Shown here in pieces: positions 1 through 64,000 of a stretch of DNA of 64,000 nt. The notes beneath the pieces were generated by a model. It was not told the DNA's origin and did not search any database. It worked only from the letters and a program-made list of their open reading frames with translations. The position numbers and the translations under genes were made by a program. The DNA is taken from assembly GCA_034522055.1 (NCBI GenBank), contig JAXHLS010000002.1, positions 3,181,549 to 3,245,548 on the forward strand, read 5' to 3'. This DNA is from Gammaproteobacteria bacterium. Lineage in GTDB: Bacteria; Pseudomonadota; Gammaproteobacteria; JAABTG01. Numbering within the stretch: the first letter of the stretch is position 1; each line of letters begins with the position of its first letter.

Positions 1-1
1 A

Positions 2-760
2 GAGTCCCTAGATCTTCGTATACTAAACGCAAATATGAAGCTTGGGGGCTCGCTGCTCTCCAAGCTGTTGGCTTGGTGGATATCACTAGATGACCCATCG
101 ACTCTTATCGAAAAGCTATTGGAGCTTGACCCATCGTCGCTGTCCAAACTCAATGCAGCGCTGGGTCTCGGAAGGCTCAAATCGGCGCTCCAGATTTGGG
201 ACCAGAACAAGGACAACAGTGACGAAGAGGTCTGGCAAGCAAGCTTGACGGAACACTCTTTTGTGTTGGAGCAGGTTTTCTCGTGGCCCGCTTCAATTGT
301 TGAGGGGAAAGCCTATGTAGGCGGCAAGAATGTCTTCAATAAGTCCGGGAACATCGTCGACTTTTTAGTGAAAAAGCGCCTCACTCAAAGTGCCGCGCTG
401 ATTGAGATAAAGACCCCTACCACGAAGCTTCTCGGCTCGAAGTATCGGCAAACATTCAATGTCTCGGCGGAACTCTCCGGGTCTACGATGCAGATTCTCA
501 ACTACAAGCACTCTCTACAGGAAGCCTATCGAGATTTGCGGGGTGATCAGAAAGATCTATTTGATTCATTTGATCCTCAATGTGCTGTGATTATTGGCAG
601 CACGGATCAGTTAGACGACCGTGCAAAGGTCAAAGCCTTTGAGCTGTATCGACACCAGTTCCCGGGTCTTGCGATCATCCCTTTTGATGAGCTGTTTGAA
701 AGGACAAGGAAACTGGTCGGGCTCCTAGAAGCGGAACCGGGATCTGAACCTCCTGGATGA
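2..760 (+). CDS. Shedu (SduA-like) defence nuclease, 5'-truncated by window edge
   Basis: The protein resembles the DUF4263/Shedu family, PD-(D/E)xK nucleases that act alone in anti-phage defence. Counting from the ATG at 35, the nuclease core shows E64/E65 in EEVWQ, the YVGGK segment near 94, D109 in NIVDF and the E124-x-K126 pair in LIEIK. It ends in the family-typical helical stretch around SGSTMQILNYK. The frame is open from base 2 with no stop, and no convincing ribosome site precedes the ATG at 35, so a longer N-terminal specificity region probably lies outside the window. The annotated start is the window edge, not a real start codon. Family assignment is confident; target and activity are not visible. 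Confidence 0.8.
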   Translation, partial: ESLDLRILNANMKLGGSLLSKLLAWWISLDDPSTLIEKLLELDPSSLSKLNAALGLGRLKSALQIWDQNKDNSDEEVWQASLTEHSFVLEQVFSWPASIVEGKAYVGGKNVFNKSGNIVDFLVKKRLTQSAALIEIKTPTTKLLGSKYRQTFNVSAELSGSTMQILNYKHSLQEAYRDLRGDQKDLFDSFDPQCAVIIGSTDQLDDRAKVKAFELYRHQFPGLAIIPFDELFERTRKLVGLLEAEPGSEPPG

Positions 761-829
761 GTGGCCGTCAGCTTGCACGCGGACGCGTAGCCGCAACGCG
801 GCTCGGCCCGGTGACGCGTCCCGTAATGC

Positions 830-918
830 TCGCTTCTCCCAAGAGCGAAATATTTCAGCAGTTTATGGAATACTAAAAGAAGGGCGTTCCTAAATGCGAT
901 CGCTTCTTCTAAAAGCGA
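830..918. repeat. Two copies of a short hairpin motif
   Basis: Two similar palindromes lie 70 bp apart in the 575-base gene-free stretch 761-1336. The first is at 830-848 (arms TCGCT and AGCGA) and the second at 900-918 (arms TCGCTT and AAGCGA). Both are followed by AAA and preceded by ATGC or ATGCGA. The function is unknown; a paired operator or the remnant of a small repeat array is possible. The rest of the stretch, apart from the promoter region of the next gene, shows nothing recognisable. Confidence 0.45.
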
Positions 919-1121
919 AACTGTCGGAAAACTTTACAGTGGGTCGAGCCATCCAAGACGAAAATTCCTGTATTGGCGCGCTTCTTCTATCTCCGAGTCC
1001 CTCGTCTCAGGATGAGTATGTCCGCTTTCGACCCAGAAGAGAGGTTAGCGCCTCAATAGTTCCAGCCTAAGTTCAGTCGTTGGCGACACTACCATTCACC
1101 GCGCTAATGCGATTTCCGGTG

Positions 1122-1156
1122 GTGTCAGTATTTTTTACACTTATCGGGTTTTTTAC
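1122..1156 (+). promoter_or_regulatory. Upstream control motif of the PEP-CTERM gene
   Basis: TTTTTTAC occurs at 1131-1138 and again at 1149-1156, exactly 18 bp apart. Each copy continues with a similar five-base extension, ACTTAT or GCCTAT. The first copy also sits in a GTGT...ACAC dyad at 1122-1140. T-rich motifs upstream of PEP-CTERM genes are known, and some such genes depend on the PrsK/PrsR pair and RpoN. I do not see a convincing -24/-12 GG...GC element here, so the sigma factor is open. Confidence 0.35.
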
Positions 1157-1776
1157 GCCTATTTGCTAAATATGTGCCCGCGAACTTTTCTGCAGCAAGG
1201 CTGCTCAGGTTATTAACATTATGATTTGATAAAGGTTATCGCGAAATCGAAAGATTGCGGCACCATCTTTGCAGGGTGTTCTGTGGCCCTTGCGTCGGAG
1301 CGAGGAAAATTAGTGGAGACTGGGAGGTACATTGTTATGGGAAACGTTATTTCAACGCTGGTACGCAAGACAGGACTGGGAGCGTGTATCGCGCTCGGCG
1401 TCGCTGTAGCGGCTCAGGCCGCACCAATTACTGGGGACCCACAGGGCAACTCATTTGGTTGGGTGCCCCCCAGCACGAACGCGTTAAACTTCACGTCGCA
1501 GGTGCCGGGTCGCGAAGGCCAGACGGCACCGCACGTGTTATTCAATACGAATGGCATTGGTTCGGTGACACTGGATTTCTTTAATTTTGGCCCTGGAGTC
1601 GCCTTCTTTGAGATCAGACTGGACGATCTGGCAACCGGGACGACCGCACACCCTGTTGTGATCGGTGACACGATTCATAGCGGAAATTTCCTTACCACAG
1701 GCACTTCAGATCTTGGCGTCGTCTATAACCCAACAAATTACGTCGATGTTCGCCTTGCGCTGGGTGGCGAGAGAGA

Positions 1777-1785
1777 CTGGGATTT
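1777..1785. repeat. Target site duplication, left copy
   Basis: The 9-mer CTGGGATTT directly abuts the left end of the insertion sequence and is repeated at 3448-3456. Confidence 0.92.
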
Positions 1786-3447
1786 GGGTGCAGATCTTTT
1801 AGGACGCAATGAAATCAATGAGATAGCGTGATTGGGGGTAGCCGAAAGGGCCAGCCGATGGTATGTAACAAGCTACGAAACCGTTATGTACCACTGGGAG
1901 GCCCTTCCGACGATGACAGCGTATACCAAGGTGGATGGATTTGACGAGTTTGCGGCGGCCCGAGAGGGGTTTGAGCACTTGGTGGGTGCGCTTTGCAGCG
2001 CGGACAACGAGGCATTGGAGCACGGCCAGGTGGAACGACTCATTGAGGAGGAAGGACGGGAAGTTCTGCGGCGCTTGATGCAGGGTTACGTGGATTTGCG
2101 CACGCATAGCGAGGTGCGCGTGAGCGCGGTGACAGGTGCCGATGGCCAGGAGCGGGAGCAGTTTCGCGGCGACCGTAGCCGGCAGCTTGAGACCGTGTTC
2201 GGGACCGTCGAGGTCCGGCGCAAAGGCTACAGCACGCGGGGATTGGCGAGTGTCTTTCCGCTGGATGAGTCGCTGAACCTGCCGCGGGAGAAGTACTCGC
2301 ACGGTCTGCGTGAGCGGGTGGTCAAGGCCGTGGTGAAGGAGTCCTTCGACGAGACGGTCAGCGCGGTGCGCCAGAACACAGGAGGCCATGTCCCCAAGCG
2401 CCAAGCCGAGCAGCTGTCCACGGTCGTGGTGGAGGACTTTGACGCCTACTATCAGTCCCGCGCGAGCACACAGGCCGAAGACACCGATCTGTTGGTGATG
2501 AGCGCGGACGGCAAGGGTATCGTGGTGCGGACCGAGGACTTGCGTCCGGCGACCCGCAAGGCGGCCCAGAGCACGTGTCACAAGCTCAAGACCCGGCTGA
2601 GCCAGGGTGAGAAGCGCAACCGCAAGCGGATGGCCACCGTGGCGGCTATCTACGACGTGGCGCCGCACTGGCGCAGTGCCGAGCAGATCATGGGTGTGGA
2701 GGAGCGCTCGGGCGATGCCCGGCCCCGGCCTGAAGGGAAACGGGTATGGGCCAGCCTGGAGGAGTCCCCGGAGATGGTCATCGAGCGCCTGTTTCAGGAG
2801 GCTGCCCGGCGTGATCCAGAGCGCCGGCGGCGCTGGCTGGTGCTCGTAGACGGGCACGAGAAGCAGCTGGACATCGTGAACGGGTGCATCGCGCGTTACG
2901 GGGGCGACGTGGTGGTCATCCAGGACTTCATCCATGTGCTGGAGTATCTGTGGAAGGCCGCTTACTGCTTCCATCCCGCGGGCTCGCAGGGCGCCGAGCA
3001 GTGGGTCATGGAGCGGGCTCTGCGCGTCCTGCACAGCGAGGCCAGCAGCGTGGCTGCCGGCATGCGCCGCAGCGCGACACGCCAGGGATTGACGCCAGCG
3101 CGGCGCAAGGCCGTGGACACCTGTGCCCGCTACCTGCTCAAGAACAAGGCGCGCCTGGATTATGCCGAGGCACTGGCCCACGGATGGCCCATCGCCACCG
3201 GCGTCATCGAGGGTGCCTGTCGTTACCTGGTCAAGGACCGCCTGGAAATCACCGGCGCCCGATGGAGCTTGAAGGGTGCTGAGGCCATCCTCAAGCTGCG
3301 CGCCCTGCATGCCAGCGGAGACTTACAGGACTACTTTGCATTCCATCGCAGCCAAGAGCGGCGGCGCAACTATCCGACCGGGTATGGCCAGCCGTGCTGC
3401 CTGGCCGCATAGGGGCTGGTGGATGTCGCTCCAAAAGAGCCGCACCC
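1786..3447 (+). mobile_element. ISKra4-family insertion sequence, complete
   Basis: The element is 1662 bp and is bounded by imperfect inverted repeats that both begin GGGTGC and match at 16 of the first 21 positions. A perfect 9-bp target duplication flanks it. It carries one intact transposase gene. It inserted into the PEP-CTERM gene without any deletion, so the event looks recent and should be reversible by precise excision. Confidence 0.9.
1913..3412 (+). CDS. ISKra4-family transposase
   Basis: This 499-residue DDE transposase drives movement of the surrounding element. The acidic triad is plausible at LVLVDGHEK, VVVIQDFIH and GVIEGACRYLVKDR, the last followed by the family-typical TGARW. 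The start at 1913 follows a GGGAGG ribosome site; longer in-frame starts upstream (ATG 1886, TTG 1832) lack one. No frameshift or internal stop is visible, so the enzyme is probably functional. Confidence 0.88.
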   Translation: MTAYTKVDGFDEFAAAREGFEHLVGALCSADNEALEHGQVERLIEEEGREVLRRLMQGYVDLRTHSEVRVSAVTGADGQEREQFRGDRSRQLETVFGTVEVRRKGYSTRGLASVFPLDESLNLPREKYSHGLRERVVKAVVKESFDETVSAVRQNTGGHVPKRQAEQLSTVVVEDFDAYYQSRASTQAEDTDLLVMSADGKGIVVRTEDLRPATRKAAQSTCHKLKTRLSQGEKRNRKRMATVAAIYDVAPHWRSAEQIMGVEERSGDARPRPEGKRVWASLEESPEMVIERLFQEAARRDPERRRRWLVLVDGHEKQLDIVNGCIARYGGDVVVIQDFIHVLEYLWKAAYCFHPAGSQGAEQWVMERALRVLHSEASSVAAGMRRSATRQGLTPARRKAVDTCARYLLKNKARLDYAEALAHGWPIATGVIEGACRYLVKDRLEITGARWSLKGAEAILKLRALHASGDLQDYFAFHRSQERRRNYPTGYGQPCCLAA

Positions 3448-3456
3448 CTGGGATTT
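3448..3456. repeat. Target site duplication, right copy
   Basis: CTGGGATTT here is identical to the copy at 1777-1785 and restores the reading frame of the interrupted gene when joined. Confidence 0.92.
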
Positions 3457-3586
3457 TGACTGGACGCGCTTTGAGGCTCAGTCGGCGAACGCTGTTCCAG
3501 TGCCTACCACCCTCGCTCTCATGGGCCTTGGCCTAGCCGGTCTTGGCTACTCACGCCGTAAGAAGGCGTAAGTAGAAAAAGCTTTG

Positions 3587-3613
3587 TAAAAGCCCTCTCC
3601 TGAGGGCTTTTTA
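3587..3613 (+). terminator. Rho-independent terminator of the PEP-CTERM gene
   Basis: The sequence has a GAGGGCTTTTT right arm pairing with AAAAGCCCTC, a four-base loop and a T run. It lies 16 bases after the TAA at 3569-3571. Confidence 0.85.
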
Positions 3614-3636
3614 TTGCCTGAGATTTGATGCCGCTG

Positions 3637-3674
3637 AGGTCCGCTCCTGGCCGGAAGCACCAGGTTGCGGACCT
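3637..3674. repeat. Long intergenic hairpin
   Basis: AGGTCCGC...CCTGG on the left pairs with CCAGG...GCGGACCT on the right around a nine-base loop. It is not followed by a T run in either direction, so it is not an ordinary terminator. It may be a recombination site or a REP-like element. The remaining bases to 3837 show nothing. Confidence 0.4.
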
Positions 3675-3837
3675 CCGCGTATAAACTGTCCTGACGCTCG
3701 ATCTTAGGGTGGCAGGAATGTCTCTTCGTGGCCGATAGCGGACACCATTCCCGTGTTTCGCTAATCCCAGAAGCGCAACCAAATAGGATGCTATTTCCTA
3801 TGAAGGGAAGGCGCGGGGGCCGGGTTGGGAAGGCGGT

Positions 3838-4158
3838 CTAAGGTTCCGGGGGTGTGGATGGTGAGATCTCCTCGCAGAACCACTCCTGTACGACAGCGCT
3901 CCCGTTTGCGTGTTCGATACCCCGTAGCCGCAGGGAGGTAGGCCCGATAAGTACCAGGACGGGCTCGTAGAGTGGAGGAAGCAACGCATTACCTGCCGGA
4001 GCGGTAGGGTCCTGCAGCGAGGCGACTTTCACGGGGATGCCTCCCTTGGATAACTGGACATGGGTTAAGAGTTCGCCCACCAAAGGCTCGGCGTTCGCCA
4101 CGTCACGCCAGCGGCGACGGCGGCCTTGATAGCGAAGGGGTTGAACGCGATACCGCAT
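3838..4158 (-). CDS. Small uncharacterised protein under a LexA box
   Basis: The 106-residue product is basic at the N terminus (QGRRRRWRDV), then has a predicted beta-rich segment with LLPPLYEPVLV and AVVQEWFCEE. I do not recognise a named family, though the ALLPPLY/QEW pattern recalls small hypothetical proteins carried by mobile elements. There is no clear ribosome site. A near-consensus SOS box lies 15 bp upstream of the start codon, supporting a real, DNA-damage-inducible gene. It stands alone on this strand beside a resolvase remnant. Confidence 0.5.
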   Translation of the reverse strand: MRYRVQPLRYQGRRRRWRDVANAEPLVGELLTHVQLSKGGIPVKVASLQDPTAPAGNALLPPLYEPVLVLIGPTSLRLRGIEHANGSAVVQEWFCEEISPSTPPEP

Positions 4159-4173
4159 GGTCGTGACTAGTGG

Positions 4174-4189
4174 CTGTATGGATATACAG
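4174..4189 (-). promoter_or_regulatory. LexA (SOS) box
   Basis: The 16-mer starts CTG and ends CAG with ten bases between, most of them alternating A/T, as in the gammaproteobacterial consensus. It overlaps TATA-rich promoter sequence in front of the small gene starting at 4158. Confidence 0.65.
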
Positions 4190-4214
4190 TATCACCTGAA
4201 GAGCGCTCATGCGG

Positions 4215-4386
4215 CTACTCCGCCACCACTCCCTGAACCACGCTGACACCGGCGCCCCGTTCTCGGGCTATCTTCAGGATCCCCTTACCCTCAGCCCTGG
4301 CGGCCCGTATGGCCTCCTCGACTACCGACCGGACCGTAGGCCTGCCAAGTTGCTTCCCCTGGTTCCTGGCGCGTGCTTTTGGCTTT
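4215..4386 (-). pseudogene. C-terminal remnant of a serine recombinase (resolvase)
   Basis: Read on the minus strand the frame gives RARNQGKQLGRPTV, then VVEEAIRAARAEGKGI, then LKIARERGAGVSVVQ. This is the helix-turn-helix tail of the resolvase/invertase family. No catalytic N-terminal domain precedes it and no start codon fits, so it is a fragment. The following bases to 4532 hold nothing else I can identify. Confidence 0.65.
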
Positions 4387-4532
4387 TGGTGGTGGCCGGA
4401 ATCACACCATAGGCGAATCGAGCAGGGGGCTATCTGTAGGGTCGAAACGCCAGACTGTTCCGGACCTTAATGCCAACTTCAGTCCCAGCACAGACGTTGA
4501 GGGACGACATGTCGTTCCGGCGCGGCGTACTT

Positions 4533-5063
4533 TCAAGACCTCCTTTCATAGGTCTGATCAAATACGAGCTCCAGTTCGGCATGGACGCCACGCAGGCCGT
4601 CGACCACCTTGTTCGCCCAGGCGAAGTATTCACGCTTGCGCTCATCCGACCAGTCCGGCGGCGCCTCCAGGATATCCCGGAGGTTGGCGATCTTGTCGGC
4701 CAGCTTCACCAGCTTGGCACCGGTGCTGAGGCCGGGCGCATGCTCCACCTGCCGGGCCTTGCGCTCGGCTTTGGCCAGGTTCTTGTCGTCCGTGACCTCC
4801 ACCACCATCCCGGCAATAGTGGCTCCGAAGGTTTCCCTCAGTTCCTGCTCCGTGGTCTTCGTGTCTTCGATGGTGTCGTGGAGCAGAGCGGAGCAGATGA
4901 CATCGAGGTCGGTAATGCCGCCCTCATCCACCAGGATGGCTGCCAGGGCGATGGGGTGGTTGATGTAGGGATGCTGCTCGATGCCCTTGCGCCGCTGGTT
5001 CTTATGCTTCTGGGCCGCGAAGGCGAGGGCCCTCATCAGCTGCGAAAGTTCCTCGTGGTTCAT
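4533..5063 (-). CDS. Mesh1/SpoT-like HD-domain hydrolase
   Basis: The 176-residue protein is a single HD domain like the hydrolase half of SpoT and the stand-alone Mesh1 enzymes. Metal ligands line up at H36 (INHPIA), H62-D63 (LLHDTIEDT) and D123 (KLADKIANL), with the E66-D67 pair present. There is no synthetase or ACT domain. Family members cleave the 3'-pyrophosphate of (p)ppGpp, and some use NADPH as a phosphatase substrate. The start overlaps the stop of the upstream 30-residue ORF as ATGA and has its own GGAG, so it is the third gene of a translationally coupled trio facing away from the WYL/ADP-ribose operon. Confidence 0.82.
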   Translation of the reverse strand: MNHEELSQLMRALAFAAQKHKNQRRKGIEQHPYINHPIALAAILVDEGGITDLDVICSALLHDTIEDTKTTEQELRETFGATIAGMVVEVTDDKNLAKAERKARQVEHAPGLSTGAKLVKLADKIANLRDILEAPPDWSDERKREYFAWANKVVDGLRGVHAELELVFDQTYERRS

Positions 5064-5152
5064 GGTGCGTCTCCTTCCGTTGTGGGGTGGGTGGCATGGG
5101 CGGCGGCGAAGACCGCGTTGTCGTCCACGTGGACTACGTATTCGTCAGCCAT
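5060..5152 (-). CDS. Coupled 30-residue peptide
   Basis: A short frame encodes MADEYVVHVDDNAVF followed by an Ala/His/Thr-rich tail. Its ATG lies inside the end of the 98-residue gene (8-nt overlap) and its stop overlaps the start of the HD hydrolase as ATGA. This tight fit on both sides is the main evidence that it is translated. It may be only a coupling leader, or a small partner of the hydrolase. No homologue is recognised. Confidence 0.5.
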   Translation of the reverse strand: MADEYVVHVDDNAVFAAAHATHPTTEGDAP

Positions 5153-5441
5153 CCTGATCCCGCTTATCCGCAAGCCGGGCCCTGCGCCTGGCGTCGCGGC
5201 GCGCATCGCGCGCCCGACGACGCTCGATGAAGCGGTTGACTCGCCACGGCTCGTAGCTGCACTGGAGCACGAGGCCGAGCTCCATCTCTTCATGGATGGC
5301 GCGTAACATCTGCTGCCAGGACAGGTCGACCACCTCCGCCGCGGCATTCCCGGGGGCTTCGGAGGCAGGCCGTCGCGGGGCGGGGGATCGGGGAAAGGGG
5401 ACGATGTGGCCACGGTGGCCACCGGGGGTGTGTTTGCTCAT
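5145..5441 (-). CDS. Uncharacterised 98-residue basic protein
   Basis: The start at 5441 follows GGAGG seven bases upstream. Residues 1-40 are Pro/Arg/Gly-rich and likely disordered. Residues 41-75 form an amphipathic segment (SWQQMLRAIHEEMELG), and the end is a very basic R/A/D helix that could bind nucleic acid. It is the first gene of the trio ending with the HD hydrolase. I do not recognise the family; a nucleic-acid-binding or regulatory role is only a guess. An upstream extension to 5627 has unlike composition and crosses a hairpin, so it was not used. Confidence 0.6.
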   Translation of the reverse strand: MSKHTPGGHRGHIVPFPRSPAPRRPASEAPGNAAAEVVDLSWQQMLRAIHEEMELGLVLQCSYEPWRVNRFIERRRARDARRDARRRARLADKRDQDG

Positions 5442-5508
5442 GGTCGTTCCTCCGCTCCCCAGGGCCTCAGAGCGCGGGGTCCGGTGGGGAGCGTGAACGG
5501 ACGGCCAA

Positions 5509-5665
5509 CGCTTTAGCCGGGATTTATAGGCCGCCCCGGCAAGTTGTTGCTTAAATCCGGCGGCTCGCGGGCATGAAAAAACCCGCTTGGCGCAGCCAAA
5601 GCGGGTTCTCGCCCGCTTTAGCTGCATTTATAACGCGCCCAGCAAGCTGGTACTCAAATCGGCGC
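5509..5665. promoter_or_regulatory. Paired imperfect repeats in the divergent promoter region
   Basis: Two blocks of about 52 bp, 5509-5562 and 5615-5665, are clearly related. Shared features in order are CGCTTTAGC, ATTTATA, a GC-rich GCCC, then GCAAG-TG-T-CT-AAATC and GGCG. On the minus strand both contain TATAAA; in the right block this has a TTGAGT at 19 bp spacing, giving a plausible leftward promoter. Duplicated promoter-operators between a WYL regulator gene and a divergent operon suggest autoregulated, shared control. Confidence 0.6.
5576..5607 (-). terminator. Leader hairpin with T run (possible attenuator)
   Basis: AACCCGCTT pairs with AAGCGGGTT around an 11-base partly palindromic loop. 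On the minus strand the stem is followed by six T residues, the form of a leftward intrinsic terminator. It lies between the two operator-like repeats, so transcripts from the right-hand leftward promoter would meet it before reaching the trio of genes. Confidence 0.6.
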
Positions 5666-5721
5666 AATTCGTAGTATACGCAGAGTGGGCAGTGCTGTCA
5701 TGGAACTGGAGGGCCGTGGAT

Positions 5722-6696
5722 ATGGACCGAACTGAACGCTTCTACCGCCTGGACCAGCTGCTCCAGGAGCGCCGGGTGGTCCCCATGGAGACCCTCATCG
5801 GCGACCTGGAGGTGTCCAGGGCCACCGTCAAAAGGGACCTGGAGTACCTGCGGGATCGGCTGAATGCCCCCATCGTCTGGGACCGCGAGCACCGGGGTTA
5901 CCGCTACGAGGTCCACTCCGAGGATCCGCCCCGCTATGTCCTGCCGGGCCTGTGGTTCAATGCCACCGAGGTCCATGCCCTGCTGACCATGGAGCAGCTG
6001 CTGGCGGACCTCCAGCCGGGCCTGCTGAGCGCGCATATCGAGCCCCTGCGCACCCGTATCCGTGTGCTGCTGGAGAGTGTCGACCACTCCGCCGAGGCCA
6101 TCGAGAACCGGGTGCGGATCCTGCACACCGCCGTGCGCCCGGTGCGCCCGGAATTGTTCCAGGCCATCGCCTCGGCCACCCTGGGCCGCACTCGGCTCGT
6201 CATCGAGCACTACAACCGCAGTACCGACGAAACCCTCGAGCGGGAGGTCTCACCCCAGCGCATCGTCTACTACCGCGACACCTGGTATCTGGACACCTGG
6301 TGCCACCTCAGGAAGGGTCTCAGGAGCTTCAGCATGGACGCCATCGGCCACGTCTCCTCGACGGGGAAGAAGGCCCGCAACGTCGCCGAGGCCAAATTGA
6401 AGGCCTTCTTCGAGGAAGGGTACGGGATCTTCTCCGGGCAGGCGTCGAACACCGCGGTGCTGCGCTTCTCCGCGACCAACGCCCGTTGGGTGGCCAAGGA
6501 AGTCTGGCACCCGCGCCAGCAGGGCGAGTTCGACGCGGACGGCCGCTATGAGCTGAGGGTGCCCTATTCGGTGGATACCGAGATCATCATGGACATCCTG
6601 CGCCACGGCCCCGAGGTGGAAGTGCTGGCGCCTCCGAGCCTGCGACACAAGGTACGTGAGCGTCTGGCGCAGGCCGGCGCCGTCTACGGCGACTGA
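5722..6696 (+). CDS. WYL-domain transcriptional regulator
   Basis: The 324-residue protein has an N-terminal winged helix (about 5-60, with the recognition segment LIGDLEVSRATVKRDLEYL), a middle WYL domain (about 130-220, including YYRDTWYLDTWCHL) and a C-terminal WCX-type region to the end. WYL regulators sense nucleic acid or nucleotide ligands and often control stress or defence operons. The ATG at 5722 has GGAGG about 12 bases upstream. The gene heads a rightward set of ADP-ribose-related genes and lies next to duplicated operator-like repeats, so autoregulation is likely. Confidence 0.85.
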   Translation: MDRTERFYRLDQLLQERRVVPMETLIGDLEVSRATVKRDLEYLRDRLNAPIVWDREHRGYRYEVHSEDPPRYVLPGLWFNATEVHALLTMEQLLADLQPGLLSAHIEPLRTRIRVLLESVDHSAEAIENRVRILHTAVRPVRPELFQAIASATLGRTRLVIEHYNRSTDETLEREVSPQRIVYYRDTWYLDTWCHLRKGLRSFSMDAIGHVSSTGKKARNVAEAKLKAFFEEGYGIFSGQASNTAVLRFSATNARWVAKEVWHPRQQGEFDADGRYELRVPYSVDTEIIMDILRHGPEVEVLAPPSLRHKVRERLAQAGAVYGD

Positions 6697-6776
6697 CGGC
6701 GTTGAAGGCTCACCTGGTGAGCCACCACCCCCGTAATAATGGCACCCTCCACTGCCGACCACCGGGGGAGGTCCCC

Positions 6777-7772
6777 ATGTCCGTCATCGCCGAATGCCTG
6801 TCCGAAGTCCGCCTGGGGGCGCCCCAGACCCATCTCAACTTGACCCTTCATCCGCTCCTCGCAGCGGGCCCGGCCACGCCCGACTACCTGCTGCTGGACG
6901 AGGCCCTCGAGGCCGGCTGCGCCCACGTGACCGAAGTTTCAGAGTCCGGCAGCGTGCCGGAGCTCAAGTTCGTCAACGACTGCGGGAAGCCCGTGCTGCT
7001 GCTGGACGGCGAGGAGCTGATCGGTGCCAAGCAGAACCGCATCCTCAATCTCACCGTGCTGGCCCCGCCCGAGGCCACCATCGTCATCCCGGTGTCCTGC
7101 GTCGAGGCCGGGCGCTGGAACCGCCGCTCGGAGGAGTTCGCCAGTGCCAAACGGGCCCACTACGCCGCCGGCCGCGCCCGCAAGGCGGCCCAGGTGAGTG
7201 CTTCAATGCGCTCATCCGGCTCGCGGCGGAGTGACCAGGGCGAGGTGTGGTCGGACATCGCAGAGAAGTCGGCCCGCATGGAGGCCCATTCCGACACCGG
7301 CGCAGCCGAGGCCCTCTACGAGCGCCACCGGGAATCGCTGGAGGCATTCAAGTCCGCCTTCGTGCCCGTCGCGGGCCAGATCGGGGCGCTGTTCGCCATC
7401 GACGGGCATGCGGTGGGGCTCGACCTCTTCGACAGCCCGGCTACCCTGGCCGCGGTGCAGCCGAAACTGGTGGAGAGCTATGCCCTGGATGCCCTCGACA
7501 GCCATAGGCGTGAGGCGGGGGCCCCCGATCCCCAGTCATTCCTCGAATCCGCCACCCGGGCCAGGGTGGAAACCTTCCCGGCGTTGGGCGAGGGCGAGGA
7601 CTTGAGGATCCGCGCCGATGGCCTCGCGGGCGGCGCCCTGGTGAAGGACGCCCGGGTGGTCCACCTCTGCTTGTTCCGGGTAGCTGCCGACGAGAACCAG
7701 CGAGCACAGCGCACCAGCCGGCTGGCCCGGAGCTACCAGCGGCGCCACGGCTACACGGGGGAACGGTCATGA
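6777..7772 (+). CDS. ARPP-1-like protein
   Basis: The 331-residue protein resembles the ARPP-1 family, named for its neighbourhood with ADP-ribosylglycohydrolases and rhodanese-like phosphatases. Diagnostic stretches are the N-terminal ECLSEVRLGAPQTHLNLTL, VLLLDGEELIGAKQNRILN near 75-95, and the C-terminal GLDLFDSPATLAA. The start has GGGGAGG. Its stop overlaps the next start as ATGA. The family's biochemical activity is not established; a role in handling ADP-ribosylated or NAD-derived metabolites is inferred from the neighbours only. Confidence 0.75.
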   Translation: MSVIAECLSEVRLGAPQTHLNLTLHPLLAAGPATPDYLLLDEALEAGCAHVTEVSESGSVPELKFVNDCGKPVLLLDGEELIGAKQNRILNLTVLAPPEATIVIPVSCVEAGRWNRRSEEFASAKRAHYAAGRARKAAQVSASMRSSGSRRSDQGEVWSDIAEKSARMEAHSDTGAAEALYERHRESLEAFKSAFVPVAGQIGALFAIDGHAVGLDLFDSPATLAAVQPKLVESYALDALDSHRREAGAPDPQSFLESATRARVETFPALGEGEDLRIRADGLAGGALVKDARVVHLCLFRVAADENQRAQRTSRLARSYQRRHGYTGERS

Positions 7773-8548
7773 AGGAACAGCACCTCATGCCTGCGCCAGT
7801 CCGGGGCCGCTACTCGGTCGTGTGGAAGTTCATGCCCGAGGGCTGGGGCGAGGACATCTCCGATGCCCCGGCCCCGGGCGCCATGCCCTATTTCGTGGAC
7901 GGGGAGGACTACGAGCGCCTGGAGCGCAAGGAGCGCGTCCCGCTCAAGGGCTATGCCCTGCTGTGTGGGATCCTCATCTCCTGGTTCGAGCCGGACAAGT
8001 TCATGGCGGGGCGCGAGCGGGCGCTCTACCGCTTCCTCGAGGACATGGTGGAGCGCCTGCGCCAGGACCTGGCGATGCCCTCCGTAGAGGCGATGATCCT
8101 CGCCGCTGCCGACCGTGTGCGGGAGGACCACGGCCCCCTGCTGGCCTCGCGCATGCTCACCGCCGCCATCCACCTCGCGCCGGCCAGCACACCCGTCCGT
8201 TATCAGCTCATGGTGGACGTGTGGCGCTGCCTGGAGATCCTGGACGACGTGGACCAGGGGAGCGCCCTGGGCTTTATCCACCAGGTCTACGCCGACGCGG
8301 ACCTCACGGGCGCCGATCCGGACAGGCTGGAGCTCATGGACTATATGCACATGGTGGCGCTGCGTTTGACGGCCGCGCCGGACGACTACAAGCGCTTCTT
8401 CTGGGAAACAGCCTCCAAGCACATCCACGATCCCGCCCTGCGCCACCGGATGTTTGACTTGATGGAGGACGATTCACCCCGATTCCAGGACTATCGGATC
8501 GGGACCGACGGCGGGGAGCGTGCGGGAGGACGAGATGACAGGGGGTAG
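7769..8548 (+). CDS. Uncharacterised protein of the ARPP/ADP-ribosylglycohydrolase operon
   Basis: This is a 259-residue, mostly helical protein. It begins with a conserved-looking RGRYSVVWKFMPEGWGEDI and contains YALLCGILISWFEPDKFM and YKRFFWETASKHI. I do not recognise a named domain; an ARPP-2-like identity is possible from its place in the operon but unproven. It overlaps the ARPP-1 gene by four bases and the ADP-ribosylglycohydrolase gene by 14, so the three are almost certainly co-translated. No signal peptide or membrane segment is visible. Confidence 0.7.
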   Translation: MKEQHLMPAPVRGRYSVVWKFMPEGWGEDISDAPAPGAMPYFVDGEDYERLERKERVPLKGYALLCGILISWFEPDKFMAGRERALYRFLEDMVERLRQDLAMPSVEAMILAAADRVREDHGPLLASRMLTAAIHLAPASTPVRYQLMVDVWRCLEILDDVDQGSALGFIHQVYADADLTGADPDRLELMDYMHMVALRLTAAPDDYKRFFWETASKHIHDPALRHRMFDLMEDDSPRFQDYRIGTDGGERAGGRDDRG

Positions 8549-9533
8549 GGCGCAGCGTCATGGGGAGAATCGCCGCGACCGCTACCAAGGCGCGATGCTG
8601 GGGCTGGCCGCGGGCGACGCCCTGGGCACCACCCTGGAGTTCAGTCCGCCGGGCGGCTTCACGCCCATCACCGACATGGTGGGCGGCGGCCCCTTCGGCT
8701 TGGCGCCGGGCCAGTGGACCGACGACACGGCCATGGCCCTGTGCCTTGCCGAGAGCCTGCTGGAGTGCGAGGGATTCGACCTCTTCGACCAGATGGCCCG
8801 CTACGTGCGCTGGTACCGTGAGGGCCACTTAAGCAGCACCGGCACCTGCTTCGACATCGGCGCCACCGTATCCGCGGCGCTGCGCCGCTTCGAGACCCAA
8901 GTAAACCCGCTGGCCGGCGACACCAACCCCCGCTATGGTGGCAACGGCTACCTGATGCGTCTCGCTCCGGTGCCGCTGGCCTGCGCCCACGACCCCGATG
9001 AGGCCATCCGCCTCGCCGGGATCATGTCCCGCACCACCCATGCCGCCCCCGAGCCCGTGGATGCCTGCCGCTACTATGCCGGCCTCATGGTTGGCGCCCT
9101 GAACGGTGTGCCCAAGGCCACGTTGCTGGCGCCCCGTTACAGCCCGCTACCCGAACTCTGGGAGGTCAAACCCCTGGCGCCACGCATCGATGAGGTCGCC
9201 GCCGGCTCTTTCAAGACGAAGCAGCCCCCGGACATCCGCGGTACCGGCTATGTGGTCCAGGCCCTGGAAGCCGCCCTGTGGGCCTTTCATACTACCGACG
9301 ACTTCGAGAGCGGTGCGCTGGCCGCCGTCAACCTCGGCGACGACGCCGATACCACCGGCGCTATCTACGGCCAACTGGCCGGGGCCTACTACGGCGCCGA
9401 TGCCATCCCCCGCTCCTGGCGCGAACGCCTGGCCCGGGCCGAGACCATCACCGCCATGGCCGATGGGCTGCTGGCATTGTCCATCCGGCTGGCCAAAGGG
9501 ACCGAAGACCGACTGGAGAAGGCGGCCCCATGA
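8535..9533 (+). CDS. ADP-ribosylglycohydrolase (DraG/ARH family)
   Basis: The 332-residue enzyme removes ADP-ribose from a modified protein, nucleic acid or small molecule using a two-metal centre. Ligand motifs are intact: GLAAGDALG near the N terminus, WTDDTAMAL near 61-69 and GDDADTTGAIYGQLAGA near 271. The length is normal for the family. The start at 8535 has GGAGG eight bases upstream, inside the preceding gene, and the stop overlaps the next ATG as ATGA. It is the only enzyme in the operon with a well-established reaction and defines the theme as ADP-ribose chemistry. The true substrate is not evident. Confidence 0.9.
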   Translation: MTGGRAQRHGENRRDRYQGAMLGLAAGDALGTTLEFSPPGGFTPITDMVGGGPFGLAPGQWTDDTAMALCLAESLLECEGFDLFDQMARYVRWYREGHLSSTGTCFDIGATVSAALRRFETQVNPLAGDTNPRYGGNGYLMRLAPVPLACAHDPDEAIRLAGIMSRTTHAAPEPVDACRYYAGLMVGALNGVPKATLLAPRYSPLPELWEVKPLAPRIDEVAAGSFKTKQPPDIRGTGYVVQALEAALWAFHTTDDFESGALAAVNLGDDADTTGAIYGQLAGAYYGADAIPRSWRERLARAETITAMADGLLALSIRLAKGTEDRLEKAAP

Positions 9534-10180
9534 CGGATGGCGAACGCATCCCCCTGACTTTCGAGGAGGCCGAGGGCCACCTGCGCCGCCAAATCGCCCA
9601 GAGCGAGGACCGCGCGACCCGGGAGGCGCTCACGTTAGATCGGGTGATCCTTTACAGTCGCGCGGGACACCACGCCGAGGCCAGGCAGCTGGTGCGCGAA
9701 CTCCTCAGGACCCCGGCTAACCCGGCGGACGAGGCCCGGTATTTGCTCCACTTCGGTCAGCTTCAGGAGCAGACGGAGGACTTCCAGGATGCCCGGGACA
9801 GCTACCTGCGGGGCCTGACGCTGGACGCGGGCGAGCCCTGGGTGCGCTACCTGCTCAACAACAACCTCGGCTACACCCTCAACCAGCTCGGGGAGTACGA
9901 AGCCGCACAGGCATACTGTATCAAGGCCATCGAGATCGACCCGGCCCGCCACAACGCCTGGAAGAACCTGGGCGCCTCATTTGAAGGGCAGGGCCGGCCA
10001 GCGGCCGCTGCCGGGATGTACCTCAAGGCCACCGAACTCCAACCCCGGGATCCCCGGGCGCTGTGTCACCTCGTGGAACTGGTAGCGCAGCACCCGGAGG
10101 TACCTGCCGAAGTGGCGGACTTCGACCAGAGGCTGGACCACTGTCGTCGGCGCGCCGAGGCGGCAAAAGGGAACACATGA
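9530..10180 (+). CDS. TPR-repeat protein
   Basis: The 216-residue protein is built of tetratricopeptide-like helix pairs from about residue 40 to 190, most clearly NNNLGYTLNQLGEYEAAQAYC followed by AWKNLGASFEGQGRPAAAAG. TPR domains mediate protein contacts, so it may be a scaffold for the operon's enzymes. The start overlaps the stop of the glycohydrolase gene. There is no signal peptide, so it should act in the cytoplasm. Confidence 0.75.
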   Translation: MTDGERIPLTFEEAEGHLRRQIAQSEDRATREALTLDRVILYSRAGHHAEARQLVRELLRTPANPADEARYLLHFGQLQEQTEDFQDARDSYLRGLTLDAGEPWVRYLLNNNLGYTLNQLGEYEAAQAYCIKAIEIDPARHNAWKNLGASFEGQGRPAAAAGMYLKATELQPRDPRALCHLVELVAQHPEVPAEVADFDQRLDHCRRRAEAAKGNT

Positions 10181-10190
10181 GGGAATGCCC

Positions 10191-10742
10191 ATGGAACCCC
10201 GAACAAGCGCTACCCATCCCCTGGAGATCGCCACCCTGGAGCTGCCCGCCGGCGGCCGGCTGGGCCTCACATTCTGCCCCGGCAAGCACGACCGCCACGC
10301 CATGAGTGGCCCCTGGGAACGGGACCTGGACACCGATCTCGCCGCCATCGTCGTCTGGGGCGCCACCACCCTGGTGACCCTCATGGAAACCCCGGAGCTC
10401 ATCTACCTGCGGGTCGCCGACCTTGGCACCCGCGCCAAGGCCCACGGCCTCACCTGGCATCAGCTCCCCATCCGCGACGCCTCCATCCCCGACGAACCCT
10501 TCGAGAGGAGCTGGCCCTCCGTTGGCGCCGAGCTGCGCCGGCGGCTCCTGGCCGGGGAGGGCGTGGTCATCCACTGCCGCGGTGGCCTCGGCCGCACCGG
10601 GCTGGTGGCCGCCAAGCTGCTTATCGAATTGGGAGAGGATCCGGCTGCGGCGCTAAGGCGGGTCCGCACCGCCCGCCCCGGGGCGGTGGAGAACGCCGCC
10701 CAGGAGGCCTATCTGCGCCACGGTCCGGCCAAGCCTGTTTAG
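10191..10742 (+). CDS. Dual-specificity/CDKN3-type cysteine phosphatase
   Basis: The 183-residue protein carries the P-loop HCRGGLGRTG near residues 128-137, with catalytic Cys and Arg in C-x5-R spacing, and an upstream aspartate in the IRDASIPDEPF loop as general acid. This matches the rhodanese/dual-specificity phosphatase superfamily that travels with ADP-ribosylglycohydrolases. The likely substrate is a phosphorylated product of the ADP-ribose pathway, or a protein. ATG 10191 has GAGGGA at good spacing; an alternative ATG at 10185 is too close to it. This is the last gene of the WYL-linked run. Confidence 0.82.
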   Translation: MEPRTSATHPLEIATLELPAGGRLGLTFCPGKHDRHAMSGPWERDLDTDLAAIVVWGATTLVTLMETPELIYLRVADLGTRAKAHGLTWHQLPIRDASIPDEPFERSWPSVGAELRRRLLAGEGVVIHCRGGLGRTGLVAAKLLIELGEDPAAALRRVRTARPGAVENAAQEAYLRHGPAKPV

Positions 10743-10780
10743 GTAATTGCCCTGCGAGGGGTGAGGGGCTCAATTTCGGG

Positions 10781-10819
10781 ACAGTTTAAATTGACAGTAA
10801 AACTGTCTATATTAACTGT
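10781..10819 (+). promoter_or_regulatory. Symmetric four-box operator of the MerR gene
   Basis: ACAGT occurs at 10781 and 10794 and its complement ACTGT at 10802 and 10815, each pair 13 bp apart, so the whole 39-bp block is a large dyad. It contains TTGACA and TATATT promoter-like hexamers and ends one base before the ATG at 10821. This fits repression or activation by the adjacent MerR-type regulator at its own promoter. Confidence 0.7.
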
Positions 10820-10820
10820 C

Positions 10821-11246
10821 ATGAAGACCGCGGACCGTGATTTCACCCTGGACGAACTCTGCAAGCTCTCGGACCTGCCGCGCCGTACGGTGCGGTATTA
10901 CATCCAGGTGGGCCTGGTGGATCGGCCGCAAGGGGCGGGACGGGGTGCCTATTACACGACCCGGCACCTCGAACAGCTCCTGGAGATCCGCAAGTGGCAG
11001 GACGCGGGGCTCTCCCTGGAGCGCATCAGGGATCTGCTGGCCACGGACGGGGAGGGCGGCGATGCGGTTCCGCCGGTGCGGCCCCGCAGGCCCGGCACCA
11101 TCGAGGTCTGGAGCCACCTGACCATCGACGACGGCGTGGAGCTGACGGTGGAGCCAGGGCGCGCCGGCCTCAGCCCGGAGGCGCTACGGTCGTTCGTGAA
11201 GGAAGTGATGGAACTCTACCGACGGACACGCGAGGAGAAGGAGTGA
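10821..11246 (+). CDS. MerR-family transcriptional regulator
   Basis: The 141-residue protein has the MerR winged-helix N terminus (FTLDELCKLSDLPRRTVRYYIQVGLVDRP) and the second helical motif ARHLEQ-like THLEQLLEIRKWQDAGLSLERIRDLL. The C-terminal third is short and has no metal-binding cysteines, so a redox or metal sensor is unlikely. The ATG directly abuts the operator and has no ribosome site, suggesting a leaderless message; a GTG at 10761 would extend into the operator. Its stop lies inside the spacing to the VIT/VWA gene, which it probably regulates. Confidence 0.8.
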   Translation: MKTADRDFTLDELCKLSDLPRRTVRYYIQVGLVDRPQGAGRGAYYTTRHLEQLLEIRKWQDAGLSLERIRDLLATDGEGGDAVPPVRPRRPGTIEVWSHLTIDDGVELTVEPGRAGLSPEALRSFVKEVMELYRRTREEKE

Positions 11247-11251
11247 ACGCC

Positions 11252-13516
11252 ATGGTAAGAACAGCTGCCGCAGTGCTGGAATCCCCCGGGAAGGAACGGG
11301 TGGCCCTGGAAGGGGTCAGCGTCGAGGCCGCCATCCGCGGCCTGATGGCCGAGACCACGGTGACCCAGACCTACCGCAACCTCGAGGCCGTCAACATCGA
11401 GGCCGTCTACACCTTTCCCCTCCCGCTGGACGCGGTGCTGCTTGAGATGATCTTCGAACTCGACGGCCGCAGACTCACGGGGGTGGTCAGGCCCCGTGGC
11501 GAGGCCTCCGAGCAGTACGAGGCGGCGGTGGAGGACGGCGATACCGCCGCCCTGCTGGAGCAGGCGGCGCCGGGGCTCTACACGGTCAACGTGGGCAACC
11601 TCATGGCCGGCGAGCGCGCCGTCGTGCGCTTCCGTTATGCCCAGCTCCTGCGCTGGCAGGGCGACAGCCTGCGTTTCTTTCTACCCACCACCATCGCGCC
11701 CCGTTACGGTGATCCCGGCGCTGCCGGCCTGATGCCCCACCAGGTGCCGGAGCATGCCCTGACGGCGGAGCACGGCTTCAGTCTGAAGGTCGGCATCGAC
11801 GGCGTGCTCGCGGCGGCCGCCTTCGAGTGCCCCTCCCATCCCGTGGCGGTGGCCGACCACGGTGGCCGGCGCGAGCTGAGCCTCGCCGGCGGCAGCGCCC
11901 TCATGGACCGGGACTTCGTGCTGGTGTTGCGCCGGCCCGAGGCGGCGGTCAGCCAGGCGCTGGTGGCCCGGGACGGGGAGGGCTGGGTCGCCCTTGCATC
12001 CTTCAACCCGGTGTCCACCGCCCCCAGCCGGAGCCCGCCACGGGGCGTCACCCTGGTGGTGGACTGCTCCGCCTCCATGGCCGGCGACTCCATCGCCCAG
12101 GCCCGCAACGCGCTGCGTGAGATCACGGGCCTGCTGGAGCCGACCGACCACTTCACCCTCATCGCCTTCGGCTCGACCCATCGCGCCCTGTTTCCCGGGC
12201 TCGTGGCGGCCACGCCGCAAAACCTGGGCCGGGCCAGGCGCTTCGTCGACGGGCTCGATGCCGATCTGGGCGGCACCGAGATCGGGCCCGCGCTGCATAC
12301 GGCGTTTCGCTGCGAGCCGCCGCCGGGCCTGCGCCCGGCCGTGCTGCTCGTCACCGATGGCGAGGTGTGGGACCAAGACCGCGTCCTGGAGTTGGCCCGC
12401 GCCTCCGGGCAGCGCCTGTTCACCGTGGGCGTGGGCAGCGCGGTCTCCGAGGCCTTCCTGCGCCGGCTCGCCGAGACCACCGGCGGCGCCCTGGAGCTGG
12501 TCTCGCCTCGAGAGGACATGGCCGAGCGCATCGTGCGTCACTTCCGGCGTATGTCCCAGCCCCGTGCGCAGGCCTGCAACGTACGTTGGCCACGACGGCC
12601 CGAGCGTCAGGCGCCCCAAAGCCTCGATACGGTCTATGCCGGCGACACCCTGCACGTGTTTGGCTGGTTCAGCGAGCCACCCACCGGCGAAGTGAGCCTG
12701 GACGTTGGCTTCGCGGACGGGACGCGCTTCCTGGAGCACGCGGCCGTGTCCGCCGACGAGTATTCCGGTACGGGCGCCGCGGCGGACGTGCTGCCGCGGA
12801 TTGCCGCCTGGGCGCGCCTCGCGGCACTGGAAGCCGCCGAGGCCCGGGACATGGCCGTGAATTACCAGCTGGTGACCGAACAGACCAGCTGTGTGCTGGT
12901 CAGCGTGCGCACCGAGCATGGGAAGGCAGACACCATCCCCGCCCTGCGCAAGGTACCCCAGGTGCTGGCAGCGGGGTGGCATGGGGTGGGGACCGTGGAT
13001 TGGCAAATGGATACATCCATGGAAGGCGATGAGTGCCCCAGTCTCGTTATGCCACCATCATGCGACGACTTCGACTTCGACTACGACATGCCCTTTAGAG
13101 AAGACGCCGATGACAACCGCCGAGAAGCCGCCGCGGATACCGGCCTTTATGACCCTGGCTTCGACCTTGACTTCGACAGATACCTGCCTGCCTCCCTGGC
13201 ACGGCTTGTCCGGCAGCTCAACGCGCGGTATCCCGAGAGGGATGCGGCCCTCCTCGACCTTGACCGCCTCACCGACTTGTCGGCGCTGGCTTTGGAGCCG
13301 GCGCTCCTGGAGGATTTAGAGGAGCTGGTCGAGCAGGGGTTCGAAGAGCGTGATGTAGTGCTCGCACTGCTCTTCGGCCTGCTGCGCCGGCCCGAGGGCG
13401 GTGGGCTGGAGCGCCACGTGCAGCGGCTCCTGCACAAGGCGGTAAAGGACGCGTCAGTCCCGGAGGTGCTTCAAGATCGGGTGAACACCATGCTGTCGAC
13501 AGCGCCGCTCCCCTAG
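11252..13516 (+). CDS. VIT and von Willebrand factor A domain protein
   Basis: The 754-residue protein has an N-terminal VIT domain (about 15-140, with TYRNLEAVNIEAVYTFPLPLD) and a VWA domain (about 265-430) with an intact MIDAS motif DCSASMAGDS and the second aspartate segment LLVTDGEVWD. A third region ends in an aspartate-rich linker (DDFDFDYD, DPGFDLDFDRYLP) and a helical tail. Bacterial VIT/VWA proteins resemble inter-alpha-inhibitor heavy chains and bind other proteins through the metal site. There is no signal peptide, so it is probably cytoplasmic. AAGGAG precedes the ATG by eight bases. It forms a two-gene unit with the MerR gene. Confidence 0.82.
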   Translation: MVRTAAAVLESPGKERVALEGVSVEAAIRGLMAETTVTQTYRNLEAVNIEAVYTFPLPLDAVLLEMIFELDGRRLTGVVRPRGEASEQYEAAVEDGDTAALLEQAAPGLYTVNVGNLMAGERAVVRFRYAQLLRWQGDSLRFFLPTTIAPRYGDPGAAGLMPHQVPEHALTAEHGFSLKVGIDGVLAAAAFECPSHPVAVADHGGRRELSLAGGSALMDRDFVLVLRRPEAAVSQALVARDGEGWVALASFNPVSTAPSRSPPRGVTLVVDCSASMAGDSIAQARNALREITGLLEPTDHFTLIAFGSTHRALFPGLVAATPQNLGRARRFVDGLDADLGGTEIGPALHTAFRCEPPPGLRPAVLLVTDGEVWDQDRVLELARASGQRLFTVGVGSAVSEAFLRRLAETTGGALELVSPREDMAERIVRHFRRMSQPRAQACNVRWPRRPERQAPQSLDTVYAGDTLHVFGWFSEPPTGEVSLDVGFADGTRFLEHAAVSADEYSGTGAAADVLPRIAAWARLAALEAAEARDMAVNYQLVTEQTSCVLVSVRTEHGKADTIPALRKVPQVLAAGWHGVGTVDWQMDTSMEGDECPSLVMPPSCDDFDFDYDMPFREDADDNRREAAADTGLYDPGFDLDFDRYLPASLARLVRQLNARYPERDAALLDLDRLTDLSALALEPALLEDLEELVEQGFEERDVVLALLFGLLRRPEGGGLERHVQRLLHKAVKDASVPEVLQDRVNTMLSTAPLP

Positions 13517-13533
13517 CGGCGGGAGGGAATCTT

Positions 13534-13720
13534 ATGGAAAGCATCGACAAGAGCGAGCTGCTGGGCCGCCTCGGCTACGGCGGCGACCCAGCTCGCCCAT
13601 AAGGTCAGCAAGCGCTATATGCACGGCCCCAACGCCAGCACCGTGAACCGCCGCGGGGTCGAGGAGCTGGCCCGCCACGTGATCGAGACGATTGAAAAGA
13701 AATCGGTGAAAAGAGAGTGA
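13534..13720 (+). pseudogene. Frameshifted small gene of unknown family
   Basis: An ATG at 13534 with GGGAGG begins MESIDKSELLGRLGYGGD but stops after 22 codons. A second frame then continues through LAHKVSKRYMHGPNAS, RRGVEELARHVIETIEKK to a TGA at 13718. Joining the two by one frameshift near 13588 gives about 61 residues. I do not recognise the product. The bases from 13721 to 13867 contain a CCCCCTTCAGGGGG hairpin at 13809 and presumably the promoter of the defence operon. Confidence 0.4.
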
Positions 13721-13867
13721 ATCAACATAACTACAGGAAATATAAAACACTTTCCGTGTCGGGCCTTTCTGGGCTGACGCAGAACGGTTATGCTTCACCA
13801 GCTGTACAGCCCCCTTCAGGGGGTTAGCCGGAATGGCATTTTGGCAATATAACCAACAAGGATCGTC

Positions 13868-16800
13868 ATGAGTCGCCTCGAAGACCTCAAGCCTAATGCC
13901 GCGGTCCGCGGGATCCTGCCGGACTGCTCGGTGAACATCGTCAGCGTCCAGTGGTTCGGCTCGGATGCGGTCGAGATCACTTACAAGGATCCCTCTGGGC
14001 AGCTCGGGAACGAGTTGCTTTACCGCGATGCCGAGCCCAGGCTTAACGTCGTAGAGGAGGGGCGCCCCTGGAGCTTCGACGGGGACGGCCACCTCTTCCG
14101 CCTGGTTTCCGAGGCGCATCGCATCCGCCTCGCCCACCTGTTCGATCCTGTGCTGGCCGTCCACACCTCGCTGGTGGACCCGCTGCCCCACCAGATCACT
14201 GGCGTATACGAGTCCATGCTGCCCAGGCAGCCTCTGCGCTTCCTTCTGGCGGATGATCCCGGAGCCGGCAAAACCATCATGGCAGGCCTCCTCATCAAAG
14301 AGCTTATTGTCAGAGGCGACTTGCAGCGCTGTCTGGTGGTGTGTCCCGGCAGCTTGGCCGAGCAATGGCAGGACGAGCTCTATCGACGCTTCCAGTTGCC
14401 CTTCGAGATTCTGACCAACGATGGGCTGGAGGCCGCTCGAACAGGAAACTGGTTCTTGGAACACAACCTGGTCATCGCGCGCTTGGACAAGCTCTCGCGC
14501 AACGAGAGTGTCCAGGAAAAGCTCAAGGCGCCAGAGTGCCGCTGGGACTTGGTGGTCTGCGACGAGGCCCACAAGTTTTCCGCCACCTTCTTCGGCGGCG
14601 AGGTCAAGTACACCAAGCGCTACAGGCTGGGCCAGCTTCTCAGTACGCTGACCCGCCACTTCCTGCTGATGACGGCCACGCCCCACAATGGAAAGGAAGA
14701 AGACTTCCAGCTCTTCATGGCCCTGCTGGACGGGGATCGGTTCGAGGGCCGCTTCCGGGACGGCGTGCATAAGGCGGACGTCTCGGACCTCATGCGGCGC
14801 ATGGTGAAAGAGGATCTCCTCAAGTTCGACGGCCGCCCCCTGTTCCCGGAGCGCGTCGCCTACACGGTCCCCTACAAGCTCTCCGATGCCGAGGCTCGGC
14901 TCTACCGGGAGGTCACCGACTATGTGCGCGAGGAGTTCAACCGAGCCGAAGCGCTCCAGAATGATAAGCGGGCCGGCACGGTGGGATTCGCGCTTACTAT
15001 CCTGCAACGCCGCCTGGCGTCGTCGCCAGAGGCCATTTATCAATCCCTGCGCCGGCGCCGGGAACGGCTCGAGAAACGGCTGCGGGAAGTCCAGCTCCTG
15101 CATCGTGGTGGTGCCGTAGATGTCTACGACGCCGCTGGGCCCACGCTCGATAACGAAGACATCGACGACCTCGAGGATGCGCCGGACAGTGAAGTTGAGG
15201 CCACCGAAGAGGCGGTCCTCGATCAGGCTACTGCGTCCCGAACCATTGACGAACTGAAGGCCGAGATCGAGATCCTCAAGGGGCTTGAATCCCTGGCGCA
15301 GAAAGTGCGGCACGGTGGGGAAGACAAGAAATGGCGCGAGCTGGCCAGCCTCTTGGGCGAGGTTTTCACGCCGGAGGCCATTGCCGGCGGGATTGCGGAG
15401 GATCATCCCGGATACCGGGAAGGCTCCATTCCACCGCCGAAGGCATCACCCAACCAGAAACTGGTGCTGTTCACCGAGCATCGGGACACGCTGAGCTATC
15501 TGCAGCAGCGCGTGAGCACGCTGCTAGGCAAGGCCGAAGCCGTAGTCGTCATTCACGGTGGCATGGGCCGGGAGGAAAGGATTAAGGCCCAAGAGGCCTT
15601 CCGCCATGATCCGGAGGTGCGGATGTTGGTGGCGACCGATGCGGCAGGGGAGGGCATCAACCTCCAACGGGCCCACCTGATGGTGAACTACGACCTCCCC
15701 TGGAATCCCAATCGCCTGGAGCAGCGCTTCGGGCGCATCCACCGTATCGGCCAGACCGAGGTATGCCATCTATGGAACCTCGTGGCCGAGGAGACCCGCG
15801 AAGGGGACGTCTACCACCGGCTGCTGGAAAAGTTGGAGCAGGCGCGGGAAGCCCTGGGCGGCCAGGTCTTCGACGTATTGGGAAAGGTGCAGTTCGAGGG
15901 CCGTCCCCTGCGTGAGCTGCTGATCGAGGCCATTCGCTACGGGGACCTGCCGGAAGTCCGCGCCAAGCTGGACAAAGCCATCGCCGACGCGGTTGATAAA
16001 CAGCATATCCAGACCCTCCTGGAGGAGCGTGCCCTGGCGCAGGATGCCATGGACGCCAGCAGGGTCGCCCGGGTGCGTGAAGAGATGGAGCGCGCGGAGG
16101 CCCGCCGCCTGCAACCCCATTACATCGAATCCTTTTTCCTGGAGGCATTCGGCCAGCTGGGTGGCTCGGTGCGCCAGCGTGAGCCGCGCCGTTACGAGAT
16201 AAAGCACGTGCCTGCGCCTGTACGCAACCGCGATCGACTCATCGGTGTAGGAGAGCCGGTGCTGGCCCGCTACGAGCGCATCGCCTTCGAGAAGGATCTC
16301 ATGGCGCCGCAGGGCCAGGCCCTCGCAGCCTTCGTCTGCCCTGGCCATCCGCTCCTCGATGCCACCCTGGACCTCACCCTGGAGCGCAACCGCGATCTGC
16401 TGAAGCGGGGCACGGTGTTGGTGGATGATGGCGACATGGGGACGTCCCCGCGGATGCTTTGCTATCTGGAACACGCAGTACGGGATGCGCGCACGACCCA
16501 GAGTGGTGAACGCCGAACCGTATCGCGAAAGATGCTGTACGTGGAGATGGATAGCGAGGGGAATGCTCGCCACCTGCATTACGCGCCTTACCTGGACTAC
16601 CGTCCCCTGAGGCCGGATGAGCCGGGCATCGCGGAGCTCCTGGCCCATCCTGCGCTGGAGAGTATCGGACGGGATCTGGAGCAGAAAGCCGCCGCTCACG
16701 CCATTGCTCAGGTGGTCCCCGCGCACGTAAAGGAAGTGAAAGACCGGCGGTTGGGTCTGGTGGAAAAGACACGCGCCGCCGTAAAAGACCGACTGACCAA

Positions 16801-17446
16801 GGAGATCGGCTACTGGGACCACCGGGCCGAAGAGCTGAGGCTCCAGGAGCAGTCCGGGCGGGTTAATGCGCGGCTCAACTCCCAGGAAGCCCGGCGGCGT
16901 GCCGACGAGCTGCAGGCACGCCTGCAGAAGCGTCTGGCAGAACTCGATCTGGAGAACCAGATCTCTGCCGCGCCACCAGTCGCCTTAGGCGGCCTCGTCG
17001 TCGTGCCCGCCGGCCTGCTTGCGAAGATGGGCGGCCGGCCGCTGCCCCACAAGGCCAATGTCGCGGACACCCAGGCCGCCGCGGCACGGGCGCGGGAGAT
17101 CGTGATGGAGACCGAGCGAGGGCTCGGCTTCGAGCCCGTCGACCGTGAGTTCGAAAGGCTCGGTTACGATATCGAGAGCCGTATTCCGAACACCGGCGAG
17201 CTGCGGTTCATCGAGGTCAAAGGCAGGGTTTCAGGCGCCGACACTATCACGGTCACCAAGAACGAGATCCTCTACTCCCTCAACAAGCCCGACCACTACA
17301 TTCTGGCAATCGTCGAGTTCCGGGACGCCGAGAGCCACCGAGTCCACTATGTTCGTCGACCCTTTGGTCGGGAACCGGATTTCGGGGTGACCAGTGTGAA
17401 CTACAGCTTCTCCGAGCTGATTGAGCGTGCTGAGCCACCGAGATGA
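13868..17446 (+). CDS. SNF2-type helicase with C-terminal DUF3883 (defence-associated)
   Basis: The 1192-residue protein is a superfamily 2 ATPase close to the DrmD-like helicases of defence islands. Walker A is DDPGAGKT near 130 (the usual second residue is Ala), motif II is DEAH near 231, SAT-like LLMTATPHNG follows, and motif VI is RFGRIHRIGQ near 618. A long coiled and charged middle is followed by a DUF3883 domain (about 1085-1185, with GELRFIEVKGR), a fold related to restriction endonucleases. It overlaps the next gene by four bases as ATGA. Likely role: DNA translocation and recognition or cleavage of foreign DNA. No drmA, drmB or drmC genes are visible nearby, so I do not call this DISARM. 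Confidence 0.8.
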   Translation: MSRLEDLKPNAAVRGILPDCSVNIVSVQWFGSDAVEITYKDPSGQLGNELLYRDAEPRLNVVEEGRPWSFDGDGHLFRLVSEAHRIRLAHLFDPVLAVHTSLVDPLPHQITGVYESMLPRQPLRFLLADDPGAGKTIMAGLLIKELIVRGDLQRCLVVCPGSLAEQWQDELYRRFQLPFEILTNDGLEAARTGNWFLEHNLVIARLDKLSRNESVQEKLKAPECRWDLVVCDEAHKFSATFFGGEVKYTKRYRLGQLLSTLTRHFLLMTATPHNGKEEDFQLFMALLDGDRFEGRFRDGVHKADVSDLMRRMVKEDLLKFDGRPLFPERVAYTVPYKLSDAEARLYREVTDYVREEFNRAEALQNDKRAGTVGFALTILQRRLASSPEAIYQSLRRRRERLEKRLREVQLLHRGGAVDVYDAAGPTLDNEDIDDLEDAPDSEVEATEEAVLDQATASRTIDELKAEIEILKGLESLAQKVRHGGEDKKWRELASLLGEVFTPEAIAGGIAEDHPGYREGSIPPPKASPNQKLVLFTEHRDTLSYLQQRVSTLLGKAEAVVVIHGGMGREERIKAQEAFRHDPEVRMLVATDAAGEGINLQRAHLMVNYDLPWNPNRLEQRFGRIHRIGQTEVCHLWNLVAEETREGDVYHRLLEKLEQAREALGGQVFDVLGKVQFEGRPLRELLIEAIRYGDLPEVRAKLDKAIADAVDKQHIQTLLEERALAQDAMDASRVARVREEMERAEARRLQPHYIESFFLEAFGQLGGSVRQREPRRYEIKHVPAPVRNRDRLIGVGEPVLARYERIAFEKDLMAPQGQALAAFVCPGHPLLDATLDLTLERNRDLLKRGTVLVDDGDMGTSPRMLCYLEHAVRDARTTQSGERRTVSRKMLYVEMDSEGNARHLHYAPYLDYRPLRPDEPGIAELLAHPALESIGRDLEQKAAAHAIAQVVPAHVKEVKDRRLGLVEKTRAAVKDRLTKEIGYWDHRAEELRLQEQSGRVNARLNSQEARRRADELQARLQKRLAELDLENQISAAPPVALGGLVVVPAGLLAKMGGRPLPHKANVADTQAAAARAREIVMETERGLGFEPVDREFERLGYDIESRIPNTGELRFIEVKGRVSGADTITVTKNEILYSLNKPDHYILAIVEFRDAESHRVHYVRRPFGREPDFGVTSVNYSFSELIERAEPPR

Positions 17447-20400
17447 GCCGTCGGCCCAGCTATTTCGATCACATCCGCGCCAACGCTGCACGGCGCTGGG
17501 AGCAGCTTGAGCAGGATCCTGAGTTAGCAGGGCCCTGGCATCAGCTTTTTAAGCAGGTACAGAGTCCCAGGCATATTCTTTCCGAGCTTCTACAAAATGC
17601 AGATGATGCTGGTGCCACTGAGGCTCGTGTATGGGTGGCCGACGGTACGTTCAGCTTTGAGCACAACGGGGAGGATTTCACGGACGAACACTTCGCATCC
17701 CTTTGTCGTTTTGGCTATTCCAACAAAAGGGCCCTACATACTATCGGTTTTCGCGGGATTGGATTCAAGAGTACCTTCAGTCTCGGTGATCCTGTTGAAC
17801 TCTTCACACCCACACTCGCCGTTGCATTCCATCGCCGCCGTTTTACGGAACCTGTCTGGCTGGAGAATGCTCGAGAAACAAATGGCTGGACTGTGATCCG
17901 CGTCAAGATCGGAGATCGACATCGTCAAAAGGAGGTTGAGAACAATCTAAAGGAATGGATGAAGAGTCCACTGTCGCTGTTGTTCTTTCGGACTGTTCGT
18001 CGGCTACAGGTGGGAGAAAAGGCAGTCCACTGGCGTAGCTTGGGGCCAGGCCCTTTGCTTGAAAGTGAATGGATGTTGCTGAACGACGAGAGCCAGGATC
18101 CATACCTGCTGGTAAGGTCATCTCCGGAGCCATTCCCCGACGAACCACTGACCGAGATACGTCAGGAGCGCATGATCGCGGTAGAGGATGAGACAGATTT
18201 TCCTCCCTGTAAGATTGAACTCGTAATGGGTGCGCCGGGCCGCCTTTACGTGGTCCTCCCCACAGGTGTCGAGACAGAGTTGCCGTTTGCCTGCAATGCC
18301 CCTTTCATACAGGATCCCGCACGGCTAAAGATCAAGGACCCCGAGACGTCACCGACAAACCGATGGCTTCTGGAGCGTACGGGACAGGTTGCGGCATCCG
18401 CAATGCTGAAATGGCTCGGTGCGACGGGGTTGGAGGTATCCGAAAGAGCGCCCGCCTATGGATTGTTTCCAGATGTAGATCGCGATGACGATTCCCTCGA
18501 GGGTGTCTGTGGCACTGTTTGTGAAGAAGCCTTCGGTTCTGCATTAGATGAGAAGGACTTTCTACTCACAGATGATGGACGACTCGTGCCTGAGAAGCAG
18601 AGTGTGATCCTGGCAGATACGCTGCTGGACGTATGGGGAGCGGAAGAAACTACCAAGCTCTTGGATGGACAGGCAAGGCCGCCCTTGTGTCGCCATATCG
18701 ACCCGGCCCATCGGAGGAAGTTGGTTCAGTGGCGTCTGGTCGACGAGATCACCGAAACGAATGTGTTGAACACCCTGCAGGAGAAGCACCTTCCTCGCCC
18801 CGGGTCGTGGCCACAGCTGCTTCAGTTGTGGACATATCTGGCGCCCGGGCTCTTGCATTTGCGATATTTCGGAAAACCTGAAGATGTTCGTATCGTCCCT
18901 GTCCACGGAAAGAAGGTTCTTTACTCCGCCAGTGAAACCGTGCGCCTCGGTGAGAAGAGGTTACTTCAGTCGGAGTCGGACTGGGAACTGTTGGCCGAGC
19001 ATCTCCTCTTCCTGAACCAGAACTGGTTACGGTTTCTTTCAGAGCACCGGCGCTTGGGTGGCGATAAGCAGTCTTCGGAAAACAAAGCTGTAGAGGATGC
19101 GACAGGCGTCCTTGAAAAGATAGGGCTCGGTGGCGCCAGTGATGTGGACAAGGTGGTGAATCAGGTGGCGGTGCAGTTCTTTGCTCCCGGGGAGTCACTT
19201 GATATTGGGACCTGCGTCCAGCTTGCCCAAATTGCCGCGAAGCTCAATGCGCGCTTGACTGAAGAATTTCATTTCGTCACCCGCGACAGGAAACTGCGAC
19301 CAGCGTACGAGAATGTTGTTTATGACCAAGACGGCACTCTGGAGAATCTTCTTCCGGTATCAGCTCGAGACGCGCAGCTAATTCATCAGCATTACAGCCA
19401 AACGTATGTGTCTTGCTCGCCTGAGGAGTGGCGATCTTGGATTACTTCAGGGCGGGCGCTGTTACTCACACTGCCTGCCATCAATCAGGTTAGCCGAGAG
19501 ATTCGCGGTAGGGAAAAAATTAAGCAGGAGGCGCGACGGAGAGGTTATGAGGGAGCCTTGTCATTTCACTACGTGACCCATCAGTTCCGGGCTATTGATT
19601 GGGATTTCAATGAGTCTTACTGGCAACACTGGGAAGAACTTGCGAACTCAGATGAGTACGTCTGGGTTAACTTGGTTGAGCGAATTCTGACCCAGCCGGA
19701 GAGCTACTGGTCGCGTGCATTGAGCGCGCGATTGCTACAGGTGGCCACGACAGGAAGTACACGCACGTTGACTGCCGATTCCATACCTGCCACGTGGATA
19801 ATCCGACTGCAGAAGCTTCCTTGCCTGCCAGATACGCGGGGCTTTGCCCACAGGCCTGGGGATCTTTTGATGCGCACGCCGGAGACAGAGGCCCTGATGG
19901 ACGTGGAGCTTTTTGTTCACGGGCGGCTGGACCGTGAAGTCACTCGACCCCTGCTGGAGCTGCTTGGCGTAGGTTCTACGCCCACCGGCCCCGAAGGTCT
20001 CCTCAGTCGCCTTCGTGCATTGGCGCAAGCAGAGAATCCACCAATCCGAGAAGTTGAGAGGTGGTGCGGGCGCCTCGACCAACTGGCAGACAACTGTTCC
20101 ACCGCCGAGCTTTCAGCCATCAAGGAAGCATTTCAGACGGAAAGACTCGTTCTCGCCCAAGACGGTGCATGGGTGACTTCGCTAGCGGTCGCGCTGCCGG
20201 CGGAAAACGTAGAAGCCCCCGAATCCTTGCTTATTAATTCAACGCTAAGCGACTTGACCCTTTGGCGCAAAGTTGGCGTTGCCGAGCGGCCGACGGCGGA
20301 ACTCACCATTCAATGGCTGATGACCCTTCCGTCAGGCCTTGAGCTATCACAGAAGGATGCGCAACGGGTAAGAGAACTCACGGTACGCCATCCGGTGCGA

Positions 20401-21693
20401 GTCTGGGAAGAATGCGTCCACTGGATCAATCTTGCAAACGAGTGGGTACCGCTGCAAAGGCTCTCGTACTCATTGAGAATGCAGCATCTTATTCCCTGGC
20501 GTCATCTTCACAAGTGGGTAAAGCAGAAGACGGCAGATTTCCAATTCCTGTCGGCGGCGGTGGTCGATAGCAGTGGTTTTTCGAACTTGACGCCTTTGGC
20601 CCATTGCATAGAAGAACGCTTTGAGCAGGAGCCCGACGTGGCGATGGTCAAGCCGACGAGGAATTGGATGCGTGCGCTTGGGGAGGAGTTGGGTCGAGTC
20701 GAGCTGGATGACCAAGAAGAGACGGTGCGAGTTCGCCGTTGCGCCGACGCACTGGCGAGAACCAAGTGGGTGGAATGCCCCGCCATCAAGATCATTCCAT
20801 ATATTGAAGGTACCCCGGCTGGCACTCCGCAGCAAGCGGACGTCGTCTGGCGTGACATCGCCTTGTATACCGAACCGCTGTCCCAGGCGAAGCTTGCTAG
20901 GCGTGTGCCGGATGTCATTGGCAAAGTCTTCGGGCGAACAGACATCAAGGCGGCCCTCGACTACGGTTTTGAAAGGTCCATAGAAGATGTCCGTGCCTAC
21001 ATGGAGGCAAATTTTTTCTTATCTCCCGTCAGCATTGCGTGCGAGCCAGGGCAGAACGGTGAACGCACTGAAAACTCTGCTGAAGGCGACAGCCTCCAAT
21101 ATGCTATGGGGCAGGTGGATACGCCGGTAGCGTCGTCGCCGACAAACGCGGAACAGGTTTTTGCGACGAGCAACGGCGTCCAGGCCGACGTTGTAGAGGT
21201 TGGTGAAGATGAGTCTACGGACGAGCCCGCTATTGAAGAAGCGCTCGAGGATGAGCCCGCTCTCGATGAGTTTGGCGTTTCAAAATCCCCACCGAAAACG
21301 GACAGGAAGCCAGCCCAGCCCGATATCGTGGAGCGATTCGCCAAGTCGTTAGGCTTCCGGAAGGATAGCGATGCCCGTTTCTACGGCGAAGATGGTAGCT
21401 GGATAGCGAGAGCAAAGGATGCGCTTTTTCCGTGGGTACACCACGACGCTTGTGGCGAGCTCCTGAAATACTATTGGGCGAAAGACCACTGCCTGGAGCG
21501 CACACCTTTGGAGATAAAAGCCGAGATCTGGAGCTTGGTGGAGCAGCACCCTGATAGTTACGCCCTGATCCTGGCGGATACCGACGGTGCGCCCAAGGAG
21601 CTAACCGGAGAGCATTTGCGCATGATGACGAACATGGGCGAAGTGGTTCTTTATCCTGCAACCTACCGGGTCGTCCTTGCTGGGACCGGGTGA
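17443..21693 (+). CDS. Sacsin-like GHKL ATPase, giant defence-associated protein
   Basis: The 1416-residue protein starts with a sacsin/Hsp90-type ATP-binding fold: N box ILSELLQNADDAGATEARVWV near 45-65 and glycine box GFRGIGFKSTF near 102-112. The long middle is unassigned. An acidic linker (about 1230-1300) leads to a C-terminal domain containing DGSWIARAKDALFPWVHHDACGELLKYYW and YALILADTDGAP, a conserved-looking module that may be related to DUF3883-type nuclease domains. The visibly lower GC than neighbouring genes suggests separate acquisition. Coupling to the upstream helicase indicates a two-protein machine; the mechanism is not known. Confidence 0.75.
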   Translation: MSRRPSYFDHIRANAARRWEQLEQDPELAGPWHQLFKQVQSPRHILSELLQNADDAGATEARVWVADGTFSFEHNGEDFTDEHFASLCRFGYSNKRALHTIGFRGIGFKSTFSLGDPVELFTPTLAVAFHRRRFTEPVWLENARETNGWTVIRVKIGDRHRQKEVENNLKEWMKSPLSLLFFRTVRRLQVGEKAVHWRSLGPGPLLESEWMLLNDESQDPYLLVRSSPEPFPDEPLTEIRQERMIAVEDETDFPPCKIELVMGAPGRLYVVLPTGVETELPFACNAPFIQDPARLKIKDPETSPTNRWLLERTGQVAASAMLKWLGATGLEVSERAPAYGLFPDVDRDDDSLEGVCGTVCEEAFGSALDEKDFLLTDDGRLVPEKQSVILADTLLDVWGAEETTKLLDGQARPPLCRHIDPAHRRKLVQWRLVDEITETNVLNTLQEKHLPRPGSWPQLLQLWTYLAPGLLHLRYFGKPEDVRIVPVHGKKVLYSASETVRLGEKRLLQSESDWELLAEHLLFLNQNWLRFLSEHRRLGGDKQSSENKAVEDATGVLEKIGLGGASDVDKVVNQVAVQFFAPGESLDIGTCVQLAQIAAKLNARLTEEFHFVTRDRKLRPAYENVVYDQDGTLENLLPVSARDAQLIHQHYSQTYVSCSPEEWRSWITSGRALLLTLPAINQVSREIRGREKIKQEARRRGYEGALSFHYVTHQFRAIDWDFNESYWQHWEELANSDEYVWVNLVERILTQPESYWSRALSARLLQVATTGSTRTLTADSIPATWIIRLQKLPCLPDTRGFAHRPGDLLMRTPETEALMDVELFVHGRLDREVTRPLLELLGVGSTPTGPEGLLSRLRALAQAENPPIREVERWCGRLDQLADNCSTAELSAIKEAFQTERLVLAQDGAWVTSLAVALPAENVEAPESLLINSTLSDLTLWRKVGVAERPTAELTIQWLMTLPSGLELSQKDAQRVRELTVRHPVRVWEECVHWINLANEWVPLQRLSYSLRMQHLIPWRHLHKWVKQKTADFQFLSAAVVDSSGFSNLTPLAHCIEERFEQEPDVAMVKPTRNWMRALGEELGRVELDDQEETVRVRRCADALARTKWVECPAIKIIPYIEGTPAGTPQQADVVWRDIALYTEPLSQAKLARRVPDVIGKVFGRTDIKAALDYGFERSIEDVRAYMEANFFLSPVSIACEPGQNGERTENSAEGDSLQYAMGQVDTPVASSPTNAEQVFATSNGVQADVVEVGEDESTDEPAIEEALEDEPALDEFGVSKSPPKTDRKPAQPDIVERFAKSLGFRKDSDARFYGEDGSWIARAKDALFPWVHHDACGELLKYYWAKDHCLERTPLEIKAEIWSLVEQHPDSYALILADTDGAPKELTGEHLRMMTNMGEVVLYPATYRVVLAGTG

Positions 21694-21865
21694 GATGAGC
21701 AACCTAGTAGATATACGCAGCTCAGGCGATTTACCGTCCCATAGCTCGAGTTGCTGGCGCGGGCAGCATCTCGGCGTTGGCCTGCAGGGGCGGTGCACTC
21801 TCCGAATGACCATCGACAGCGGGCGAAGCCTGGATTGGTGGACGGGACTCGCTGGCTCAATTATT

Positions 21866-21889
21866 GTAAGGAAGTAATGCATTCCTTAC
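21866..21889 (+). promoter_or_regulatory. Palindromic operator upstream of the MazE-like gene
   Basis: GTAAGGAA and TTCCTTAC form eight-base perfect arms around an eight-base spacer, 13 bp before the ATG at 21903. Position and symmetry fit autoregulation by the AbrB/MazE-type protein. It stands in front of the long downstream run of defence genes. A 60-codon frame starting at 21695 covers part of the gap but has no family signal. Confidence 0.6.
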
Positions 21890-21902
21890 GAGAGGCCTTG
21901 AG

Positions 21903-22133
21903 ATGACCAAAGTCGCCAAGATCACCGCCAAGGGCCAGACCACCATCCCCCGTGTGGTCCGCTCCGCCCTCCACGTGGAGCCGGGTGACCTCATCGCCTG
22001 GGAAGTACAGGATGATGGCACGGTCACCGTGCGGCGGGTGCAGCCGGCGGACCTGGAGTACCTGCAGGCGGTGGAGGGCACCTTGTCCGAGTGGTCGGGG
22101 CCGGAGGACGAGGAGGCCTACCGTGAGCTTTGA
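21903..22133 (+). CDS. AbrB/MazE-type antitoxin
   Basis: The 76-residue protein has the swapped-hairpin DNA-binding fold: KITAKGQTTIPRVVRSALHVEPGDLIAWEV followed by TVTVRRV. The acidic C terminus (EWSGPEDEEAYREL) is the usual toxin-binding tail. It overlaps the downstream toxin gene by 11 bases, and a palindromic operator lies just upstream. Confidence 0.82.
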   Translation: MTKVAKITAKGQTTIPRVVRSALHVEPGDLIAWEVQDDGTVTVRRVQPADLEYLQAVEGTLSEWSGPEDEEAYREL

Positions 22134-22512
22134 GCGCTTCACCATCGTCAAGGTCCCCTTTCCGTTCTCGGACCGTAATGCCCGGAAGAACCGGCCGGCG
22201 CTGGTGCTCTCCGCCGCGGAGCCTTTCAACATTCCGGCGGCTCACTCCGTCATGGCCATGATTACGTCCGCCGCCAACGCGCCCTGGCCGCTGGACTGCG
22301 AGCTTGAGGACCTGGAGGCGGCGGGTCTTCCCGCGCCCTCCAAGGTGCGCTTCAAGTTGTTCACCCTGGATCACCGCCTCGTGCGGGACCGGCTGGGGCA
22401 GCTTGGGCCCAGGGACCGCCGTACCGTGGAGGCCGGGCTGGCCAGCCTGTTCGGACAAACCCTGTCACGTAAGCAGACGGACAAGCGTCGTGGCACTACA
22501 GGACCATCCTGA
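22123..22512 (+). CDS. MazF/PemK-like endoribonuclease toxin
   Basis: The 129-residue protein starts at GTG 22123 with AGGAGG upstream. It has the MazF-type beta barrel pattern: VKVPFPFSDRNARKNRPALVLS at the N terminus, a central MAMITSA strand, and KVRFKLFTLDHRLVRDRLGQL. The Arg-rich first loop and the K/R before the FTLD strand match the toxin family. Members cleave mRNA. The stop overlaps the ATG of the next gene, so the toxin-antitoxin pair is physically joined to the ATPase/TOPRIM and methylase genes. Confidence 0.78.
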   Translation: MSFERFTIVKVPFPFSDRNARKNRPALVLSAAEPFNIPAAHSVMAMITSAANAPWPLDCELEDLEAAGLPAPSKVRFKLFTLDHRLVRDRLGQLGPRDRRTVEAGLASLFGQTLSRKQTDKRRGTTGPS

Positions 22513-23672
22513 TGGGTGAAGAAAAGGGCAAGCCCGCCTACGTCAGCCGGCTGCACCTCAAGAACTGGCAAAACTTCCGCGAGGTCGACGTGGCGCTCCA
22601 GCGGCGTTGCTTCCTGGTGGGCCCGAACGCCAGCGGTAAGTCAAACCTCCTTGGCAGCCTGCGGTTCCTGCATGACCTGACCGCCGTCGGGGGTGGCTTG
22701 CAGGAGGCGGTTTCCCGGCGCCATGGTGTCTCTGCCTTGCGTTGCCTTGCGGCGCGCAAGTACAGCGATATCGAAATACAGGCCGATCTCCGCAATGAGC
22801 AAATTGATACGGTCTGGCAATACCACCTGGTGTTCACCCAGGACAACCGGCGGCGCCCCATCATCAGGAAGGAGGTCGTGAGCCGCGATGGGGACGTGCT
22901 GCTCACGCGGCCCGATCCGGATGACGACGCTGATCCCGAGCGCCTCACCCAGACCTACCTGGAGCAAGTCAATGCCAACCGGGCCTTCCGGGAGGTGGCG
23001 GAGTTTTTCTCCTCCGTCAGGTATCTACACCTGGTGCCCCAACTCGTGCGCGAGCCCGACCGGTCCGTGGGGAGGGTGCGCGACCCGTATGGCGGGGATT
23101 TCCTCGAGCAGCTCGCCGCCGCGCCGGAAAAGACGCGGTCGGCCCGCCTGCGAAAGATCCGTGAAGCGCTCAAGGTTGCCGTACCCCAGCTCAGCGAGCT
23201 GGAACTCTCGCGGGACGCCCGGGGCACGCCCCACCTCAGGGGTCGCTATGAGCACTGGCGTCCCCAGGGCGCATGGCAGCAGGAGGACCAGTTCTCCGAC
23301 GGTACCCTGCGGCTCCTTGGTCTGCTGTGGTCGCTACTGGACGGCGGTGGCCCGTTGCTCCTGGAAGAGCCGGAACTCTCACTTCACCCCGAGGTGGTCA
23401 AGGTCATCCCGCGGATGTTTCAACGAGTGCAGCAGAAGGCACACCGTCAGGTGCTGGTGAGCACTCATTCGGACGACCTGCTGGCGGACGAGGGCATCGG
23501 GTTGGACGAGGTGATCCTCCTGGAGCCCAGCCCGGAGGGAACGAAGGCGAGATCCGCTGCGGGCCTCGCCGACGTGGAAGCGTTGTTGAGCGGGGGCGTG
23601 AGTCTCGGCGAGGCCGTGCTTCCCAAGACCCGTCCCGGAAGCGTGGCCCAGCTGGCCCTCTTTGATCGTTGA
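22512..23672 (+). CDS. AAA-21/OLD-like ABC-type ATPase
   Basis: The 386-residue protein has an SMC/Rad50-style nucleotide site: Walker A GPNASGKSN near 36, a signature-like FSDGTLR near 257, Walker B LLLEEPELSLHP near 283 and the H switch STHSDD near 316. It lacks the C-terminal nuclease of full OLD proteins, which appears to be supplied by the next gene. Split ATPase plus TOPRIM-type partner pairs are seen in PARIS and AbiL abortive systems. It overlaps the MazF-like gene by one base and is separated from its partner by three. Confidence 0.82.
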   Translation: MGEEKGKPAYVSRLHLKNWQNFREVDVALQRRCFLVGPNASGKSNLLGSLRFLHDLTAVGGGLQEAVSRRHGVSALRCLAARKYSDIEIQADLRNEQIDTVWQYHLVFTQDNRRRPIIRKEVVSRDGDVLLTRPDPDDDADPERLTQTYLEQVNANRAFREVAEFFSSVRYLHLVPQLVREPDRSVGRVRDPYGGDFLEQLAAAPEKTRSARLRKIREALKVAVPQLSELELSRDARGTPHLRGRYEHWRPQGAWQQEDQFSDGTLRLLGLLWSLLDGGGPLLLEEPELSLHPEVVKVIPRMFQRVQQKAHRQVLVSTHSDDLLADEGIGLDEVILLEPSPEGTKARSAAGLADVEALLSGGVSLGEAVLPKTRPGSVAQLALFDR

Positions 23673-23675
23673 GCA

Positions 23676-24281
23676 ATGAGTGTTCGAGCAGTGGTCGAGG
23701 GACCGATCGACGAGGCCGTGATGGCGGTCCTGGTGGCTGCGGCAGGAGGGGTGTTGACGGAGATTTATAAGAAGAACGGGAAGCCGGCGGTGCGCAAGGG
23801 GATCAGGGGCTACGACCAGGCGGCCCGCACCACCGGCACGCCCTGGGTCGTGCTGCTGGACCTGGACCGGGACGCAGACTGTGCCGTGCCCTTTTGCCGC
23901 GAGCTGTTGTGCGACCCGGCACCGACCCTCTGCCTGCGGGTGGCGGTCCGCGCCGTGGAGGCTTGGTTGCTGGCGGATGCCGAGCGGCTGGCCGGCTGGT
24001 TCAGGGTCAGCCCCGGTCGCATCCCGCCGGACCCCGAGGCCCTGCCGGATCCCAAGCGTGCCTTTGTTGACCTGTGCCGGAGGTCGCGGAGCAGCAGGAT
24101 CAAGGCCGCCATGGTTCCCCGGCCGGGCAGCGGTCGGGCGGTGGGCGCGGGCTATACCAACGAGGTCATCGACTTCGTCACCGATCCGCAGGACGGCTGG
24201 CGCCCCGGCGTGGCGGCTGGCCGGGCGGACAGCCTTCGCAGGGCATTCGGATGCATAGGACGACTGGTACATAACCCATGA
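23676..24281 (+). CDS. TOPRIM-like/DUF4276-like partner of the ATPase
   Basis: The 201-residue protein fits a TOPRIM-type active site, with E8 in VVEGPIDEA and the acidic trio D62-x-D64-x-D66 in [25 protein letters not shown] near 88-105 is typical of DUF4276/RloB-type proteins. Such proteins are nucleases or effectors released by an ATPase partner. The gene is squeezed between the ATPase (three-base gap) and the methylase (ATGA overlap). Assignment to PARIS or AbiL specifically is not possible by eye. Confidence 0.65.
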
Positions 24282-27200
24282 AGACCCGCAAGAAGCTCAT
24301 AGAGGTGGCCCTGCCGCTGGACGCGATCAACGTGGCCAGTGCGCGGGAGAAGTCCATCCGCCACGGGCACCCGTCCACATTGCACCTGTGGTGGGCGCGG
24401 CGGCCGCTGGCGGCGGCGCGGGCGGTGATCTTCGCCCAGATGGTGGACGACCCCTCGGAGTATGTGGACGTGCTGCTCTCGGACCCGGCAAAGAAGCGGG
24501 CGGCCCAGCGGCTGTTGAAGACGCGCCTGGCGGAGCACGATGCGAAGCGCGCGCTCTCGGAGGAGGACGCTGCGGCCGAGCCCGTGCCCACCCTTGAAGA
24601 GGTCATCGCCGAGCTGGAGCGAGACCGGCTGTTCGGGATCATCGAGGAGTTGGTGAAGTGGGAGAATACCACCAACGAGGTGGTGCTCCAGCGAGCCCGT
24701 GCCGAGATCTGGCAGAGTTGGCGCCGTACCTGCGCCGACAACGCGGGCCACCCGCGGGCCGCGGAGCTGTTCGACCGCAACAAGCTGCCCGCTTTCCACG
24801 ATCCTTTCGCCGGCGGCGGCGCCCTGCCCCTGGAGGCCCAGCGCCTGGGGCTGGAGGCCCATGCCTCGGACCTCAACCCGGTGGCGGTGCTCATCAACAA
24901 GGCCATGATCGAGATCCCTCCCAAGTTCGCCGGGATGCCGCCCGTCCATCCCGATGATGGAGCCCTCGCCCCCCCAAGGGGGAGCAGGAAGGGTAAGGGA
25001 GCGATGTTCCAACGGGAATGGAAGGGGGCCCAGGGCCTCGCCGAGGATGTGCGCTACTACGGCCGGTGGATGCGGGACGAGGCAGAAAAGCGCATCGGCC
25101 ATTTGTACCCGCCCATCGAGGTCACAGCGAAGATGGCGAAGGAACGGCCGGACCTGAAGAAGTACGTGGGCCGCAAGCTCACCGTCATCGCCTGGTTGTG
25201 GGCGCGCACGGTGAAGAGCCCGAACCCCGCCTTTCGGGATGTGGACGTGCCGCTCGCGTCTACCTTTATGCTTTCCACCAAGAAGGGTAAAGAGGCGTAT
25301 GTGGAGCCCGTGGTGGGCAGTGGTTACCGATTCAACGTCGAGGTGGGTAAGCCCGCGGACGCCGAAACGGCGAAGCGAGGGACTGGTGCTGGTAAGCGCC
25401 ATGCTTTTCGTTGCCTGATGTCGGATGTGCCGATTTCCTACGATTACATTCGGTCCGAGGGCAAAGCCGGGCATATGGGGGCGCGGTTGATGGCAATCGT
25501 GGCCGAGGGTGATCGCGGACGCGTCTATCTGGCGCCCACGCGGGAGCATGAGTCTTTAGCACGCGAAGCCAAGCCGGAATGGATACCGGATATGGTGTTG
25601 CCTGATAACCCCAGGGACTTCAAGACTCCGAACTATGGTCTGAAGACCTACGGCGATCTCTTCACCCCTCGCCAACTCGTGGCACTGGACACCTTCTCCG
25701 ACCTGGTGCAGGAGGCTCGGGAGCGGGTGCGGCGTGATGCTGGGGAGGCGGGCGAGGAGTGGAGAAAAGTGAGCAATGAGTCCGATCCGCTCACTACTCA
25801 CTCCTCCGAACTAACTTATTTAGCCGACGGTGGCAGTGGCGCCACGGCCTATGCTGACGCCTTGGCCGCGATGCTGGCATTCACCGTTTCGCGACTTGCT
25901 GATCGTTGTTCCAATATCTGTTCCTGGGACCTCCGCGACGGGCAAGGACGAAAGCCCGGAATTCGGAATGTCTTTTCACGGCAGGCAATCCCTATGGCAT
26001 GGGACTATGCAGAGGCCAACCCTCTCTCCGAGATTGCGGCCAGCCTCGCGAGCGCGATTTCGAGGGTCTCCGATGTCCTGGAACGTTTGCCGGTCTTCGG
26101 CGCAGGCTGTGCTGCGCTTGCAGACGCAGCAGCGCAGAACGTAAGTGATGGCAAAATCGTTTCTACCGATCCACCCTATTACGACAATATCGGCTACGCC
26201 GACCTCTCAGACTTCTTCTACGTGTGGTTGCGCCGTTCCCTGAAGTCTGTATTCCCTGGCCTGTTCTCTACCCTGGCCGTGCCTAAGGCCGAGGAGTTGG
26301 TGGCTACCCCCTACCGCCACGGCACGAAGGACAAGGCCGAGGCATTCTTCCTCGACGGCATGTCCCGGGCCATGCATCGCTTGGCCCAGCAGGCACACCC
26401 AGCCTTTCCCGTCACTATCTACTACGCCTTCAAGCAGTCGGAACGGAAGGGCGACGCGGGGACGTCGTCCACCGGCTGGGAGACCTTTCTCGATGCGGTG
26501 ATTCGTGCTGGTTTTGGGGTTAGTGGAACGTGGCCCATGCGCACAGAACTGGGCAATCGGATGATTGGCTCGGGCACCAACGCCCTGGCCTCCAGCATCA
26601 TCCTCGTCTGCCGCCCGCGCCTGGAGAATGCCCCCACTGCAACACGGCGAGAATTCCTCACCGCCCTCAAGATGGAACTCCCCGCGGCCTTGAAACATCT
26701 TCAGCGTGGCAACATCGCCCCTGTGGACCTGGCCCAAGCGGCTATCGGGCCGGGGATGGGGGTCTACACCCACTTCGAGAAGGTCATCGACGCCTCGGGC
26801 AAGCCGGTGTCGGTGCGGGAGGCCCTGGCCCTCATCAACCAGGTGCTGGACGAGGCCCTGGCGGAGCAGGAAGGCGACTTCGATGCGGACTCGCGCTGGG
26901 CCCTGGCGTGGTTCGAGCAGAGCGGGTTCGCGGCAGGGGAGTTCGGTGTCGCCGACGTGCTGGCGCGGGCCAAGAACACCAGCGTCGCCGGCATGGTGGA
27001 GGCGGGCTTCCTGGCCTCGAAGGCGGGCAAGGTGCGGTTGCTGCGGCCCGTCGAGTTGCCGGAGGACTGGGACCCGGCCACCGATCCGCGTCTGACGGTG
27101 TGGGAGATGGTCCATCACCTCATCCGTGTGCTGGAGGCCGGCGGCGAGAGTGCCGCAGCGGGGCTGGCAGCCAAGCTGGGTGCCAAGGCCGAGGTGGCCC

Positions 27201-27361
27201 GGGAGCTGGCCTACCGCCTCTACACCCTGTGCGAGCGCAAGAAGCGCGCCCCGGAGGCCCTGGCCTACAATGCACTGGTCCAGAGTTGGCCCGAGATCCT
27301 GCGCCTGGCGCGGGAGAGCGGCGAGGCGCAGGACCCGGGGGCACAGGCGGAACTGCTGTAA
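24278..27361 (+). CDS. DUF1156 DNA methyltransferase (COG1743 type)
   Basis: The 1027-residue enzyme begins with the DUF1156 signature, including [21 protein letters not shown] and the [15 protein letters not shown] block. It has the AdoMet-binding motif [17 protein letters not shown] near 175 and the catalytic motif DPPYYDN near 631, as in N6-adenine or N4-cytosine methylases. Family members pair with DUF499 ATPases and SNF2 helicases in predicted phage-defence operons, where they presumably mark self DNA. The target site is not visible. The start overlaps the preceding gene as ATGA, and the MntA gene follows after 12 bases. Confidence 0.88.
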
Positions 27362-27373
27362 CGGAGGGTAACG

Positions 27374-27679
27374 ATGCACCCGAGTCTGAATATGGACGCC
27401 AAAAGACTGACTCAGTTCTGCCGGGCCTACCGCGTTCGCCGCCTGTCTCTATTCGGATCCCAACTGAGGGGAGCCGCCCGGCCGGACAGCGACATCGACC
27501 TGCTGGTGGAGTTCGAGCCCGCGGCCCGGCCGACTTTCCTCGATTTGGCCCAGATGGAAATGGAGCTTTCCGAGGCCATGGGCGGGCGCAAGGTGGACTT
27601 GCGCACGCCGCGGGATCTGAGCCGCCATTTCCGCGACGAGGTGGTGCGTACGGCCGAGGTGCAGTATGTCGCCGAATGA
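27374..27679 (+). CDS. mntA: MntA-type nucleotidyltransferase antitoxin
   Basis: The 101-residue minimal nucleotidyltransferase has the exact GS-x10-D-x-D motif (G28-S29, D40, D42). MntA proteins add AMP to a tyrosine of the partner HepT and so silence it. The HepT gene overlaps its end by 14 bases. AACGGAGGG precedes the ATG. The pair sits inside the methylase-ATPase-helicase operon rather than beside it. Confidence 0.88.
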   Translation: MHPSLNMDAKRLTQFCRAYRVRRLSLFGSQLRGAARPDSDIDLLVEFEPAARPTFLDLAQMEMELSEAMGGRKVDLRTPRDLSRHFRDEVVRTAEVQYVAE

Positions 27680-28007
27680 CCGATACCGCCTCCGGCACAT
27701 GGCGGAGGCGGCCGAGGCGGCGCTGCAATTCGTCCAGGGTCGCAGGCGCGAGGATCTGGACCATGATCGGCAGCTCGTCATGGCCCTCACCCGGGCCGTC
27801 GAGATCGTGGGTGAGGCGGCGACGCAAGTGAGCGCGGCGGGGCGGACCGAGCTGCCGGACATCCCCTGGGCGCAGATCACCGGCATGCGTAACCGCCTGG
27901 TGCACGCCTATTTCGACGTCGACCTGGACATTCTGTGGGATACCGTAGAACTCGCGCTGCCGCCACTCCTGGCGAAATTGCAGCGCGCCCTAAAGGACAA
28001 TCAGTAA
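27666..28007 (+). CDS. hepT: HepT-type HEPN ribonuclease toxin
   Basis: The 113-residue helical protein carries R75-x4-H80-x-Y82 (RNRLVHAY), the full HepT signature with the tyrosine that MntA modifies. Active HepT cleaves RNA. All key residues are intact, so the toxin should be functional. It ends two bases before the ATG of the Swt1-DUF499 gene. Confidence 0.88.
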   Translation: MSPNDRYRLRHMAEAAEAALQFVQGRRREDLDHDRQLVMALTRAVEIVGEAATQVSAAGRTELPDIPWAQITGMRNRLVHAYFDVDLDILWDTVELALPPLLAKLQRALKDNQ

Positions 28008-28009
28008 TC

Positions 28010-31000
28010 ATGGCCATATCCAACCACGAACGCGTCGGCAAGGCGCTGGACCTTCTGAGAACGGGGCTCGGGCCCTTCGTGGAGCGCGAGATCAAGAGCG
28101 CGCTGGAGAGGGGCCACGGCGTCGCGGTCATGCGGGGCTTCATGGAAGACCCCATGGCGAAGGACAAGCCGGTGAGCCAGTGGGACACGGCGCTGCTTCT
28201 CAAGGCCATGTGGGAGTCCTGGAACGAGGTGTTCCGGCAAATCCTGGGGCCGGCGGAGCGCAGCCTGGTGGGTGAGCTGCGGGGCTACCGCAACCGCTGG
28301 GCCCACCAGGAGACCTTCTCGGGTGACGATGCGGACCGCGCGCTGGACTCCAGCGAGCGTCTGCTCGCCGCCGTGTCCGCGCCTGAGGCCGAGGAGGTCA
28401 AGAAGATGAAGATGGAGCTCAGGCGGCTCATCTTCGACGAACAGGTGCGCAGTGAGCGGCGCAAGTCATCCGGCTCGGCCATCGAGAGCGCGGCAGCAGG
28501 TGCGCTGAAGCCCTGGCGGGAGGTCATCGCCCCTCACAGGGACGTGGCCAGCGGCCGCTACCAGCAGGCGGAGTTCGCCGCCGATCTGTGGCAGGTGCAT
28601 TTGGGCGAGGGCACGGACGAGTACCGGGACCCGGTGGAGTTCTTCCGCCGCACGTACCTTACAGAGAGCCTCAGGAGCCTGCTGGTAGGGGCCGTGCAGC
28701 GTATCACGGGGCAGGGCGGCGACCCGGTGGTGCAGCTTCAGACCAACTTCGGCGGCGGCAAGACCCATTCCATGCTCGCCCTTTACCACCTGTTCTCGGG
28801 CACGCCCGCCAAGGACCTAGTGGGTATCGAGGCGGTGCTGGAGGAGGCGGCCGTGGAGACCCTGCCCACGGTAAAGCCCGTGGTGCTCGTGGGCAACAAG
28901 ATCTCGCCCGGAAACCCGGCCACCAAGCCGGACGGTACGGTCATCCACACCCTGTGGGGGGAGCTGGCGTGGCAGCTCGGAGGACAGCAGGCCTACGAGC
29001 GCGTCCGCCACGACGACGAGCGAGCCACCAGCCCGGGTGACGTGATCCGGGAACTCTTCAAGGCGTACGGCCCGTGCCTGGTGCTGGTGGACGAGTGGGT
29101 GGCCTACGCCCGTCAGCTCCACGATGACAGCGATCTGCCGGCGGGTGGGTTCGAGACCCAGTTCAGCTTTGCCCAGGTGCTCACCGAGTCGGCCAAACTG
29201 GCGGGCAACTGCCTGCTGGTCATCAGCCTGCCGGCCTCGGACGTGGCGGGCTCGTCGCCCCACGCCCAGGCGGACGACGTGGAGGTGGGCGGGGCCCGCG
29301 GGCGGGAGGCCCTGGATCGCCTGCGCAACGTGGTGGGTCGGGTGGAGTCCTCCTGGCGCCCGGCGAGCGCCGAGGAGGGCTTCGAGATCGTGCGGCGGCG
29401 CCTGTTCGAGCCCCTGGTCGATCCGGCCCACTTCAAGGACCGTGACGTGGTGGCGCGGGCCTTCGCGGATCTGTACCGCACCCAGCACCAGGAGTTTCCC
29501 GCGGAATGCCGCGACTCGGACTACGAGAAGCGGATCCGTGCCGCCTACCCCATCCATCCCGAGGTATTCGACCGGCTCTACACCGAGTGGTCGACCCTGG
29601 TGAAGTTCCAGCGCACCCGCGGCGTGCTGCGCCTCATGGCCGCGGTCATCCACAGCCTGTGGGAGAAGGGAGACCGCAACCCCCTCATCATGCCGGCGAA
29701 CATCCCCATCGACGATCGGCGGGTGCAGTCCGAGCTGACCCGCTATCTGTCCGACAACTGGGTGCCCATCATCGAGAAGGACGTGGATGGCCCCAGCTCC
29801 CTCCCCATGGAAATCGATGGCCACCATTCGAACCTGGGCAAGTATGCCGCCTGCCGCCGGGTGGCCCGGACCATCTACATGGGCTCGGCCCCCACCCCCA
29901 GCGTCGCCAACCGAGGGCTGGAGGATCGCCGGGTAAAGCTGGGCTGCGTCATGCCCGGCGAGTCGCCGGCAATCTTCGGCGATGCCCTGCGCCGCCTGGC
30001 CGGGGCGGCCACCTACCTGTACCAGGACGGCCCGCGCTACTGGTATTCCACCCAGCCCACCGTGACCAAGCTGGCGGAGGACCGTGCCGAGCAGCTCAAG
30101 CGCGACCCGGACAAGGTGATTCACGAGCTGGAACAGCGCCTGCGCAAGGACCTGGCAACCCGTGGAGACTTCCCGCGTATCCACCCCTTGCCGGCGACCA
30201 GCAGCGACGTGCCCGACGATCTCGACGCCCGGCTGGTGGTGCTGGGCATCGACCAGCCCTACAGCAAGGAGGCCGGCAACGCCGCCGTGACCGCCGCCAA
30301 GGGGATCCTTGAGAGCCGGGGAACGACACCACGCCTGTACCGCAACACGCTGGTTTTCCTCGCGGCCGACAAGTCGCGCTATCAGGATCTGGACGATGCC
30401 CTGCGACGGTACGTGGCCTGGGATTCGATCCTGGCCGAGAAGGACACCCTGGACCTGTCGCCACACCAGGTAAAGCAGGCGGAGACCCAGAAGGGGGCGG
30501 TGGACGGCGCCGTGGTGGCGCGCCTGCCCGAGACCTACCAGTGGCTGCTGGTACCGGTGCAGGAGACGCCACAGGCGGCGATAGAGTGGCTGCCGATACG
30601 CCTCAGCGGTCGGGATGCCCTGGCCGTGCGGGCGAGCAGGAAGCTGAAGAGCGAGGAGCTGCTGATCGCCCAACTCGCGGGTACCCGCCTGCGCATGGAG
30701 TTGGACCGCGTGCCCCTGTGGCGTGGTGACCATGTCTCCGTCCATCAACTGGTGGAGGATTTCGCGCGCTACCTGTACCTGCCACGGTTGCAGGGGCCCC
30801 ACGTTTTGGCCGAGGCGGTTCAGGACGGTGTGAAACTCCTTACCTGGCCCCAGGACACTTTCGCATACGCCGACAGCCATGACGAAGCCGCACAGCGCTA
30901 TCGCGGGCTGCGTGGCGGCCAGCTGGTATCCGTGGACGAGGACTCCAACGGCCTGCTGGTGCTGCCGGAGGTCGCTCAGGGGCAGCTGCGCGAAGAGGAA

Positions 31001-31345
31001 GGTGGCGCCAGGCCGGATCTGAAGCCGTCCCCCGGAGGGCCGGACGGTGGTGACACCGGGAAGGCCGGGGGAGACACATCGGAAGACGATGAGCACCAGG
31101 CACCGGCGCGGCCTACCCGCTTCCACGGCACCGTGGATCTATCCCCAGAGCGCGCAGGCCGGGATGCCGGACGTATCGCGGAGGAGGTCATCGCCCATCT
31201 GTCGGGCGTGGTGGGTACCGAGGTGACGGTGACCCTGGAGATCGAGGCGCACATCCCCGACGGCGCCTCTGAGCAGCTGGTGCGCACAGTCATCGAGAAT
31301 GCCCGAACCCTTAAGTTCAAGAGCCAGGGATTTGAGACGGAGTAG
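28010..31345 (+). CDS. Swt1-HEPN/DUF499 AAA+ ATPase (COG1483 type)
   Basis: The 1111-residue protein has an N-terminal Swt1-type helical domain (about 1-150, with FVEREI and RNRWAHQETFS, itself an R-x4-H HEPN-like motif) followed by the DUF499 ATPase. Walker A is NFGGGKTHS near 243-251 and the Walker B region LVLVDEWVAYARQL is near 355. The C-terminal half is unassigned, with a low-complexity acidic linker near 1000-1040 and a short beta domain at the end. DUF499 proteins occur with DUF1156 methylases and helicases and are thought to be motor or sensor subunits of a defence complex. Confidence 0.85.
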   Translation: MAISNHERVGKALDLLRTGLGPFVEREIKSALERGHGVAVMRGFMEDPMAKDKPVSQWDTALLLKAMWESWNEVFRQILGPAERSLVGELRGYRNRWAHQETFSGDDADRALDSSERLLAAVSAPEAEEVKKMKMELRRLIFDEQVRSERRKSSGSAIESAAAGALKPWREVIAPHRDVASGRYQQAEFAADLWQVHLGEGTDEYRDPVEFFRRTYLTESLRSLLVGAVQRITGQGGDPVVQLQTNFGGGKTHSMLALYHLFSGTPAKDLVGIEAVLEEAAVETLPTVKPVVLVGNKISPGNPATKPDGTVIHTLWGELAWQLGGQQAYERVRHDDERATSPGDVIRELFKAYGPCLVLVDEWVAYARQLHDDSDLPAGGFETQFSFAQVLTESAKLAGNCLLVISLPASDVAGSSPHAQADDVEVGGARGREALDRLRNVVGRVESSWRPASAEEGFEIVRRRLFEPLVDPAHFKDRDVVARAFADLYRTQHQEFPAECRDSDYEKRIRAAYPIHPEVFDRLYTEWSTLVKFQRTRGVLRLMAAVIHSLWEKGDRNPLIMPANIPIDDRRVQSELTRYLSDNWVPIIEKDVDGPSSLPMEIDGHHSNLGKYAACRRVARTIYMGSAPTPSVANRGLEDRRVKLGCVMPGESPAIFGDALRRLAGAATYLYQDGPRYWYSTQPTVTKLAEDRAEQLKRDPDKVIHELEQRLRKDLATRGDFPRIHPLPATSSDVPDDLDARLVVLGIDQPYSKEAGNAAVTAAKGILESRGTTPRLYRNTLVFLAADKSRYQDLDDALRRYVAWDSILAEKDTLDLSPHQVKQAETQKGAVDGAVVARLPETYQWLLVPVQETPQAAIEWLPIRLSGRDALAVRASRKLKSEELLIAQLAGTRLRMELDRVPLWRGDHVSVHQLVEDFARYLYLPRLQGPHVLAEAVQDGVKLLTWPQDTFAYADSHDEAAQRYRGLRGGQLVSVDEDSNGLLVLPEVAQGQLREEEGGARPDLKPSPGGPDGGDTGKAGGDTSEDDEHQAPARPTRFHGTVDLSPERAGRDAGRIAEEVIAHLSGVVGTEVTVTLEIEAHIPDGASEQLVRTVIENARTLKFKSQGFETE

Positions 31346-31354
31346 ACGCGCTGA

Positions 31355-31375
31355 GGCCCGGCCATTGGCCGGACC
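31355..31375. repeat. Strong GC hairpin in the gap after DUF499
   Basis: GGCCCGGCC and GGCCGGACC form a nine-base stem with one mismatch around three bases. There is no T run, so it probably stabilises or pauses transcription rather than ending it. Confidence 0.4.
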
Positions 31376-31426
31376 GTCGCCGTCCGACCTACGGATGGAC
31401 CGGCCCACTCGGGAGGCTGTGGACAG

Positions 31427-32938
31427 ATGACAAGAGTGGATGCAGGACAGGAAACCGCCGCGGTTTGCACTGCGGCTCATGAGCTGGTGGAAAAGGGCCG
31501 GGCGTTGGAGGCCGCGGAGCTTCTGGGCCGCGCGCTCGCTACCAGCCCGGGCGAGCCGCGCCTGCTGCGCTGGCTCGGCCGCGCCTACCTGGCGGCCGGC
31601 CTGCCGGAGCTCGCCGCCCGGTACTTGGAGGAAGCGCTGCAGGGAATGAAGGGCGGGACTGCGCCGGCGCATGTGACTGCGCCGGAATCGGAGCAACCAC
31701 ACGACCCCTATCTTCGGCTCATCGAGCAGGAGGACCAACAGATCCGCGCCAGGCGACGGTTCTTCGGCGCCGCGGAGCTGGAGGAGGATCCTCCCGCTGC
31801 CAGTCCGGGCACGGACTCTTCAGGAGAGCCTGCGCGGCACCTGCCGGCGACACCGCTTCCACTGCCCGCGAGGACGCCGAGCTTCTCGTCAATTATGGGC
31901 AAGGAACGGAAGTCACGCCCGCCCTCCACGGTCGTTCCCTTCCAGGGAGAGCTGGACCTCACCGCGGGCATTTCCGCGGGCCCCGGCTCCGATGACACCG
32001 ACCAGTTGGACCTTATCGAGGAAACGATCGATCACTCGGCTGTGGAGGACCTGCTTGCATGGGAGCCTGCGACGGACGACGCCGGCGGTGCGGCGGAGGC
32101 CATGGATGAGCTTTCCGAAGAAGACGAGGATCTGACGGAAACAGCCGATTCACTGGCGGGTGGTGCGGTCGATGTGGACGAGGACTGGGCCGACTTTGCC
32201 CTCGCCGGTGCCGATCCCGAGGAGGCACCGACACGGGAAGAAGTGCTCGCGGAGGTGCGGACCGGCGGACGGCTGAGCCGGGCGGAGCGTGCGCGCCAGG
32301 TGGCCATCAAGGTCGGGCTTCGGTTTGACTGGGACGAGGAAGACATCGAGCTCCTGACCGAAGTGTTCACCCTACACTGGTGGAGCGCCGCGCGGGTCGC
32401 CATGGAACGGGAGCTCACGGCCGGCATGACGCCCGCGGAGCTGTGGGGTGCTTTACAGTGCCGGGAGATCTGGCGCTCCCGCCCCGCGTTCGCCACGGAC
32501 TTGGGCTACCGCTACTCGTGGCTCGGCCAGATGACGGGTACGGCATGGCCCATCTACCGGAATCTCGACTGGCCCACTGCGCTGGCGCTGGTTCGTGCCT
32601 TCGGCGGCGACATCGAGCCCGCCGAGGTTGCCACCTTCCTTGATGATCTGTATGACCGTTGGTATAGCGAGAACGCGAAGACGGGTATGGCCGATTCCTT
32701 CTATAAGTACCTGCAGTCCCACGTCGGGCGAAGCCGTGGCAGCCTGCGGGACTGGCCTGGCTGGTCATTCGAGCAACCGGAATGGGACCCGTGGAATGAG
32801 GCTGGCGGCGGCCAGACTGGCTACTCGACCCGAGAGTACCGTTGGCTTGCAGAGAACAACCTCATTCCCGACCTTCTGAGTTCCTCCCTCCCTCTCTCGG
32901 CCATGCGCTTCCCCGACGACATAGGAGGGGACGAATGA
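31427..32938 (+). CDS. Unrecognised TPR-start, acidic-middle protein of the defence operon
   Basis: The 503-residue protein has a short TPR-like start (about 12-70, ALEAAELLGRALATSPGEPRLL), a disordered acidic middle (about 120-285) rich in Asp, Glu and Pro, and a folded C-terminal part (about 285-480) with repeated tryptophans (LHWWSAARVAM, SWLGQMTGTAWPIYRNLDWP, FEQPEWDPWNEAG). GGGAGG precedes the start. The stop overlaps the helicase start as ATGA with AGGAGG nearby. Its fixed place between the DUF499 ATPase and helicase suggests an adaptor. I do not recognise the C-terminal domain. Confidence 0.7.
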   Translation: MTRVDAGQETAAVCTAAHELVEKGRALEAAELLGRALATSPGEPRLLRWLGRAYLAAGLPELAARYLEEALQGMKGGTAPAHVTAPESEQPHDPYLRLIEQEDQQIRARRRFFGAAELEEDPPAASPGTDSSGEPARHLPATPLPLPARTPSFSSIMGKERKSRPPSTVVPFQGELDLTAGISAGPGSDDTDQLDLIEETIDHSAVEDLLAWEPATDDAGGAAEAMDELSEEDEDLTETADSLAGGAVDVDEDWADFALAGADPEEAPTREEVLAEVRTGGRLSRAERARQVAIKVGLRFDWDEEDIELLTEVFTLHWWSAARVAMERELTAGMTPAELWGALQCREIWRSRPAFATDLGYRYSWLGQMTGTAWPIYRNLDWPTALALVRAFGGDIEPAEVATFLDDLYDRWYSENAKTGMADSFYKYLQSHVGRSRGSLRDWPGWSFEQPEWDPWNEAGGGQTGYSTREYRWLAENNLIPDLLSSSLPLSAMRFPDDIGGDE

Positions 32939-35760
32939 CGCTCGCACCGCCCTTGTCATTGGTAGTTGGGGCATGGGTGGTGCACCGTAGCACCGAAAAG
33001 CTCGGCAGAGTCGTGGCGCAGGGTGACGGGACGGGACCACAGACGGTGCAGGTGGAGTGGAACCATGATCGTCGCCGCGAGTGGATCGACATCCACAAGT
33101 TGAGATGCGGCTTTCGGCTCCGCATGCATGTCCAGGACGTTCCGCGCTCCCGTGTCCGGCGGTCCCTCGGGGAGGGTGTCGTGGTCGAGACGCGGATCCT
33201 CGGCGGGCGGGAACAGGTGCTGGTTGAGTTCCCCTGGCGCGGCGAGCGCCTCTGGCTGCCGTGGGAGAACCTGCGACAGGTCAACGCGGTCAAGCATCGC
33301 TTCTTGATCCCCCAGCCGGGCCAGACAGGCGATGCCGAGGCCTTCCGGCTACGGAACCTGGCCCACGCCCTGGAGATGTGGAACGAGAATACGGGCTCAC
33401 TATCCCATCTCGACATCGATCCGCTGCCTCACCAGATCCACTTGGTCCACCACATCCTGGCCTCCGGCAACCTGAACTGGCTTATCGCTGACGACGTGGG
33501 GTTGGGCAAGACCATCGAGGTGGGCATGCTGCTGGCGGCCCTGAGGCAGCGCGGACAGTTCCGCCGCATCCTGCTGGTGACCCCTGCCGGTCTGACTCGC
33601 CAGTGGCAGGACGAGCTGCGCATAAAGTTCGGTATGGACGAGTTCCAGATCCATGGTCGCGATTTCGAAATACACGATCCTGGACACTGGAAACTCCATG
33701 ATTGCGTTATCGGCTCCATCGACCGCTTGAAGATGGTTGACCACCGGGAGTCGTTGCTGCAGGCGGAGCCGTGGGACCTCATCGTATTCGACGAGGCCCA
33801 CCGCTTGTCGCGGCGACAATGGGGCAGCAAGCTGGAGGCAGCGGAGCGCTACAAGCTGGCGGGCGCGCTGCGGCACCGGACAGACTCATTGCTGCTATTG
33901 AGTGCTACGCCCCATCAGGGGATGCAAGACAAGTTTCAGGCCCTTCTGGAGTTGTTGCGCCCGGAATGGCGGCGAGAGATTACGGCACTGCAGCTCAATC
34001 CGGAAATCTTGCGCGAAATGATTATCCGCAATCACAAGGCGGACGTGACGGACTCGGAAGGTAACTTCATCTTCAAGGGCAAAACCACGAGCGCTGTCCG
34101 GGTACCCGTGGCGAAAGATGCGAAGGAGTTCGACCGCCAACTCGGTGACTACATCCGGCGCGGCTACGCGGCAAGCGAGCGCTTGGGTCGCAAGGGCAAC
34201 GCCATCGGCTTCGTCATGACCATCTACCGCAAGCTAGCCGCCTCCAGCGCGGCCGCGATCCATCAAGCACTGGGCCGGCGCATGGAGCGGCTGCGGCTGG
34301 AGCAGGTCGTCCACACGGCTCTGCCGAGTGATGAAGAGCCCGATGAGCGTTACCTGGGGGAGTGGGAGGAGACTTTCGAGGCCTCGGACAAAGAGTTCTT
34401 CGAGGGTGAAATTGCCCTGCTGGAGGAACTCATACAGGCTGCGGAGACCTTGCTGCGCAACGATCTCAAGCTAAAGGCCTTCATTGATGAGCTTCTCGCC
34501 ACCGTCCTGGCCGAGGACGGTAAAAGGAAGGTGGTGGTATTCACGGAGTACAGGGCCACCCAGGCCTATATCGCCAACACCCTGGAGAGACATTTCGGGC
34601 CGGGCGCGGCGGAGCTGTTGCACGGCAGTCTCTCAACAGACGAGCGCCGCGAGGCCATCTCCCGCTTCGAGGACGCGGCCCAATTTCTGGTCTCCACTGA
34701 GGCAGGCGGTGAAGGTATAAACCTTCACCGTCGCTGCCACGTGATGGTGAATTACGACCTACCCTGGAACCCCATGCGCCTCGTTCAGCGAATCGGGCGC
34801 CTCTATCGCTACGGTCAACAGCACCGCGTCATCGTGTTCAACATCCATTCACCGCAGACGCTGGATGGCAAGATCATGGACCACATGTACACTCGTATAC
34901 TCCAGGTGGTCCAGGACATGTCGGTACTGGGCAGGGAGTTCAACGAAAAGCTGGCGGACGACATCCTCGGGGAGCTGGCAGATCTACTGGATGTGGAGAG
35001 CATCCTGGAAGAGGCGGCGGACGCTACGGAGCCCCGTACCCTGGACCGGTTGGAGGAGGCGCTGGCGCGCGCCAGAGGGGCAGTAGAGAAGCAGCGCGAG
35101 CTGTTCCAGCACGTGCGGGGTTTCGACCCCGATGAGCTTCGCTACGAGCTGCGGATCACAAGTGCCCACGTGGAGACCTTCGCCGCGGGCATGCTGACGC
35201 AGCTCGGAGCAGAGGTCCGCAAGTCCCATGGCGAACTGCTGTGGGAGGTGAGGCTTCCCGAGTCTTTGCTGAATGATCTGCCGGGAACGCGCCCCCGTTG
35301 GCGGGTGACTCCGGACAGGGTGTGGGCTACCAATCGCCGCGATGTGGAGGCGCTCGACATGTCCTCGCCGTTGATGCGCCTACTGCTCCAACGCGCTCGC
35401 AGCTACGACTTCGGCGGGCAGGTGGCGGCCCTGGAGGGGATGGAAGGTAGTGCCGTGCTCACTGCCATCCTGCGCTGGCAGAACGAGCAGGGCAGGCGCA
35501 TGCGCCAGGAGTTCTTCGCGGCCCGGGTCCTGGATGATGGAACGGTGGAAGAGAACGCTGACGCCTTCAGCCGCTGGCTGTTGTCCCCTGCCTCCGGCGG
35601 TACCATGCTACCCGAGGGGGAGACGGCCAAGACCTGGCTGAAGGCCGCTCGTAACGCAGCTGAGCTGCGATTGGGCCGGCTGAGCAATAAAGACCTTCAC
35701 CCCGAGAGCCGGCAGTGGCTGAGCGGAGGGTGGCTGACACCGACATCAGGCACAGATTAG
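32935..35760 (+). CDS. Second SNF2-type helicase (DrmD-like)
   Basis: The 941-residue ATPase has an N-terminal CapR/SH3-like region (about 10-110), Walker A DDVGLGKT near 186, DEAH near 286, LLSATPHQGMQDKF, and motif VI QRIGRLYRYGQ near 618. It lacks the DUF3883 found on the helicase at 13868, so the two are diverged paralogues, not a recent duplication. SNF2 helicases of this type accompany DUF1156 and DUF499 in predicted defence operons. It is the last gene of the block, overlapping the preceding gene by four bases. A longer start at 32842 was rejected because AGGAGGGG fits 32935. Confidence 0.85.
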   Translation: MTLAPPLSLVVGAWVVHRSTEKLGRVVAQGDGTGPQTVQVEWNHDRRREWIDIHKLRCGFRLRMHVQDVPRSRVRRSLGEGVVVETRILGGREQVLVEFPWRGERLWLPWENLRQVNAVKHRFLIPQPGQTGDAEAFRLRNLAHALEMWNENTGSLSHLDIDPLPHQIHLVHHILASGNLNWLIADDVGLGKTIEVGMLLAALRQRGQFRRILLVTPAGLTRQWQDELRIKFGMDEFQIHGRDFEIHDPGHWKLHDCVIGSIDRLKMVDHRESLLQAEPWDLIVFDEAHRLSRRQWGSKLEAAERYKLAGALRHRTDSLLLLSATPHQGMQDKFQALLELLRPEWRREITALQLNPEILREMIIRNHKADVTDSEGNFIFKGKTTSAVRVPVAKDAKEFDRQLGDYIRRGYAASERLGRKGNAIGFVMTIYRKLAASSAAAIHQALGRRMERLRLEQVVHTALPSDEEPDERYLGEWEETFEASDKEFFEGEIALLEELIQAAETLLRNDLKLKAFIDELLATVLAEDGKRKVVVFTEYRATQAYIANTLERHFGPGAAELLHGSLSTDERREAISRFEDAAQFLVSTEAGGEGINLHRRCHVMVNYDLPWNPMRLVQRIGRLYRYGQQHRVIVFNIHSPQTLDGKIMDHMYTRILQVVQDMSVLGREFNEKLADDILGELADLLDVESILEEAADATEPRTLDRLEEALARARGAVEKQRELFQHVRGFDPDELRYELRITSAHVETFAAGMLTQLGAEVRKSHGELLWEVRLPESLLNDLPGTRPRWRVTPDRVWATNRRDVEALDMSSPLMRLLLQRARSYDFGGQVAALEGMEGSAVLTAILRWQNEQGRRMRQEFFAARVLDDGTVEENADAFSRWLLSPASGGTMLPEGETAKTWLKAARNAAELRLGRLSNKDLHPESRQWLSGGWLTPTSGTD

Positions 35761-35763
35761 TCA

Positions 35764-35975
35764 GATCGAACACGTCAACGCCACCGCCGAGCGCTTTCTG
35801 GGCGCCGGCCCGCCGGTCATCTTGGTGGAAGAAGGAGCTGGTTGGCGATTTCCGCGATGCCGGGCGGGTGTGGCAGCCGAGCGGCGAGCCCGGGACGGCG
35901 CTGGTCCACGATTTCGTGGGGACGTGCCGGGCAAGGTGATCCCCCTACGGCGTCTATGCCATGGGCCGCAAGGTA
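35764..35975 (+). pseudogene. ISAzo13-family transposase fragment
   Basis: Two neighbouring frames read QIEHVNATAERFLGAGPPVI, then KKELVGDFRDAGRVWQPSGEP, then ALVHDFVG and PYGVYAMGRK. This is the middle of the ISAzo13/Rhodopirellula transposase, containing at least two frameshifts and no ends. It directly follows the last helicase and marks the decayed right edge of the defence block. Confidence 0.75.
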
Positions 35976-35990
35976 TATCCACCGTCCTAG

Positions 35991-36248
35991 GCGCTGTTCA
36001 TCACGCCTGATGTCCTGCCGGAGGCCCTGGAGCGGACGCCGCTGAACAGTTGGGCCGATCCCATCGGTGCTCTGCAGCCGCGCTTCGACTAGGTACGCAT
36101 GGCCACCGCCAGTTTAGTGGAGCGCAGGGTCACTCCGGTGCAGCTACCCAAGCGGGTGCTCCACGACGAGGCCGAGTTGGCGGCCTGGCTGGCGGAGGCC
36201 CGCCGCCTCGTGGCGGCCCAGCTCGCCGAGGGGCCGGCGATGCTGTAG
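35991..36248 (+). pseudogene. Remnant resembling the C-terminal tail of BrxC
   Basis: One frame with an internal TAG at 36090 reads ALFITPDVLPEALERTPLNSW, then after the stop RRVTPVQLPKRVLHDEAELAAWLAEARRL, ending at 36248. The last 40 residues resemble the conserved end of BREX BrxC ATPases. The part after the stop has an ATG at 36099 but no ribosome site. I treat it as a relic; the BrxC link is tentative. Confidence 0.35.
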
Positions 36249-36254
36249 TCTTTC

Positions 36255-36288
36255 GGACACTTGTCTTTTATTATATAGACATCTGTCC
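36255..36288 (+). promoter_or_regulatory. Inverted-repeat operator before the Xre/RES pair
   Basis: GGACA-n3-GTC and GAC-n3-TGTCC form a dyad around an AT-rich core that includes a likely -10 (TTATAT). It lies 15 bp upstream of the antitoxin start and fits autoregulation by the Xre protein. Confidence 0.6.
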
Positions 36289-36302
36289 AACAAGGATTCG
36301 AC

Positions 36303-36740
36303 ATGCTTGAACAGCACACCATCGAAGTGATGGGCGGGCCGAGGAACCTCGGCGGCGCCGTCCGCAACCAGATAGAGTTGGCCGAGCGCATCATCCAGGG
36401 CCTGCCCCGCAGCGCCGCGCTGGCGGTGCGCCGCCGCCTCGGCCTCACCGAGGAGGAGTTGGCCGCGGGACTGGGTGTCAGCGCCAAGACCCTGCAACGC
36501 CAGGCCAGGGACGCCGCGGCCCGCCTCAAGCCGGCCCAGAGCGATCGCCTCTACCGCCTGGCCCGGGTGGCGGCCTTCGCCGAGGAGGTCTTGGAGGATC
36601 ACGAGCGGGCCCACCGCTGGCTGCGGGAGCCCCAGCGGGGGTTGGGCAACCGGGCCCCCCTCGAACTCCTCAGTAGCGAAGCGGGGGCGAGGGAGGTGGA
36701 AGATCTGCTGGGACGCATCGAGTATGGCGTCTTCAGCTAG
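36303..36740 (+). CDS. Xre/ParS-type antitoxin (DUF2384)
   Basis: The 145-residue protein has an N-terminal Xre-type helix-turn-helix (about 45-90, RRLGLTEEELAAGLGVSAKTLQRQ) and the C-terminal DUF2384 toxin-binding domain (about 95-145, HRWLREPQRGLGNRAPLELLSSEAGAREVEDLLGRIEYG). It neutralises the RES toxin encoded 33 bases downstream and probably binds the operator at 36255. Confidence 0.88.
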   Translation: MLEQHTIEVMGGPRNLGGAVRNQIELAERIIQGLPRSAALAVRRRLGLTEEELAAGLGVSAKTLQRQARDAAARLKPAQSDRLYRLARVAAFAEEVLEDHERAHRWLREPQRGLGNRAPLELLSSEAGAREVEDLLGRIEYGVFS

Positions 36741-36773
36741 GCCCCAGCCCCCTGCGCCCGGCGGATACTGTGC

Positions 36774-37241
36774 ATGACCGTCCGCGCCTGGCGTCTGGTG
36801 AAGGCAGCCCATGGGGCCACTGCCTTCGACGGTGAAGGGGCCCGGCGCTATGGCGGCCGCTGGAATGCCCGCAACACGCCCATGGTCTACCTGGGCGGCA
36901 CCCTGTCCCTGGCGGCGCTCGAGGTCTTCGTCCACCTCACCGCCGATGATGCACGCCTGCGGTTCGTGGCCATGGCCGTGGACATCCCGGATGAAGTGAC
37001 CACCGAGGATCTGGACCCCAAGGCGTTGCCCCGGGACTGGCGTAGCGAGCCACCCCCGGCGGCCTGCCAGGCCCTGGGCACGGCCTGGGCCGAAAAGGGA
37101 GAATCGGCGGTGCTGCGGGTGCCGTCCGTCATCGTGCCGGCGGAATGGAACGTGCTGCTGAACCCACGGCACCCCGATTTCCGGCACATTCGGACGGGCG
37201 ACCCCGAGCCCTTCGGCTTCGACACGAGGATGTGGAAGTAG
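36774..37241 (+). CDS. RES-domain toxin (NAD-consuming)
   Basis: The 155-residue protein has the RES pattern: RYGGRWNARNTPMVYLGGTLSLAALE near 22-50, with the catalytic Arg, Tyr and Glu positions present, and a typical NVLLNPRHPDF end. Family members break down NAD or ADP-ribosylate a target such as phosphoribosylpyrophosphate synthetase. It is intact and paired with its Xre antitoxin. Confidence 0.88.
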   Translation: MTVRAWRLVKAAHGATAFDGEGARRYGGRWNARNTPMVYLGGTLSLAALEVFVHLTADDARLRFVAMAVDIPDEVTTEDLDPKALPRDWRSEPPPAACQALGTAWAEKGESAVLRVPSVIVPAEWNVLLNPRHPDFRHIRTGDPEPFGFDTRMWK

Positions 37242-37329
37242 GAGGCTGTGCTTCGGCTATTGCGGTACAGAAGCGGGCGGAGCAGCCTGTGATGAGTCAC
37301 GAAAGGGAGCGTAACGATGCCGCAGAGCG

Positions 37330-37545
37330 AACGCCATTACCAAGGACCGTTATGGCCATACCGTTGCCGACATCTACGCGGGCGACGAGTGGATCAACCG
37401 GGAGCTTGTTGAGGAGGTTCCCACCTGGGTCTACCGGAAATACGCCAAACCGCCGTATCGAGGGCCGCTCCTCGAGACGGAGGCCGCCCGAGGGCTGTGG
37501 GAGGGCTCCAGGCCCGTCCCGCCATGGGAATGGCGCCGGAAGTAG
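37330..37545 (+). pseudogene. Thermonuclease (SNase-fold) C-terminal fragment
   Basis: The frame begins within ITKDRYGHTVADIYAGD, then gives NRELVEEVPTWVYRKYA and ends VPPWEWRRK. This is the second half of a secreted or plasmid-type staphylococcal-nuclease-fold protein. The first catalytic half and start are missing and the upstream frame is closed, so it is a relic. Confidence 0.75.
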
Positions 37546-37587
37546 CGGCCGCCATAACCAGAGCAACCCACCAGCCAAGGAGGCAAC

Positions 37588-37833
37588 CATGCTTATACCC
37601 CCCGCGTAGGGGGAGCCCCGCGCATCAACGACAACATCACCGTGATCGTGCTCGGGGTGAAGACGAATCAGGTGCGTATTGGGGTGGAGGCACCCCGGGA
37701 CGTCCAGGTGTATCGGGAGGAGATTTACCAGCGAATACAGGCAGGCGGATCGTGGCTGGTGCCCCGGCGCGCCAATCACCCGCTTGAGGCTTTGCGGCTG
37801 GCTCAGTCGAGCCCCATCACAATACACCAGTAG
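37588..37833 (+). pseudogene. csrA: csrA-like regulator gene with an early nonsense codon
   Basis: An AAGGAGG site precedes ATG 37588. The reading starts MLIPPA, meets TAG at 37606, then continues in the same frame as [42 protein letters not shown]. The last part is a near-perfect CsrA core, the RNA-binding regulator of translation. Normal CsrA has LTRRVGE where this has PPA and the stop. A 29-residue extension follows. Without stop readthrough the gene is dead, or it restarts internally. Confidence 0.8.
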
Positions 37834-38150
37834 GTTTCCACCTCGGCCAGTTCCCGCTCGGTCAGGACGCTCAGTATCGGGTCCATGAAACGACGGTTGT
37901 CGATGGTTCTCGTCTGATCCAGCATGATGTCCGAATCGGCATCGAGGGCATCACGCGCTTTCAGGCGGTAACGCAGCGGCGCGGCGTCGTCGAGTAACTG
38001 CGTCGTCAGGGGCAGTACCGTCGTGCTGGGATGTCCGGCTTCGTTCAGCAGATCGCTCTGCATGACAAGGCAGGGGCGGATCTTGCCTGGCTCGGTGCCC
38101 TTCGAAGGATTGAAATTGGCCAGATAGATCGCACCGCGCTTGACGGGCAT
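37803..38150 (-). CDS. MazF-type endoribonuclease toxin
   Basis: The 115-residue protein shows the MazF hallmarks [29 protein letters not shown] at the start, a TTVLPLTTQ strand and [12 protein letters not shown] near 78-90. These include the basic and acidic residues of the active site. It lies five bases after the RHH antitoxin gene on the same strand, and its 3' end overlaps the csrA relic on the other strand by 31 bases. Confidence 0.88.
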
Positions 38151-38155
38151 GCCCG

Positions 38156-38389
38156 TTACAGCCCGTCAGCGCTGGCGGCGTCGAAATCGTCGGCGGCCTG
38201 CTCGGCCTGGGCGCGTGTCTTCACGGAAGCATCGCGCAACTGCCGTCGCAGCGCCTCGCGCTCCAGCTCGCGCTGGTAACGGCGTACCGCGTCGCGGATC
38301 ACGCCGCTGCGCGTGGTCTTTGTGCGCCGCGCGAGCCGCGTGAGCAGCGCATCGAACTCCCGGTCGGCCCGGACAGTGATCGTCTTCAT
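38156..38389 (-). CDS. Ribbon-helix-helix antitoxin
   Basis: The 77-residue protein begins with the RHH pattern MKTITVRADREFDALLTRLARRTKTTRSGVIRDAVRRY and ends in an acidic-helical toxin-binding tail. The start at 38389 was chosen because the family begins there; the extension to 38473 has no homology. A GTATGTACAC palindrome-like patch just upstream may be its operator. Confidence 0.82.
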   Translation of the reverse strand: MKTITVRADREFDALLTRLARRTKTTRSGVIRDAVRRYQRELEREALRRQLRDASVKTRAQAEQAADDFDAASADGL

Positions 38390-38540
38390 TGTATGTACAC
38401 CCGTAGTACGGTTTGCAGTATATGGGGCGGGACACCGCCGGGCAACCGCGTCCTGCCGCGAGTTGGTGCGCAATCTGAACAGAACAAGTTAGAGAACGAC
38501 TTGAGATCGGCGCGAATCGGGAGAGAGAGGCATTCCAACT

Positions 38541-38612
38541 AGACACGATCTGGACACGATGCCTTAGTAACCTGTTGAAATACAGCAAAACACCGGGGGT
38601 TCGAACCCCCCG
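38541..38612. other. Candidate relic attachment region
   Basis: Direct repeats AGACACGAT (38541) and GGACACGAT (38552) are followed by a perfect tRNA T-arm-like palindrome at 38594-38612 (GGGGG TTCGAAC CCCCC). Such pairings of integrase arm-site repeats and a tRNA or tmRNA 3' fragment mark the end of integrated elements. No other part of a tRNA is present, so this may be an old att site of the decayed integrase beside it. Confidence 0.4.
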
Positions 38613-38626
38613 ATGCGTTCCTGGTG

Positions 38627-38821
38627 TCACGTGCGTTCGTCGGCGCCCAAGCCAAGCAGTGATGCAATGGCTGCATCTGCCTCGTCTTCTGGCGTTACAT
38701 TCTTCTGCCCGAGCTTCTTCGGCTTCGGCAGTTTCCCGTCCCGGCGCATGCGCCAGAGGGTCATGCTGGAGCATCCGCCGAGTTTCTCGCGCAGCTGTCG
38801 GTCGGTAAGTAGTCGGTGCAT
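38627..38821 (-). CDS. AlpA-like excisionase / helix-turn-helix protein
   Basis: The 64-residue protein has a MerR-like helix-turn-helix: LLTDRQLREKLGGCSSMTLWRMRRDGKLPKPKKLG. It ends in an acidic helix. GGGAG precedes the start. Proteins of this type control integrase expression and excision of P4-like islands, which suits its place beside the integrase and its relic. Confidence 0.75.
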   Translation of the reverse strand: MHRLLTDRQLREKLGGCSSMTLWRMRRDGKLPKPKKLGQKNVTPEDEADAAIASLLGLGADERT

Positions 38822-38935
38822 GGTATGTCTCCCGTCAGAACTTGATATGGACGGGTACGATGCTAGGTCCGTGGCTGTAGGGTGTCGGCAGAAAACCCCG
38901 TCAACCGGGTGCGCGGTTTTCCGCAGGGCGGGTAA

Positions 38936-39175
38936 TCAGGGGGCTCGGCGAGCCTCGGCGACCTGCTTGAGCAGGTGGCGGCCCCAACGCTCGAGCGCGC
39001 GTCGCCGCTCCTTGCGGTACTCGGCCCGGTTGTAGACACCGGCGCCCCCCCGTTTGGCGGCGCCGGTGACATGGTTGACGATGGCTTCGACGACGTGGGG
39101 CCAGATACCGAGGTCGTCGTTCATGCCGGTGACGACGATGCGATGCAGGTCATGCAGCCGCCAATCGGCGACGCC
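38936..39175 (-). pseudogene. C-terminal relic of a tyrosine integrase
   Basis: The minus-strand frame reads ADWRLHDLHRIVVTGMNDDL, then GIWPHVVEAIVNHVTGAAKR, then GVYNRAEYRKERRRALERW. This preserves the HxxR box (as HDLHR), the NHxTG box and the catalytic tyrosine region of P4-type integrases. The rest of the gene is missing upstream. It differs clearly from the intact integrase at 39325, so it comes from an older element. Confidence 0.75.
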
Positions 39176-39324
39176 AAAGTGAGTATTTCAGCTGTCGACG
39201 AAGCATCGACAGCACAGCCGACGGCAGCGGTAAGATGTGCGGCTGTTTGTTCTTCGTTCGGTTCCGCGAGAGTTCCCAGATCCGGTGATCGAAATCGAAC
39301 TCCGATCACTGCATTGCGGCCACT

Positions 39325-40650
39325 TCATTGCACCACCGCCCGGTCAACATCAGGGTTCGGTTCACCCTGGCCGCGGTCTATTGCTTCTCGATCTTCATCG
39401 CCTGAGGTCCACTTCACCTCGGGCTCGGCCCGACCGGTAATCTTCTCAATGTGTACGCCCCATTGACGAAGGGCCTCGGTGCCCTCCGTCTGATAGGAAT
39501 GGACATTGTAGACGCGGGCAATGCCGCTCACGACGCCGCTGCGGTGGTTCAGCACAGCTTCGATTACGGCGGGTAGGACACCAAGTCGGGCCATGCCGGA
39601 CGCCGCGGTCCTTCTTAAATCGTGGTATCGCCAGGGCGCGACAACGGGCCATCTGTCGGGGTCCTCCTGGTGGAGTCGCTCGATCTCGGCATCGAGGTAC
39701 CGCTTCGACTTCGAGAATCCTGAGACGGGCTTCTTCCCACCGGTCCCGCTGAACACGTATGGGCCGTCAAAGCGGGGGAGTCTCTTCAGGATCTCCCGCG
39801 CCGTCTTCGGGAGGGTCACGCGGTGCGGTGTGCCGCGCTTGGTATCCGGGATGGTCCAGACGTCGCCTGCGATATCGTTCCATCGCATATGGGCCAATTC
39901 GGTCTCCCGCTGCGCCGTCACTAAAAGGAGGCGCACGAACGGGCCAAAGGGATAACCTAGCGCCCCGGTAGCCTGCCAGACCACCCGGAGCTCCTCGCTG
40001 GTCAACACCCGGTCCCGCGGCTTAACCTTGGCGGGGATCTTGAGTCCGGCCAAGGGGGAAGTCGCAAGGATGCCCCGGGCGACGCACCAGTTGAACAGGG
40101 CGGCCAGGAGACGGTGAGTCTGCGTTGCCTGTGCGGGGTGCCCATCTTTTAGGTAGCCCTCGGTGATGTCCAGGATGTTGCGGCGGGACACCTGCGTGAT
40201 GGGCTTGTGCCCGATCTTCTTCTTCACCCGCTTCAGCTCACGCTCGTAGGCATCGGCTGTCTTCTGCTTTAGCTTCACCTTGGCGTGGAGTTCAAGATAG
40301 TCGTCGGCGACGGCGTTGAAGCTCTCTCGCGCCGCGTCGGGTAGCACCTCGGTGGGCTGCTGCCGCGGGTCCTCGCCCCTAGTGGCAAGCTCGATGGCAG
40401 CTCGTGCGGCCTTTCGGGCTTCAGGTGCGGCGCTACCGGTGGCCGGGTCCGCCTTCGACGTGCGGGCCTTCCCGAGCTTCTGCCATACCGTCTTGCGGCC
40501 AAGATCGTAGACGGCATACCACGTCTTGGTCCGGGTGCCCACTCGCAAGCAGAGGCCCGTTACCAAGTCGTCGAAGATGTCAACTTTGGGCTTGCCGGGG
40601 GGTGGCTTTGCGTTGGTGATCACCTGGTCGTTGATGCGCTTCCTGGACAT
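39325..40650 (-). CDS. P4-type tyrosine integrase of the genomic island
   Basis: The 441-residue recombinase has an N-terminal DUF4102-like arm-binding region, a core-binding domain (about 110-200) and a catalytic domain with R in TAQRETELAHMRW, HDLRRT, LNHRSG and Y in ARVYNVHSY. All active-site residues are present. The gene starts about 180 bases from the tRNA-Lys fragment. The repeated TCTACCA boxes near 40694-40710 may be its arm sites. It would integrate and excise the island at tRNA-Lys(CUU). Confidence 0.9.
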   Translation of the reverse strand: MSRKRINDQVITNAKPPPGKPKVDIFDDLVTGLCLRVGTRTKTWYAVYDLGRKTVWQKLGKARTSKADPATGSAAPEARKAARAAIELATRGEDPRQQPTEVLPDAARESFNAVADDYLELHAKVKLKQKTADAYERELKRVKKKIGHKPITQVSRRNILDITEGYLKDGHPAQATQTHRLLAALFNWCVARGILATSPLAGLKIPAKVKPRDRVLTSEELRVVWQATGALGYPFGPFVRLLLVTAQRETELAHMRWNDIAGDVWTIPDTKRGTPHRVTLPKTAREILKRLPRFDGPYVFSGTGGKKPVSGFSKSKRYLDAEIERLHQEDPDRWPVVAPWRYHDLRRTAASGMARLGVLPAVIEAVLNHRSGVVSGIARVYNVHSYQTEGTEALRQWGVHIEKITGRAEPEVKWTSGDEDREAIDRGQGEPNPDVDRAVVQ

Positions 40651-40833
40651 ACTGATTTTCTCTCAGTGGGTCTTGGTCGGAAAAAGTATCTACCAATTGT
40701 CTACCAGAATACCCTTGTTCCGGGGTGTTTGGAAGCGTTAGGGAAGGAGACTCTTGAGAGGCGTAACATATTGATAAACAGTAAGTTAAGCGCAGATCTC
40801 TGTTAGGGGGTGTTCTGTAGTGAGACGCGCAAA

Positions 40834-40885
40834 ACAGTAACTCTTAATCAGTAGGTCCAAGGTTCGAATCCTTGACGGCCCACCA
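40834..40885 (+). other. 3' fragment of tRNA-Lys(CUU): island attachment site (attR-type)
   Basis: From the anticodon stem onward the sequence is a tRNA-Lys: anticodon loop with CUU, a variable region, T arm with GGTTCGAATCC and an acceptor end ACGGCCC-A-CCA. No GGGCCGT acceptor strand or D arm exists upstream, so the tRNA is incomplete here. This is what tRNA-targeting integrases leave at the far end of an island; the complete tRNA should be at the other end, left of this window. Confidence 0.8.
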
Positions 40886-40893
40886 ATCTAGAC

Positions 40894-40928
40894 AAGGGGT
40901 TAGGACGCAAGGCCTAACCCCTTTGCCG
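40894..40928 (+). terminator. Terminator of the original tRNA-Lys gene
   Basis: AAGGGGTTAGG pairs with CCTAACCCCTT around a short loop, followed within a few bases by a T run. It is native to the chromosome and belongs to the interrupted tRNA-Lys unit. Confidence 0.75.
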
Positions 40929-41109
40929 TTTTTGGGCCGGCCTTGCTGCGTTGGAATTCTCCTCCTCCCTCGGGCTCCTCTCACACATCCGGGGCGCCGA
41001 CCGGTGAGCTTTGGTCCCCTCCGACCCTCTCAGCCACTGTGCCAGCTCGGCCTGCACTTTCGAGATCGAAGCCCCCAGAGCCACGACGTCACGCCGCGCG
41101 TAACGCCCC

Positions 41110-42429
41110 TTACTGCGTCTGCGACGGGGCCTCGCCATGGCCGTCCGCCCCCAGCACCGAGCCCGCGTCCGGGTCGTCGAACACCGCGCGGTCCAGGGCC
41201 TTTTCGCTCGCGGCGATGACGCAGCTCACGGCGCAGTCTCCGGTGACGTTGCAGGCCGTGCGCATCATGTCCAGCAGGCGGTCCACGCCGATGATAAGCG
41301 CGATCCCCTCCACCGGCAGGCCCACCTGGTTGAGCACCATGGTGAGCATGACGAGCCCGACACCGGGGACCGCCGCGGTGCCGATGGAGGCCAGGGTCGC
41401 GGTGAGCACCACCATCAGGTAGTCGGTCATCCCCAGGTCCACCCCGTAGACGTGGGCGATGAACACCGTGGCCACCCCCTGCATTATGGCGGTGCCGTCC
41501 ATGTTGATGGTGGCCCCCAGGGGCACGGTGAAGGAGGCCACCGAGTTGTCGACCCCCATCTTGGCCTCCACCGTGCGCAGGGTCACCGGGATGGTGGCCC
41601 CGGAGCTGGCGGTGGAGAAGGCGAATGCTGCGGGGTCGCGCATCTTGGAGAAGAAGCGGGCCAGGCTCAGGCCGGTGAGGGTCTTGAGCACCAGGGAATA
41701 GGTGCCGAAGGCGTGGATGGCCAGCGCCGCGGTGAGGGTGAGGAAATAGGCCAGCAGGGGCAGGATGAGGTCCATCCCCTGCTGGGCGAAGGTGCGGGCG
41801 ATGAGGGCGAAGACGCCGTAGGGGGCGAGGCGCATGATGATCTCCACCATGCGCATGATGACTGCGTCCAGGTCGGCGAACAGGTTGAGCACGTGGCGCC
41901 CCCGCTCCCCGGTCATGATGATGGCCACTCCGAACAGGATGGCGAACACGATGATCTGGAGCATGTTGCCCTCGGCCAGGGCCTGGACCGGGTTGTCGGG
42001 CACCATGTCGATGAATACCTCCGTGAGAGGCGGCGCCTCCTGCCCGGTGAACTCCACCTCCGCCGCCTCCACGTCGAGCCCCTCCCCGGGGCCTACGGCG
42101 GTGGCGAGGGTGAGGGCGATGGTCACCGCCACCGCGGTGGTGAACAGGTATAGCAGCAGGGCCTTGATGCCCATGCGCCCGAGGGCGTTCAGGCTGCCCA
42201 GGGAGGTCACGCCCCCCACCAGGGAGACGAACACCAGGGGCACGACGATCATCTTCAGGGCCGCCACGAAGATGGCGCCGACCACGTAGAGGATGCCGTC
42301 CACCAGGTAGGTCTGGACCAGGGTCTGGTCCTGGAACGGGTTCAGCACCATGCCTGCCACGGCGCCGGCCACCAGGGCCACCAGGATGCGGATGGTGAGG
42401 GATGGGTTGCGGGCTGGCGGCGCGTTCAC
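41110..42429 (-). CDS. Dicarboxylate/amino acid:cation symporter (DAACS, GltP/DctA type)
   Basis: The 439-residue membrane protein has the family's eight helices and two re-entrant loops, with the serine-rich hairpin AFSTASSGATIPVTLR, the GATINMDGTAIMQG substrate/sodium motif and DRLLDMMRTACNVTGD near the C terminus. It carries dicarboxylates or glutamate into the cell with sodium or protons. A GTG at 42429 fits the family N terminus; an ATG at 42476 is possible but has a weak ribosome site. It is the first core gene after the island and faces toward it. Confidence 0.85.
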   Translation of the reverse strand: MNAPPARNPSLTIRILVALVAGAVAGMVLNPFQDQTLVQTYLVDGILYVVGAIFVAALKMIVVPLVFVSLVGGVTSLGSLNALGRMGIKALLLYLFTTAVAVTIALTLATAVGPGEGLDVEAAEVEFTGQEAPPLTEVFIDMVPDNPVQALAEGNMLQIIVFAILFGVAIIMTGERGRHVLNLFADLDAVIMRMVEIIMRLAPYGVFALIARTFAQQGMDLILPLLAYFLTLTAALAIHAFGTYSLVLKTLTGLSLARFFSKMRDPAAFAFSTASSGATIPVTLRTVEAKMGVDNSVASFTVPLGATINMDGTAIMQGVATVFIAHVYGVDLGMTDYLMVVLTATLASIGTAAVPGVGLVMLTMVLNQVGLPVEGIALIIGVDRLLDMMRTACNVTGDCAVSCVIAASEKALDRAVFDDPDAGSVLGADGHGEAPSQTQ

Positions 42430-42633
42430 GGGTGCTCTCTGCGATTGGATTGGCGCAGGATGCCCGCCGGCAACCATCGGCGCAAGCAAGCGCCGCCCCG
42501 GGACTGCCATCCCCTTCAGGACCACCGCCGCGGCGAGAGGAAATTCTTTTCTCCACGTCTTTCGCCTGCCATGGACGGCGACCAAACTCCTTGTAGAATG
42601 GCCTTCCCCAGTGCAAGCCGAAGAGATGCCACC

Positions 42634-43098
42634 ATGATGACCCGTAACGCCACCCGGGGCACTGCCCTCCTGTTCTTTATTTCCGCCGGCCTGGTGGGTT
42701 GCGGCGGCGACGAGGCGCCTTCGTCGGCACAGGAAGGGGCGCCCACCGCCCCGGAGACCGCACCCGCGCCGGACCGGCAGTCGGCCACTAACGATGCTCC
42801 CGCATCCGGGCAGGAGTCGCGGCTGTCCCGGGAGGGCCGCGAGTGGACAGAGCAGAGCAGGGAGTTGGGAGCCGCGGCGGTGGAGTCGGGCAAGGAGACG
42901 GCGAAGGAACTCTCTGAGAAGGGTGGAGCCGCCTGGCAGGACATCAAGGAAGGCTCGGGTGAGCTCTACGAGAAGGCGAAGGAAAAGGGTGCCGAGGCCT
43001 ATGACGCCACGAAGGAAAAGGGCAAACAGGCCATGGATTACGCGAAAGAGCGCTATCAGGAGACTACCGGGGAGCCGAAGGCGGACGGCGAACGCTAG
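42634..43098 (+). CDS. Small lipoprotein with charged helical repeats
   Basis: The 154-residue product has a lipoprotein signal with LVGCGG as the lipobox (Cys near 22). A Pro/Ala/Ser-rich linker follows, then a long Lys/Glu/Ala amphipathic helix (about 70-145) in which KEKGAEAYDATKEKGKQAMDYAKER repeats an 11-residue pattern like stress-related LEA/YtxH-type proteins. It is probably anchored to the outer membrane. An ATG pair at 42634/42637 makes the exact start uncertain by one codon. Confidence 0.7.
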   Translation: MMTRNATRGTALLFFISAGLVGCGGDEAPSSAQEGAPTAPETAPAPDRQSATNDAPASGQESRLSREGREWTEQSRELGAAAVESGKETAKELSEKGGAAWQDIKEGSGELYEKAKEKGAEAYDATKEKGKQAMDYAKERYQETTGEPKADGER

Positions 43099-43115
43099 CG
43101 ATACCCTGGCAGCCC

Positions 43116-44312
43116 ATGGCTCCCGACGTTTCAGGCTTTTCCGTTCAGGGCCCAAGTCGTGCGGCACCGGTGCCGCCGGAGCACGCTCTGGAGTGGCTGG
43201 ATAGCAATATCGCGGCCCTGCCCGGGGAGGCCGTGACCCTGGGCGCCGCCTACGCCCGGGTGCTGGCCCGGCCGGTGCAAGCCGCTGCCGCCCTGCCGGC
43301 CACTGCCCTGGCGGGCCGCAACGGCTATGCCGTCCATATCCGGGCCACCATCGGGGCCAGCAGCTACAGCCCCTTGCGCTTGCGATTGCGCAAGGGGAGC
43401 GGGGACGGCGGGTTGGCCGTGGATGAGGCCGTGGCGGTGGCTAGTGGTGCCCCCCTGCCGGAGGGCGCCGATGGTGTGCTGCCGCGGGAGGAGGCCGAAG
43501 TCCTCGGGTCGGTGCTGGAGATATATGGCGCAGTGGCGGCGGGGGAGCACGTGCTGGCGGCGGGGGCTGAGGCCGCCGCGGGTGCCACCGTGCTGGCTTC
43601 GGGCCACCGCCTGCGGGCCCATGATCTGGCCCAGCTGGCGGCCCTCGGTGTGGAGACCGTCATGGTCGTGCGCCGGCCGCGGGTCCGCCTGGTGGCGGCC
43701 CCCGGGGGGCCGCTGGCGGCGGGAGATACGGCCGGTCTCATGCTCGAGAGCCTGGTGCGACGCGATGGGGGGGCGGTGGAGGGACGCCATCTGGCCACCG
43801 ATGCGGCGGCCCTTGAGGCCCGTCTGGCGGCGCCGGGTGGGGACCTGCTGCTCGTCTACGGCGGCAGCGGGGACGGCGAGGGTGATTTTGCCGCCGCCGC
43901 CCTGGCCCGCGGCGATGTCCTGGAGGTCCATGGCGTCGCCATCAATCCCGGGGAGACGGTGGGTCTCGGCCGCCTCGGGGGACGGCCCGTGATCCTGCTG
44001 CCCGGCGCGCCTCTGGCCTGCCTGTGCGCCTACGAGCTGTTGGCGGGGCGTGCCGTGCGGCGCCTCGCCGGGGACGGCGGGGATTGGCCCTACGTCGTTC
44101 GACACGCCACCCTCCAATCCAAGGTGGCCTCGCGGCTGGGGCGGCTGGAGTTCTGCCGGGTACGCCTCGAAGGCGACCGCGCGGTGCCCCTGGCCGTGAG
44201 TGAGGGGCGCCTGCTGGCCTCGGCGGTGGCGGCCGATGGCTTCGTGATCATTCCCATGCACAGCGAAGGTTACCCGGAGGGTACGGAGGTGGAGGTGCAT
44301 GTCTTCCAGTGA
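43116..44312 (+). CDS. MoeA-like molybdopterin biosynthesis protein (divergent)
   Basis: The 398-residue protein follows the MoeA layout with GRNGYAVHI in place of the usual DGYA, ASGAPLPEGADGVLPREEA near 110, and VHGVAINPGETVGLGRLGGRPVILLPGAPLACLCAYELLAG near 270-310. MoeA inserts molybdenum into molybdopterin. The canonical metal-site segments (NxDGYA and GDE) are altered, so it may have lost activity or changed role. It overlaps the MoeA-fusion gene by 14 bases. Confidence 0.75.
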   Translation: MAPDVSGFSVQGPSRAAPVPPEHALEWLDSNIAALPGEAVTLGAAYARVLARPVQAAAALPATALAGRNGYAVHIRATIGASSYSPLRLRLRKGSGDGGLAVDEAVAVASGAPLPEGADGVLPREEAEVLGSVLEIYGAVAAGEHVLAAGAEAAAGATVLASGHRLRAHDLAQLAALGVETVMVVRRPRVRLVAAPGGPLAAGDTAGLMLESLVRRDGGAVEGRHLATDAAALEARLAAPGGDLLLVYGGSGDGEGDFAAAALARGDVLEVHGVAINPGETVGLGRLGGRPVILLPGAPLACLCAYELLAGRAVRRLAGDGGDWPYVVRHATLQSKVASRLGRLEFCRVRLEGDRAVPLAVSEGRLLASAVAADGFVIIPMHSEGYPEGTEVEVHVFQ

Positions 44313-46311
44313 TCCCGCTGCCACGGCCCGCCAGGCGGCCGAGGCTCTGCAGCGGCGCCGTCGCGCCGCCACCCAGCAGCAGTTTCTGGAGGTGGTGGAC
44401 GCCGACGAGGCGCGCCGGCGCTTCGCCGCGGCGCTGCGGCCGGCGCCGCTGGGCCCGGAGACGGTGCCCCTGGCGGCGGCCCTGCACCGCATCCTCGCCG
44501 CGGACGTGGTGGCGGGGGTGGACGTGCCCAACTTCGATCGCGCCAACGTGGATGGCTTTGCGGTGCGCGCCGCCGATACCGCCGGGGCCGGCGAGGAGGC
44601 CCCCTGCCGCCTGCGACTCAATCCGGAGGTACTCACGCCGGGCGTCGAGGCGGTGTGTACGGTGGAGCCGGGCACCGCGACGGTGCTGGCCACCGGCGCC
44701 GTCATCCCCCGCGGGGCGGACGCGGTGGTGATGGTGGAAGACACGGAGCTCGCGGACGACGGGGAACTGTTGCTGATACGCCGGCCGACCGCCACCGGCG
44801 CTTTCGTCACCTTCGCCGGTACCGATGTGGGGCGGGGCGAGACGGTACTGCATGCCGGCCAGGTGCTGACCTCCCGGGAGGTGGGCCTGCTGGCGGCGGT
44901 GGGGCAGCCCGAGGCGGTGGTGTATCGCCGCCCGCGGGTGGCGGTGATCTCCACCGGCGACGAGGTGGTGGCCCCCGGCGAGCCCCTGGGGCGGGGCCGC
45001 GTCTACGACTCCAACGAAGCTATCGTCGCCGCCGCGGTGGAGGAACTGGGTTGCGAGGCGGTACGCCTCGGCGCCGTGGCCGACGACCCGGTGGCCATGG
45101 AGGCGATGGTGCGACGGGGGTTGGCGTGCGACATGGTGATCCTGTCGGGGGGCACCTCCAAGGGTGCCGGTGACCTCTCCTACCACGTCATCAGTGGCCT
45201 CGGGGCGCCGGGGATCGTGGTCCATGGCGTCGCCATCAAGCCGGGCAAGCCCCTGTGCCTGGCGGTGGCCGACGGCAAGCCCCTGGTGATCCTGCCGGGC
45301 TTTCCCACCTCGGCCATCTTCACCTTCCATGAGTTCGTGGCGCCGGTGCTGCTGCAGATGGCCGGCAGCCGGGAGCGCCGGCGCGCCGGCGTCGAAGCCC
45401 GTCTCGCGGTGCGCACGCGCTCGGAGAGCGGCCGCACCGAATACCTGATGGTCAACCTGCTGCGCACCGCCGGGGGCTATGCCGCCTATCCCACGGGCAA
45501 GAACTCGGGGGCCGTCACCACCTTCAGCAAGGCCGACGGTTTCATGGTCATTCCCGCCCAGACGGAGCAGCTGGCCGCCGACACGCCCGTGGAGGTGCAG
45601 CTCATTTCGGAGCGGCTGGAGCCCGCGGATCTGGTGACCATCGGCAGCCATTGCGTGGGACTCGACCGGTTGCTGGGGCGCTTGCAGGGGGAGGGCCTGG
45701 TCATCAAGTCCCTCCATGTGGGCAGTATGGGGGGGCTGGCCGCGGCCCGGCGCGGCGAGTGCGACATCGCCGGGGTCCATCTCATGGATCCCGACACCCA
45801 GGAATACAACCGGCCCTTCCTGGAACCGGGCATGGAACTGGTGAAGGGCTATCGCCGCCTCCAGGGGGTGGTGTTCCGTGCCGGCGACGCCCGCTTCGCC
45901 GCTGCCGCCACGCCGGAGGAGGGGGTGGCGGCGGCCCTGGCCGACCCCCGGTGCATCATGGTCAACCGCAATGCCGGCAGTGGTACCCGGGTGCTCATCG
46001 ACCGGCTGCTGGGTGATCGCCAGCCGGCGGGCTACGGGGTCCAGACCAACTCCCACAACGCCGTGGCCAGCGCCGTCGCCCAGGGCCGTGCTGATTGGGG
46101 GGTGGCCATCGATACCGTGGCCCGGGAGTATGGCCTCGATTTTCTCCCCTTAAAGGAGGAACACTACGACTTCGTCATCCCCGAGAGTCGGCTGGAGCGC
46201 CCGGCGGTGGGGCGTTTCCTGGCCCTGCTCCACAGCGAGGAGGGACGCGCCCTGCTTGCCGCCCTGGGCTTCAGGCACGGCGGCGAGGCGGCGAATGCCG
46301 GGCCAGCTTAA
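44299..46311 (+). CDS. MoeA fused to a periplasmic-binding-like domain
   Basis: The 670-residue protein has a full MoeA (about 25-435) with FDRANVDGFAVRAAD, VISTGDEVVAPGEPL, SGGTSKGAGDLSYHVI and a PGFPTSAIFTFHEFVAPVL segment. It is joined to a substrate-binding-type domain (about 440-655, with GSHCVGLDRLLGRLQ, NRNAGSGTRVLIDRLLG and RADWGVAIDTVAREYGLDFLPLKEEHYDF). Fusions like this belong to COG0303/COG1910 and may sense or deliver molybdate or tungstate. There is no signal peptide, so the binding domain is cytoplasmic. Confidence 0.88.
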   Translation: MSSSDPAATARQAAEALQRRRRAATQQQFLEVVDADEARRRFAAALRPAPLGPETVPLAAALHRILAADVVAGVDVPNFDRANVDGFAVRAADTAGAGEEAPCRLRLNPEVLTPGVEAVCTVEPGTATVLATGAVIPRGADAVVMVEDTELADDGELLLIRRPTATGAFVTFAGTDVGRGETVLHAGQVLTSREVGLLAAVGQPEAVVYRRPRVAVISTGDEVVAPGEPLGRGRVYDSNEAIVAAAVEELGCEAVRLGAVADDPVAMEAMVRRGLACDMVILSGGTSKGAGDLSYHVISGLGAPGIVVHGVAIKPGKPLCLAVADGKPLVILPGFPTSAIFTFHEFVAPVLLQMAGSRERRRAGVEARLAVRTRSESGRTEYLMVNLLRTAGGYAAYPTGKNSGAVTTFSKADGFMVIPAQTEQLAADTPVEVQLISERLEPADLVTIGSHCVGLDRLLGRLQGEGLVIKSLHVGSMGGLAAARRGECDIAGVHLMDPDTQEYNRPFLEPGMELVKGYRRLQGVVFRAGDARFAAAATPEEGVAAALADPRCIMVNRNAGSGTRVLIDRLLGDRQPAGYGVQTNSHNAVASAVAQGRADWGVAIDTVAREYGLDFLPLKEEHYDFVIPESRLERPAVGRFLALLHSEEGRALLAALGFRHGGEAANAGPA

Positions 46312-46346
46312 CGGCAACGAGGGCGCTCTGACGTGGGCGGCGCCGC

Positions 46347-47264
46347 CTATCTGGCTTCGCCGCCGGCGGGCAGGCCCTGGAGCAGCTGGATGAAGGCGTT
46401 GGCCACGGGGTTGTTCAGGGTGGACCGGGTGCGCGCCGCCCACAGGGTGCGCATGATGCGCAGTCCCTGCACCTTGATGTGGAACAGCTCCCCCGAGCGC
46501 AGGGCGTCCTCCAGGGCGAAGCGGGGCAGGAAGCTGACGTAGGGGCCGCGCTGGAGCATCTCGATGATGGTGTCGGTGGAGCCCACCTCCATGGCCACGG
46601 GGATGTGGGGGATGTCGATGGCGGCCAGGGCCTGTTCAAGCGCGGTGCGGGTGGAGGAGCGGGCCTCCCGCAGCACGTAGTCCAGGTCGGGGATGCGCGC
46701 CACGGGCAGGGGATCGCTGCCCCACAAGGGATGATTGGGGCCGCACACCATCAGCAGCTCGTCCTCCAGCCACTTCTGCACCAGGATGTCGGGGTGGTCC
46801 GGGGCCATCTCCAGTAGCGCCAGATCTGCCAGGCCGGTGGCGAGACGAGTCTGGATCCAGCGGCTGTAGTTCATCTGGCTGACGATGCGGTAGTCGGGAT
46901 GGGCGCGCGCGAAACGCATCAGCAGGTCCGGCAGCAGGTGCTCGCCGATGGCGGACGTCACCTCGAGACGCAGGGTGCTGCGACCGGCCCGCAGGGAGGC
47001 CAGATCGTCCTGCAGGGAGCCGTGATGGTCGAGGGCCAGACGCGCGTAGTTGTAGACCTTCTCGCCGGCAGCGGTGAGCTGCAGGCGCCGGCCCTTGCGT
47101 TCCATCAGGGCCTCGCCATAGCAGTTCTCCAGGGCCCGCAGGCGCTTGGTGACGGCGGGTTGTCCCACGTGTAGGGCGGTGGCGGCCTCGTTCACCCCAC
47201 CCAGTTCCACCACGGCCCGCAGGGCCGCCAGGCCATTCAGGTCCGGAAGAACGTCATATTCCAT
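46347..47264 (-). CDS. LysR-family regulator
   Basis: The 305-residue protein has the LysR helix-turn-helix (about 10-65, AALRAVVELGGVNEAATALHVGQPAVTKRLRALE) and a substrate-binding domain. It is divergent from the SLC13 permease gene, with a short AT-rich region between, so it likely controls that operon. Ligand is unknown; a sulfur oxyanion or dicarboxylate fits the permease. Confidence 0.88.
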   Translation of the reverse strand: MEYDVLPDLNGLAALRAVVELGGVNEAATALHVGQPAVTKRLRALENCYGEALMERKGRRLQLTAAGEKVYNYARLALDHHGSLQDDLASLRAGRSTLRLEVTSAIGEHLLPDLLMRFARAHPDYRIVSQMNYSRWIQTRLATGLADLALLEMAPDHPDILVQKWLEDELLMVCGPNHPLWGSDPLPVARIPDLDYVLREARSSTRTALEQALAAIDIPHIPVAMEVGSTDTIIEMLQRGPYVSFLPRFALEDALRSGELFHIKVQGLRIMRTLWAARTRSTLNNPVANAFIQLLQGLPAGGEAR

Positions 47265-47272
47265 ATAAGAAT

Positions 47273-47298
47273 ATTTGTAAGTAACAATTCATTTGTAA
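47273..47298. promoter_or_regulatory. Possible LysR operator
   Basis: ATTTGTAA is repeated at 47273 and 47291, 18 bp apart, just upstream of the LysR start. The rest of the gap to 47558 has no clear site. Confidence 0.35.
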
Positions 47299-47558
47299 TG
47301 TAGCTCATTCATGGGGAGAATTACCCATCTCTGGGATGAATTGGCGCCCCTGACGCGATCCGCGCTCCAGAATTTCGGCGAGCGCTCAGTTTCCAATAAA
47401 GAATATCTTGCCAGGCATAGCCTGGGCTAATGGAGCCCTGGTGCGGGGACGCCGGTTTCCGTTCGCGGCGCCGGGCCATGTCGTTCCGTCACGGCGTGGC
47501 CGTGGCCGGCGCCTGCCCATCATCCGGTTTCCGAAATACAAAATCTGGAGAAATCACC

Positions 47559-49547
47559 GTGACAGCCTTGGCAGATGAAGAAAAGGTATCCGCAAGCAGT
47601 GGCGGCCTGACCCGCAACCAATGGGTGGCCGGTGTCGTCTTCTTCGTCGTCGCCCTCGGCCTCGGCATGGTGGTGCCCAACACGGAGATCGCGTGGGTCA
47701 CCGGCATCCTGCTGCTCACCATCTACCTGTTCGCCTTCGAGGTGGTGGGGGTGGACGTGGCGGCCATCAGTATCATGGTTTTGCTGGGGCTGACGGACCT
47801 GCTCGCGCCTCTCATGGGCATCGACCAGGGCCTGGTGGACCCCCGCAGCCTGTTTGACGGTTTCGCTTCCAACGCCGTGATGTCCATCATCGCAGTCATG
47901 ATCATCGGCGCCGGCCTGGACAAGACGGGCGTCATGACCCGGGTGGCGGGCTTCATCCTGCGTGTCGGCGGCACCACCGAGACCCGCATTATCCCCATCA
48001 TCTCCGGCACCGTCGGCGTTATATCCTCTTTCATGCAGAACGTGGGGGCCGCCGCCCTGTTCCTGCCGGTGGTGGGCCGTATCTCCGCCCGCACCGAGAT
48101 CCCCATGTCCCGCCTGCTCATGCCCATGGGCTTCTGCGCTATCCTCGGCGGCACCGTGACCATGGTGGGTTCGAGTCCGTTGATTTTGCTCAATGACCTC
48201 ATGCTCACCTCCAACAAGGCACTGCCGGCGGAGCAGCAGATGGAGACCTGGTCCCTGTTCTCCGTGACCCCCATCGGCCTCGCCCTGGTGGCCACGGGCA
48301 TCATCTATTTTGTCATCGCCGGACGCTGGGTGCTGCCGGTGAGGGCAACGGAAGAGGGGGGCGGCAGCGCCAAGAAGGCCAAGGATTACTTCGAGAGCCT
48401 CTACGGCGTTAACTACGATCTCTACGAGGTGGTGGTGCCCGCCGAGAGCCCCCTGGTGGGCAAGAACCTCGACGATATCGAGGGCTACCACGCGGTGAGG
48501 GTGGTGGCAGTGGACAAGGGAGACGGGCCGCGCTTCGGGGCCAACTCGGTGGACCGCGACACCGGCATCGAGGCCGGCACCATCCTCGGTTTGCTGGCCG
48601 CTCCTTCCGTCTTCGGCCCCTTCGCCCTGGCGGCCCAGGTGGACGTGCGCAGGGGGCTGGAGACCTTCGCCAACGCCCTGGTGTCATCCAAGGCCGGCAT
48701 CGCCGAACTGGTGATTCCGCCAGGTTCCAAGCTCATCGGCAAGACCGCCCGGGACATGGCCATGCGCAAGGCCTTCGGTCTCTCGGTGCTGGCCATCAAC
48801 CGCGGTGGCGAGACCATCACCCGGGAGGGTGGAGGGGTACGGGCGACGCCTTTCCAGGCCGGCGACGTGCTGGTGGGGTATATCACCTGGGACGACTTGG
48901 CGCGTCTGGAGAAGAATTCGGATTTTGTCATCATCACCACGGAATATCCCCACGAGGAACTGCGGCCCCAGAAGGTGAAGTGGGCCGGGTTGTTCTTCGC
49001 CCTGGCCTTGTTCCTGGTGCTGTTCACGGATGTGCGGCTGTCCGTGGCCCTGCTCACCGGGGCCTTGGGGATGGTGCTGTCGGGGGTGCTCAAGATCGAG
49101 GAGGCCTACGACGCGGTGTCGTGGAAGACCGTGTTCCTGCTGGCCTCCCTGATCCCTCTGGGCCTCGCGGTGGAGACCACGGGCACGGCGAAGTGGATCG
49201 CCGATCAGACCCTCCTGGTGGTGGGGGACATGCCCTCCTGGGTCATCCAGGCGGCCATCGCCGTACTGGCCACCTTCTTCACCCTGGTGATGTCCAACGT
49301 GGGGGCCACGGTGCTGCTGGTGCCCCTGGCGGTGAACATCGCCATCGGCGCAGGGGAAGACCCGGCCCTCTACGCCCTCACGGTGGCCCTGGCCACCTCC
49401 AACTCCTTCCTCATCCCGACCCACCAGGTGAATGCCCTCATCATGGCCCCCGGGGGGTACGGCGTGCCCGACTACATACGGGCCGGCGGCGTCATGACCA
49501 TCCTGTTTCTGGTGGTCATGCTGCCCATGCTGAACCTCGTCTACTGA
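47559..49547 (+). CDS. SLC13-family permease with TrkA-C domains
   Basis: The 662-residue membrane protein has two blocks of helices (about 20-270 and 475-660) around a cytoplasmic pair of RCK/TrkA-C domains (about 295-455, with YDLYEVVVPAESPLVGKNLDDIE and AELVIPPGSKLIGKTARDMA). This is the divalent-anion:sodium symporter type used for sulfate or related oxyanions. A GTG at 47559 with CTGGAG fits; the ATG 129 bases upstream reads through unlike sequence. Its stop overlaps the NhaD-type start as TGATG, so a sodium antiporter is coupled to it. Confidence 0.8.
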   Translation: MTALADEEKVSASSGGLTRNQWVAGVVFFVVALGLGMVVPNTEIAWVTGILLLTIYLFAFEVVGVDVAAISIMVLLGLTDLLAPLMGIDQGLVDPRSLFDGFASNAVMSIIAVMIIGAGLDKTGVMTRVAGFILRVGGTTETRIIPIISGTVGVISSFMQNVGAAALFLPVVGRISARTEIPMSRLLMPMGFCAILGGTVTMVGSSPLILLNDLMLTSNKALPAEQQMETWSLFSVTPIGLALVATGIIYFVIAGRWVLPVRATEEGGGSAKKAKDYFESLYGVNYDLYEVVVPAESPLVGKNLDDIEGYHAVRVVAVDKGDGPRFGANSVDRDTGIEAGTILGLLAAPSVFGPFALAAQVDVRRGLETFANALVSSKAGIAELVIPPGSKLIGKTARDMAMRKAFGLSVLAINRGGETITREGGGVRATPFQAGDVLVGYITWDDLARLEKNSDFVIITTEYPHEELRPQKVKWAGLFFALALFLVLFTDVRLSVALLTGALGMVLSGVLKIEEAYDAVSWKTVFLLASLIPLGLAVETTGTAKWIADQTLLVVGDMPSWVIQAAIAVLATFFTLVMSNVGATVLLVPLAVNIAIGAGEDPALYALTVALATSNSFLIPTHQVNALIMAPGGYGVPDYIRAGGVMTILFLVVMLPMLNLVY

Positions 49548-50965
49548 TGCGCTTCGCTCACTTGGTCCGCGCCGTCGTTCTCATCGCCCTGGCAGGGGTA
49601 CCCGGAGTAGTGATGGCCATGCCCGAGCGCATGGATCTCACCGGTCACTGGGTGGGCTTCACGGCCATCGCCCTGTTCGTCATCGCCTACGGGCTGGTCA
49701 TGGCGGAGGAGTTCACCCACCTGCGCAAGTCCAAGCCCATGATCATCGCCGCCGGCCTCATCTGGGCCTTCATCGGCCTGGTCTATACCGGTCATGGCGA
49801 CACCGAGACCGCCCAGCAGGCCCTGCGGCACTACATCCTGGAGTTCGCGGAGCTGGGCCTGTTCCTGCTGGTGGCCATGACCTATATCAACGCCATGGAG
49901 GAACGCCGGGTCTTCGATGCCCTGCGCTCGTGGCTGGTGCGTTCCGGTTTCGGGTTCCGGCAGTTGTTCTGGATCACCGGCCTGCTGGCTTTCTTCATAT
50001 CGCCCGTAGCCGATAACCTCACCACCGCGCTGCTCATGGCCACGGTGGTGCTGTCGGTGGGCGGGGACAATGCCCGCTTCGTCACCCTGGCGTGCATCAA
50101 CATCGTGGTGGCCGCCAACGCCGGCGGGGCCTTCAGCCCCTTCGGGGACATCACCACCCTGATGGTATGGCAGAAGGGCATAGTGGAGTTCTGGGGCTTC
50201 TTCGCCCTGTTCATTCCCTCGGTGGTGAATTTCCTCATCCCCGCCACGCTGATGCACTTCGCGGTGCCCCGGGAGCAGCCCGTGGTGGTGGAGGAGGCGG
50301 TCACCCTGCACCGGGGTGCCCGCCGGATCATTCTTTTGTTCTTGGCCACCATCGCCACCGCCGTGGTATTCCACAATTTCCTGCATCTGCCGCCGGTGGT
50401 GGGGATGCTGACGGGTATGGGTTATCTGCAGATCTTCGGCTACTACCTGAGTCGTACCCTCGAGCGCGACCACCGGCACTTGGAGCACAAGGGCTTCGAG
50501 CGCGGCGAGTTGGGTGATATCGTGCCCTTCGACGTATTCGAATCGGTGGCGCGTTCCGAGTGGGATACCCTGTTCTTCTTCTATGGCGTGGTGGCCTGTG
50601 TCGGGGGGCTTGGCTTTATCGGTTATCTGGAACTGGTCTCCCACACCATGTATCTGGGTTGGGGGGCCACTCAGGCCAACGTGGCGGTGGGGGCGCTGTC
50701 CGCCATCGTCGACAACATCCCGGTGATGTTCGCGGTGCTCAGCATGGAGCCGGATATGTCCCATGGGCAGTGGCTGCTGGTGACCCTCACTGCTGGGGTG
50801 GGGGGCTCCCTGCTGTCGGTGGGTTCCGCCGCGGGGGTGGCCCTCATGGGACTGGCCCGCGGCAAGTACACCTTCTTCGGGCACCTGCGTTGGATGCCGG
50901 TGATTCTGCTGGGTTATGCCGGCAGCATCGTCGCCCACTTCTGGGTCAACGCCCGGTTCTTCTGA
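49547..50965 (+). CDS. NhaD-type sodium/proton antiporter
   Basis: The 472-residue protein has a short signal-like N-terminal helix and about 12 membrane helices. Characteristic stretches are SPVADNLTTALLMATVVLS and NIVVAANAGGAFSPFGDITTLMVWQKG near 150-210, and GALSAIVDNIPVMFAVLSM near 380. NhaD antiporters expel sodium and suit halophilic or alkaliphilic hosts. It is translationally coupled to the SLC13 gene, suggesting sodium cycling for that symporter. Confidence 0.88.
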   Translation: MRFAHLVRAVVLIALAGVPGVVMAMPERMDLTGHWVGFTAIALFVIAYGLVMAEEFTHLRKSKPMIIAAGLIWAFIGLVYTGHGDTETAQQALRHYILEFAELGLFLLVAMTYINAMEERRVFDALRSWLVRSGFGFRQLFWITGLLAFFISPVADNLTTALLMATVVLSVGGDNARFVTLACINIVVAANAGGAFSPFGDITTLMVWQKGIVEFWGFFALFIPSVVNFLIPATLMHFAVPREQPVVVEEAVTLHRGARRIILLFLATIATAVVFHNFLHLPPVVGMLTGMGYLQIFGYYLSRTLERDHRHLEHKGFERGELGDIVPFDVFESVARSEWDTLFFFYGVVACVGGLGFIGYLELVSHTMYLGWGATQANVAVGALSAIVDNIPVMFAVLSMEPDMSHGQWLLVTLTAGVGGSLLSVGSAAGVALMGLARGKYTFFGHLRWMPVILLGYAGSIVAHFWVNARFF

Positions 50966-51045
50966 CCCCGGTTCGACGCCGGCCTCTCGGTTGCCTCGTG
51001 GGGCCCGATAGACACGTGGGCCCACGGTAAACGCTGAATTCTTCA

Positions 51046-51246
51046 GTGTTTAACGTGAAAGTCGCGAAGCACGAACTTCCCCTCTCCCTCTGGGACAAAT
51101 CCGTCGGGAACGGATTTGAACGCGCCTTGGCGCGGCCCGCAGGGCGAAGGGCAGGATGCCTGGAGTACAGGGATGGGGTGAGGGAACGAACATGGCGATA
51201 CGCGCTCTTCTTTCATCATCTTGGGCGGCGCGTATCGCCATGAGAG
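51046..51246. repeat. Dispersed hairpin repeat, long copy
   Basis: The element matches one at 58689-58811: it starts with TGAAAGTCGCG, contains GGGATGGGGTGAGGGAACGAA, and ends in a large hairpin with 15-bp perfect arms CATGGCGATACGCGC and GCGCGTATCGCCATG, then GAGAGTTA. This copy has about 75 extra bases in the middle that contain their own small palindromes. Both copies lie in gaps next to tRNA genes. It is probably a REP- or MITE-like element; it does not encode a protein. Confidence 0.8.
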
Positions 51247-51365
51247 TTAATTCCATGACGCATTGATAATGAATATCCTCCCCCCGCGTGCGTATAATCT
51301 TCTATAAGTTTCGTCCCGCCACTGGCCCGGAAGCGTGGGTGGGTGGGTTAACTTTATGTTTTTTA

Positions 51366-51451
<86 letters not shown>

Positions 51452-51631
51452 GCCAGCGGGGGAGGTTACCCCGACCCCTGAAACCGAAGAACGCTGGTCG
51501 TAGAGGGGCGGCCGCCGGACAAAACCTTGGCAGGCTTAGGTTGAAACGGTTTTCCTTAAACTGAAATTCTAATGGGGACCCGGTGATGGGGATGCGAGGC
51601 ATTTCTGTCGGGGCAGAAGCGAGGTGAGTAG

Positions 51632-52924
51632 ATGCAAGTATCAGTGAGCGCCGGTGACGGTTTGGAGCGACGCATGACGGTTCAGATCCCGGAGGAGCAG
51701 ATCTCCCCGGAAGTGGACAAGCGACTTCAGTCGTTGCAACGCACGGCCAGGCTGGACGGCTTCCGTCCGGGCAAGGTGCCGTTCAAGGTCCTCAAGCAGA
51801 AGTACAGTGACGGCGTGCGTCACGAGGTCCTGACCGGGCTGGTGGAGGCCACCTATCCCCAGGCCCTGATGCAGGAGGGCCTGAAGCCTGCCGGCGCCCC
51901 CAGCATCGGCGATATGACCGACCAGAAAGGTGAGGGTTTCTCCTACACCGCCACCTTCGAGGTCTATCCCGACATCCAGGTGCCCGATCCAGGCGCCTTT
52001 CAGTTGGTACGGGAGAACGCCGAGGTCACCGACCAGGATGTGGACGCCATGCTGGAGACCCTGCGTGCCCAGCGCGCCACCTGGGAGGACGTGGACCGTC
52101 CGGCCGAGATGGGCGACCAGGTCATCGCCGACTTCGCGGGCACCGTGGACGGCGCGCCCCTGGAGGGCGGTGCCGGCAGTGACTTGCCCATCGAATTGGG
52201 GACCGGGCGTCTCATCGATGGTTTCGAGGCGGGTCTCGTGGGCCTCCAGGCCGGCGATCAGAAGACCCTGGAACTGAGCTTTCCCGAGGGTTACCACGCG
52301 GAGCAACTCTCCGGCAAGCCGGTGTCCTTCGAGGTCACGGTCAAGAAGGTCCAGAGCAGACGCCTGCCGGAGTTCGACGAGGAATTCGTCCAGTCCTTCG
52401 GTATCGACAGCGGCCGGGTGGAGGATCTCAAGGCGGATGTGCGGGTCAACATGGAGCGTGAACTCGAGGACGCCCTCAAGAATCGCGTCAAGGGGCGTGT
52501 CATCGAGGCCCTGTTGGGTGCGGCGGACATGGACGTGCCCCAGGCACTCGTTAAGACGGAGGCGGAGCGTATTGCATCGGCCGCGAAGGCGGACCCGAAT
52601 CGGCCGCCCCTGGACGTCGATGCGCTGCAGCCGGAGGCGCGGCGCCGGGTGGCGGTAGCCCTCCTGATGACGGAGATCGTCAGCGCCAACGGGATCAAGC
52701 TGGATGAGGACAAGGTCCGCGAGCAGGTCAATAATATCGCCGCCAGCTACGAAGACAGCCAGCAGGTGGTGGACTGGTATTATGGCGACCCCCAGCGGCT
52801 CAATGAGGTGCAGTCGCTGGTGATGGAGAATCAGGTGGTGGACTGGGTGCTGGAACGGGCCCAGGTCACCGAGGAACGGCGCTCGTTTGACGAGATCATG
52901 AAACCGGGTCAGACTTCTTCCTGA
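51632..52924 (+). CDS. tig: Trigger factor, ribosome-bound chaperone and prolyl isomerase
   Basis: The 430-residue protein has the ribosome-binding domain with the signature GFRPGKVPFKVLKQKYSD near 45-60, a FKBP-type isomerase domain (about 150-245, FAGTVDGAPLEGG to VTVKKVQSRRLPEFDEEF) and the helical C-terminal chaperone arms. It binds nascent chains at the exit tunnel. It heads the conserved order tig-clpP-clpX-lon and lies downstream of tRNA-Leu. Confidence 0.97.
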   Translation: MQVSVSAGDGLERRMTVQIPEEQISPEVDKRLQSLQRTARLDGFRPGKVPFKVLKQKYSDGVRHEVLTGLVEATYPQALMQEGLKPAGAPSIGDMTDQKGEGFSYTATFEVYPDIQVPDPGAFQLVRENAEVTDQDVDAMLETLRAQRATWEDVDRPAEMGDQVIADFAGTVDGAPLEGGAGSDLPIELGTGRLIDGFEAGLVGLQAGDQKTLELSFPEGYHAEQLSGKPVSFEVTVKKVQSRRLPEFDEEFVQSFGIDSGRVEDLKADVRVNMERELEDALKNRVKGRVIEALLGAADMDVPQALVKTEAERIASAAKADPNRPPLDVDALQPEARRRVAVALLMTEIVSANGIKLDEDKVREQVNNIAASYEDSQQVVDWYYGDPQRLNEVQSLVMENQVVDWVLERAQVTEERRSFDEIMKPGQTSS

Positions 52925-52951
52925 CCCTCAACCCGGGTCACGCATAACCAC

Positions 52952-53596
52952 ATGTCCGATACAAATCATTTAAAGCACCCCATGGAGCCCTCCGCGCTCA
53001 ACCTCGTACCCATCGTGGTCGAGCAGTCTTCCCGGGGTGAGCGTTCCTATGACATCTACTCCAGGCTGCTCAAGGAGCGGGTGGTGTTCCTGGTGGGACC
53101 CGTGGAGGATCAGGTGGCCAACCTCGTGGTGGCCCAGCTGCTGTTCCTCGAATCGGAGAATCCCGACAAGGATATCCACTTTTATATCAATTCCCCGGGC
53201 GGGGCCGTGACGGCCGGATTGGCCATTTACGATACCATGCGCTTCATCAAGCCGGACATCAGCACCATGTGTGTGGGCCAGGCGGCCAGCATGGGGGCGC
53301 TGTTGCTGGCGGGCGGGGCCAAGGGCAAGCGATTCTGCCTGCCCCATTCCCGCATGATGATCCATCAGCCCCTGGGGGGCTATCAGGGTCAGGCGTCGGA
53401 TATCGACATTCACGCCCGGGAGATCCTGAAGATCCGTGAACAATTGAACCAGATCATGGCCGAACACACTGGGCAACCCCTGGAGCGTATCCGTGAGGAT
53501 ACGGAGAGGGATTTCTTCATGGGGGGCGAGGAGGCCGTGAAGTACGGCCTCGTGGATGAAGTGCTGGCGCTGCGCGGGCAGACCGCAAACACCTGA
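52952..53596 (+). CDS. clpP: ATP-dependent Clp protease proteolytic subunit
   Basis: The 214-residue serine protease has the catalytic Ser in [14 protein letters not shown] near 112, His in [13 protein letters not shown] near 137, and the aspartate further on. The N terminus is processed at LNLVPIVVE. It forms the 14-mer chamber that works with ClpX, whose gene follows after 177 bases. Confidence 0.97.
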
Positions 53597-53773
53597 GGCG
53601 AGTCGGATTCCGACCCGCTGTGGCACAGGGGTTGCGGCCATCCGCGCCGGCGTCGCGCCGCCGGGGATGAGGGGCGGTGACATAGCACGTCATCGCCGTG
53701 CGCCGATGATTCCGTCGCGGAATCGCCCGGGGCCTGTGAAAATGCGAGGAGCTTGAATTGAGGTGGCCGTATT

Positions 53774-55060
53774 ATGACTAATGACAAGCCGGGGAAAGGT
53801 GGAGACGGAGACAGGTTGCTGTACTGCTCCTTCTGCGGGAAGAGCCAGCACGAGGTCCGCAAGCTGATAGCGGGGCCGTCGGTCTTCATATGCGACGAAT
53901 GCGTCGAGCTGTGCAACGACATCATTCGCGAGGAGATCCAGGAGAAGGCGGCGTCCCATCAGGGCAGCAAGCTCCCTTCCCCCAAGGAGATCAACACCAT
54001 CCTGGACGACTACGTGGTGGGTCAGGACCACGCCAAGAAGGTGCTCTCCGTGGCGGTCTACAACCACTACAAGCGCCTGGAGACCGGCACCAAGGGCGAC
54101 GACGTCGAACTGTCCAAGAGCAACGTGCTGCTCATCGGCCCCACGGGTTGCGGCAAGACCCTGCTGGCCGAGACCCTGGCGCGGTTGCTGAACGTACCCT
54201 TCACCATCGCCGATGCCACCACCCTCACGGAAGCGGGCTACGTGGGGGAGGACGTGGAGAACATCATCCAGAAGCTGCTGCAGAAGTGCGACTACGACGT
54301 GGAGAAGGCTCAGACGGGTATCGTCTACATCGACGAGATCGACAAGATCTCCCGCAAGTCCGACAACCCGTCCATCACCCGCGATGTGTCCGGTGAGGGC
54401 GTCCAGCAGGCGCTGCTCAAGCTGGTGGAAGGCACGGTGGCATCGGTGCCGCCCCAGGGGGGCCGCAAGCATCCCCAGCAGGAGTTCCTGCAGGTCAACA
54501 CGGCCAACATCCTGTTCATCTGTGGTGGCGCCTTCGGCGGTCTGGACAAGATCATCAAGGAGCGTTCCACCGAGCGCGGTGGCATCGGTTTCAAGGCCGA
54601 GGTCCGGGGCAAGGATGATGTGAAACCGGTGGGAGAGGTGCTCTCCGACGTGGAGCCGGAAGACCTCATCAAGTTCGGGCTCATACCGGAGTTCGTCGGG
54701 CGCCTGCCCGTGGCCGCGACCCTGGGCGAGCTGGACGAGGCCCAACTGGTACAGATCCTCACCGAACCCAAGAACGCCATCACCAAGCAGTACGAGCGCA
54801 TGTTCGCCATGGAAGGGGCCGAAGTGGAGTTCCGGGACGAAGCCCTGCGGGCGGTGGCGCGCAAGGCCATGGAGCGCAAGACCGGTGCCCGCGGCCTGCG
54901 TTCCATCCTGGAGCACGTGTTGCTGGATACGATGTACGACCTGCCATCCATGGAGGGTGTCCACAAGGTCGTGGTGGACGAGGGCGCTATCAAAGGAGAG
55001 AGCCGCCCCCTGATTATCTACGAAGGCGATGCGGACAGGAAGCTGGCCGCCTCCGACTGA
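53774..55060 (+). CDS. clpX: ClpX unfoldase ATPase
   Basis: The 428-residue AAA+ protein has an N-terminal C4 zinc domain (CSFC and CDEC near 17-45), Walker [13 protein letters not shown] near 120, Walker [11 protein letters not shown] near 185, and sensor regions typical of ClpX. It feeds tagged proteins to ClpP. The 177-base gap to clpP may hold its own promoter. Confidence 0.97.
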
Positions 55061-55083
55061 CGTTGCGGCGCCGTGGCGGGCGC

Positions 55084-55113
55084 CTTGAATTCCGGTGATG
55101 CGGGACCCACGTA
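55084..55113 (+). promoter_or_regulatory. Possible sigma-32 (heat shock) promoter of lon
   Basis: CTTGAA at 55084 and CCCACGTA at 55106 are 16 bp apart, near the heat shock consensus CTTGAA-N13-17-CCCCATNT. Lon is a heat shock gene in relatives. Downstream, complementary GGGGCTT and AAGCCCC arms frame the leader at about 55130 and 55195. Confidence 0.4.
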
Positions 55114-55228
55114 GTTAGTCATTCGCCGCGGGGCTTCAAGAAAGTCTCTCGAACAGACACAAGGCGGTGGTCGTGCGAAGGGATACCCGACGCCTCAAGC
55201 CCCGCTAAACGCACCAGAGGTAACAAAC

Positions 55229-57676
55229 GTGGCCGACACCAAGAATTCCCCCAACGCGATGGATGAGCAGACCGTCATCACTCCGGTACTTCCCTTGCGC
55301 GACGTGGTGGTCTATCCGCATATGGTCATCCCCCTGTTCGTAGGTAGAGAGAAGTCCATCGCGGCCTTGGAACAGGCCATGGAGGACGGCAAGCAGATCC
55401 TCCTGCTGGCGCAGAAAAACGCGTCCCAGGACGACCCGCAACCCGAAGATATCTATCGGGTCGGCACCCTCGCCACCATCCTGCAGCTGCTGAAGCTGCC
55501 CGACGGCACAGTCAAGGTGCTGGTGGAGGGTGTCAAACGGGCTACCGTGCTGCACTTCATCGGCGAGAAGGAGTTCTTCTCGGCCCAGGCCAGGGTATTC
55601 GAGGATGAGGTGGTCAGCGACCGCGAGGCGGATGTTTTGACCCGCTCCGTGCTGGCGCAGTTCGAACAATACGTCAAACTGAACAAGAAGGTGCCGCCGG
55701 AGATTCTGGCCTCCCTGTCCAGCATCGATGAGCCCGGTCGCCTCGCCGACACCATCGCCGCCCATCTCGCCGTGAAGCTGGACGAGAAGCAGAAGCTCCT
55801 CGAGGTGGAGAACGTGCGCGAGCGGCTGGAGGCCCTGGTGGCCCTGATGGAAGGCGAGCTCGACCTGCTACAGGTGGAGAAGCGCATCCGCGGCCGCGTC
55901 AAGAAGCAGATGGAGAAGAGCCAGCGCGAGTACTATCTGAATGAGCAGATGAAGGCCATCCAGAAGGAACTCGGCGACATGGACGACGCCCCCAACGAGA
56001 TCGAGGATCTGGCGAACAAGATCGAGTCATCGGGGATGCCCAAGGAGGCCAAGGACAAGGCCACCTCCGAACTCAACAAGCTGAAGATGATGTCGCCCAT
56101 GTCGGCCGAGGCCACCGTGGTGCGCAACTACGTGGACTGGCTGGTGAGCGTGCCGTGGAAGAAGCGCACCAAGATCCGCCATGATCTGAAAAAGGCGGAG
56201 GAGGTCCTGGATGAGGACCACTATGGCCTGGAGCGGGTCAAGGAGCGCATCATCGAGTACCTCGCGGTGCAACAGCGGGTCAAGAAACTCAAGGGCCCGA
56301 TCCTCTGCCTGGTAGGTTCGCCCGGCGTGGGTAAGACCTCCGTGGGACGCTCCATCGCCCGGGCGACCAACCGCAAGTTTGCGCGCATGGCCCTGGGCGG
56401 TGTGCGCGACGAGGCGGAGATACGGGGTCACCGCCGCACCTATATCGGCGCCCTGCCCGGCAAGATCGTTCAGAACCTGGCCAAAGTGGGGGCGCGCAAC
56501 CCGCTGTTCCTGCTGGACGAGGTGGACAAGATGTCCATGGATTTCCGCGGCGACCCGGCGTCCGCCCTGCTGGAGGTTCTGGACCCGGAGCAGAACAACA
56601 CCTTCAACGACCATTATCTCGAGGTGGACTACGATCTCTCCGAGGTCATGTTCGTCACCACCGCCAATACCCTCAATATCCCGCCACCGCTGCTGGACCG
56701 CATGGAGGTGATACGCCTCTCCGGCTACACGGAGGACGAGAAGCTCAACATCGCCACCCGTTACCTGATACCCAAGCAGGTGAAGAACAACGGCTTGAAG
56801 GAAGAAGAGATCACCATCAGCGAAAGCGCCATCCGGGACATCATTCGGTACTATACCCGCGAGGCCGGGGTGCGCAATCTGGAACGGGAGATATCGAAAA
56901 TCTGCCGCAAGGTGGTGAAACGTTTGCTCGTCGAGCAGGACACCACCCGGGTCATGGTGAATGCCCGCAACATCGACAAGTATCTGGGTGTGAAGCGCTT
57001 TCGCTTCGGTCGCGCCGACGAGGAGGATCGTATCGGTCAGGTCACGGGCCTCGCCTGGACCGAGGTGGGGGGCGATCTCCTCACCATAGAGGCCGCCATC
57101 ATGCCCGGCAAGGGCAAGCTCAGCCATACCGGGCAACTCGGTGACGTGATGCAGGAATCCATCCAGGCCGCCATGTCGGTGGTGAGGAGCCGCACCGCCT
57201 TCCTGGGTATCGAAGAAGAGTTCTACCAGCAACACGATATCCACGTCCACGTGCCCGAGGGGGCCACGCCGAAGGATGGGCCGAGTGCGGGCGTGGGCAT
57301 GTGCACGTCTCTGGTGTCCGTGCTCACGGGGATCCCCGTGCGCTCTTCCGTGGCCATGACCGGCGAGATCACCCTGCGAGGCGAGGTGCTGCCCATCGGC
57401 GGCCTCAAGGAGAAACTGCTGGCCGCTCTGCGCGGTGGCATTGAAACCGTGCTGATTCCGGAAGAGAATAGGCGCGACTTGGTGGAGATCCCCAACAATA
57501 TCAAAAAGAATCTCGACATCCGGTGCGTGCGCTGGATAGAGCAGGTCCTGCCGGTCGCCTTGCAGCACATGCCGGACCATCTGCCGAAAACGGGCAAGGA
57601 AGGGGAAAACACCGACAAGGTCGTGGAGCCGGCGGCGCCCGTGAAGAAGAAGGGTGGTCGTATAACGGCCCACTGA
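55229..57676 (+). CDS. lon: Lon ATP-dependent protease
   Basis: The 815-residue protein has the N-terminal substrate domain (about 15-210), a AAA+ module with Walker [10 protein letters not shown] near 363 and Walker [12 protein letters not shown] near 430, and the C-terminal protease with Ser in DGPSAGVGM near 686 and Lys in [10 protein letters not shown] near 730. It degrades misfolded and regulatory proteins, including many antitoxins, which is relevant to the toxin-antitoxin pairs in the island. The length is typical. Confidence 0.97.
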
Positions 57677-57693
57677 AGGCGGCGGTCGGAGTT

Positions 57694-57732
57694 CCCTCCC
57701 GGGGCGACTCTGGACGGGGTTACCCGGGAGGG
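57694..57732 (+). terminator. Stem-loop after lon
   Basis: CCCTCCCGGG pairs perfectly with CCCGGGAGGG around a 19-base loop, just past the lon stop. There is no T run, so it may act as a 3' stabiliser or a Rho-aided end. The following bases to 58016 show nothing recognisable. Confidence 0.5.
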
Positions 57733-58016
57733 TGGCCTTGAGCGGTCGGGGTCACTTTGGGCAGACACTGTCCGGAAAATATATTTAACGGCTTTGCCGG
57801 CAATTCGTCGAGGGTTGGGCAGGGAAGATGATCGGTCGTCGGCGGCTATGCGATTCGTAGTCTCCCCCATTTGCCGGAGTTCCGGTTTATCTGCTTGGCA
57901 CATGTGCTCATGGCAGGATTGGGCGCGTGTTGCCATGGGAAACAGTTTAGGGTTACGGATCAGGGGCAGGGCCCTGACACCGTGTTGTCACGGGGCCGAG
58001 GCCCTCCCTGGGCAAG

Positions 58017-58046
58017 TTGACTGTTCTCGGGCCCAATTGGTATAAA
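58017..58046 (+). promoter_or_regulatory. Sigma-70 promoter of the HU gene
   Basis: TTGACT at 58017 and TATAAA at 58041 are separated by 18 bp, about 75 bases upstream of the HU start codon. Confidence 0.6.
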
Positions 58047-58119
58047 GCCTCCTTTGCTTGCAGGGGCGTATTGATTCGCGGCCTTCAATTATTCCGAGTT
58101 AGACGGGGGAAACGACTAG

Positions 58120-58392
58120 ATGAATAAAGCTGAACTGATTGATGCGGTGGCCGACGAGGCTGATATCTCCAAGGCGGCCGCGACGCGGGCCGTGGACGCG
58201 ATGGTGAACGCGATTGCGGGGGCCCTCAAAGGGGGGGATCAGGTGTCCATGGTGGGCTTCGGCTCGTTCATGGTCCGGGAGCGTGCCGCGCGCACCGGCC
58301 GCAATCCCCGCACCGGCGAAGAGATCAAGATCGCGGCATCCAAGATGCCGGTGTTCAAGGCTGGTAAAGCCCTCAAGGATACCGTAAACTAA
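58120..58392 (+). CDS. hupB: HU-family DNA-binding protein
   Basis: The 90-residue protein has the full HU fold: [28 protein letters not shown], then [26 protein letters not shown] with the DNA-binding arm. It bends and packages DNA. hupB commonly follows lon in gammaproteobacteria, as here. Confidence 0.95.
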
Positions 58393-58405
58393 CCTGCTTT
58401 CCCCG

Positions 58406-58481
58406 GGGTGCTTAGCTCAGCTGGGAGAGCATCGCCCTTACAAGGCGAGGGTCGGGGGTTCGATCCCCTCAGCACCCACCA
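58406..58481 (+). tRNA. tRNA-Val(UAC)
   Basis: The 76-base tRNA has acceptor GGGTGCT pairing with AGCACCC, anticodon TAC in CGCCCTTACAAGGCG, T arm GGTTCGATCC and encoded CCA. Confidence 0.95.
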
Positions 58482-58504
58482 AATCCCGGGGACACGAGTT
58501 GTTC

Positions 58505-58581
58505 GGAGTGGTAGTTCAGCTGGTTAGAATACCGGCCTGTCACGCCGGGGGTCGCGGGTTCGAGTCCCGTCCACTCCGCCA
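58505..58581 (+). tRNA. tRNA-Asp(GUC)
   Basis: The 77-base tRNA has acceptor GGAGTGG pairing with CCACTCC, anticodon GTC in CCGGCCTGTCACGCCGG, T arm GGTTCGAGTCC and encoded CCA. It lies 23 bases after tRNA-Val and probably shares its transcript. Confidence 0.95.
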
Positions 58582-58641
58582 TTATCGGGGCGTCGCCCAC
58601 TGGGCGCCCAAATTTGTATGAAAGAAACCGGCATGAAAAGA

Positions 58642-58672
58642 CAAGGGTGCATCCTGGGATGCGCCCTTTTTC
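58642..58672 (+). terminator. Terminator of the tRNA pair
   Basis: AAGGGTGCATCC pairs with GGATGCGCCCTT (one mismatch) around a three-base loop and is followed by five T residues. Confidence 0.85.
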
Positions 58673-58688
58673 GTATCCGGTTCTTTAA

Positions 58689-58811
58689 TGTGAAAGTCGC
58701 GTAGCACCATCTCCCCCTCTACCTTTGGGAGAGGGATGGGGTGAGGGAACGAACATGGCGATACGCGCTCCTCTTTCATCATCTTGGGCGGCGCGTATCG
58801 CCATGAGAGTT
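58689..58811. repeat. Dispersed hairpin repeat, short copy
   Basis: This is the second copy of the element at 51046. It lacks the 75-base insert but keeps the 15-bp hairpin arms CATGGCGATACGCGC and GCGCGTATCGCCATG. The loop differs by one base (CTCTTCTT versus CTCCTCTT). Confidence 0.85.
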
Positions 58812-58894
58812 ATCTTATCGGCCAAGACCCGTCCCACCCGCGGCTCGCCCAGGCATGGCGCGGCGCGCACTTAGACGACCGAGTGAATTGACAC

Positions 58895-60832
58895 ATGCTT
58901 CTCGCCATACGCAGTAAGTCCCAGTCCTGGGTGATGTGGGTTATCGTCATCCTGCTCATCATTCCCTTCGCCCTGTGGGGCGTGCACGAGTACTTCGGTG
59001 GCGGGGGGGACGTGATCGTGGCCGAGGTGAACGGACGAGAGCTGTCGGCCAGGGAGTTCGAAGACAACTTCCAGCGCCAGCGCCAGCGCCTGCAGATGAT
59101 GATGGAGGGCCGCGGCAATGTATCCGATCTGGATCAGAAGCTGCTGCGGGATGAGACCCTCCAGGGCATGATCGACGAGGAGGTGGTGGTGCAGGCTGCC
59201 CTATCTGGTGGATTGCGCATCGGCGATGAACAACTGGCGGCCGCCATCCGCCAGCTCGATGTGTTCCAGGAAGACGGAAGATTCTCCCAGCAGCGATACG
59301 AGCGCTGGATCATGAGCATGGGGTACAGCCCCAGCGGTTTCGAGCAGACGTTGCAACGCAACATGCTGCGCGCGCAGCTGCGCCAGGGGCTCATCGGATC
59401 CGCCCTGGTGACGGACCGTGCCCTGACCGAGGCCAACCGTCTGGCGGAGCAGCGCCGCAGCTTCGGGGTGCTGACCGTCGGATTGGACGCCATGAGAGAT
59501 CCCTCGGCGGTGACCCGGGAGGACATCGAGGCCTACTACAGGAACAACGAGGCCGATTTCACCATTCCCGAACGCGTGGTGGTACGTTACGTCGAGTTGT
59601 CCAGGGAACAGATTGCCGAGTCCGTCGAGATCAGCGAGGAAGAGGCACGCGGCAACTTCGAGAATTTCAAGCGCAGCTACATGGTGCCGGAGCAGCGTCG
59701 GGCCAGTCATATCCTGCTGACGTTGCCCCCCGGGGCGGACGGCGATGCCATCGAGGACGTGCGCCGGCAGGCGCAGGAGATCCGTGAGCGCATCGCCGCG
59801 GGGGAAGATTTCGCCAAACTGGCCGCGACCCACTCGGACGACGTGGGATCGGCGACCGTAGGAGGTGACCTCGGTTATTTCGAACGAGGGGCCACCGCGC
59901 CCCTTCTGGATGAGCCCCTGTTTCCGCCCGCCTTCGAAGAAGCCGTGTTCGCCATGGTAGAGGGTGAGATCAGCGACCCGGTACGGAGCAGCGAGGGCTT
60001 TCACATCATTCGTCTGGAGGACGTGCGGGCCGCCGCCGTCGAGTCCTTCGAGGACGTCCGCGACCAGGTGGTGGCGGATCTGCGGGGCACCCGGGCGGAG
60101 CAGAGGTTCTACGAGCAGGCGGAGCAGTTCGCCAACCTGGTCTACGAGCACGTGGATACCCTCGAGGTGGTGGCCGACTCCCTGGGTCTCCAGGTGCGCA
60201 CCAGCGCGCCTTTCCCGCGCTCGGGTGGTGAGGGTATCGCCGCCTATCCGCGGGTGGTGGCGGCGGCGTTCTCGGAGGACGTGGCCCAGGGCATGAACAG
60301 CGAGCCCATCGAGGTGGAGCCCATGCATCTGGTGGCCCTGCGCCTCGAGGAACGCATCGCCCCCACCCTGCGGCCCCTGGCGGAGGTGGAGGACGAGATC
60401 CGCGTACGCCTGGAGTGGGAGGCGGCGCGGCAGCGTGCCATGGAGAAGGGCGAGGCCTTGATGACCCGCCTGCGGCAGGGTGCCGAGGGCCGGGTGCTGG
60501 CGCGCCAGGAAGGGCTCGAGTGGCGGGAGGTGAGCGGGGCCAGCCGGCGCGGCGACGAGGTGGGTGAGCAAGTCATCGACAAGGTGTTCCGCATGGGGCG
60601 TCCCGCGGGCAACGCGGTCATCGATGGTCTGTCCCTGGCCGACGGGGACTACGCCATCATCGTCCTCGAGGCCGTGGAAGATGGCGGACAGATAGCCGCG
60701 GAGGCCGCTGAGCGAAGGCGCCAGGTGTTGGCCGAGATGCAGGGGGAGGAGCAGTTCGATGCCCTGGTACAGGCACTACGCTCGAACAGCGATATCACCA
60801 TCAACCGTTCGAGAATCGACCTGCCCGAATAA
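58895..60832 (+). CDS. ppiD: PpiD-type periplasmic folding chaperone
   Basis: The 645-residue protein has an N-terminal membrane anchor (about 13-35, WVMWVIVILLIIPFALWGV), a SurA-N-like helical domain and a parvulin (PPIC) domain (about 265-365, RRASHILLTL to FHIIRLEDV), then a second degenerate parvulin region. It sits at the SecYEG exit and assists envelope proteins. It commonly follows hupB and the tRNAs. Confidence 0.92.
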   Translation: MLLAIRSKSQSWVMWVIVILLIIPFALWGVHEYFGGGGDVIVAEVNGRELSAREFEDNFQRQRQRLQMMMEGRGNVSDLDQKLLRDETLQGMIDEEVVVQAALSGGLRIGDEQLAAAIRQLDVFQEDGRFSQQRYERWIMSMGYSPSGFEQTLQRNMLRAQLRQGLIGSALVTDRALTEANRLAEQRRSFGVLTVGLDAMRDPSAVTREDIEAYYRNNEADFTIPERVVVRYVELSREQIAESVEISEEEARGNFENFKRSYMVPEQRRASHILLTLPPGADGDAIEDVRRQAQEIRERIAAGEDFAKLAATHSDDVGSATVGGDLGYFERGATAPLLDEPLFPPAFEEAVFAMVEGEISDPVRSSEGFHIIRLEDVRAAAVESFEDVRDQVVADLRGTRAEQRFYEQAEQFANLVYEHVDTLEVVADSLGLQVRTSAPFPRSGGEGIAAYPRVVAAAFSEDVAQGMNSEPIEVEPMHLVALRLEERIAPTLRPLAEVEDEIRVRLEWEAARQRAMEKGEALMTRLRQGAEGRVLARQEGLEWREVSGASRRGDEVGEQVIDKVFRMGRPAGNAVIDGLSLADGDYAIIVLEAVEDGGQIAAEAAERRRQVLAEMQGEEQFDALVQALRSNSDITINRSRIDLPE

Positions 60833-60986
60833 CGGTCTCATGGCCGGTGGGGGGGGCCATGGCCGGTGGGGGCGCCGGGCATGGCCGCGGTTGCCGCTTG
60901 CCGCGGACAGAACGAACATCAGGGCCATCAGGCCGGCCTCCGGCACGGCCGCGGCACAGATGGCCGCCAGCAGGATCAGGGCATGT

Positions 60987-61781
60987 CTATGGGGCACCCG
61001 CCTCCGTGCCCATGGCGGTGATGTGGATGCCGGCATCCACGTACATCACTTCGCCGGTGATGGCCGAGGCCAGATCGGAGCACAGGAAGGCCACCGCGTT
61101 GCCCACCTCGTCGATGGTGACGTTGCGGCGCAGGGGGGCATTCTTCTCGCTGTAGTCCAACAGGCGCCGGAATTCCGAGATGCCGGCGGCGGCCAGGGTG
61201 CGGATGGCGCCCGCCGATACGGCGTTGACGCGGATCCCCTGGGGGCCCAGGCCGAAGGCCAGGTAGCGCACGCTGGCCTCCAGGCTCGCCTTCGCCACCC
61301 CCATGACGTTGTACTTGGGCACCGCCCGTACGGAGCCCATGTAGGTCAGCGCCACCAGGCTGGCGTTGCGCCCCGCCATCATGGGCAGGCCGGCGTTGGC
61401 CAGGGCGGTGAAGCTGTAGGCACTGATGTCGTGGGCGATCTTGAAGCCCTCGCGGGTCACGTGCTCGTGATAGTAGTCCTCGAGTTGCTCCTTGGGCGCG
61501 AAGGCCACGGAATGGACCATGGAGTCGAGGCCGTCCCAGTGGCCGGCGAGTTTTGCGTACATGGCCTCGATCTCGGCGTCGGAGGCGACGTCGCAGGGCA
61601 GGATGATCTCCACTCCCAGCTCCGCCGCCAGGGCCTCGACCCGGCTCTTGAGTTTGTCGTTCTGGTAGGTGAAAGCCAGCTCCGCACCCTCGCGGTGCAT
61701 GGCCTTGGCGACGCCCCAGGCGATGGAGCGATTGTTGGCCAGGCCGACGATGAGGGCGCGTTTACCGTCGAGAAATCCCAT
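60987..61781 (-). CDS. fabI: Enoyl-[acyl-carrier-protein] reductase (NADH)
   Basis: The 264-residue SDR enzyme completes each cycle of fatty acid synthesis. It shows the FabI nucleotide motif [22 protein letters not shown], the catalytic Y-x6-K in [13 protein letters not shown] near 157-164, and the family end [17 protein letters not shown]. It is convergent with ppiD and divergent from the solute-binding gene at 61957. Confidence 0.95.
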
Positions 61782-61956
61782 AGTTGGTCCTTGAATCCTG
61801 ATTGTTGTACGGGTGCGTCGTGGTGAAGCAAGTTCGCTCGCGCGGGCTCGATGAAGGCCTCACCCCGGTGGCGTAATGTGATGGCAGGGCCTTGGTTTAT
61901 AATCGCCGCGACGCCGAAAGGCAAACCCAGAACCACAAAACGCCGTCGACCCTCCC

Positions 61957-64000
61957 ATGCCGTTTGACCACAAGTGGTGCCCATGTCCCATGCCGGCGGT
62001 CGTGCTCTGCGCCTTGCTGGTCCTGGGAGGCTGTGGCGGCGAGCCCTGGAATCATCCCTACCCGGTGGCGCAGCACGGCGAGAATATCCTCTACGGGGCG
62101 TTCGCGGAACGGCCCAAGCACCTGGACCCGGCGCGCTCCTATAGCAGCGATGAATACCGGTTCATCTCCCAGATCTACGAGCCGCCCTTACAATACCATT
62201 ATCTCCTCCGCCCCTACCGGCTGATCCCCCGCGCCGCCACTACCCTGCCCGCGGTGCGGCTCTACGACCATGAAGGCCGGAAGCTGCCCGCGGACACCGA
62301 TGCCGACGCCGTGGCCTACAGCGTCTACGAGGTGTCGGTGCAGCCGGGGGTCCGTTTCCAGCCCCATCCCGCCTTCGCCCGCACGCCGGACGGCGATTTC
62401 GTTCATCACGACCTCGGTGCCGCGGCCCTCGGGGACCTGCGCGCGCCGGGGGAGCTGGCGCCCCTGGCGAGCCGGGAGCTGACGGCCGCCGATTATGTCT
62501 ATCAGATCAAGCGCCTCGCCGACCGCCGCCTGCAATCCCCCATCGCGGGCCTGATGGCAAACTACATCCGTGACATGGCGGGTTTCGCCGAGCGTCTGGC
62601 GGCCCGGGCGGAGCACGGCGGGGAGCGGGAGCGCTTCATCGACCTGCGGGAACTCCCCCATGCCGGGGTGGCGGTGGTGGACCGCCATACCTTCCGCATC
62701 ACCCTGGAGGGCCACTATCCCCAGTTCGTCTACTGGCTCGCCATGCCCTTCTTCGCTCCCATGCCGTGGGAGGCCGACCGCTTTTATCGCCAGCCCGGCC
62801 TCGCGGACAGGAACATCACCCTGGACTGGTTCCCGGTGGGCACCGGGCCCTACATGCTGGTGGAGAACAATCCCAACCGCCGCATGGTGCTGGCCCGCAA
62901 CCCCGAGTTCCGCGGTGAACCCTACCCCCATGAGGGCGAGCCGGGGGACCGCGCGGCCGGTCTGCTGGCGGACGCGGGGGCCGCCATGCCTTTCATCGAC
63001 AAGGCCGTGTATGTGTTGGAGAAGGAGAACATCCCCTACTGGAACAAGTTCATGCAGGGCTACTACGACGCCTCCAGCATCACCTCGGACAACTTCGACC
63101 AGGCGGTGCAGTTCACGGGCCAGGGGGATCCGGACGTCACCCCCACCTTCCGGGACAAGGGCATCGAACTGGCATCGGCGGTCACCACCTCCATCATCTA
63201 TCGCGGCTTCAACATGCAGGACCCGGTGGTGGGGGGCTACGACGAACGGGCGCGCCTGTTGCGCCGCGCCATTTCCATCGCCGTGGACACCGAGGAGTAC
63301 ATTTCCATCTTCGCCAACGGCCGTGGCCGGGCGGCCCAGGGGCCCCTGCCGCCGGGGGTCTTCGGGCACCGGGAGGGGCGGGAGGGCATCAACCCTTACG
63401 TCTACGAGTGGGCCGGCGGCCAGCCGCGAAGGCGCCCCATCGAGGAGGCCCGCCGGCTGCTGGTCCGGGCGGGCTATGCGGAAGGGATCCGGGCCGATAG
63501 CGGCGAGCCCCTGGTGCTCCACTTCGACGTGCGGGCCACGGGCCCCGACGACAAGGCGCGCCTGGACTGGATGCGCAAGCAACTCGCCAAGCTCGGTGTC
63601 CAGCTGGATATCCGCGCCACCGACTACAACCGCTTCCGGGACAAGATGACCAAGGGCACGGCCCAGATCTTCCGCTGGGGCTGGAACGCCGATTACCCGG
63701 ACCCGGAGAATTTTCTGTTCCTGCTCTACGGCCCCAACGGCAAGGCGCAGCACGGCGGTGAGAACGCGGCCAACTACGCCAATCCCGAGTTCGACCGCCT
63801 GTTCCAGGACATGCGCGCCATGGCCGACGGCCCGGAGCGGGCGGCGGTCATCGACCGCATGCTCGAGCTGGTGCGCCGGGATGCCCCGTGGATCTGGGGC
63901 TTCCATCCTACGGAGTTCACCCTGAGCCACCAGTGGTACGCCAACTTCAAGCCCCACATGATGGCCAACAACACCCTCAAGTACCTGCGTATCGACCCGC
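61957..64000 (+). CDS. ABC transporter solute-binding lipoprotein (family 5), 3'-truncated by window edge
   Basis: The frame encodes a lipoprotein signal ending LLVLGGC, followed by a periplasmic oligopeptide/dipeptide-binding (SBP_bac_5) protein: ILYGAFAERPKHLDPARSYSSDEYRFISQIYEPPL, GTGPYMLVENNPNRRMVLARNPEF, and NADYPDPENFLFLLYGPNG. It captures peptides or similar solutes for an ABC importer. Starts at 61957 and 61990 are both in frame; the longer gives a positively charged n-region and is preferred. No stop occurs before the window ends. Confidence 0.85.
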   Translation, partial: MPFDHKWCPCPMPAVVLCALLVLGGCGGEPWNHPYPVAQHGENILYGAFAERPKHLDPARSYSSDEYRFISQIYEPPLQYHYLLRPYRLIPRAATTLPAVRLYDHEGRKLPADTDADAVAYSVYEVSVQPGVRFQPHPAFARTPDGDFVHHDLGAAALGDLRAPGELAPLASRELTAADYVYQIKRLADRRLQSPIAGLMANYIRDMAGFAERLAARAEHGGERERFIDLRELPHAGVAVVDRHTFRITLEGHYPQFVYWLAMPFFAPMPWEADRFYRQPGLADRNITLDWFPVGTGPYMLVENNPNRRMVLARNPEFRGEPYPHEGEPGDRAAGLLADAGAAMPFIDKAVYVLEKENIPYWNKFMQGYYDASSITSDNFDQAVQFTGQGDPDVTPTFRDKGIELASAVTTSIIYRGFNMQDPVVGGYDERARLLRRAISIAVDTEEYISIFANGRGRAAQGPLPPGVFGHREGREGINPYVYEWAGGQPRRRPIEEARRLLVRAGYAEGIRADSGEPLVLHFDVRATGPDDKARLDWMRKQLAKLGVQLDIRATDYNRFRDKMTKGTAQIFRWGWNADYPDPENFLFLLYGPNGKAQHGGENAANYANPEFDRLFQDMRAMADGPERAAVIDRMLELVRRDAPWIWGFHPTEFTLSHQWYANFKPHMMANNTLKYLRIDP

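Follow-up and report, generated by a model that had tools for sequence, protein, structure and literature searches.

The 64,000-nucleotide stretch of DNA analyzed here (the window) sits in a 3.7-Mb contig of a gammaproteobacterial genome of 5.14 Mb in 7 contigs. Near its left end lies a gene for a PEP-CTERM protein, preceded by a candidate sigma-54-type promoter and a putative ribosome-binding site and beginning with a predicted Sec-type signal peptide (Table 1). The gene is interrupted by an insertion sequence (IS), on the far side of which we found its severed 3′ part, which encodes the sorting signal, and an inverted repeat that is likely an intrinsic terminator. Directly upstream, a Shedu-type anti-phage gene (SduA_C, E 4e-23; window positions 1–760, L037:1577–2872) stands between the interrupted gene and another PEP-CTERM gene (L037:931–1728).

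Table 1. Features of the interrupted PEP-CTERM gene and of the inserted element (positions in the window).
Feature	Position	Strand	Remarks
Sigma-54-type −24/−12 promoter candidate CGGCACCATCTTTGCA	1258..1273	+	10/12 consensus positions
Putative ribosome-binding site GGGAGGT	1322..1328	+	Read from the sequence
Interrupted PEP-CTERM gene, present reading	1337..1831	+	164 aa: 149 native and 15 IS-encoded
Predicted Sec-type signal peptide MGNVISTLVRKTGLGACIALGVAVAAQA	1337..1420	+	Clear in the translation, by eye
Left target-site duplication CTGGGATTT	1777..1785	+	Within the codons for DWDF
ISKra4-family insertion sequence	1786..3447	+	1,662 bp, ends GGGTGC...GCACCC
Left terminal inverted repeat GGGTGCAGATCTTTTAGGAC	1786..1805	+	
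Transposase	1832..3412	+	Full length, no internal stops; 526 aa listed from TTG
Right terminal inverted repeat	3428..3447	-	Minus strand reads GGGTGCGGCTCTTTTGGAGC
Right target-site duplication CTGGGATTT	3448..3456	+	
Detached 3′ portion of the PEP-CTERM gene	3457..3571	+	Joined-protein residues 151–187 and stop
PEP-CTERM sorting signal VPVPTTLALMGLGLAGLGYSRRKK	3494..3565	+	28 bits to TIGR02595 (genome-wide scan)
Inverted repeat AAAAGCCCTC/GAGGGCTTTT	3588..3611	+	Likely intrinsic terminator

The inserted element belongs to the ISKra4 family by its transposase, its terminal inverted repeats and its 9-bp duplication. The transposase matches the ISKra4-family model NF033572 over model positions 2–422 of 422 with 366.3 bits (cut-off 205 bits); an internal ATG may be its real start instead of the TTG. 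The terminal inverted repeats GGGTGCAGATCTTTTAGGAC and GGGTGCGGCTCTTTTGGAGC are short and imperfect, and the exact 9-bp sequence CTGGGATTT abuts both ends of the element, a coincidence with a chance of about 4e-6. The ISKra4 family corresponds to the p-MULT 4 Mutator-like transposases, a superfamily whose repeats measure 8–9 bp (Guerillot et al., 2014, PMC3942029). We saw no difference of kind between the element and this family; some of its members are reported upstream of sigma-A promoters, a placement that we did not see here by eye. The initial annotation, which described an ISKra4 element flanked by identical sequence, was right on this point. The interval that it proposed to delete, 1786–3456, is the right piece (1,671 bp, or 557 codons); the IS proper covers 1786–3447 and the rest is one copy of the duplication.

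Joining 1337–1785 to 3457–3571 yields a single stop-free frame of 187 aa, and its product scores 24.2 bits against TIGR02595 (cut-off 16) and 28.0 bits against PF07589 (cut-off 20.7). Deletion of 1786–3456 thus rejoins the frame and restores the PEP-CTERM tail, as had been proposed. In joined-protein numbering, the IS sits within the motif ERDWDFDW, after D149 and before F150, and splits the codon of F150. The present product ends in ...GGERDWD-LGADLLGRNEINEIA and lacks F150 as well as residues 151–187. As previously described, the truncated protein does keep its predicted signal peptide and lose its anchor, but this description leaves something out: the conserved core motif is cut as well, and its end is gone. 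The last predicted strand (E155–158 in the L075 model, mean pLDDT 70.9) is removed by the truncation too.

Relatives of the joined protein are encoded at eleven loci in named genomes. The nearest are those of Roseovarius sp. ZX-A-9 (67%), a Halioglobus MAG (L076, 59%), another gammaproteobacterial MAG (56%), and Thioalkalivibrio sp. ALJ7 (52%). The Halioglobus homologue matches the joined sequence over residues 12–186 and runs uninterrupted over the IS junction. More distant relatives (36–47%) belong to a Candidatus Atribacteria bin, to haloarchaea, and to other archaeal bins. The ERDWDFDW motif is invariant in all ten relatives that were aligned, bacterial and archaeal alike. Pfam and NCBIfam offer no model that scores above its cut-off on the family core, the matches being mainly to the sorting tails, and searches of the PDB by sequence and by fold returned nothing significant, with generic beta-sandwich domains only (E above 1e-3). 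The joined window protein and its relatives at L075–L083 and L085 form an unmodelled surface-domain family that spans Proteobacteria, the Atribacteria bin, and archaea. At L084:25–864 (Pseudorhodobacter MAG), the family C-terminus is followed, after VPLPGTLPL, by an unrelated sequence of 200 residues, which reflects either a deletion fusion or an assembly error.

The sorting signals vary across the family. The joined protein and its gammaproteobacterial relatives carry a PEP-CTERM tail, the Roseovarius protein has a VPLPA-CTERM tail (31.9 bits, cut-off 25.35), L080 ends in an archaeal-looking VPEFG...RRR as judged by eye, and the haloarchaeal relatives show a Tat-like start and no sorting tail. 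The family is also sparse: among 369 genomes sampled from the class and 399 from the phylum, this genome was its sole carrier. The gene is absent from a same-genus genome, and none of the viral contigs and plasmids searched encodes the family core. Neighbors shared between the homologues are not apparent in the ORF listings of their surroundings. The family appears to have spread via horizontal transfer.

The genome search for exosortases suggested by the initial annotation identified both XrtA (352.3 bits, cut-off 208) and XrtD (578.8 bits, cut-off 400), together with PrsR (737 bits, over its cut-off) and about 17 PEP-CTERM ends. Since exosortases are present and an uninterrupted homologue exists, we conclude that the locus is a genuine interrupted PEP-CTERM gene. 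These findings support the claim that the target, formerly intact, encoded an exported, exosortase-processed protein.

Analysis of the candidate promoter showed that 1.8% of dinucleotide shuffles score as high (frequency 0.018). Comparable −24/−12 sites lie upstream of three gammaproteobacterial homologues (shuffle frequencies 0.001, 0.009, and 0.062); no such site precedes the Roseovarius homologue or appears at the two archaeal loci scanned (L080 and L081). Elsewhere in this genome, a site scoring at least 10 precedes eight other PEP-CTERM genes versus 2 of the 58 long ORFs in the window (3%), a comparison that is rough because the control ORFs are not curated genes. In Aquincola, a PEP-CTERM gene has been shown to depend on RpoN, and in other bacteria the PEP-CTERM/exosortase system is linked to the formation of flocs (PMC9850573). 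Because its candidate promoter is of the sigma-54 type, as in many PEP-CTERM genes here, the interrupted gene probably belonged to the sigma-54 PEP-CTERM regulon before breakage. It shares a predicted signal peptide, a PEP-CTERM tail, a candidate −24/−12 site, and the presence of XrtA and PrsR with the RpoN-PrsK/PrsR-controlled PepA of Aquincola (PMC9850573). However, the joined protein matches floc_PepA (NF033554) over residues 76–186 with 32.2 bits only (8.9e-8), far below the cut-off of 80. Its core differs from that of PepA, being an unmodelled domain that carries the invariant ERDWDFDW; it is not PepA itself.

Four copies of the ISKra4 element, with 97–100% identity, are present in the genome. 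All four are bordered by perfect 9-bp duplications at unrelated sites (CTGGGATTT, TTTGAATTA, TTTTCCTTT, and ATAAGCTTA), which indicates that this footprint is normal for the ISKra4 family. The transposase is uninterrupted in three of them, the window copy included, and the fourth carries a 1-bp frameshift. Pairwise, the copies differ at 9–48 sites, and the window copy differs from every other at 18 sites or more, so that no recent donor copy can be named. The disruption had been called recent; the perfect duplication and the two halves, both still open, weakly support this view, while the number of differences and the lack of a donor copy do not. We rejected a preference of the IS for PEP-CTERM genes because none of the other three copies lies in a recognizable reading frame. 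The same-genus genome contains just a right-end piece of a related IS (87%), and the plasmid search gave partial matches of 60–80% only, mostly in Streptomyces. The genome also carries about six near-identical copies of a second ISKra4-like element (L007–L012), which matches at 72% along a short stretch.

Other PEP-CTERM genes of this genome are damaged in ways that excision could not repair. At L100:3162–5243 (G000:C6, about 1172661–1174742), a C-terminal PEP-CTERM half adjoins an IS3-type element whose inverted repeats are perfect over 30 bp. This site (C6:1174668) was considered as a second reversible IS split and rejected: to the left of the element lies an unrelated gene in the opposite orientation, and the 5′ half of the PEP-CTERM gene has therefore been lost. 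At L040:526–1605 (G000:C2, about 738089–739168), a PEP-CTERM gene probably carries a single in-frame stop between stretches of 281 and 78 codons. Both cases fit ordinary decay, and for the interrupted window gene, too, insertional decay of the ordinary kind is the simplest reading. On a 62-kb contig, a PEP-CTERM-like tail within an open frame of only 33 codons (L101, G000:C4:26039–26113) is probably a gene remnant.

The initial annotation regarded the insertion as a possible on/off switch. In such a switch, in the manner of IS492 or IS256 in polysaccharide genes, the IS would excise precisely often enough for cells to go back and forth between an anchored protein and a broken one. We consider such a reversible switch very unlikely. 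It is true that the element lies undamaged in the coding sequence, as do its two ends and the target duplication, and that precise excision would restore the frame. However, any IS removed together with one duplication restores its target, so that the rejoined frame is no evidence for switching. The target, a surface protein of a floc-linked system (PMC9850573), would suit a switch, and IS256, whose transposase belongs to the same superfamily, can leave cleanly; circular intermediates have also been proposed for this superfamily. Yet a review (PMC11178275), citing Hennig and Ziebuhr (2008), reports the precise excision of IS256 as a rare event that requires neither transposition nor the transposase. 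In the present case, the assembly contains no empty site, the IS occupies this position in no homologue, the three other copies do not interrupt recognizable frames, and the footprint is the standard one found at every copy. The locus resembles IS492 in Pseudoalteromonas atlantica and IS256 in Staphylococcus epidermidis in that an IS with its duplication lies in a gene for a surface or matrix component that excision would restore; it differs from them in that neither excision nor a revertant or empty site is seen here, in one assembly. IS492 belongs to a different recombinase family, and we know of no such switching in the ISKra4 family. That ISKra4 excision at a useful rate controls a sigma-54/PrsR-regulated, exosortase-anchored surface protein is thus highly improbable in our view.

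Truncation might instead have produced a modified but useful protein, secreted and soluble rather than anchored, which we also regard as unlikely. The candidate promoter, the putative ribosome-binding site, and the predicted signal peptide remain and 149 of 187 residues are native, but the cut falls inside a motif that is invariant in every aligned relative and the last predicted strand is lost, so that a stable fold is doubtful. Loss of function would therefore be likelier than a merely unanchored protein, with the caveat that the native part still includes the predicted signal peptide and the greater part of the beta-sandwich, and that a secreted soluble form could keep some activity. A misassembly of IS copies, for which a genome in 7 contigs with four copies offers some room, has almost no chance of explaining the junctions: the copies differ from one another and the window copy shows variants found in no other, an exact duplication of its own and unbroken unique flanks are seen at each of the four, and the window lies in a 3.7-Mb contig.

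Taken together, our results point very probably to a static loss-of-function insertion of an ISKra4 element in a former sigma-54-promoted PEP-CTERM gene, not to a programmed switch, and we found no evidence against the insertion itself. According to the course of events that we propose, an intact ISKra4-family element moved into a single-gene PEP-CTERM surface-protein gene, presumably functional and sigma-54-promoted at the time, and duplicated 9 bp of the target. The insertion terminates the protein within its most conserved motif and removes 37 C-terminal residues, sorting signal included. The product is probably either misfolded or exported as a remnant without an anchor, which would amount to a loss of function. 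The element would then persist as an ordinary insertion mutation, which rare precise excision could revert in principle.

If switching did occur, it would be a switch driven by an IS family hitherto without a known switching role. The insertion is otherwise ordinary, but it provides a clean marked allele for measuring the excision rate of ISKra4. The target family is the more useful by-product of this analysis: it is rare, is unmodelled in Pfam and NCBIfam, and combines an invariant ERDWDFDW motif with several alternative sorting signals.

Follow-up and report, generated by a model that had tools for sequence, protein, structure and literature searches.

The 64,000-nt stretch of DNA analysed here (hereafter the window), which derives from a Gammaproteobacteria bacterium, carries a complete Hma system in which HmaA, HmaB and HmaC occur in this order with intact motifs, and the locus probably corresponds to an Hma anti-phage system, of the Type-1 DUF499/BREX-related kind, with additional modules acquired by its operon. 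Four such modules, amounting to seven genes and ca. 7.5 kb, are located between the core genes: a sacsin-type GHKL ATPase, a MazE/MazF pair and an HEC-01A/HEC-01B pair occupy the space between HmaA and HmaB (the A-B slot) while a MntA/HepT pair occupies that between HmaB and HmaC (the B-C slot). A two-gene unit composed of a TPR protein and a helicase is found behind the core (Table 1). A first-pass annotation of the sequence had described positions 21903-35760 as a ten-gene compound operon; ten co-directional genes, all on the + strand, are indeed found where they were placed, but the Hma operon starts ca. 8 kb upstream of this interval, at position 13868, with HmaA.

Table 1. Features of the Hma operon and of the adjoining helicase unit (positions in the window)
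Feature	Position	Strand	Evidence
HmaA: SNF2 helicase, C-terminal NOV_C/PD-(D/E)XK-type domain, core gene	13868-17446	+	PADLOC HmaA, NOV_C
TmtA-like sacsin-type GHKL ATPase, 1416 aa	17443-21693	+	NCBIfam P_loop_sacsin, PADLOC TmtA (N-terminal part)
MazE operator-like inverted repeat GTAAGGAA-N8-TTCCTTAC	21866-21889	none	Repeat search of window
MazE/PrlF-type antitoxin	21903-22133	+	PF15937 and PF04014 above cutoffs
PemK/MazF toxin, GTG start	22123-22512	+	PF02452, 51.7 bits
HEC-01A: OLD/AbiEii-like AAA_21 ATPase	22512-23672	+	PADLOC HEC-01A, AAA_21
HEC-01B: TOPRIM-like protein (E8, D62xD64)	23676-24281	+	PADLOC HEC-01B, alignment, AF2 model
HmaB: DUF1156 adenine-type DNA methyltransferase	24278-27361	+	PADLOC HmaB, PF06634
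MntA-like minimal nucleotidyltransferase	27374-27679	+	PF18765/PF01909 (NTP_transf_2), PADLOC PDC-S09
HepT-like HEPN RNase (predicted)	27666-28007	+	PF01934, 86 bits
HmaC: DUF499 ATPase, N-terminal Swt1-like HEPN domain	28010-31345	+	PADLOC HmaC, HEPN_Swt1
TPR protein, partner in separate two-gene helicase unit	31427-32938	+	TPR_16/TPR_19
RapA/DrmD-like SNF2 helicase without C-terminal nuclease	32935-35760	+	BrxHI 333 bits, HmaA 292 bits

Matches to the PADLOC profiles reached 1699.7 bits for HmaA (across residues 1-1190), 1541 bits for HmaB and 1171 bits for HmaC. In HmaA, the DEAH, GKT and IEVKG motifs are intact, a NOV_C domain is present and the E-x-K-type motif was found in all relatives (52/52), while HmaB matches PF06634 (DUF1156) with 95 bits and displays intact DPFAGGG and DPPY motifs. 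HmaC matches HEPN_Swt1 with 117-120 bits and carries an RNRWAH motif, the R and H of this HEPN domain being kept in 60 of 64 relatives; HmaC's own HEPN domain is the commonest built-in predicted RNase. The first-pass annotation had combined the methylase and the DUF499 ATPase with the SNF2 helicase located at 32935-35760 into one defence set. The first two were retained, but the helicase was rejected as HmaA since it scores 292 bits vs ca. 1700 for the real HmaA at 13868-17446, has no C-terminal nuclease and pairs with the TPR gene elsewhere.

Neither DUF3780, the Type-2 marker, nor PglZ, the Type-3/BREX marker, had a Pfam match in the operon, and PglZ/BrxZ of BREX was matched there by neither PADLOC nor Pfam profiles, so that the locus does not qualify as BREX. 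DrmB and DrmC were absent among the matches listed, which leaves the DrmA/DrmB/DrmC core of DISARM incomplete, and both helicases fall under the DrmD cutoff (381 and 318 vs 610).

The name Hma was introduced in PMC8565338, while PMC12839542 treats Hma as the Type-1 class of DUF499-centred BREX-related systems. The latter study found DUF499 ATPases fused to HEPN in 1370 taxa and put forward auxiliary and backup effectors, among them MNT-HEPN and OLD-TOPRIM pairs. The locus shares with these systems, as described in PADLOC and in both publications, an HmaA helicase-nuclease, a DUF1156 HmaB and a DUF499 HmaC with an N-terminal HEPN domain, in the same order, and differs from them by its seven embedded genes, among which is the additional sacsin-type GHKL ATPase. 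Based on family knowledge and on PMC12839542, HmaB most likely methylates self DNA; on phage DNA lacking the modification, the HmaC ATPase would assemble a complex that scans it, the HmaA helicase-nuclease would degrade this DNA, and RNA cleavage by the HEPN domain of HmaC would be the last resort. The layout is of a known kind, and embedding has been published, because Hma, the HEPN fusion, backup effectors and HEC embedding have all been described (PMC8565338, PMC12839542, PMC12988326). What may be new is an ATPase restricted to Hma, HEC-01 occurring beside other restriction genes, a conserved MazE operator and a separate TPR-helicase unit.

Genes of the locus had been said to overlap mostly at their starts and stops, and most junctions are indeed tight, with overlaps of 4 nt for HmaA/GHKL ATPase, HEC-01B/HmaB and TPR gene/helicase, 11 nt for MazE/MazF, 1 nt for MazF/HEC-01A and 14 nt for MntA/HepT. 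Exceptions are found ahead of MazE, where 209 nt include the MazE-type operator, and past HmaC (81 nt). No internal sigma-70 promoter or terminator above chance was detected in the operon.

Relatives were fetched by HmaB similarity and correspond to 80 named loci with 56-73% HmaB identity, the clade to which the following slot statistics apply. An insert of at least 150 bp occupies the A-B slot in 49 of the 58 loci whose contig carries HmaA as well as HmaB, a single duplicate having been discarded. For the B-C slot, about 30 of 68 loci have an insert (32 were counted, two or three of which are split genes or empty gaps); neither slot is filled in 8 of the 53 loci in which both gaps are visible. 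Hma synteny is conserved among these relatives and insertions recur across phyla. The earlier description of a modification-based core with toxin-like modules in one operon is supported. The inserted genes are mostly unrelated to one another and include recognised defence or toxin-antitoxin (TA) families such as AriA/HEC-01A, AbiL, RloB, GmrSD, Schlafen, PDC-S09 and HEC-02/03/05. With its seven embedded genes, the window exceeds the maximum of six in 53 comparable loci, as obtained from automated calls by a simple caller that undercounts small genes. One locus from Competibacteraceae (L109) has the order of the window, HmaA-MazE-MazF-ATPase-partner-HmaB, but its partner is of the RloB type.

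A purely coincidental gathering of defence-island neighbours, devoid of functional meaning, could be proposed since the region lies near an integrase and the TPR-helicase pair seems to be an unrelated neighbour; yet the inserts occur between core genes, overlap their neighbours at start and stop codons, recur across phyla and are carried by the same strand as the core in 137 cases vs 19 on the opposite one (uncertain small ORFs included), so that this explanation, disfavoured by the slot statistics, is highly improbable. The first-pass annotation had also raised the case of related operons that consistently lack the modules: the same two slots consistently carry inserts, whereas each particular module of the window is indeed missing in most relatives. 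When placed on the HmaB tree, the presence of a TmtA-like gene in the A-B slot requires at least six gains or losses and that of MntA/HepT in the B-C slot at least five. Since the slots mostly hold different modules that have been gained and lost repeatedly, a specific wiring of modules to this core is unlikely.

The MazE/MazF-like pair reported ahead of the methylase was confirmed by matches to PF15937, PF04014 and PF02452, and the combination of a MazE/PrlF antitoxin, a PemK/MazF toxin and an operator-like repeat makes it a predicted MazEF system. It has the families, the short overlap and the operator inverted repeat in common with other MazE/MazF (PrlF-PemK) TA pairs and differs in being embedded in an Hma operon; a comparable arrangement was found once more, in L109. 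The inverted repeat is perfect and unique in the window, with 0 expected by chance; a copy with 21/24 identical positions is located ahead of MazE in L109, and the same half-sites precede a free-standing homologue in L180, while a full copy is absent from the closest plasmid homologue (L179). The MazEF pair thus most likely arrived together with a control region of its own. Relatives of MazF were detected in 12 plasmid records, 0 of which are among the HmaB records.

The MntA/HepT pair described between the methylase and the ATPase also holds, with matches to the NTP_transf_2 and HepT-like Pfam families. As in type VII TA systems, the GSx10DxD motif of the nucleotidyltransferase and the RX4HXY motif of its partner (RNRLVHAY) are intact and the two genes overlap; the pair differs from these systems by its location inside an Hma operon and by its scores, which at 49.9 and 35.5 bits fall under the cutoffs (60) of the MntA and HepT equivalog models of NCBIfam, and the products are therefore referred to as MntA-like and HepT-like. 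HepT relatives are found in 1429 plasmid records vs 55 with HmaB. All eight Hma loci in which the pair was seen have it in the B-C slot, against 0 in A-B (Fisher p = 0.0003, a value that ignores the relatedness of the loci). Such pairs might mainly serve to stabilise the operon or an integrative element by addiction, adding little to phage defence, as the MazEF operator, the Xre/RES and RHH/PemK pairs near the integrase and the tRNA-end remnant beside it would suggest. We consider such a role rather unlikely, given that MntA/HepT recurs at one and the same position of the operon in at least eight loci and that defence families predominate among inserted modules.

The remaining pair, initially read as an ATPase and a TOPRIM-like protein, corresponds to HEC-01, the PADLOC name for this ATPase pair. 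Its ATPase half was upheld, with HEC-01A scoring 520.8 bits against the PADLOC profile and 116 bits against AAA_21 and having Walker A (GPNASGKS) and Walker B (LLLEEPE) motifs. The adjacent HEC-01B scores 174.8 bits, which completes the pair; in the alignment its E8 is invariant and the DxD is present in 6/7 sequences, and the AF2 model (pLDDT 83.8) has an alternating beta-alpha topology. By motif and predicted topology HEC-01B fits a TOPRIM-like protein, while a Foldseek search for this fold returned no significant match among solved structures of the PDB. PARIS (AriA/AriB) combines an AAA_21 ATPase with a TOPRIM-like partner, a composition that HEC-01 may share, and HEC-01A matches AriA at 113 bits in PADLOC; HEC-01 differs in that HEC-01B has no AriB match, so that the AriA and AriB combination of PARIS is not formed, and in that the pair sits between restriction-type genes.

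In PMC12988326, where Payne et al. 2024 (bioRxiv 10.1101/2024.01.29.577857) is cited for guilt-by-embedding, HEC stands for Hma-embedded candidate. The occurrence of HEC-01A/B inside an Hma operon, and embedding itself, agree with this published context, whereas the pair was also found here beside type I and type III-like restriction-modification (RM) genes. Among 180 genomes of the class, HEC-01B exceeded 100 bits in three besides the window's own, corresponding to four loci, and no HmaB match was found in these three genomes. The pair adjoins an RM gene in three of the four loci, namely HsdM (L175), a Mod-type methylase (L177) and a Res subunit (L178), with contig ends hiding the remainder; the fourth (L176) has no RM neighbour. 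HEC-01 relatives were found neither on plasmids nor in viral contigs. PARIS senses the anti-restriction protein Ocr (PMC12409363). Given this response, the AriA-like ATPase and the RM gene neighbours, our best guess from a small sample is that HEC-01 may act as a PARIS-like guard sensing phage inhibitors of methylase-based defence, for which it is the best candidate among MazEF, HEC-01 and MntA/HepT.

The first-pass annotation had viewed the modules as built-in suicide switches, wired physically or regulatorily to the Hma core and firing when HmaA, HmaB or HmaC is blocked or lost. Gene overlaps, the consistent occupancy of the slots, the position of HEC-01 next to a methylase or restriction gene in systems of the Hma, type I and type III-like kinds, the sensing of Ocr by PARIS (PMC12409363) and the backup effectors proposed in PMC12839542 speak for such an integrated backup, but each module is missing in most relatives and has been exchanged repeatedly, MntA/HepT and MazF frequently occur apart from Hma, and MazEF keeps its own operator. 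Since the modules are exchangeable and mostly free-living (HepT in 1429 and MazF in 12 plasmid records, HEC-01B in three genomes in which HmaB was not found), the claim is not supported in the form stated and this wiring is considered unlikely, while the idea of backup suicide, already published in general terms, is plausible. Two observations favour integration, namely that the GHKL ATPase was found only in Hma loci and that three of the four Hma-free HEC-01 pairs abut a methylase or restriction gene, and the tightly overlapping genes may after all reflect cargo that is functionally coupled. MazEF, HEC-01 and MntA/HepT would instead be independently acting cassettes, embedded for co-inheritance and co-expression and most likely responding to their own triggers, a reading that fits better than core-loss switches because the modules are exchanged, mostly free-living and absent from most relatives. 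The locus is a naturally stacked example of secondary defences accumulating in restriction-like systems, and it makes testable a question so far argued from neighbourhoods, that is whether embedded modules fire once the host system fails or simply ride along, with the operator-like repeat before MazE, HEC-01 in restriction operons of three types and the ATPase found only with Hma as handles.

Both the sacsin-type GHKL ATPase and the HEPN domain of HmaC, for which there is evidence of integration, had escaped the first-pass annotation. The former matches NCBIfam P_loop_sacsin with 75 bits (cutoff 50) and PADLOC TmtA with 193 bits, the best stretch being residues 40-449 of 1416 rather than the full length. 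Relatives found independently of HmaB in Bradyrhizobium, in Niveispirillum (G902), in G091 and, as a shortened copy, in G491 are all located between HmaA and HmaB, as are six of the seven found via HmaB, the copy of L102 being located after HmaC. No full-length relative was detected outside Hma in plasmids, three genome samples and viral contigs, and the gene was on this ground rejected as free cargo; this restriction to Hma is drawn from the few independent loci just listed. Its divergence tracks that of the core loosely (r 0.42-0.57 vs 0.92-0.96 among core genes) and its GC3 in the window is 0.60 vs 0.78-0.87 for the Hma core genes. The gene seems to move between Hma operons and was not found outside them. 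Because all its finds are in Hma operons, in most cases immediately after HmaA, we infer that it may be an optional fourth part of Hma. Its C-terminal domain is modelled with an REase-like fold (pLDDT 90.8), the best Foldseek matches being D212/Hjc nucleases (E 0.03-0.05); although it weakly resembles Hjc/D212 nucleases of the Holliday-junction resolvase type, it was rejected as an active nuclease, since the PD-(D/E)XK residues are not conserved, and its catalytic residues look degenerate. The words sacsin and GHKL are absent from the main text of PMC12839542, and no mention of TmtA as a system name was found in the literature. An undescribed four-gene form of Hma (HmaA-GHKL ATPase-HmaB-HmaC), in which the ATPase with its degenerate nuclease-like tail would work only with Hma, together with a role of HEC-01 as a general guard of methylase-based immunity, recruited next to methylase or restriction genes of Hma as well as of type I and type III-like systems and killing the cell when phages inhibit these, is put forward tentatively, as a somewhat doubtful proposal.

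Concerning the surroundings of the operon, the Hma region is located near an integrase that is adjoined by a tRNA-end remnant, and two further TA pairs, Xre/RES and RHH/PemK, also occur near this integrase. No convincing long direct repeats bounding the island were identified, and the search for an empty site in the same genus gave a match for the right flank only. Finally, the TPR gene occurs with the same helicase, without Hma, in L123-L126, which correspond to plasmid pNHAL01 of Nitrosococcus and to three more genomes from the class, the helicase of pNHAL01 being 61% identical to the SNF2 helicase of the window, and in two Deinococcus plasmids the helicase is found behind a longer, weakly similar partner.

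The TPR-containing protein and the RapA/DrmD-like SNF2 helicase found behind HmaC, the ATPase of the Hma defence operon, constitute a two-gene unit that PADLOC did not cover as a pair and that is a candidate for an unnamed defence module. The unit also occurs in four loci devoid of Hma (L123, L124, L125 and L126), one of which (L123) lies on a Nitrosococcus plasmid where it adjoins Dsr1. In Deinococcus plasmids the helicase is paired with a 1300-aa partner.

Features flanking the Hma genes
Feature	Position	Strand	Remarks
WYL-domain regulator	5587-6696		PADLOC WYL, 121 bits; upstream of defence region
ADP-ribosylglycohydrolase	8520-9533		upstream of HmaA
VIT/VWA-domain protein	10994-13516		upstream of HmaA
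TPR protein + SNF2 helicase	31427-35760	+	two-gene unit
Xre/MbcA/ParS antitoxin + RES-domain toxin	36303-37241		immediately behind defence genes
RHH antitoxin + PemK/MazF toxin	37803-38473	-	adjoins tyrosine integrase
Tyrosine integrase	39325-40650	-	
tRNA gene 3' end	40843-40885		26/27 bases match intact tRNA-Lys at G000:C2:3070226

The 3' end of a tRNA gene, located ca. 190 nt from the tyrosine integrase, is likely what remains of an attachment site and would delimit an integrative element on this side; the opposite boundary was not found. A WYL gene likewise precedes the HmaA helicase-nuclease gene in a Bradyrhizobium Hma locus (L145).

Within the operon, the GHKL ATPase gene (17443-21693) displays a GC3 of 0.60 versus 0.78-0.87 in the flanking Hma core genes. 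An Hma locus of another genome (L153:4021-10596 in G491) is apparently in decay; its GHKL ATPase is internally shortened (490 aa) and the match to the HmaB methylase spans just 537 aa.
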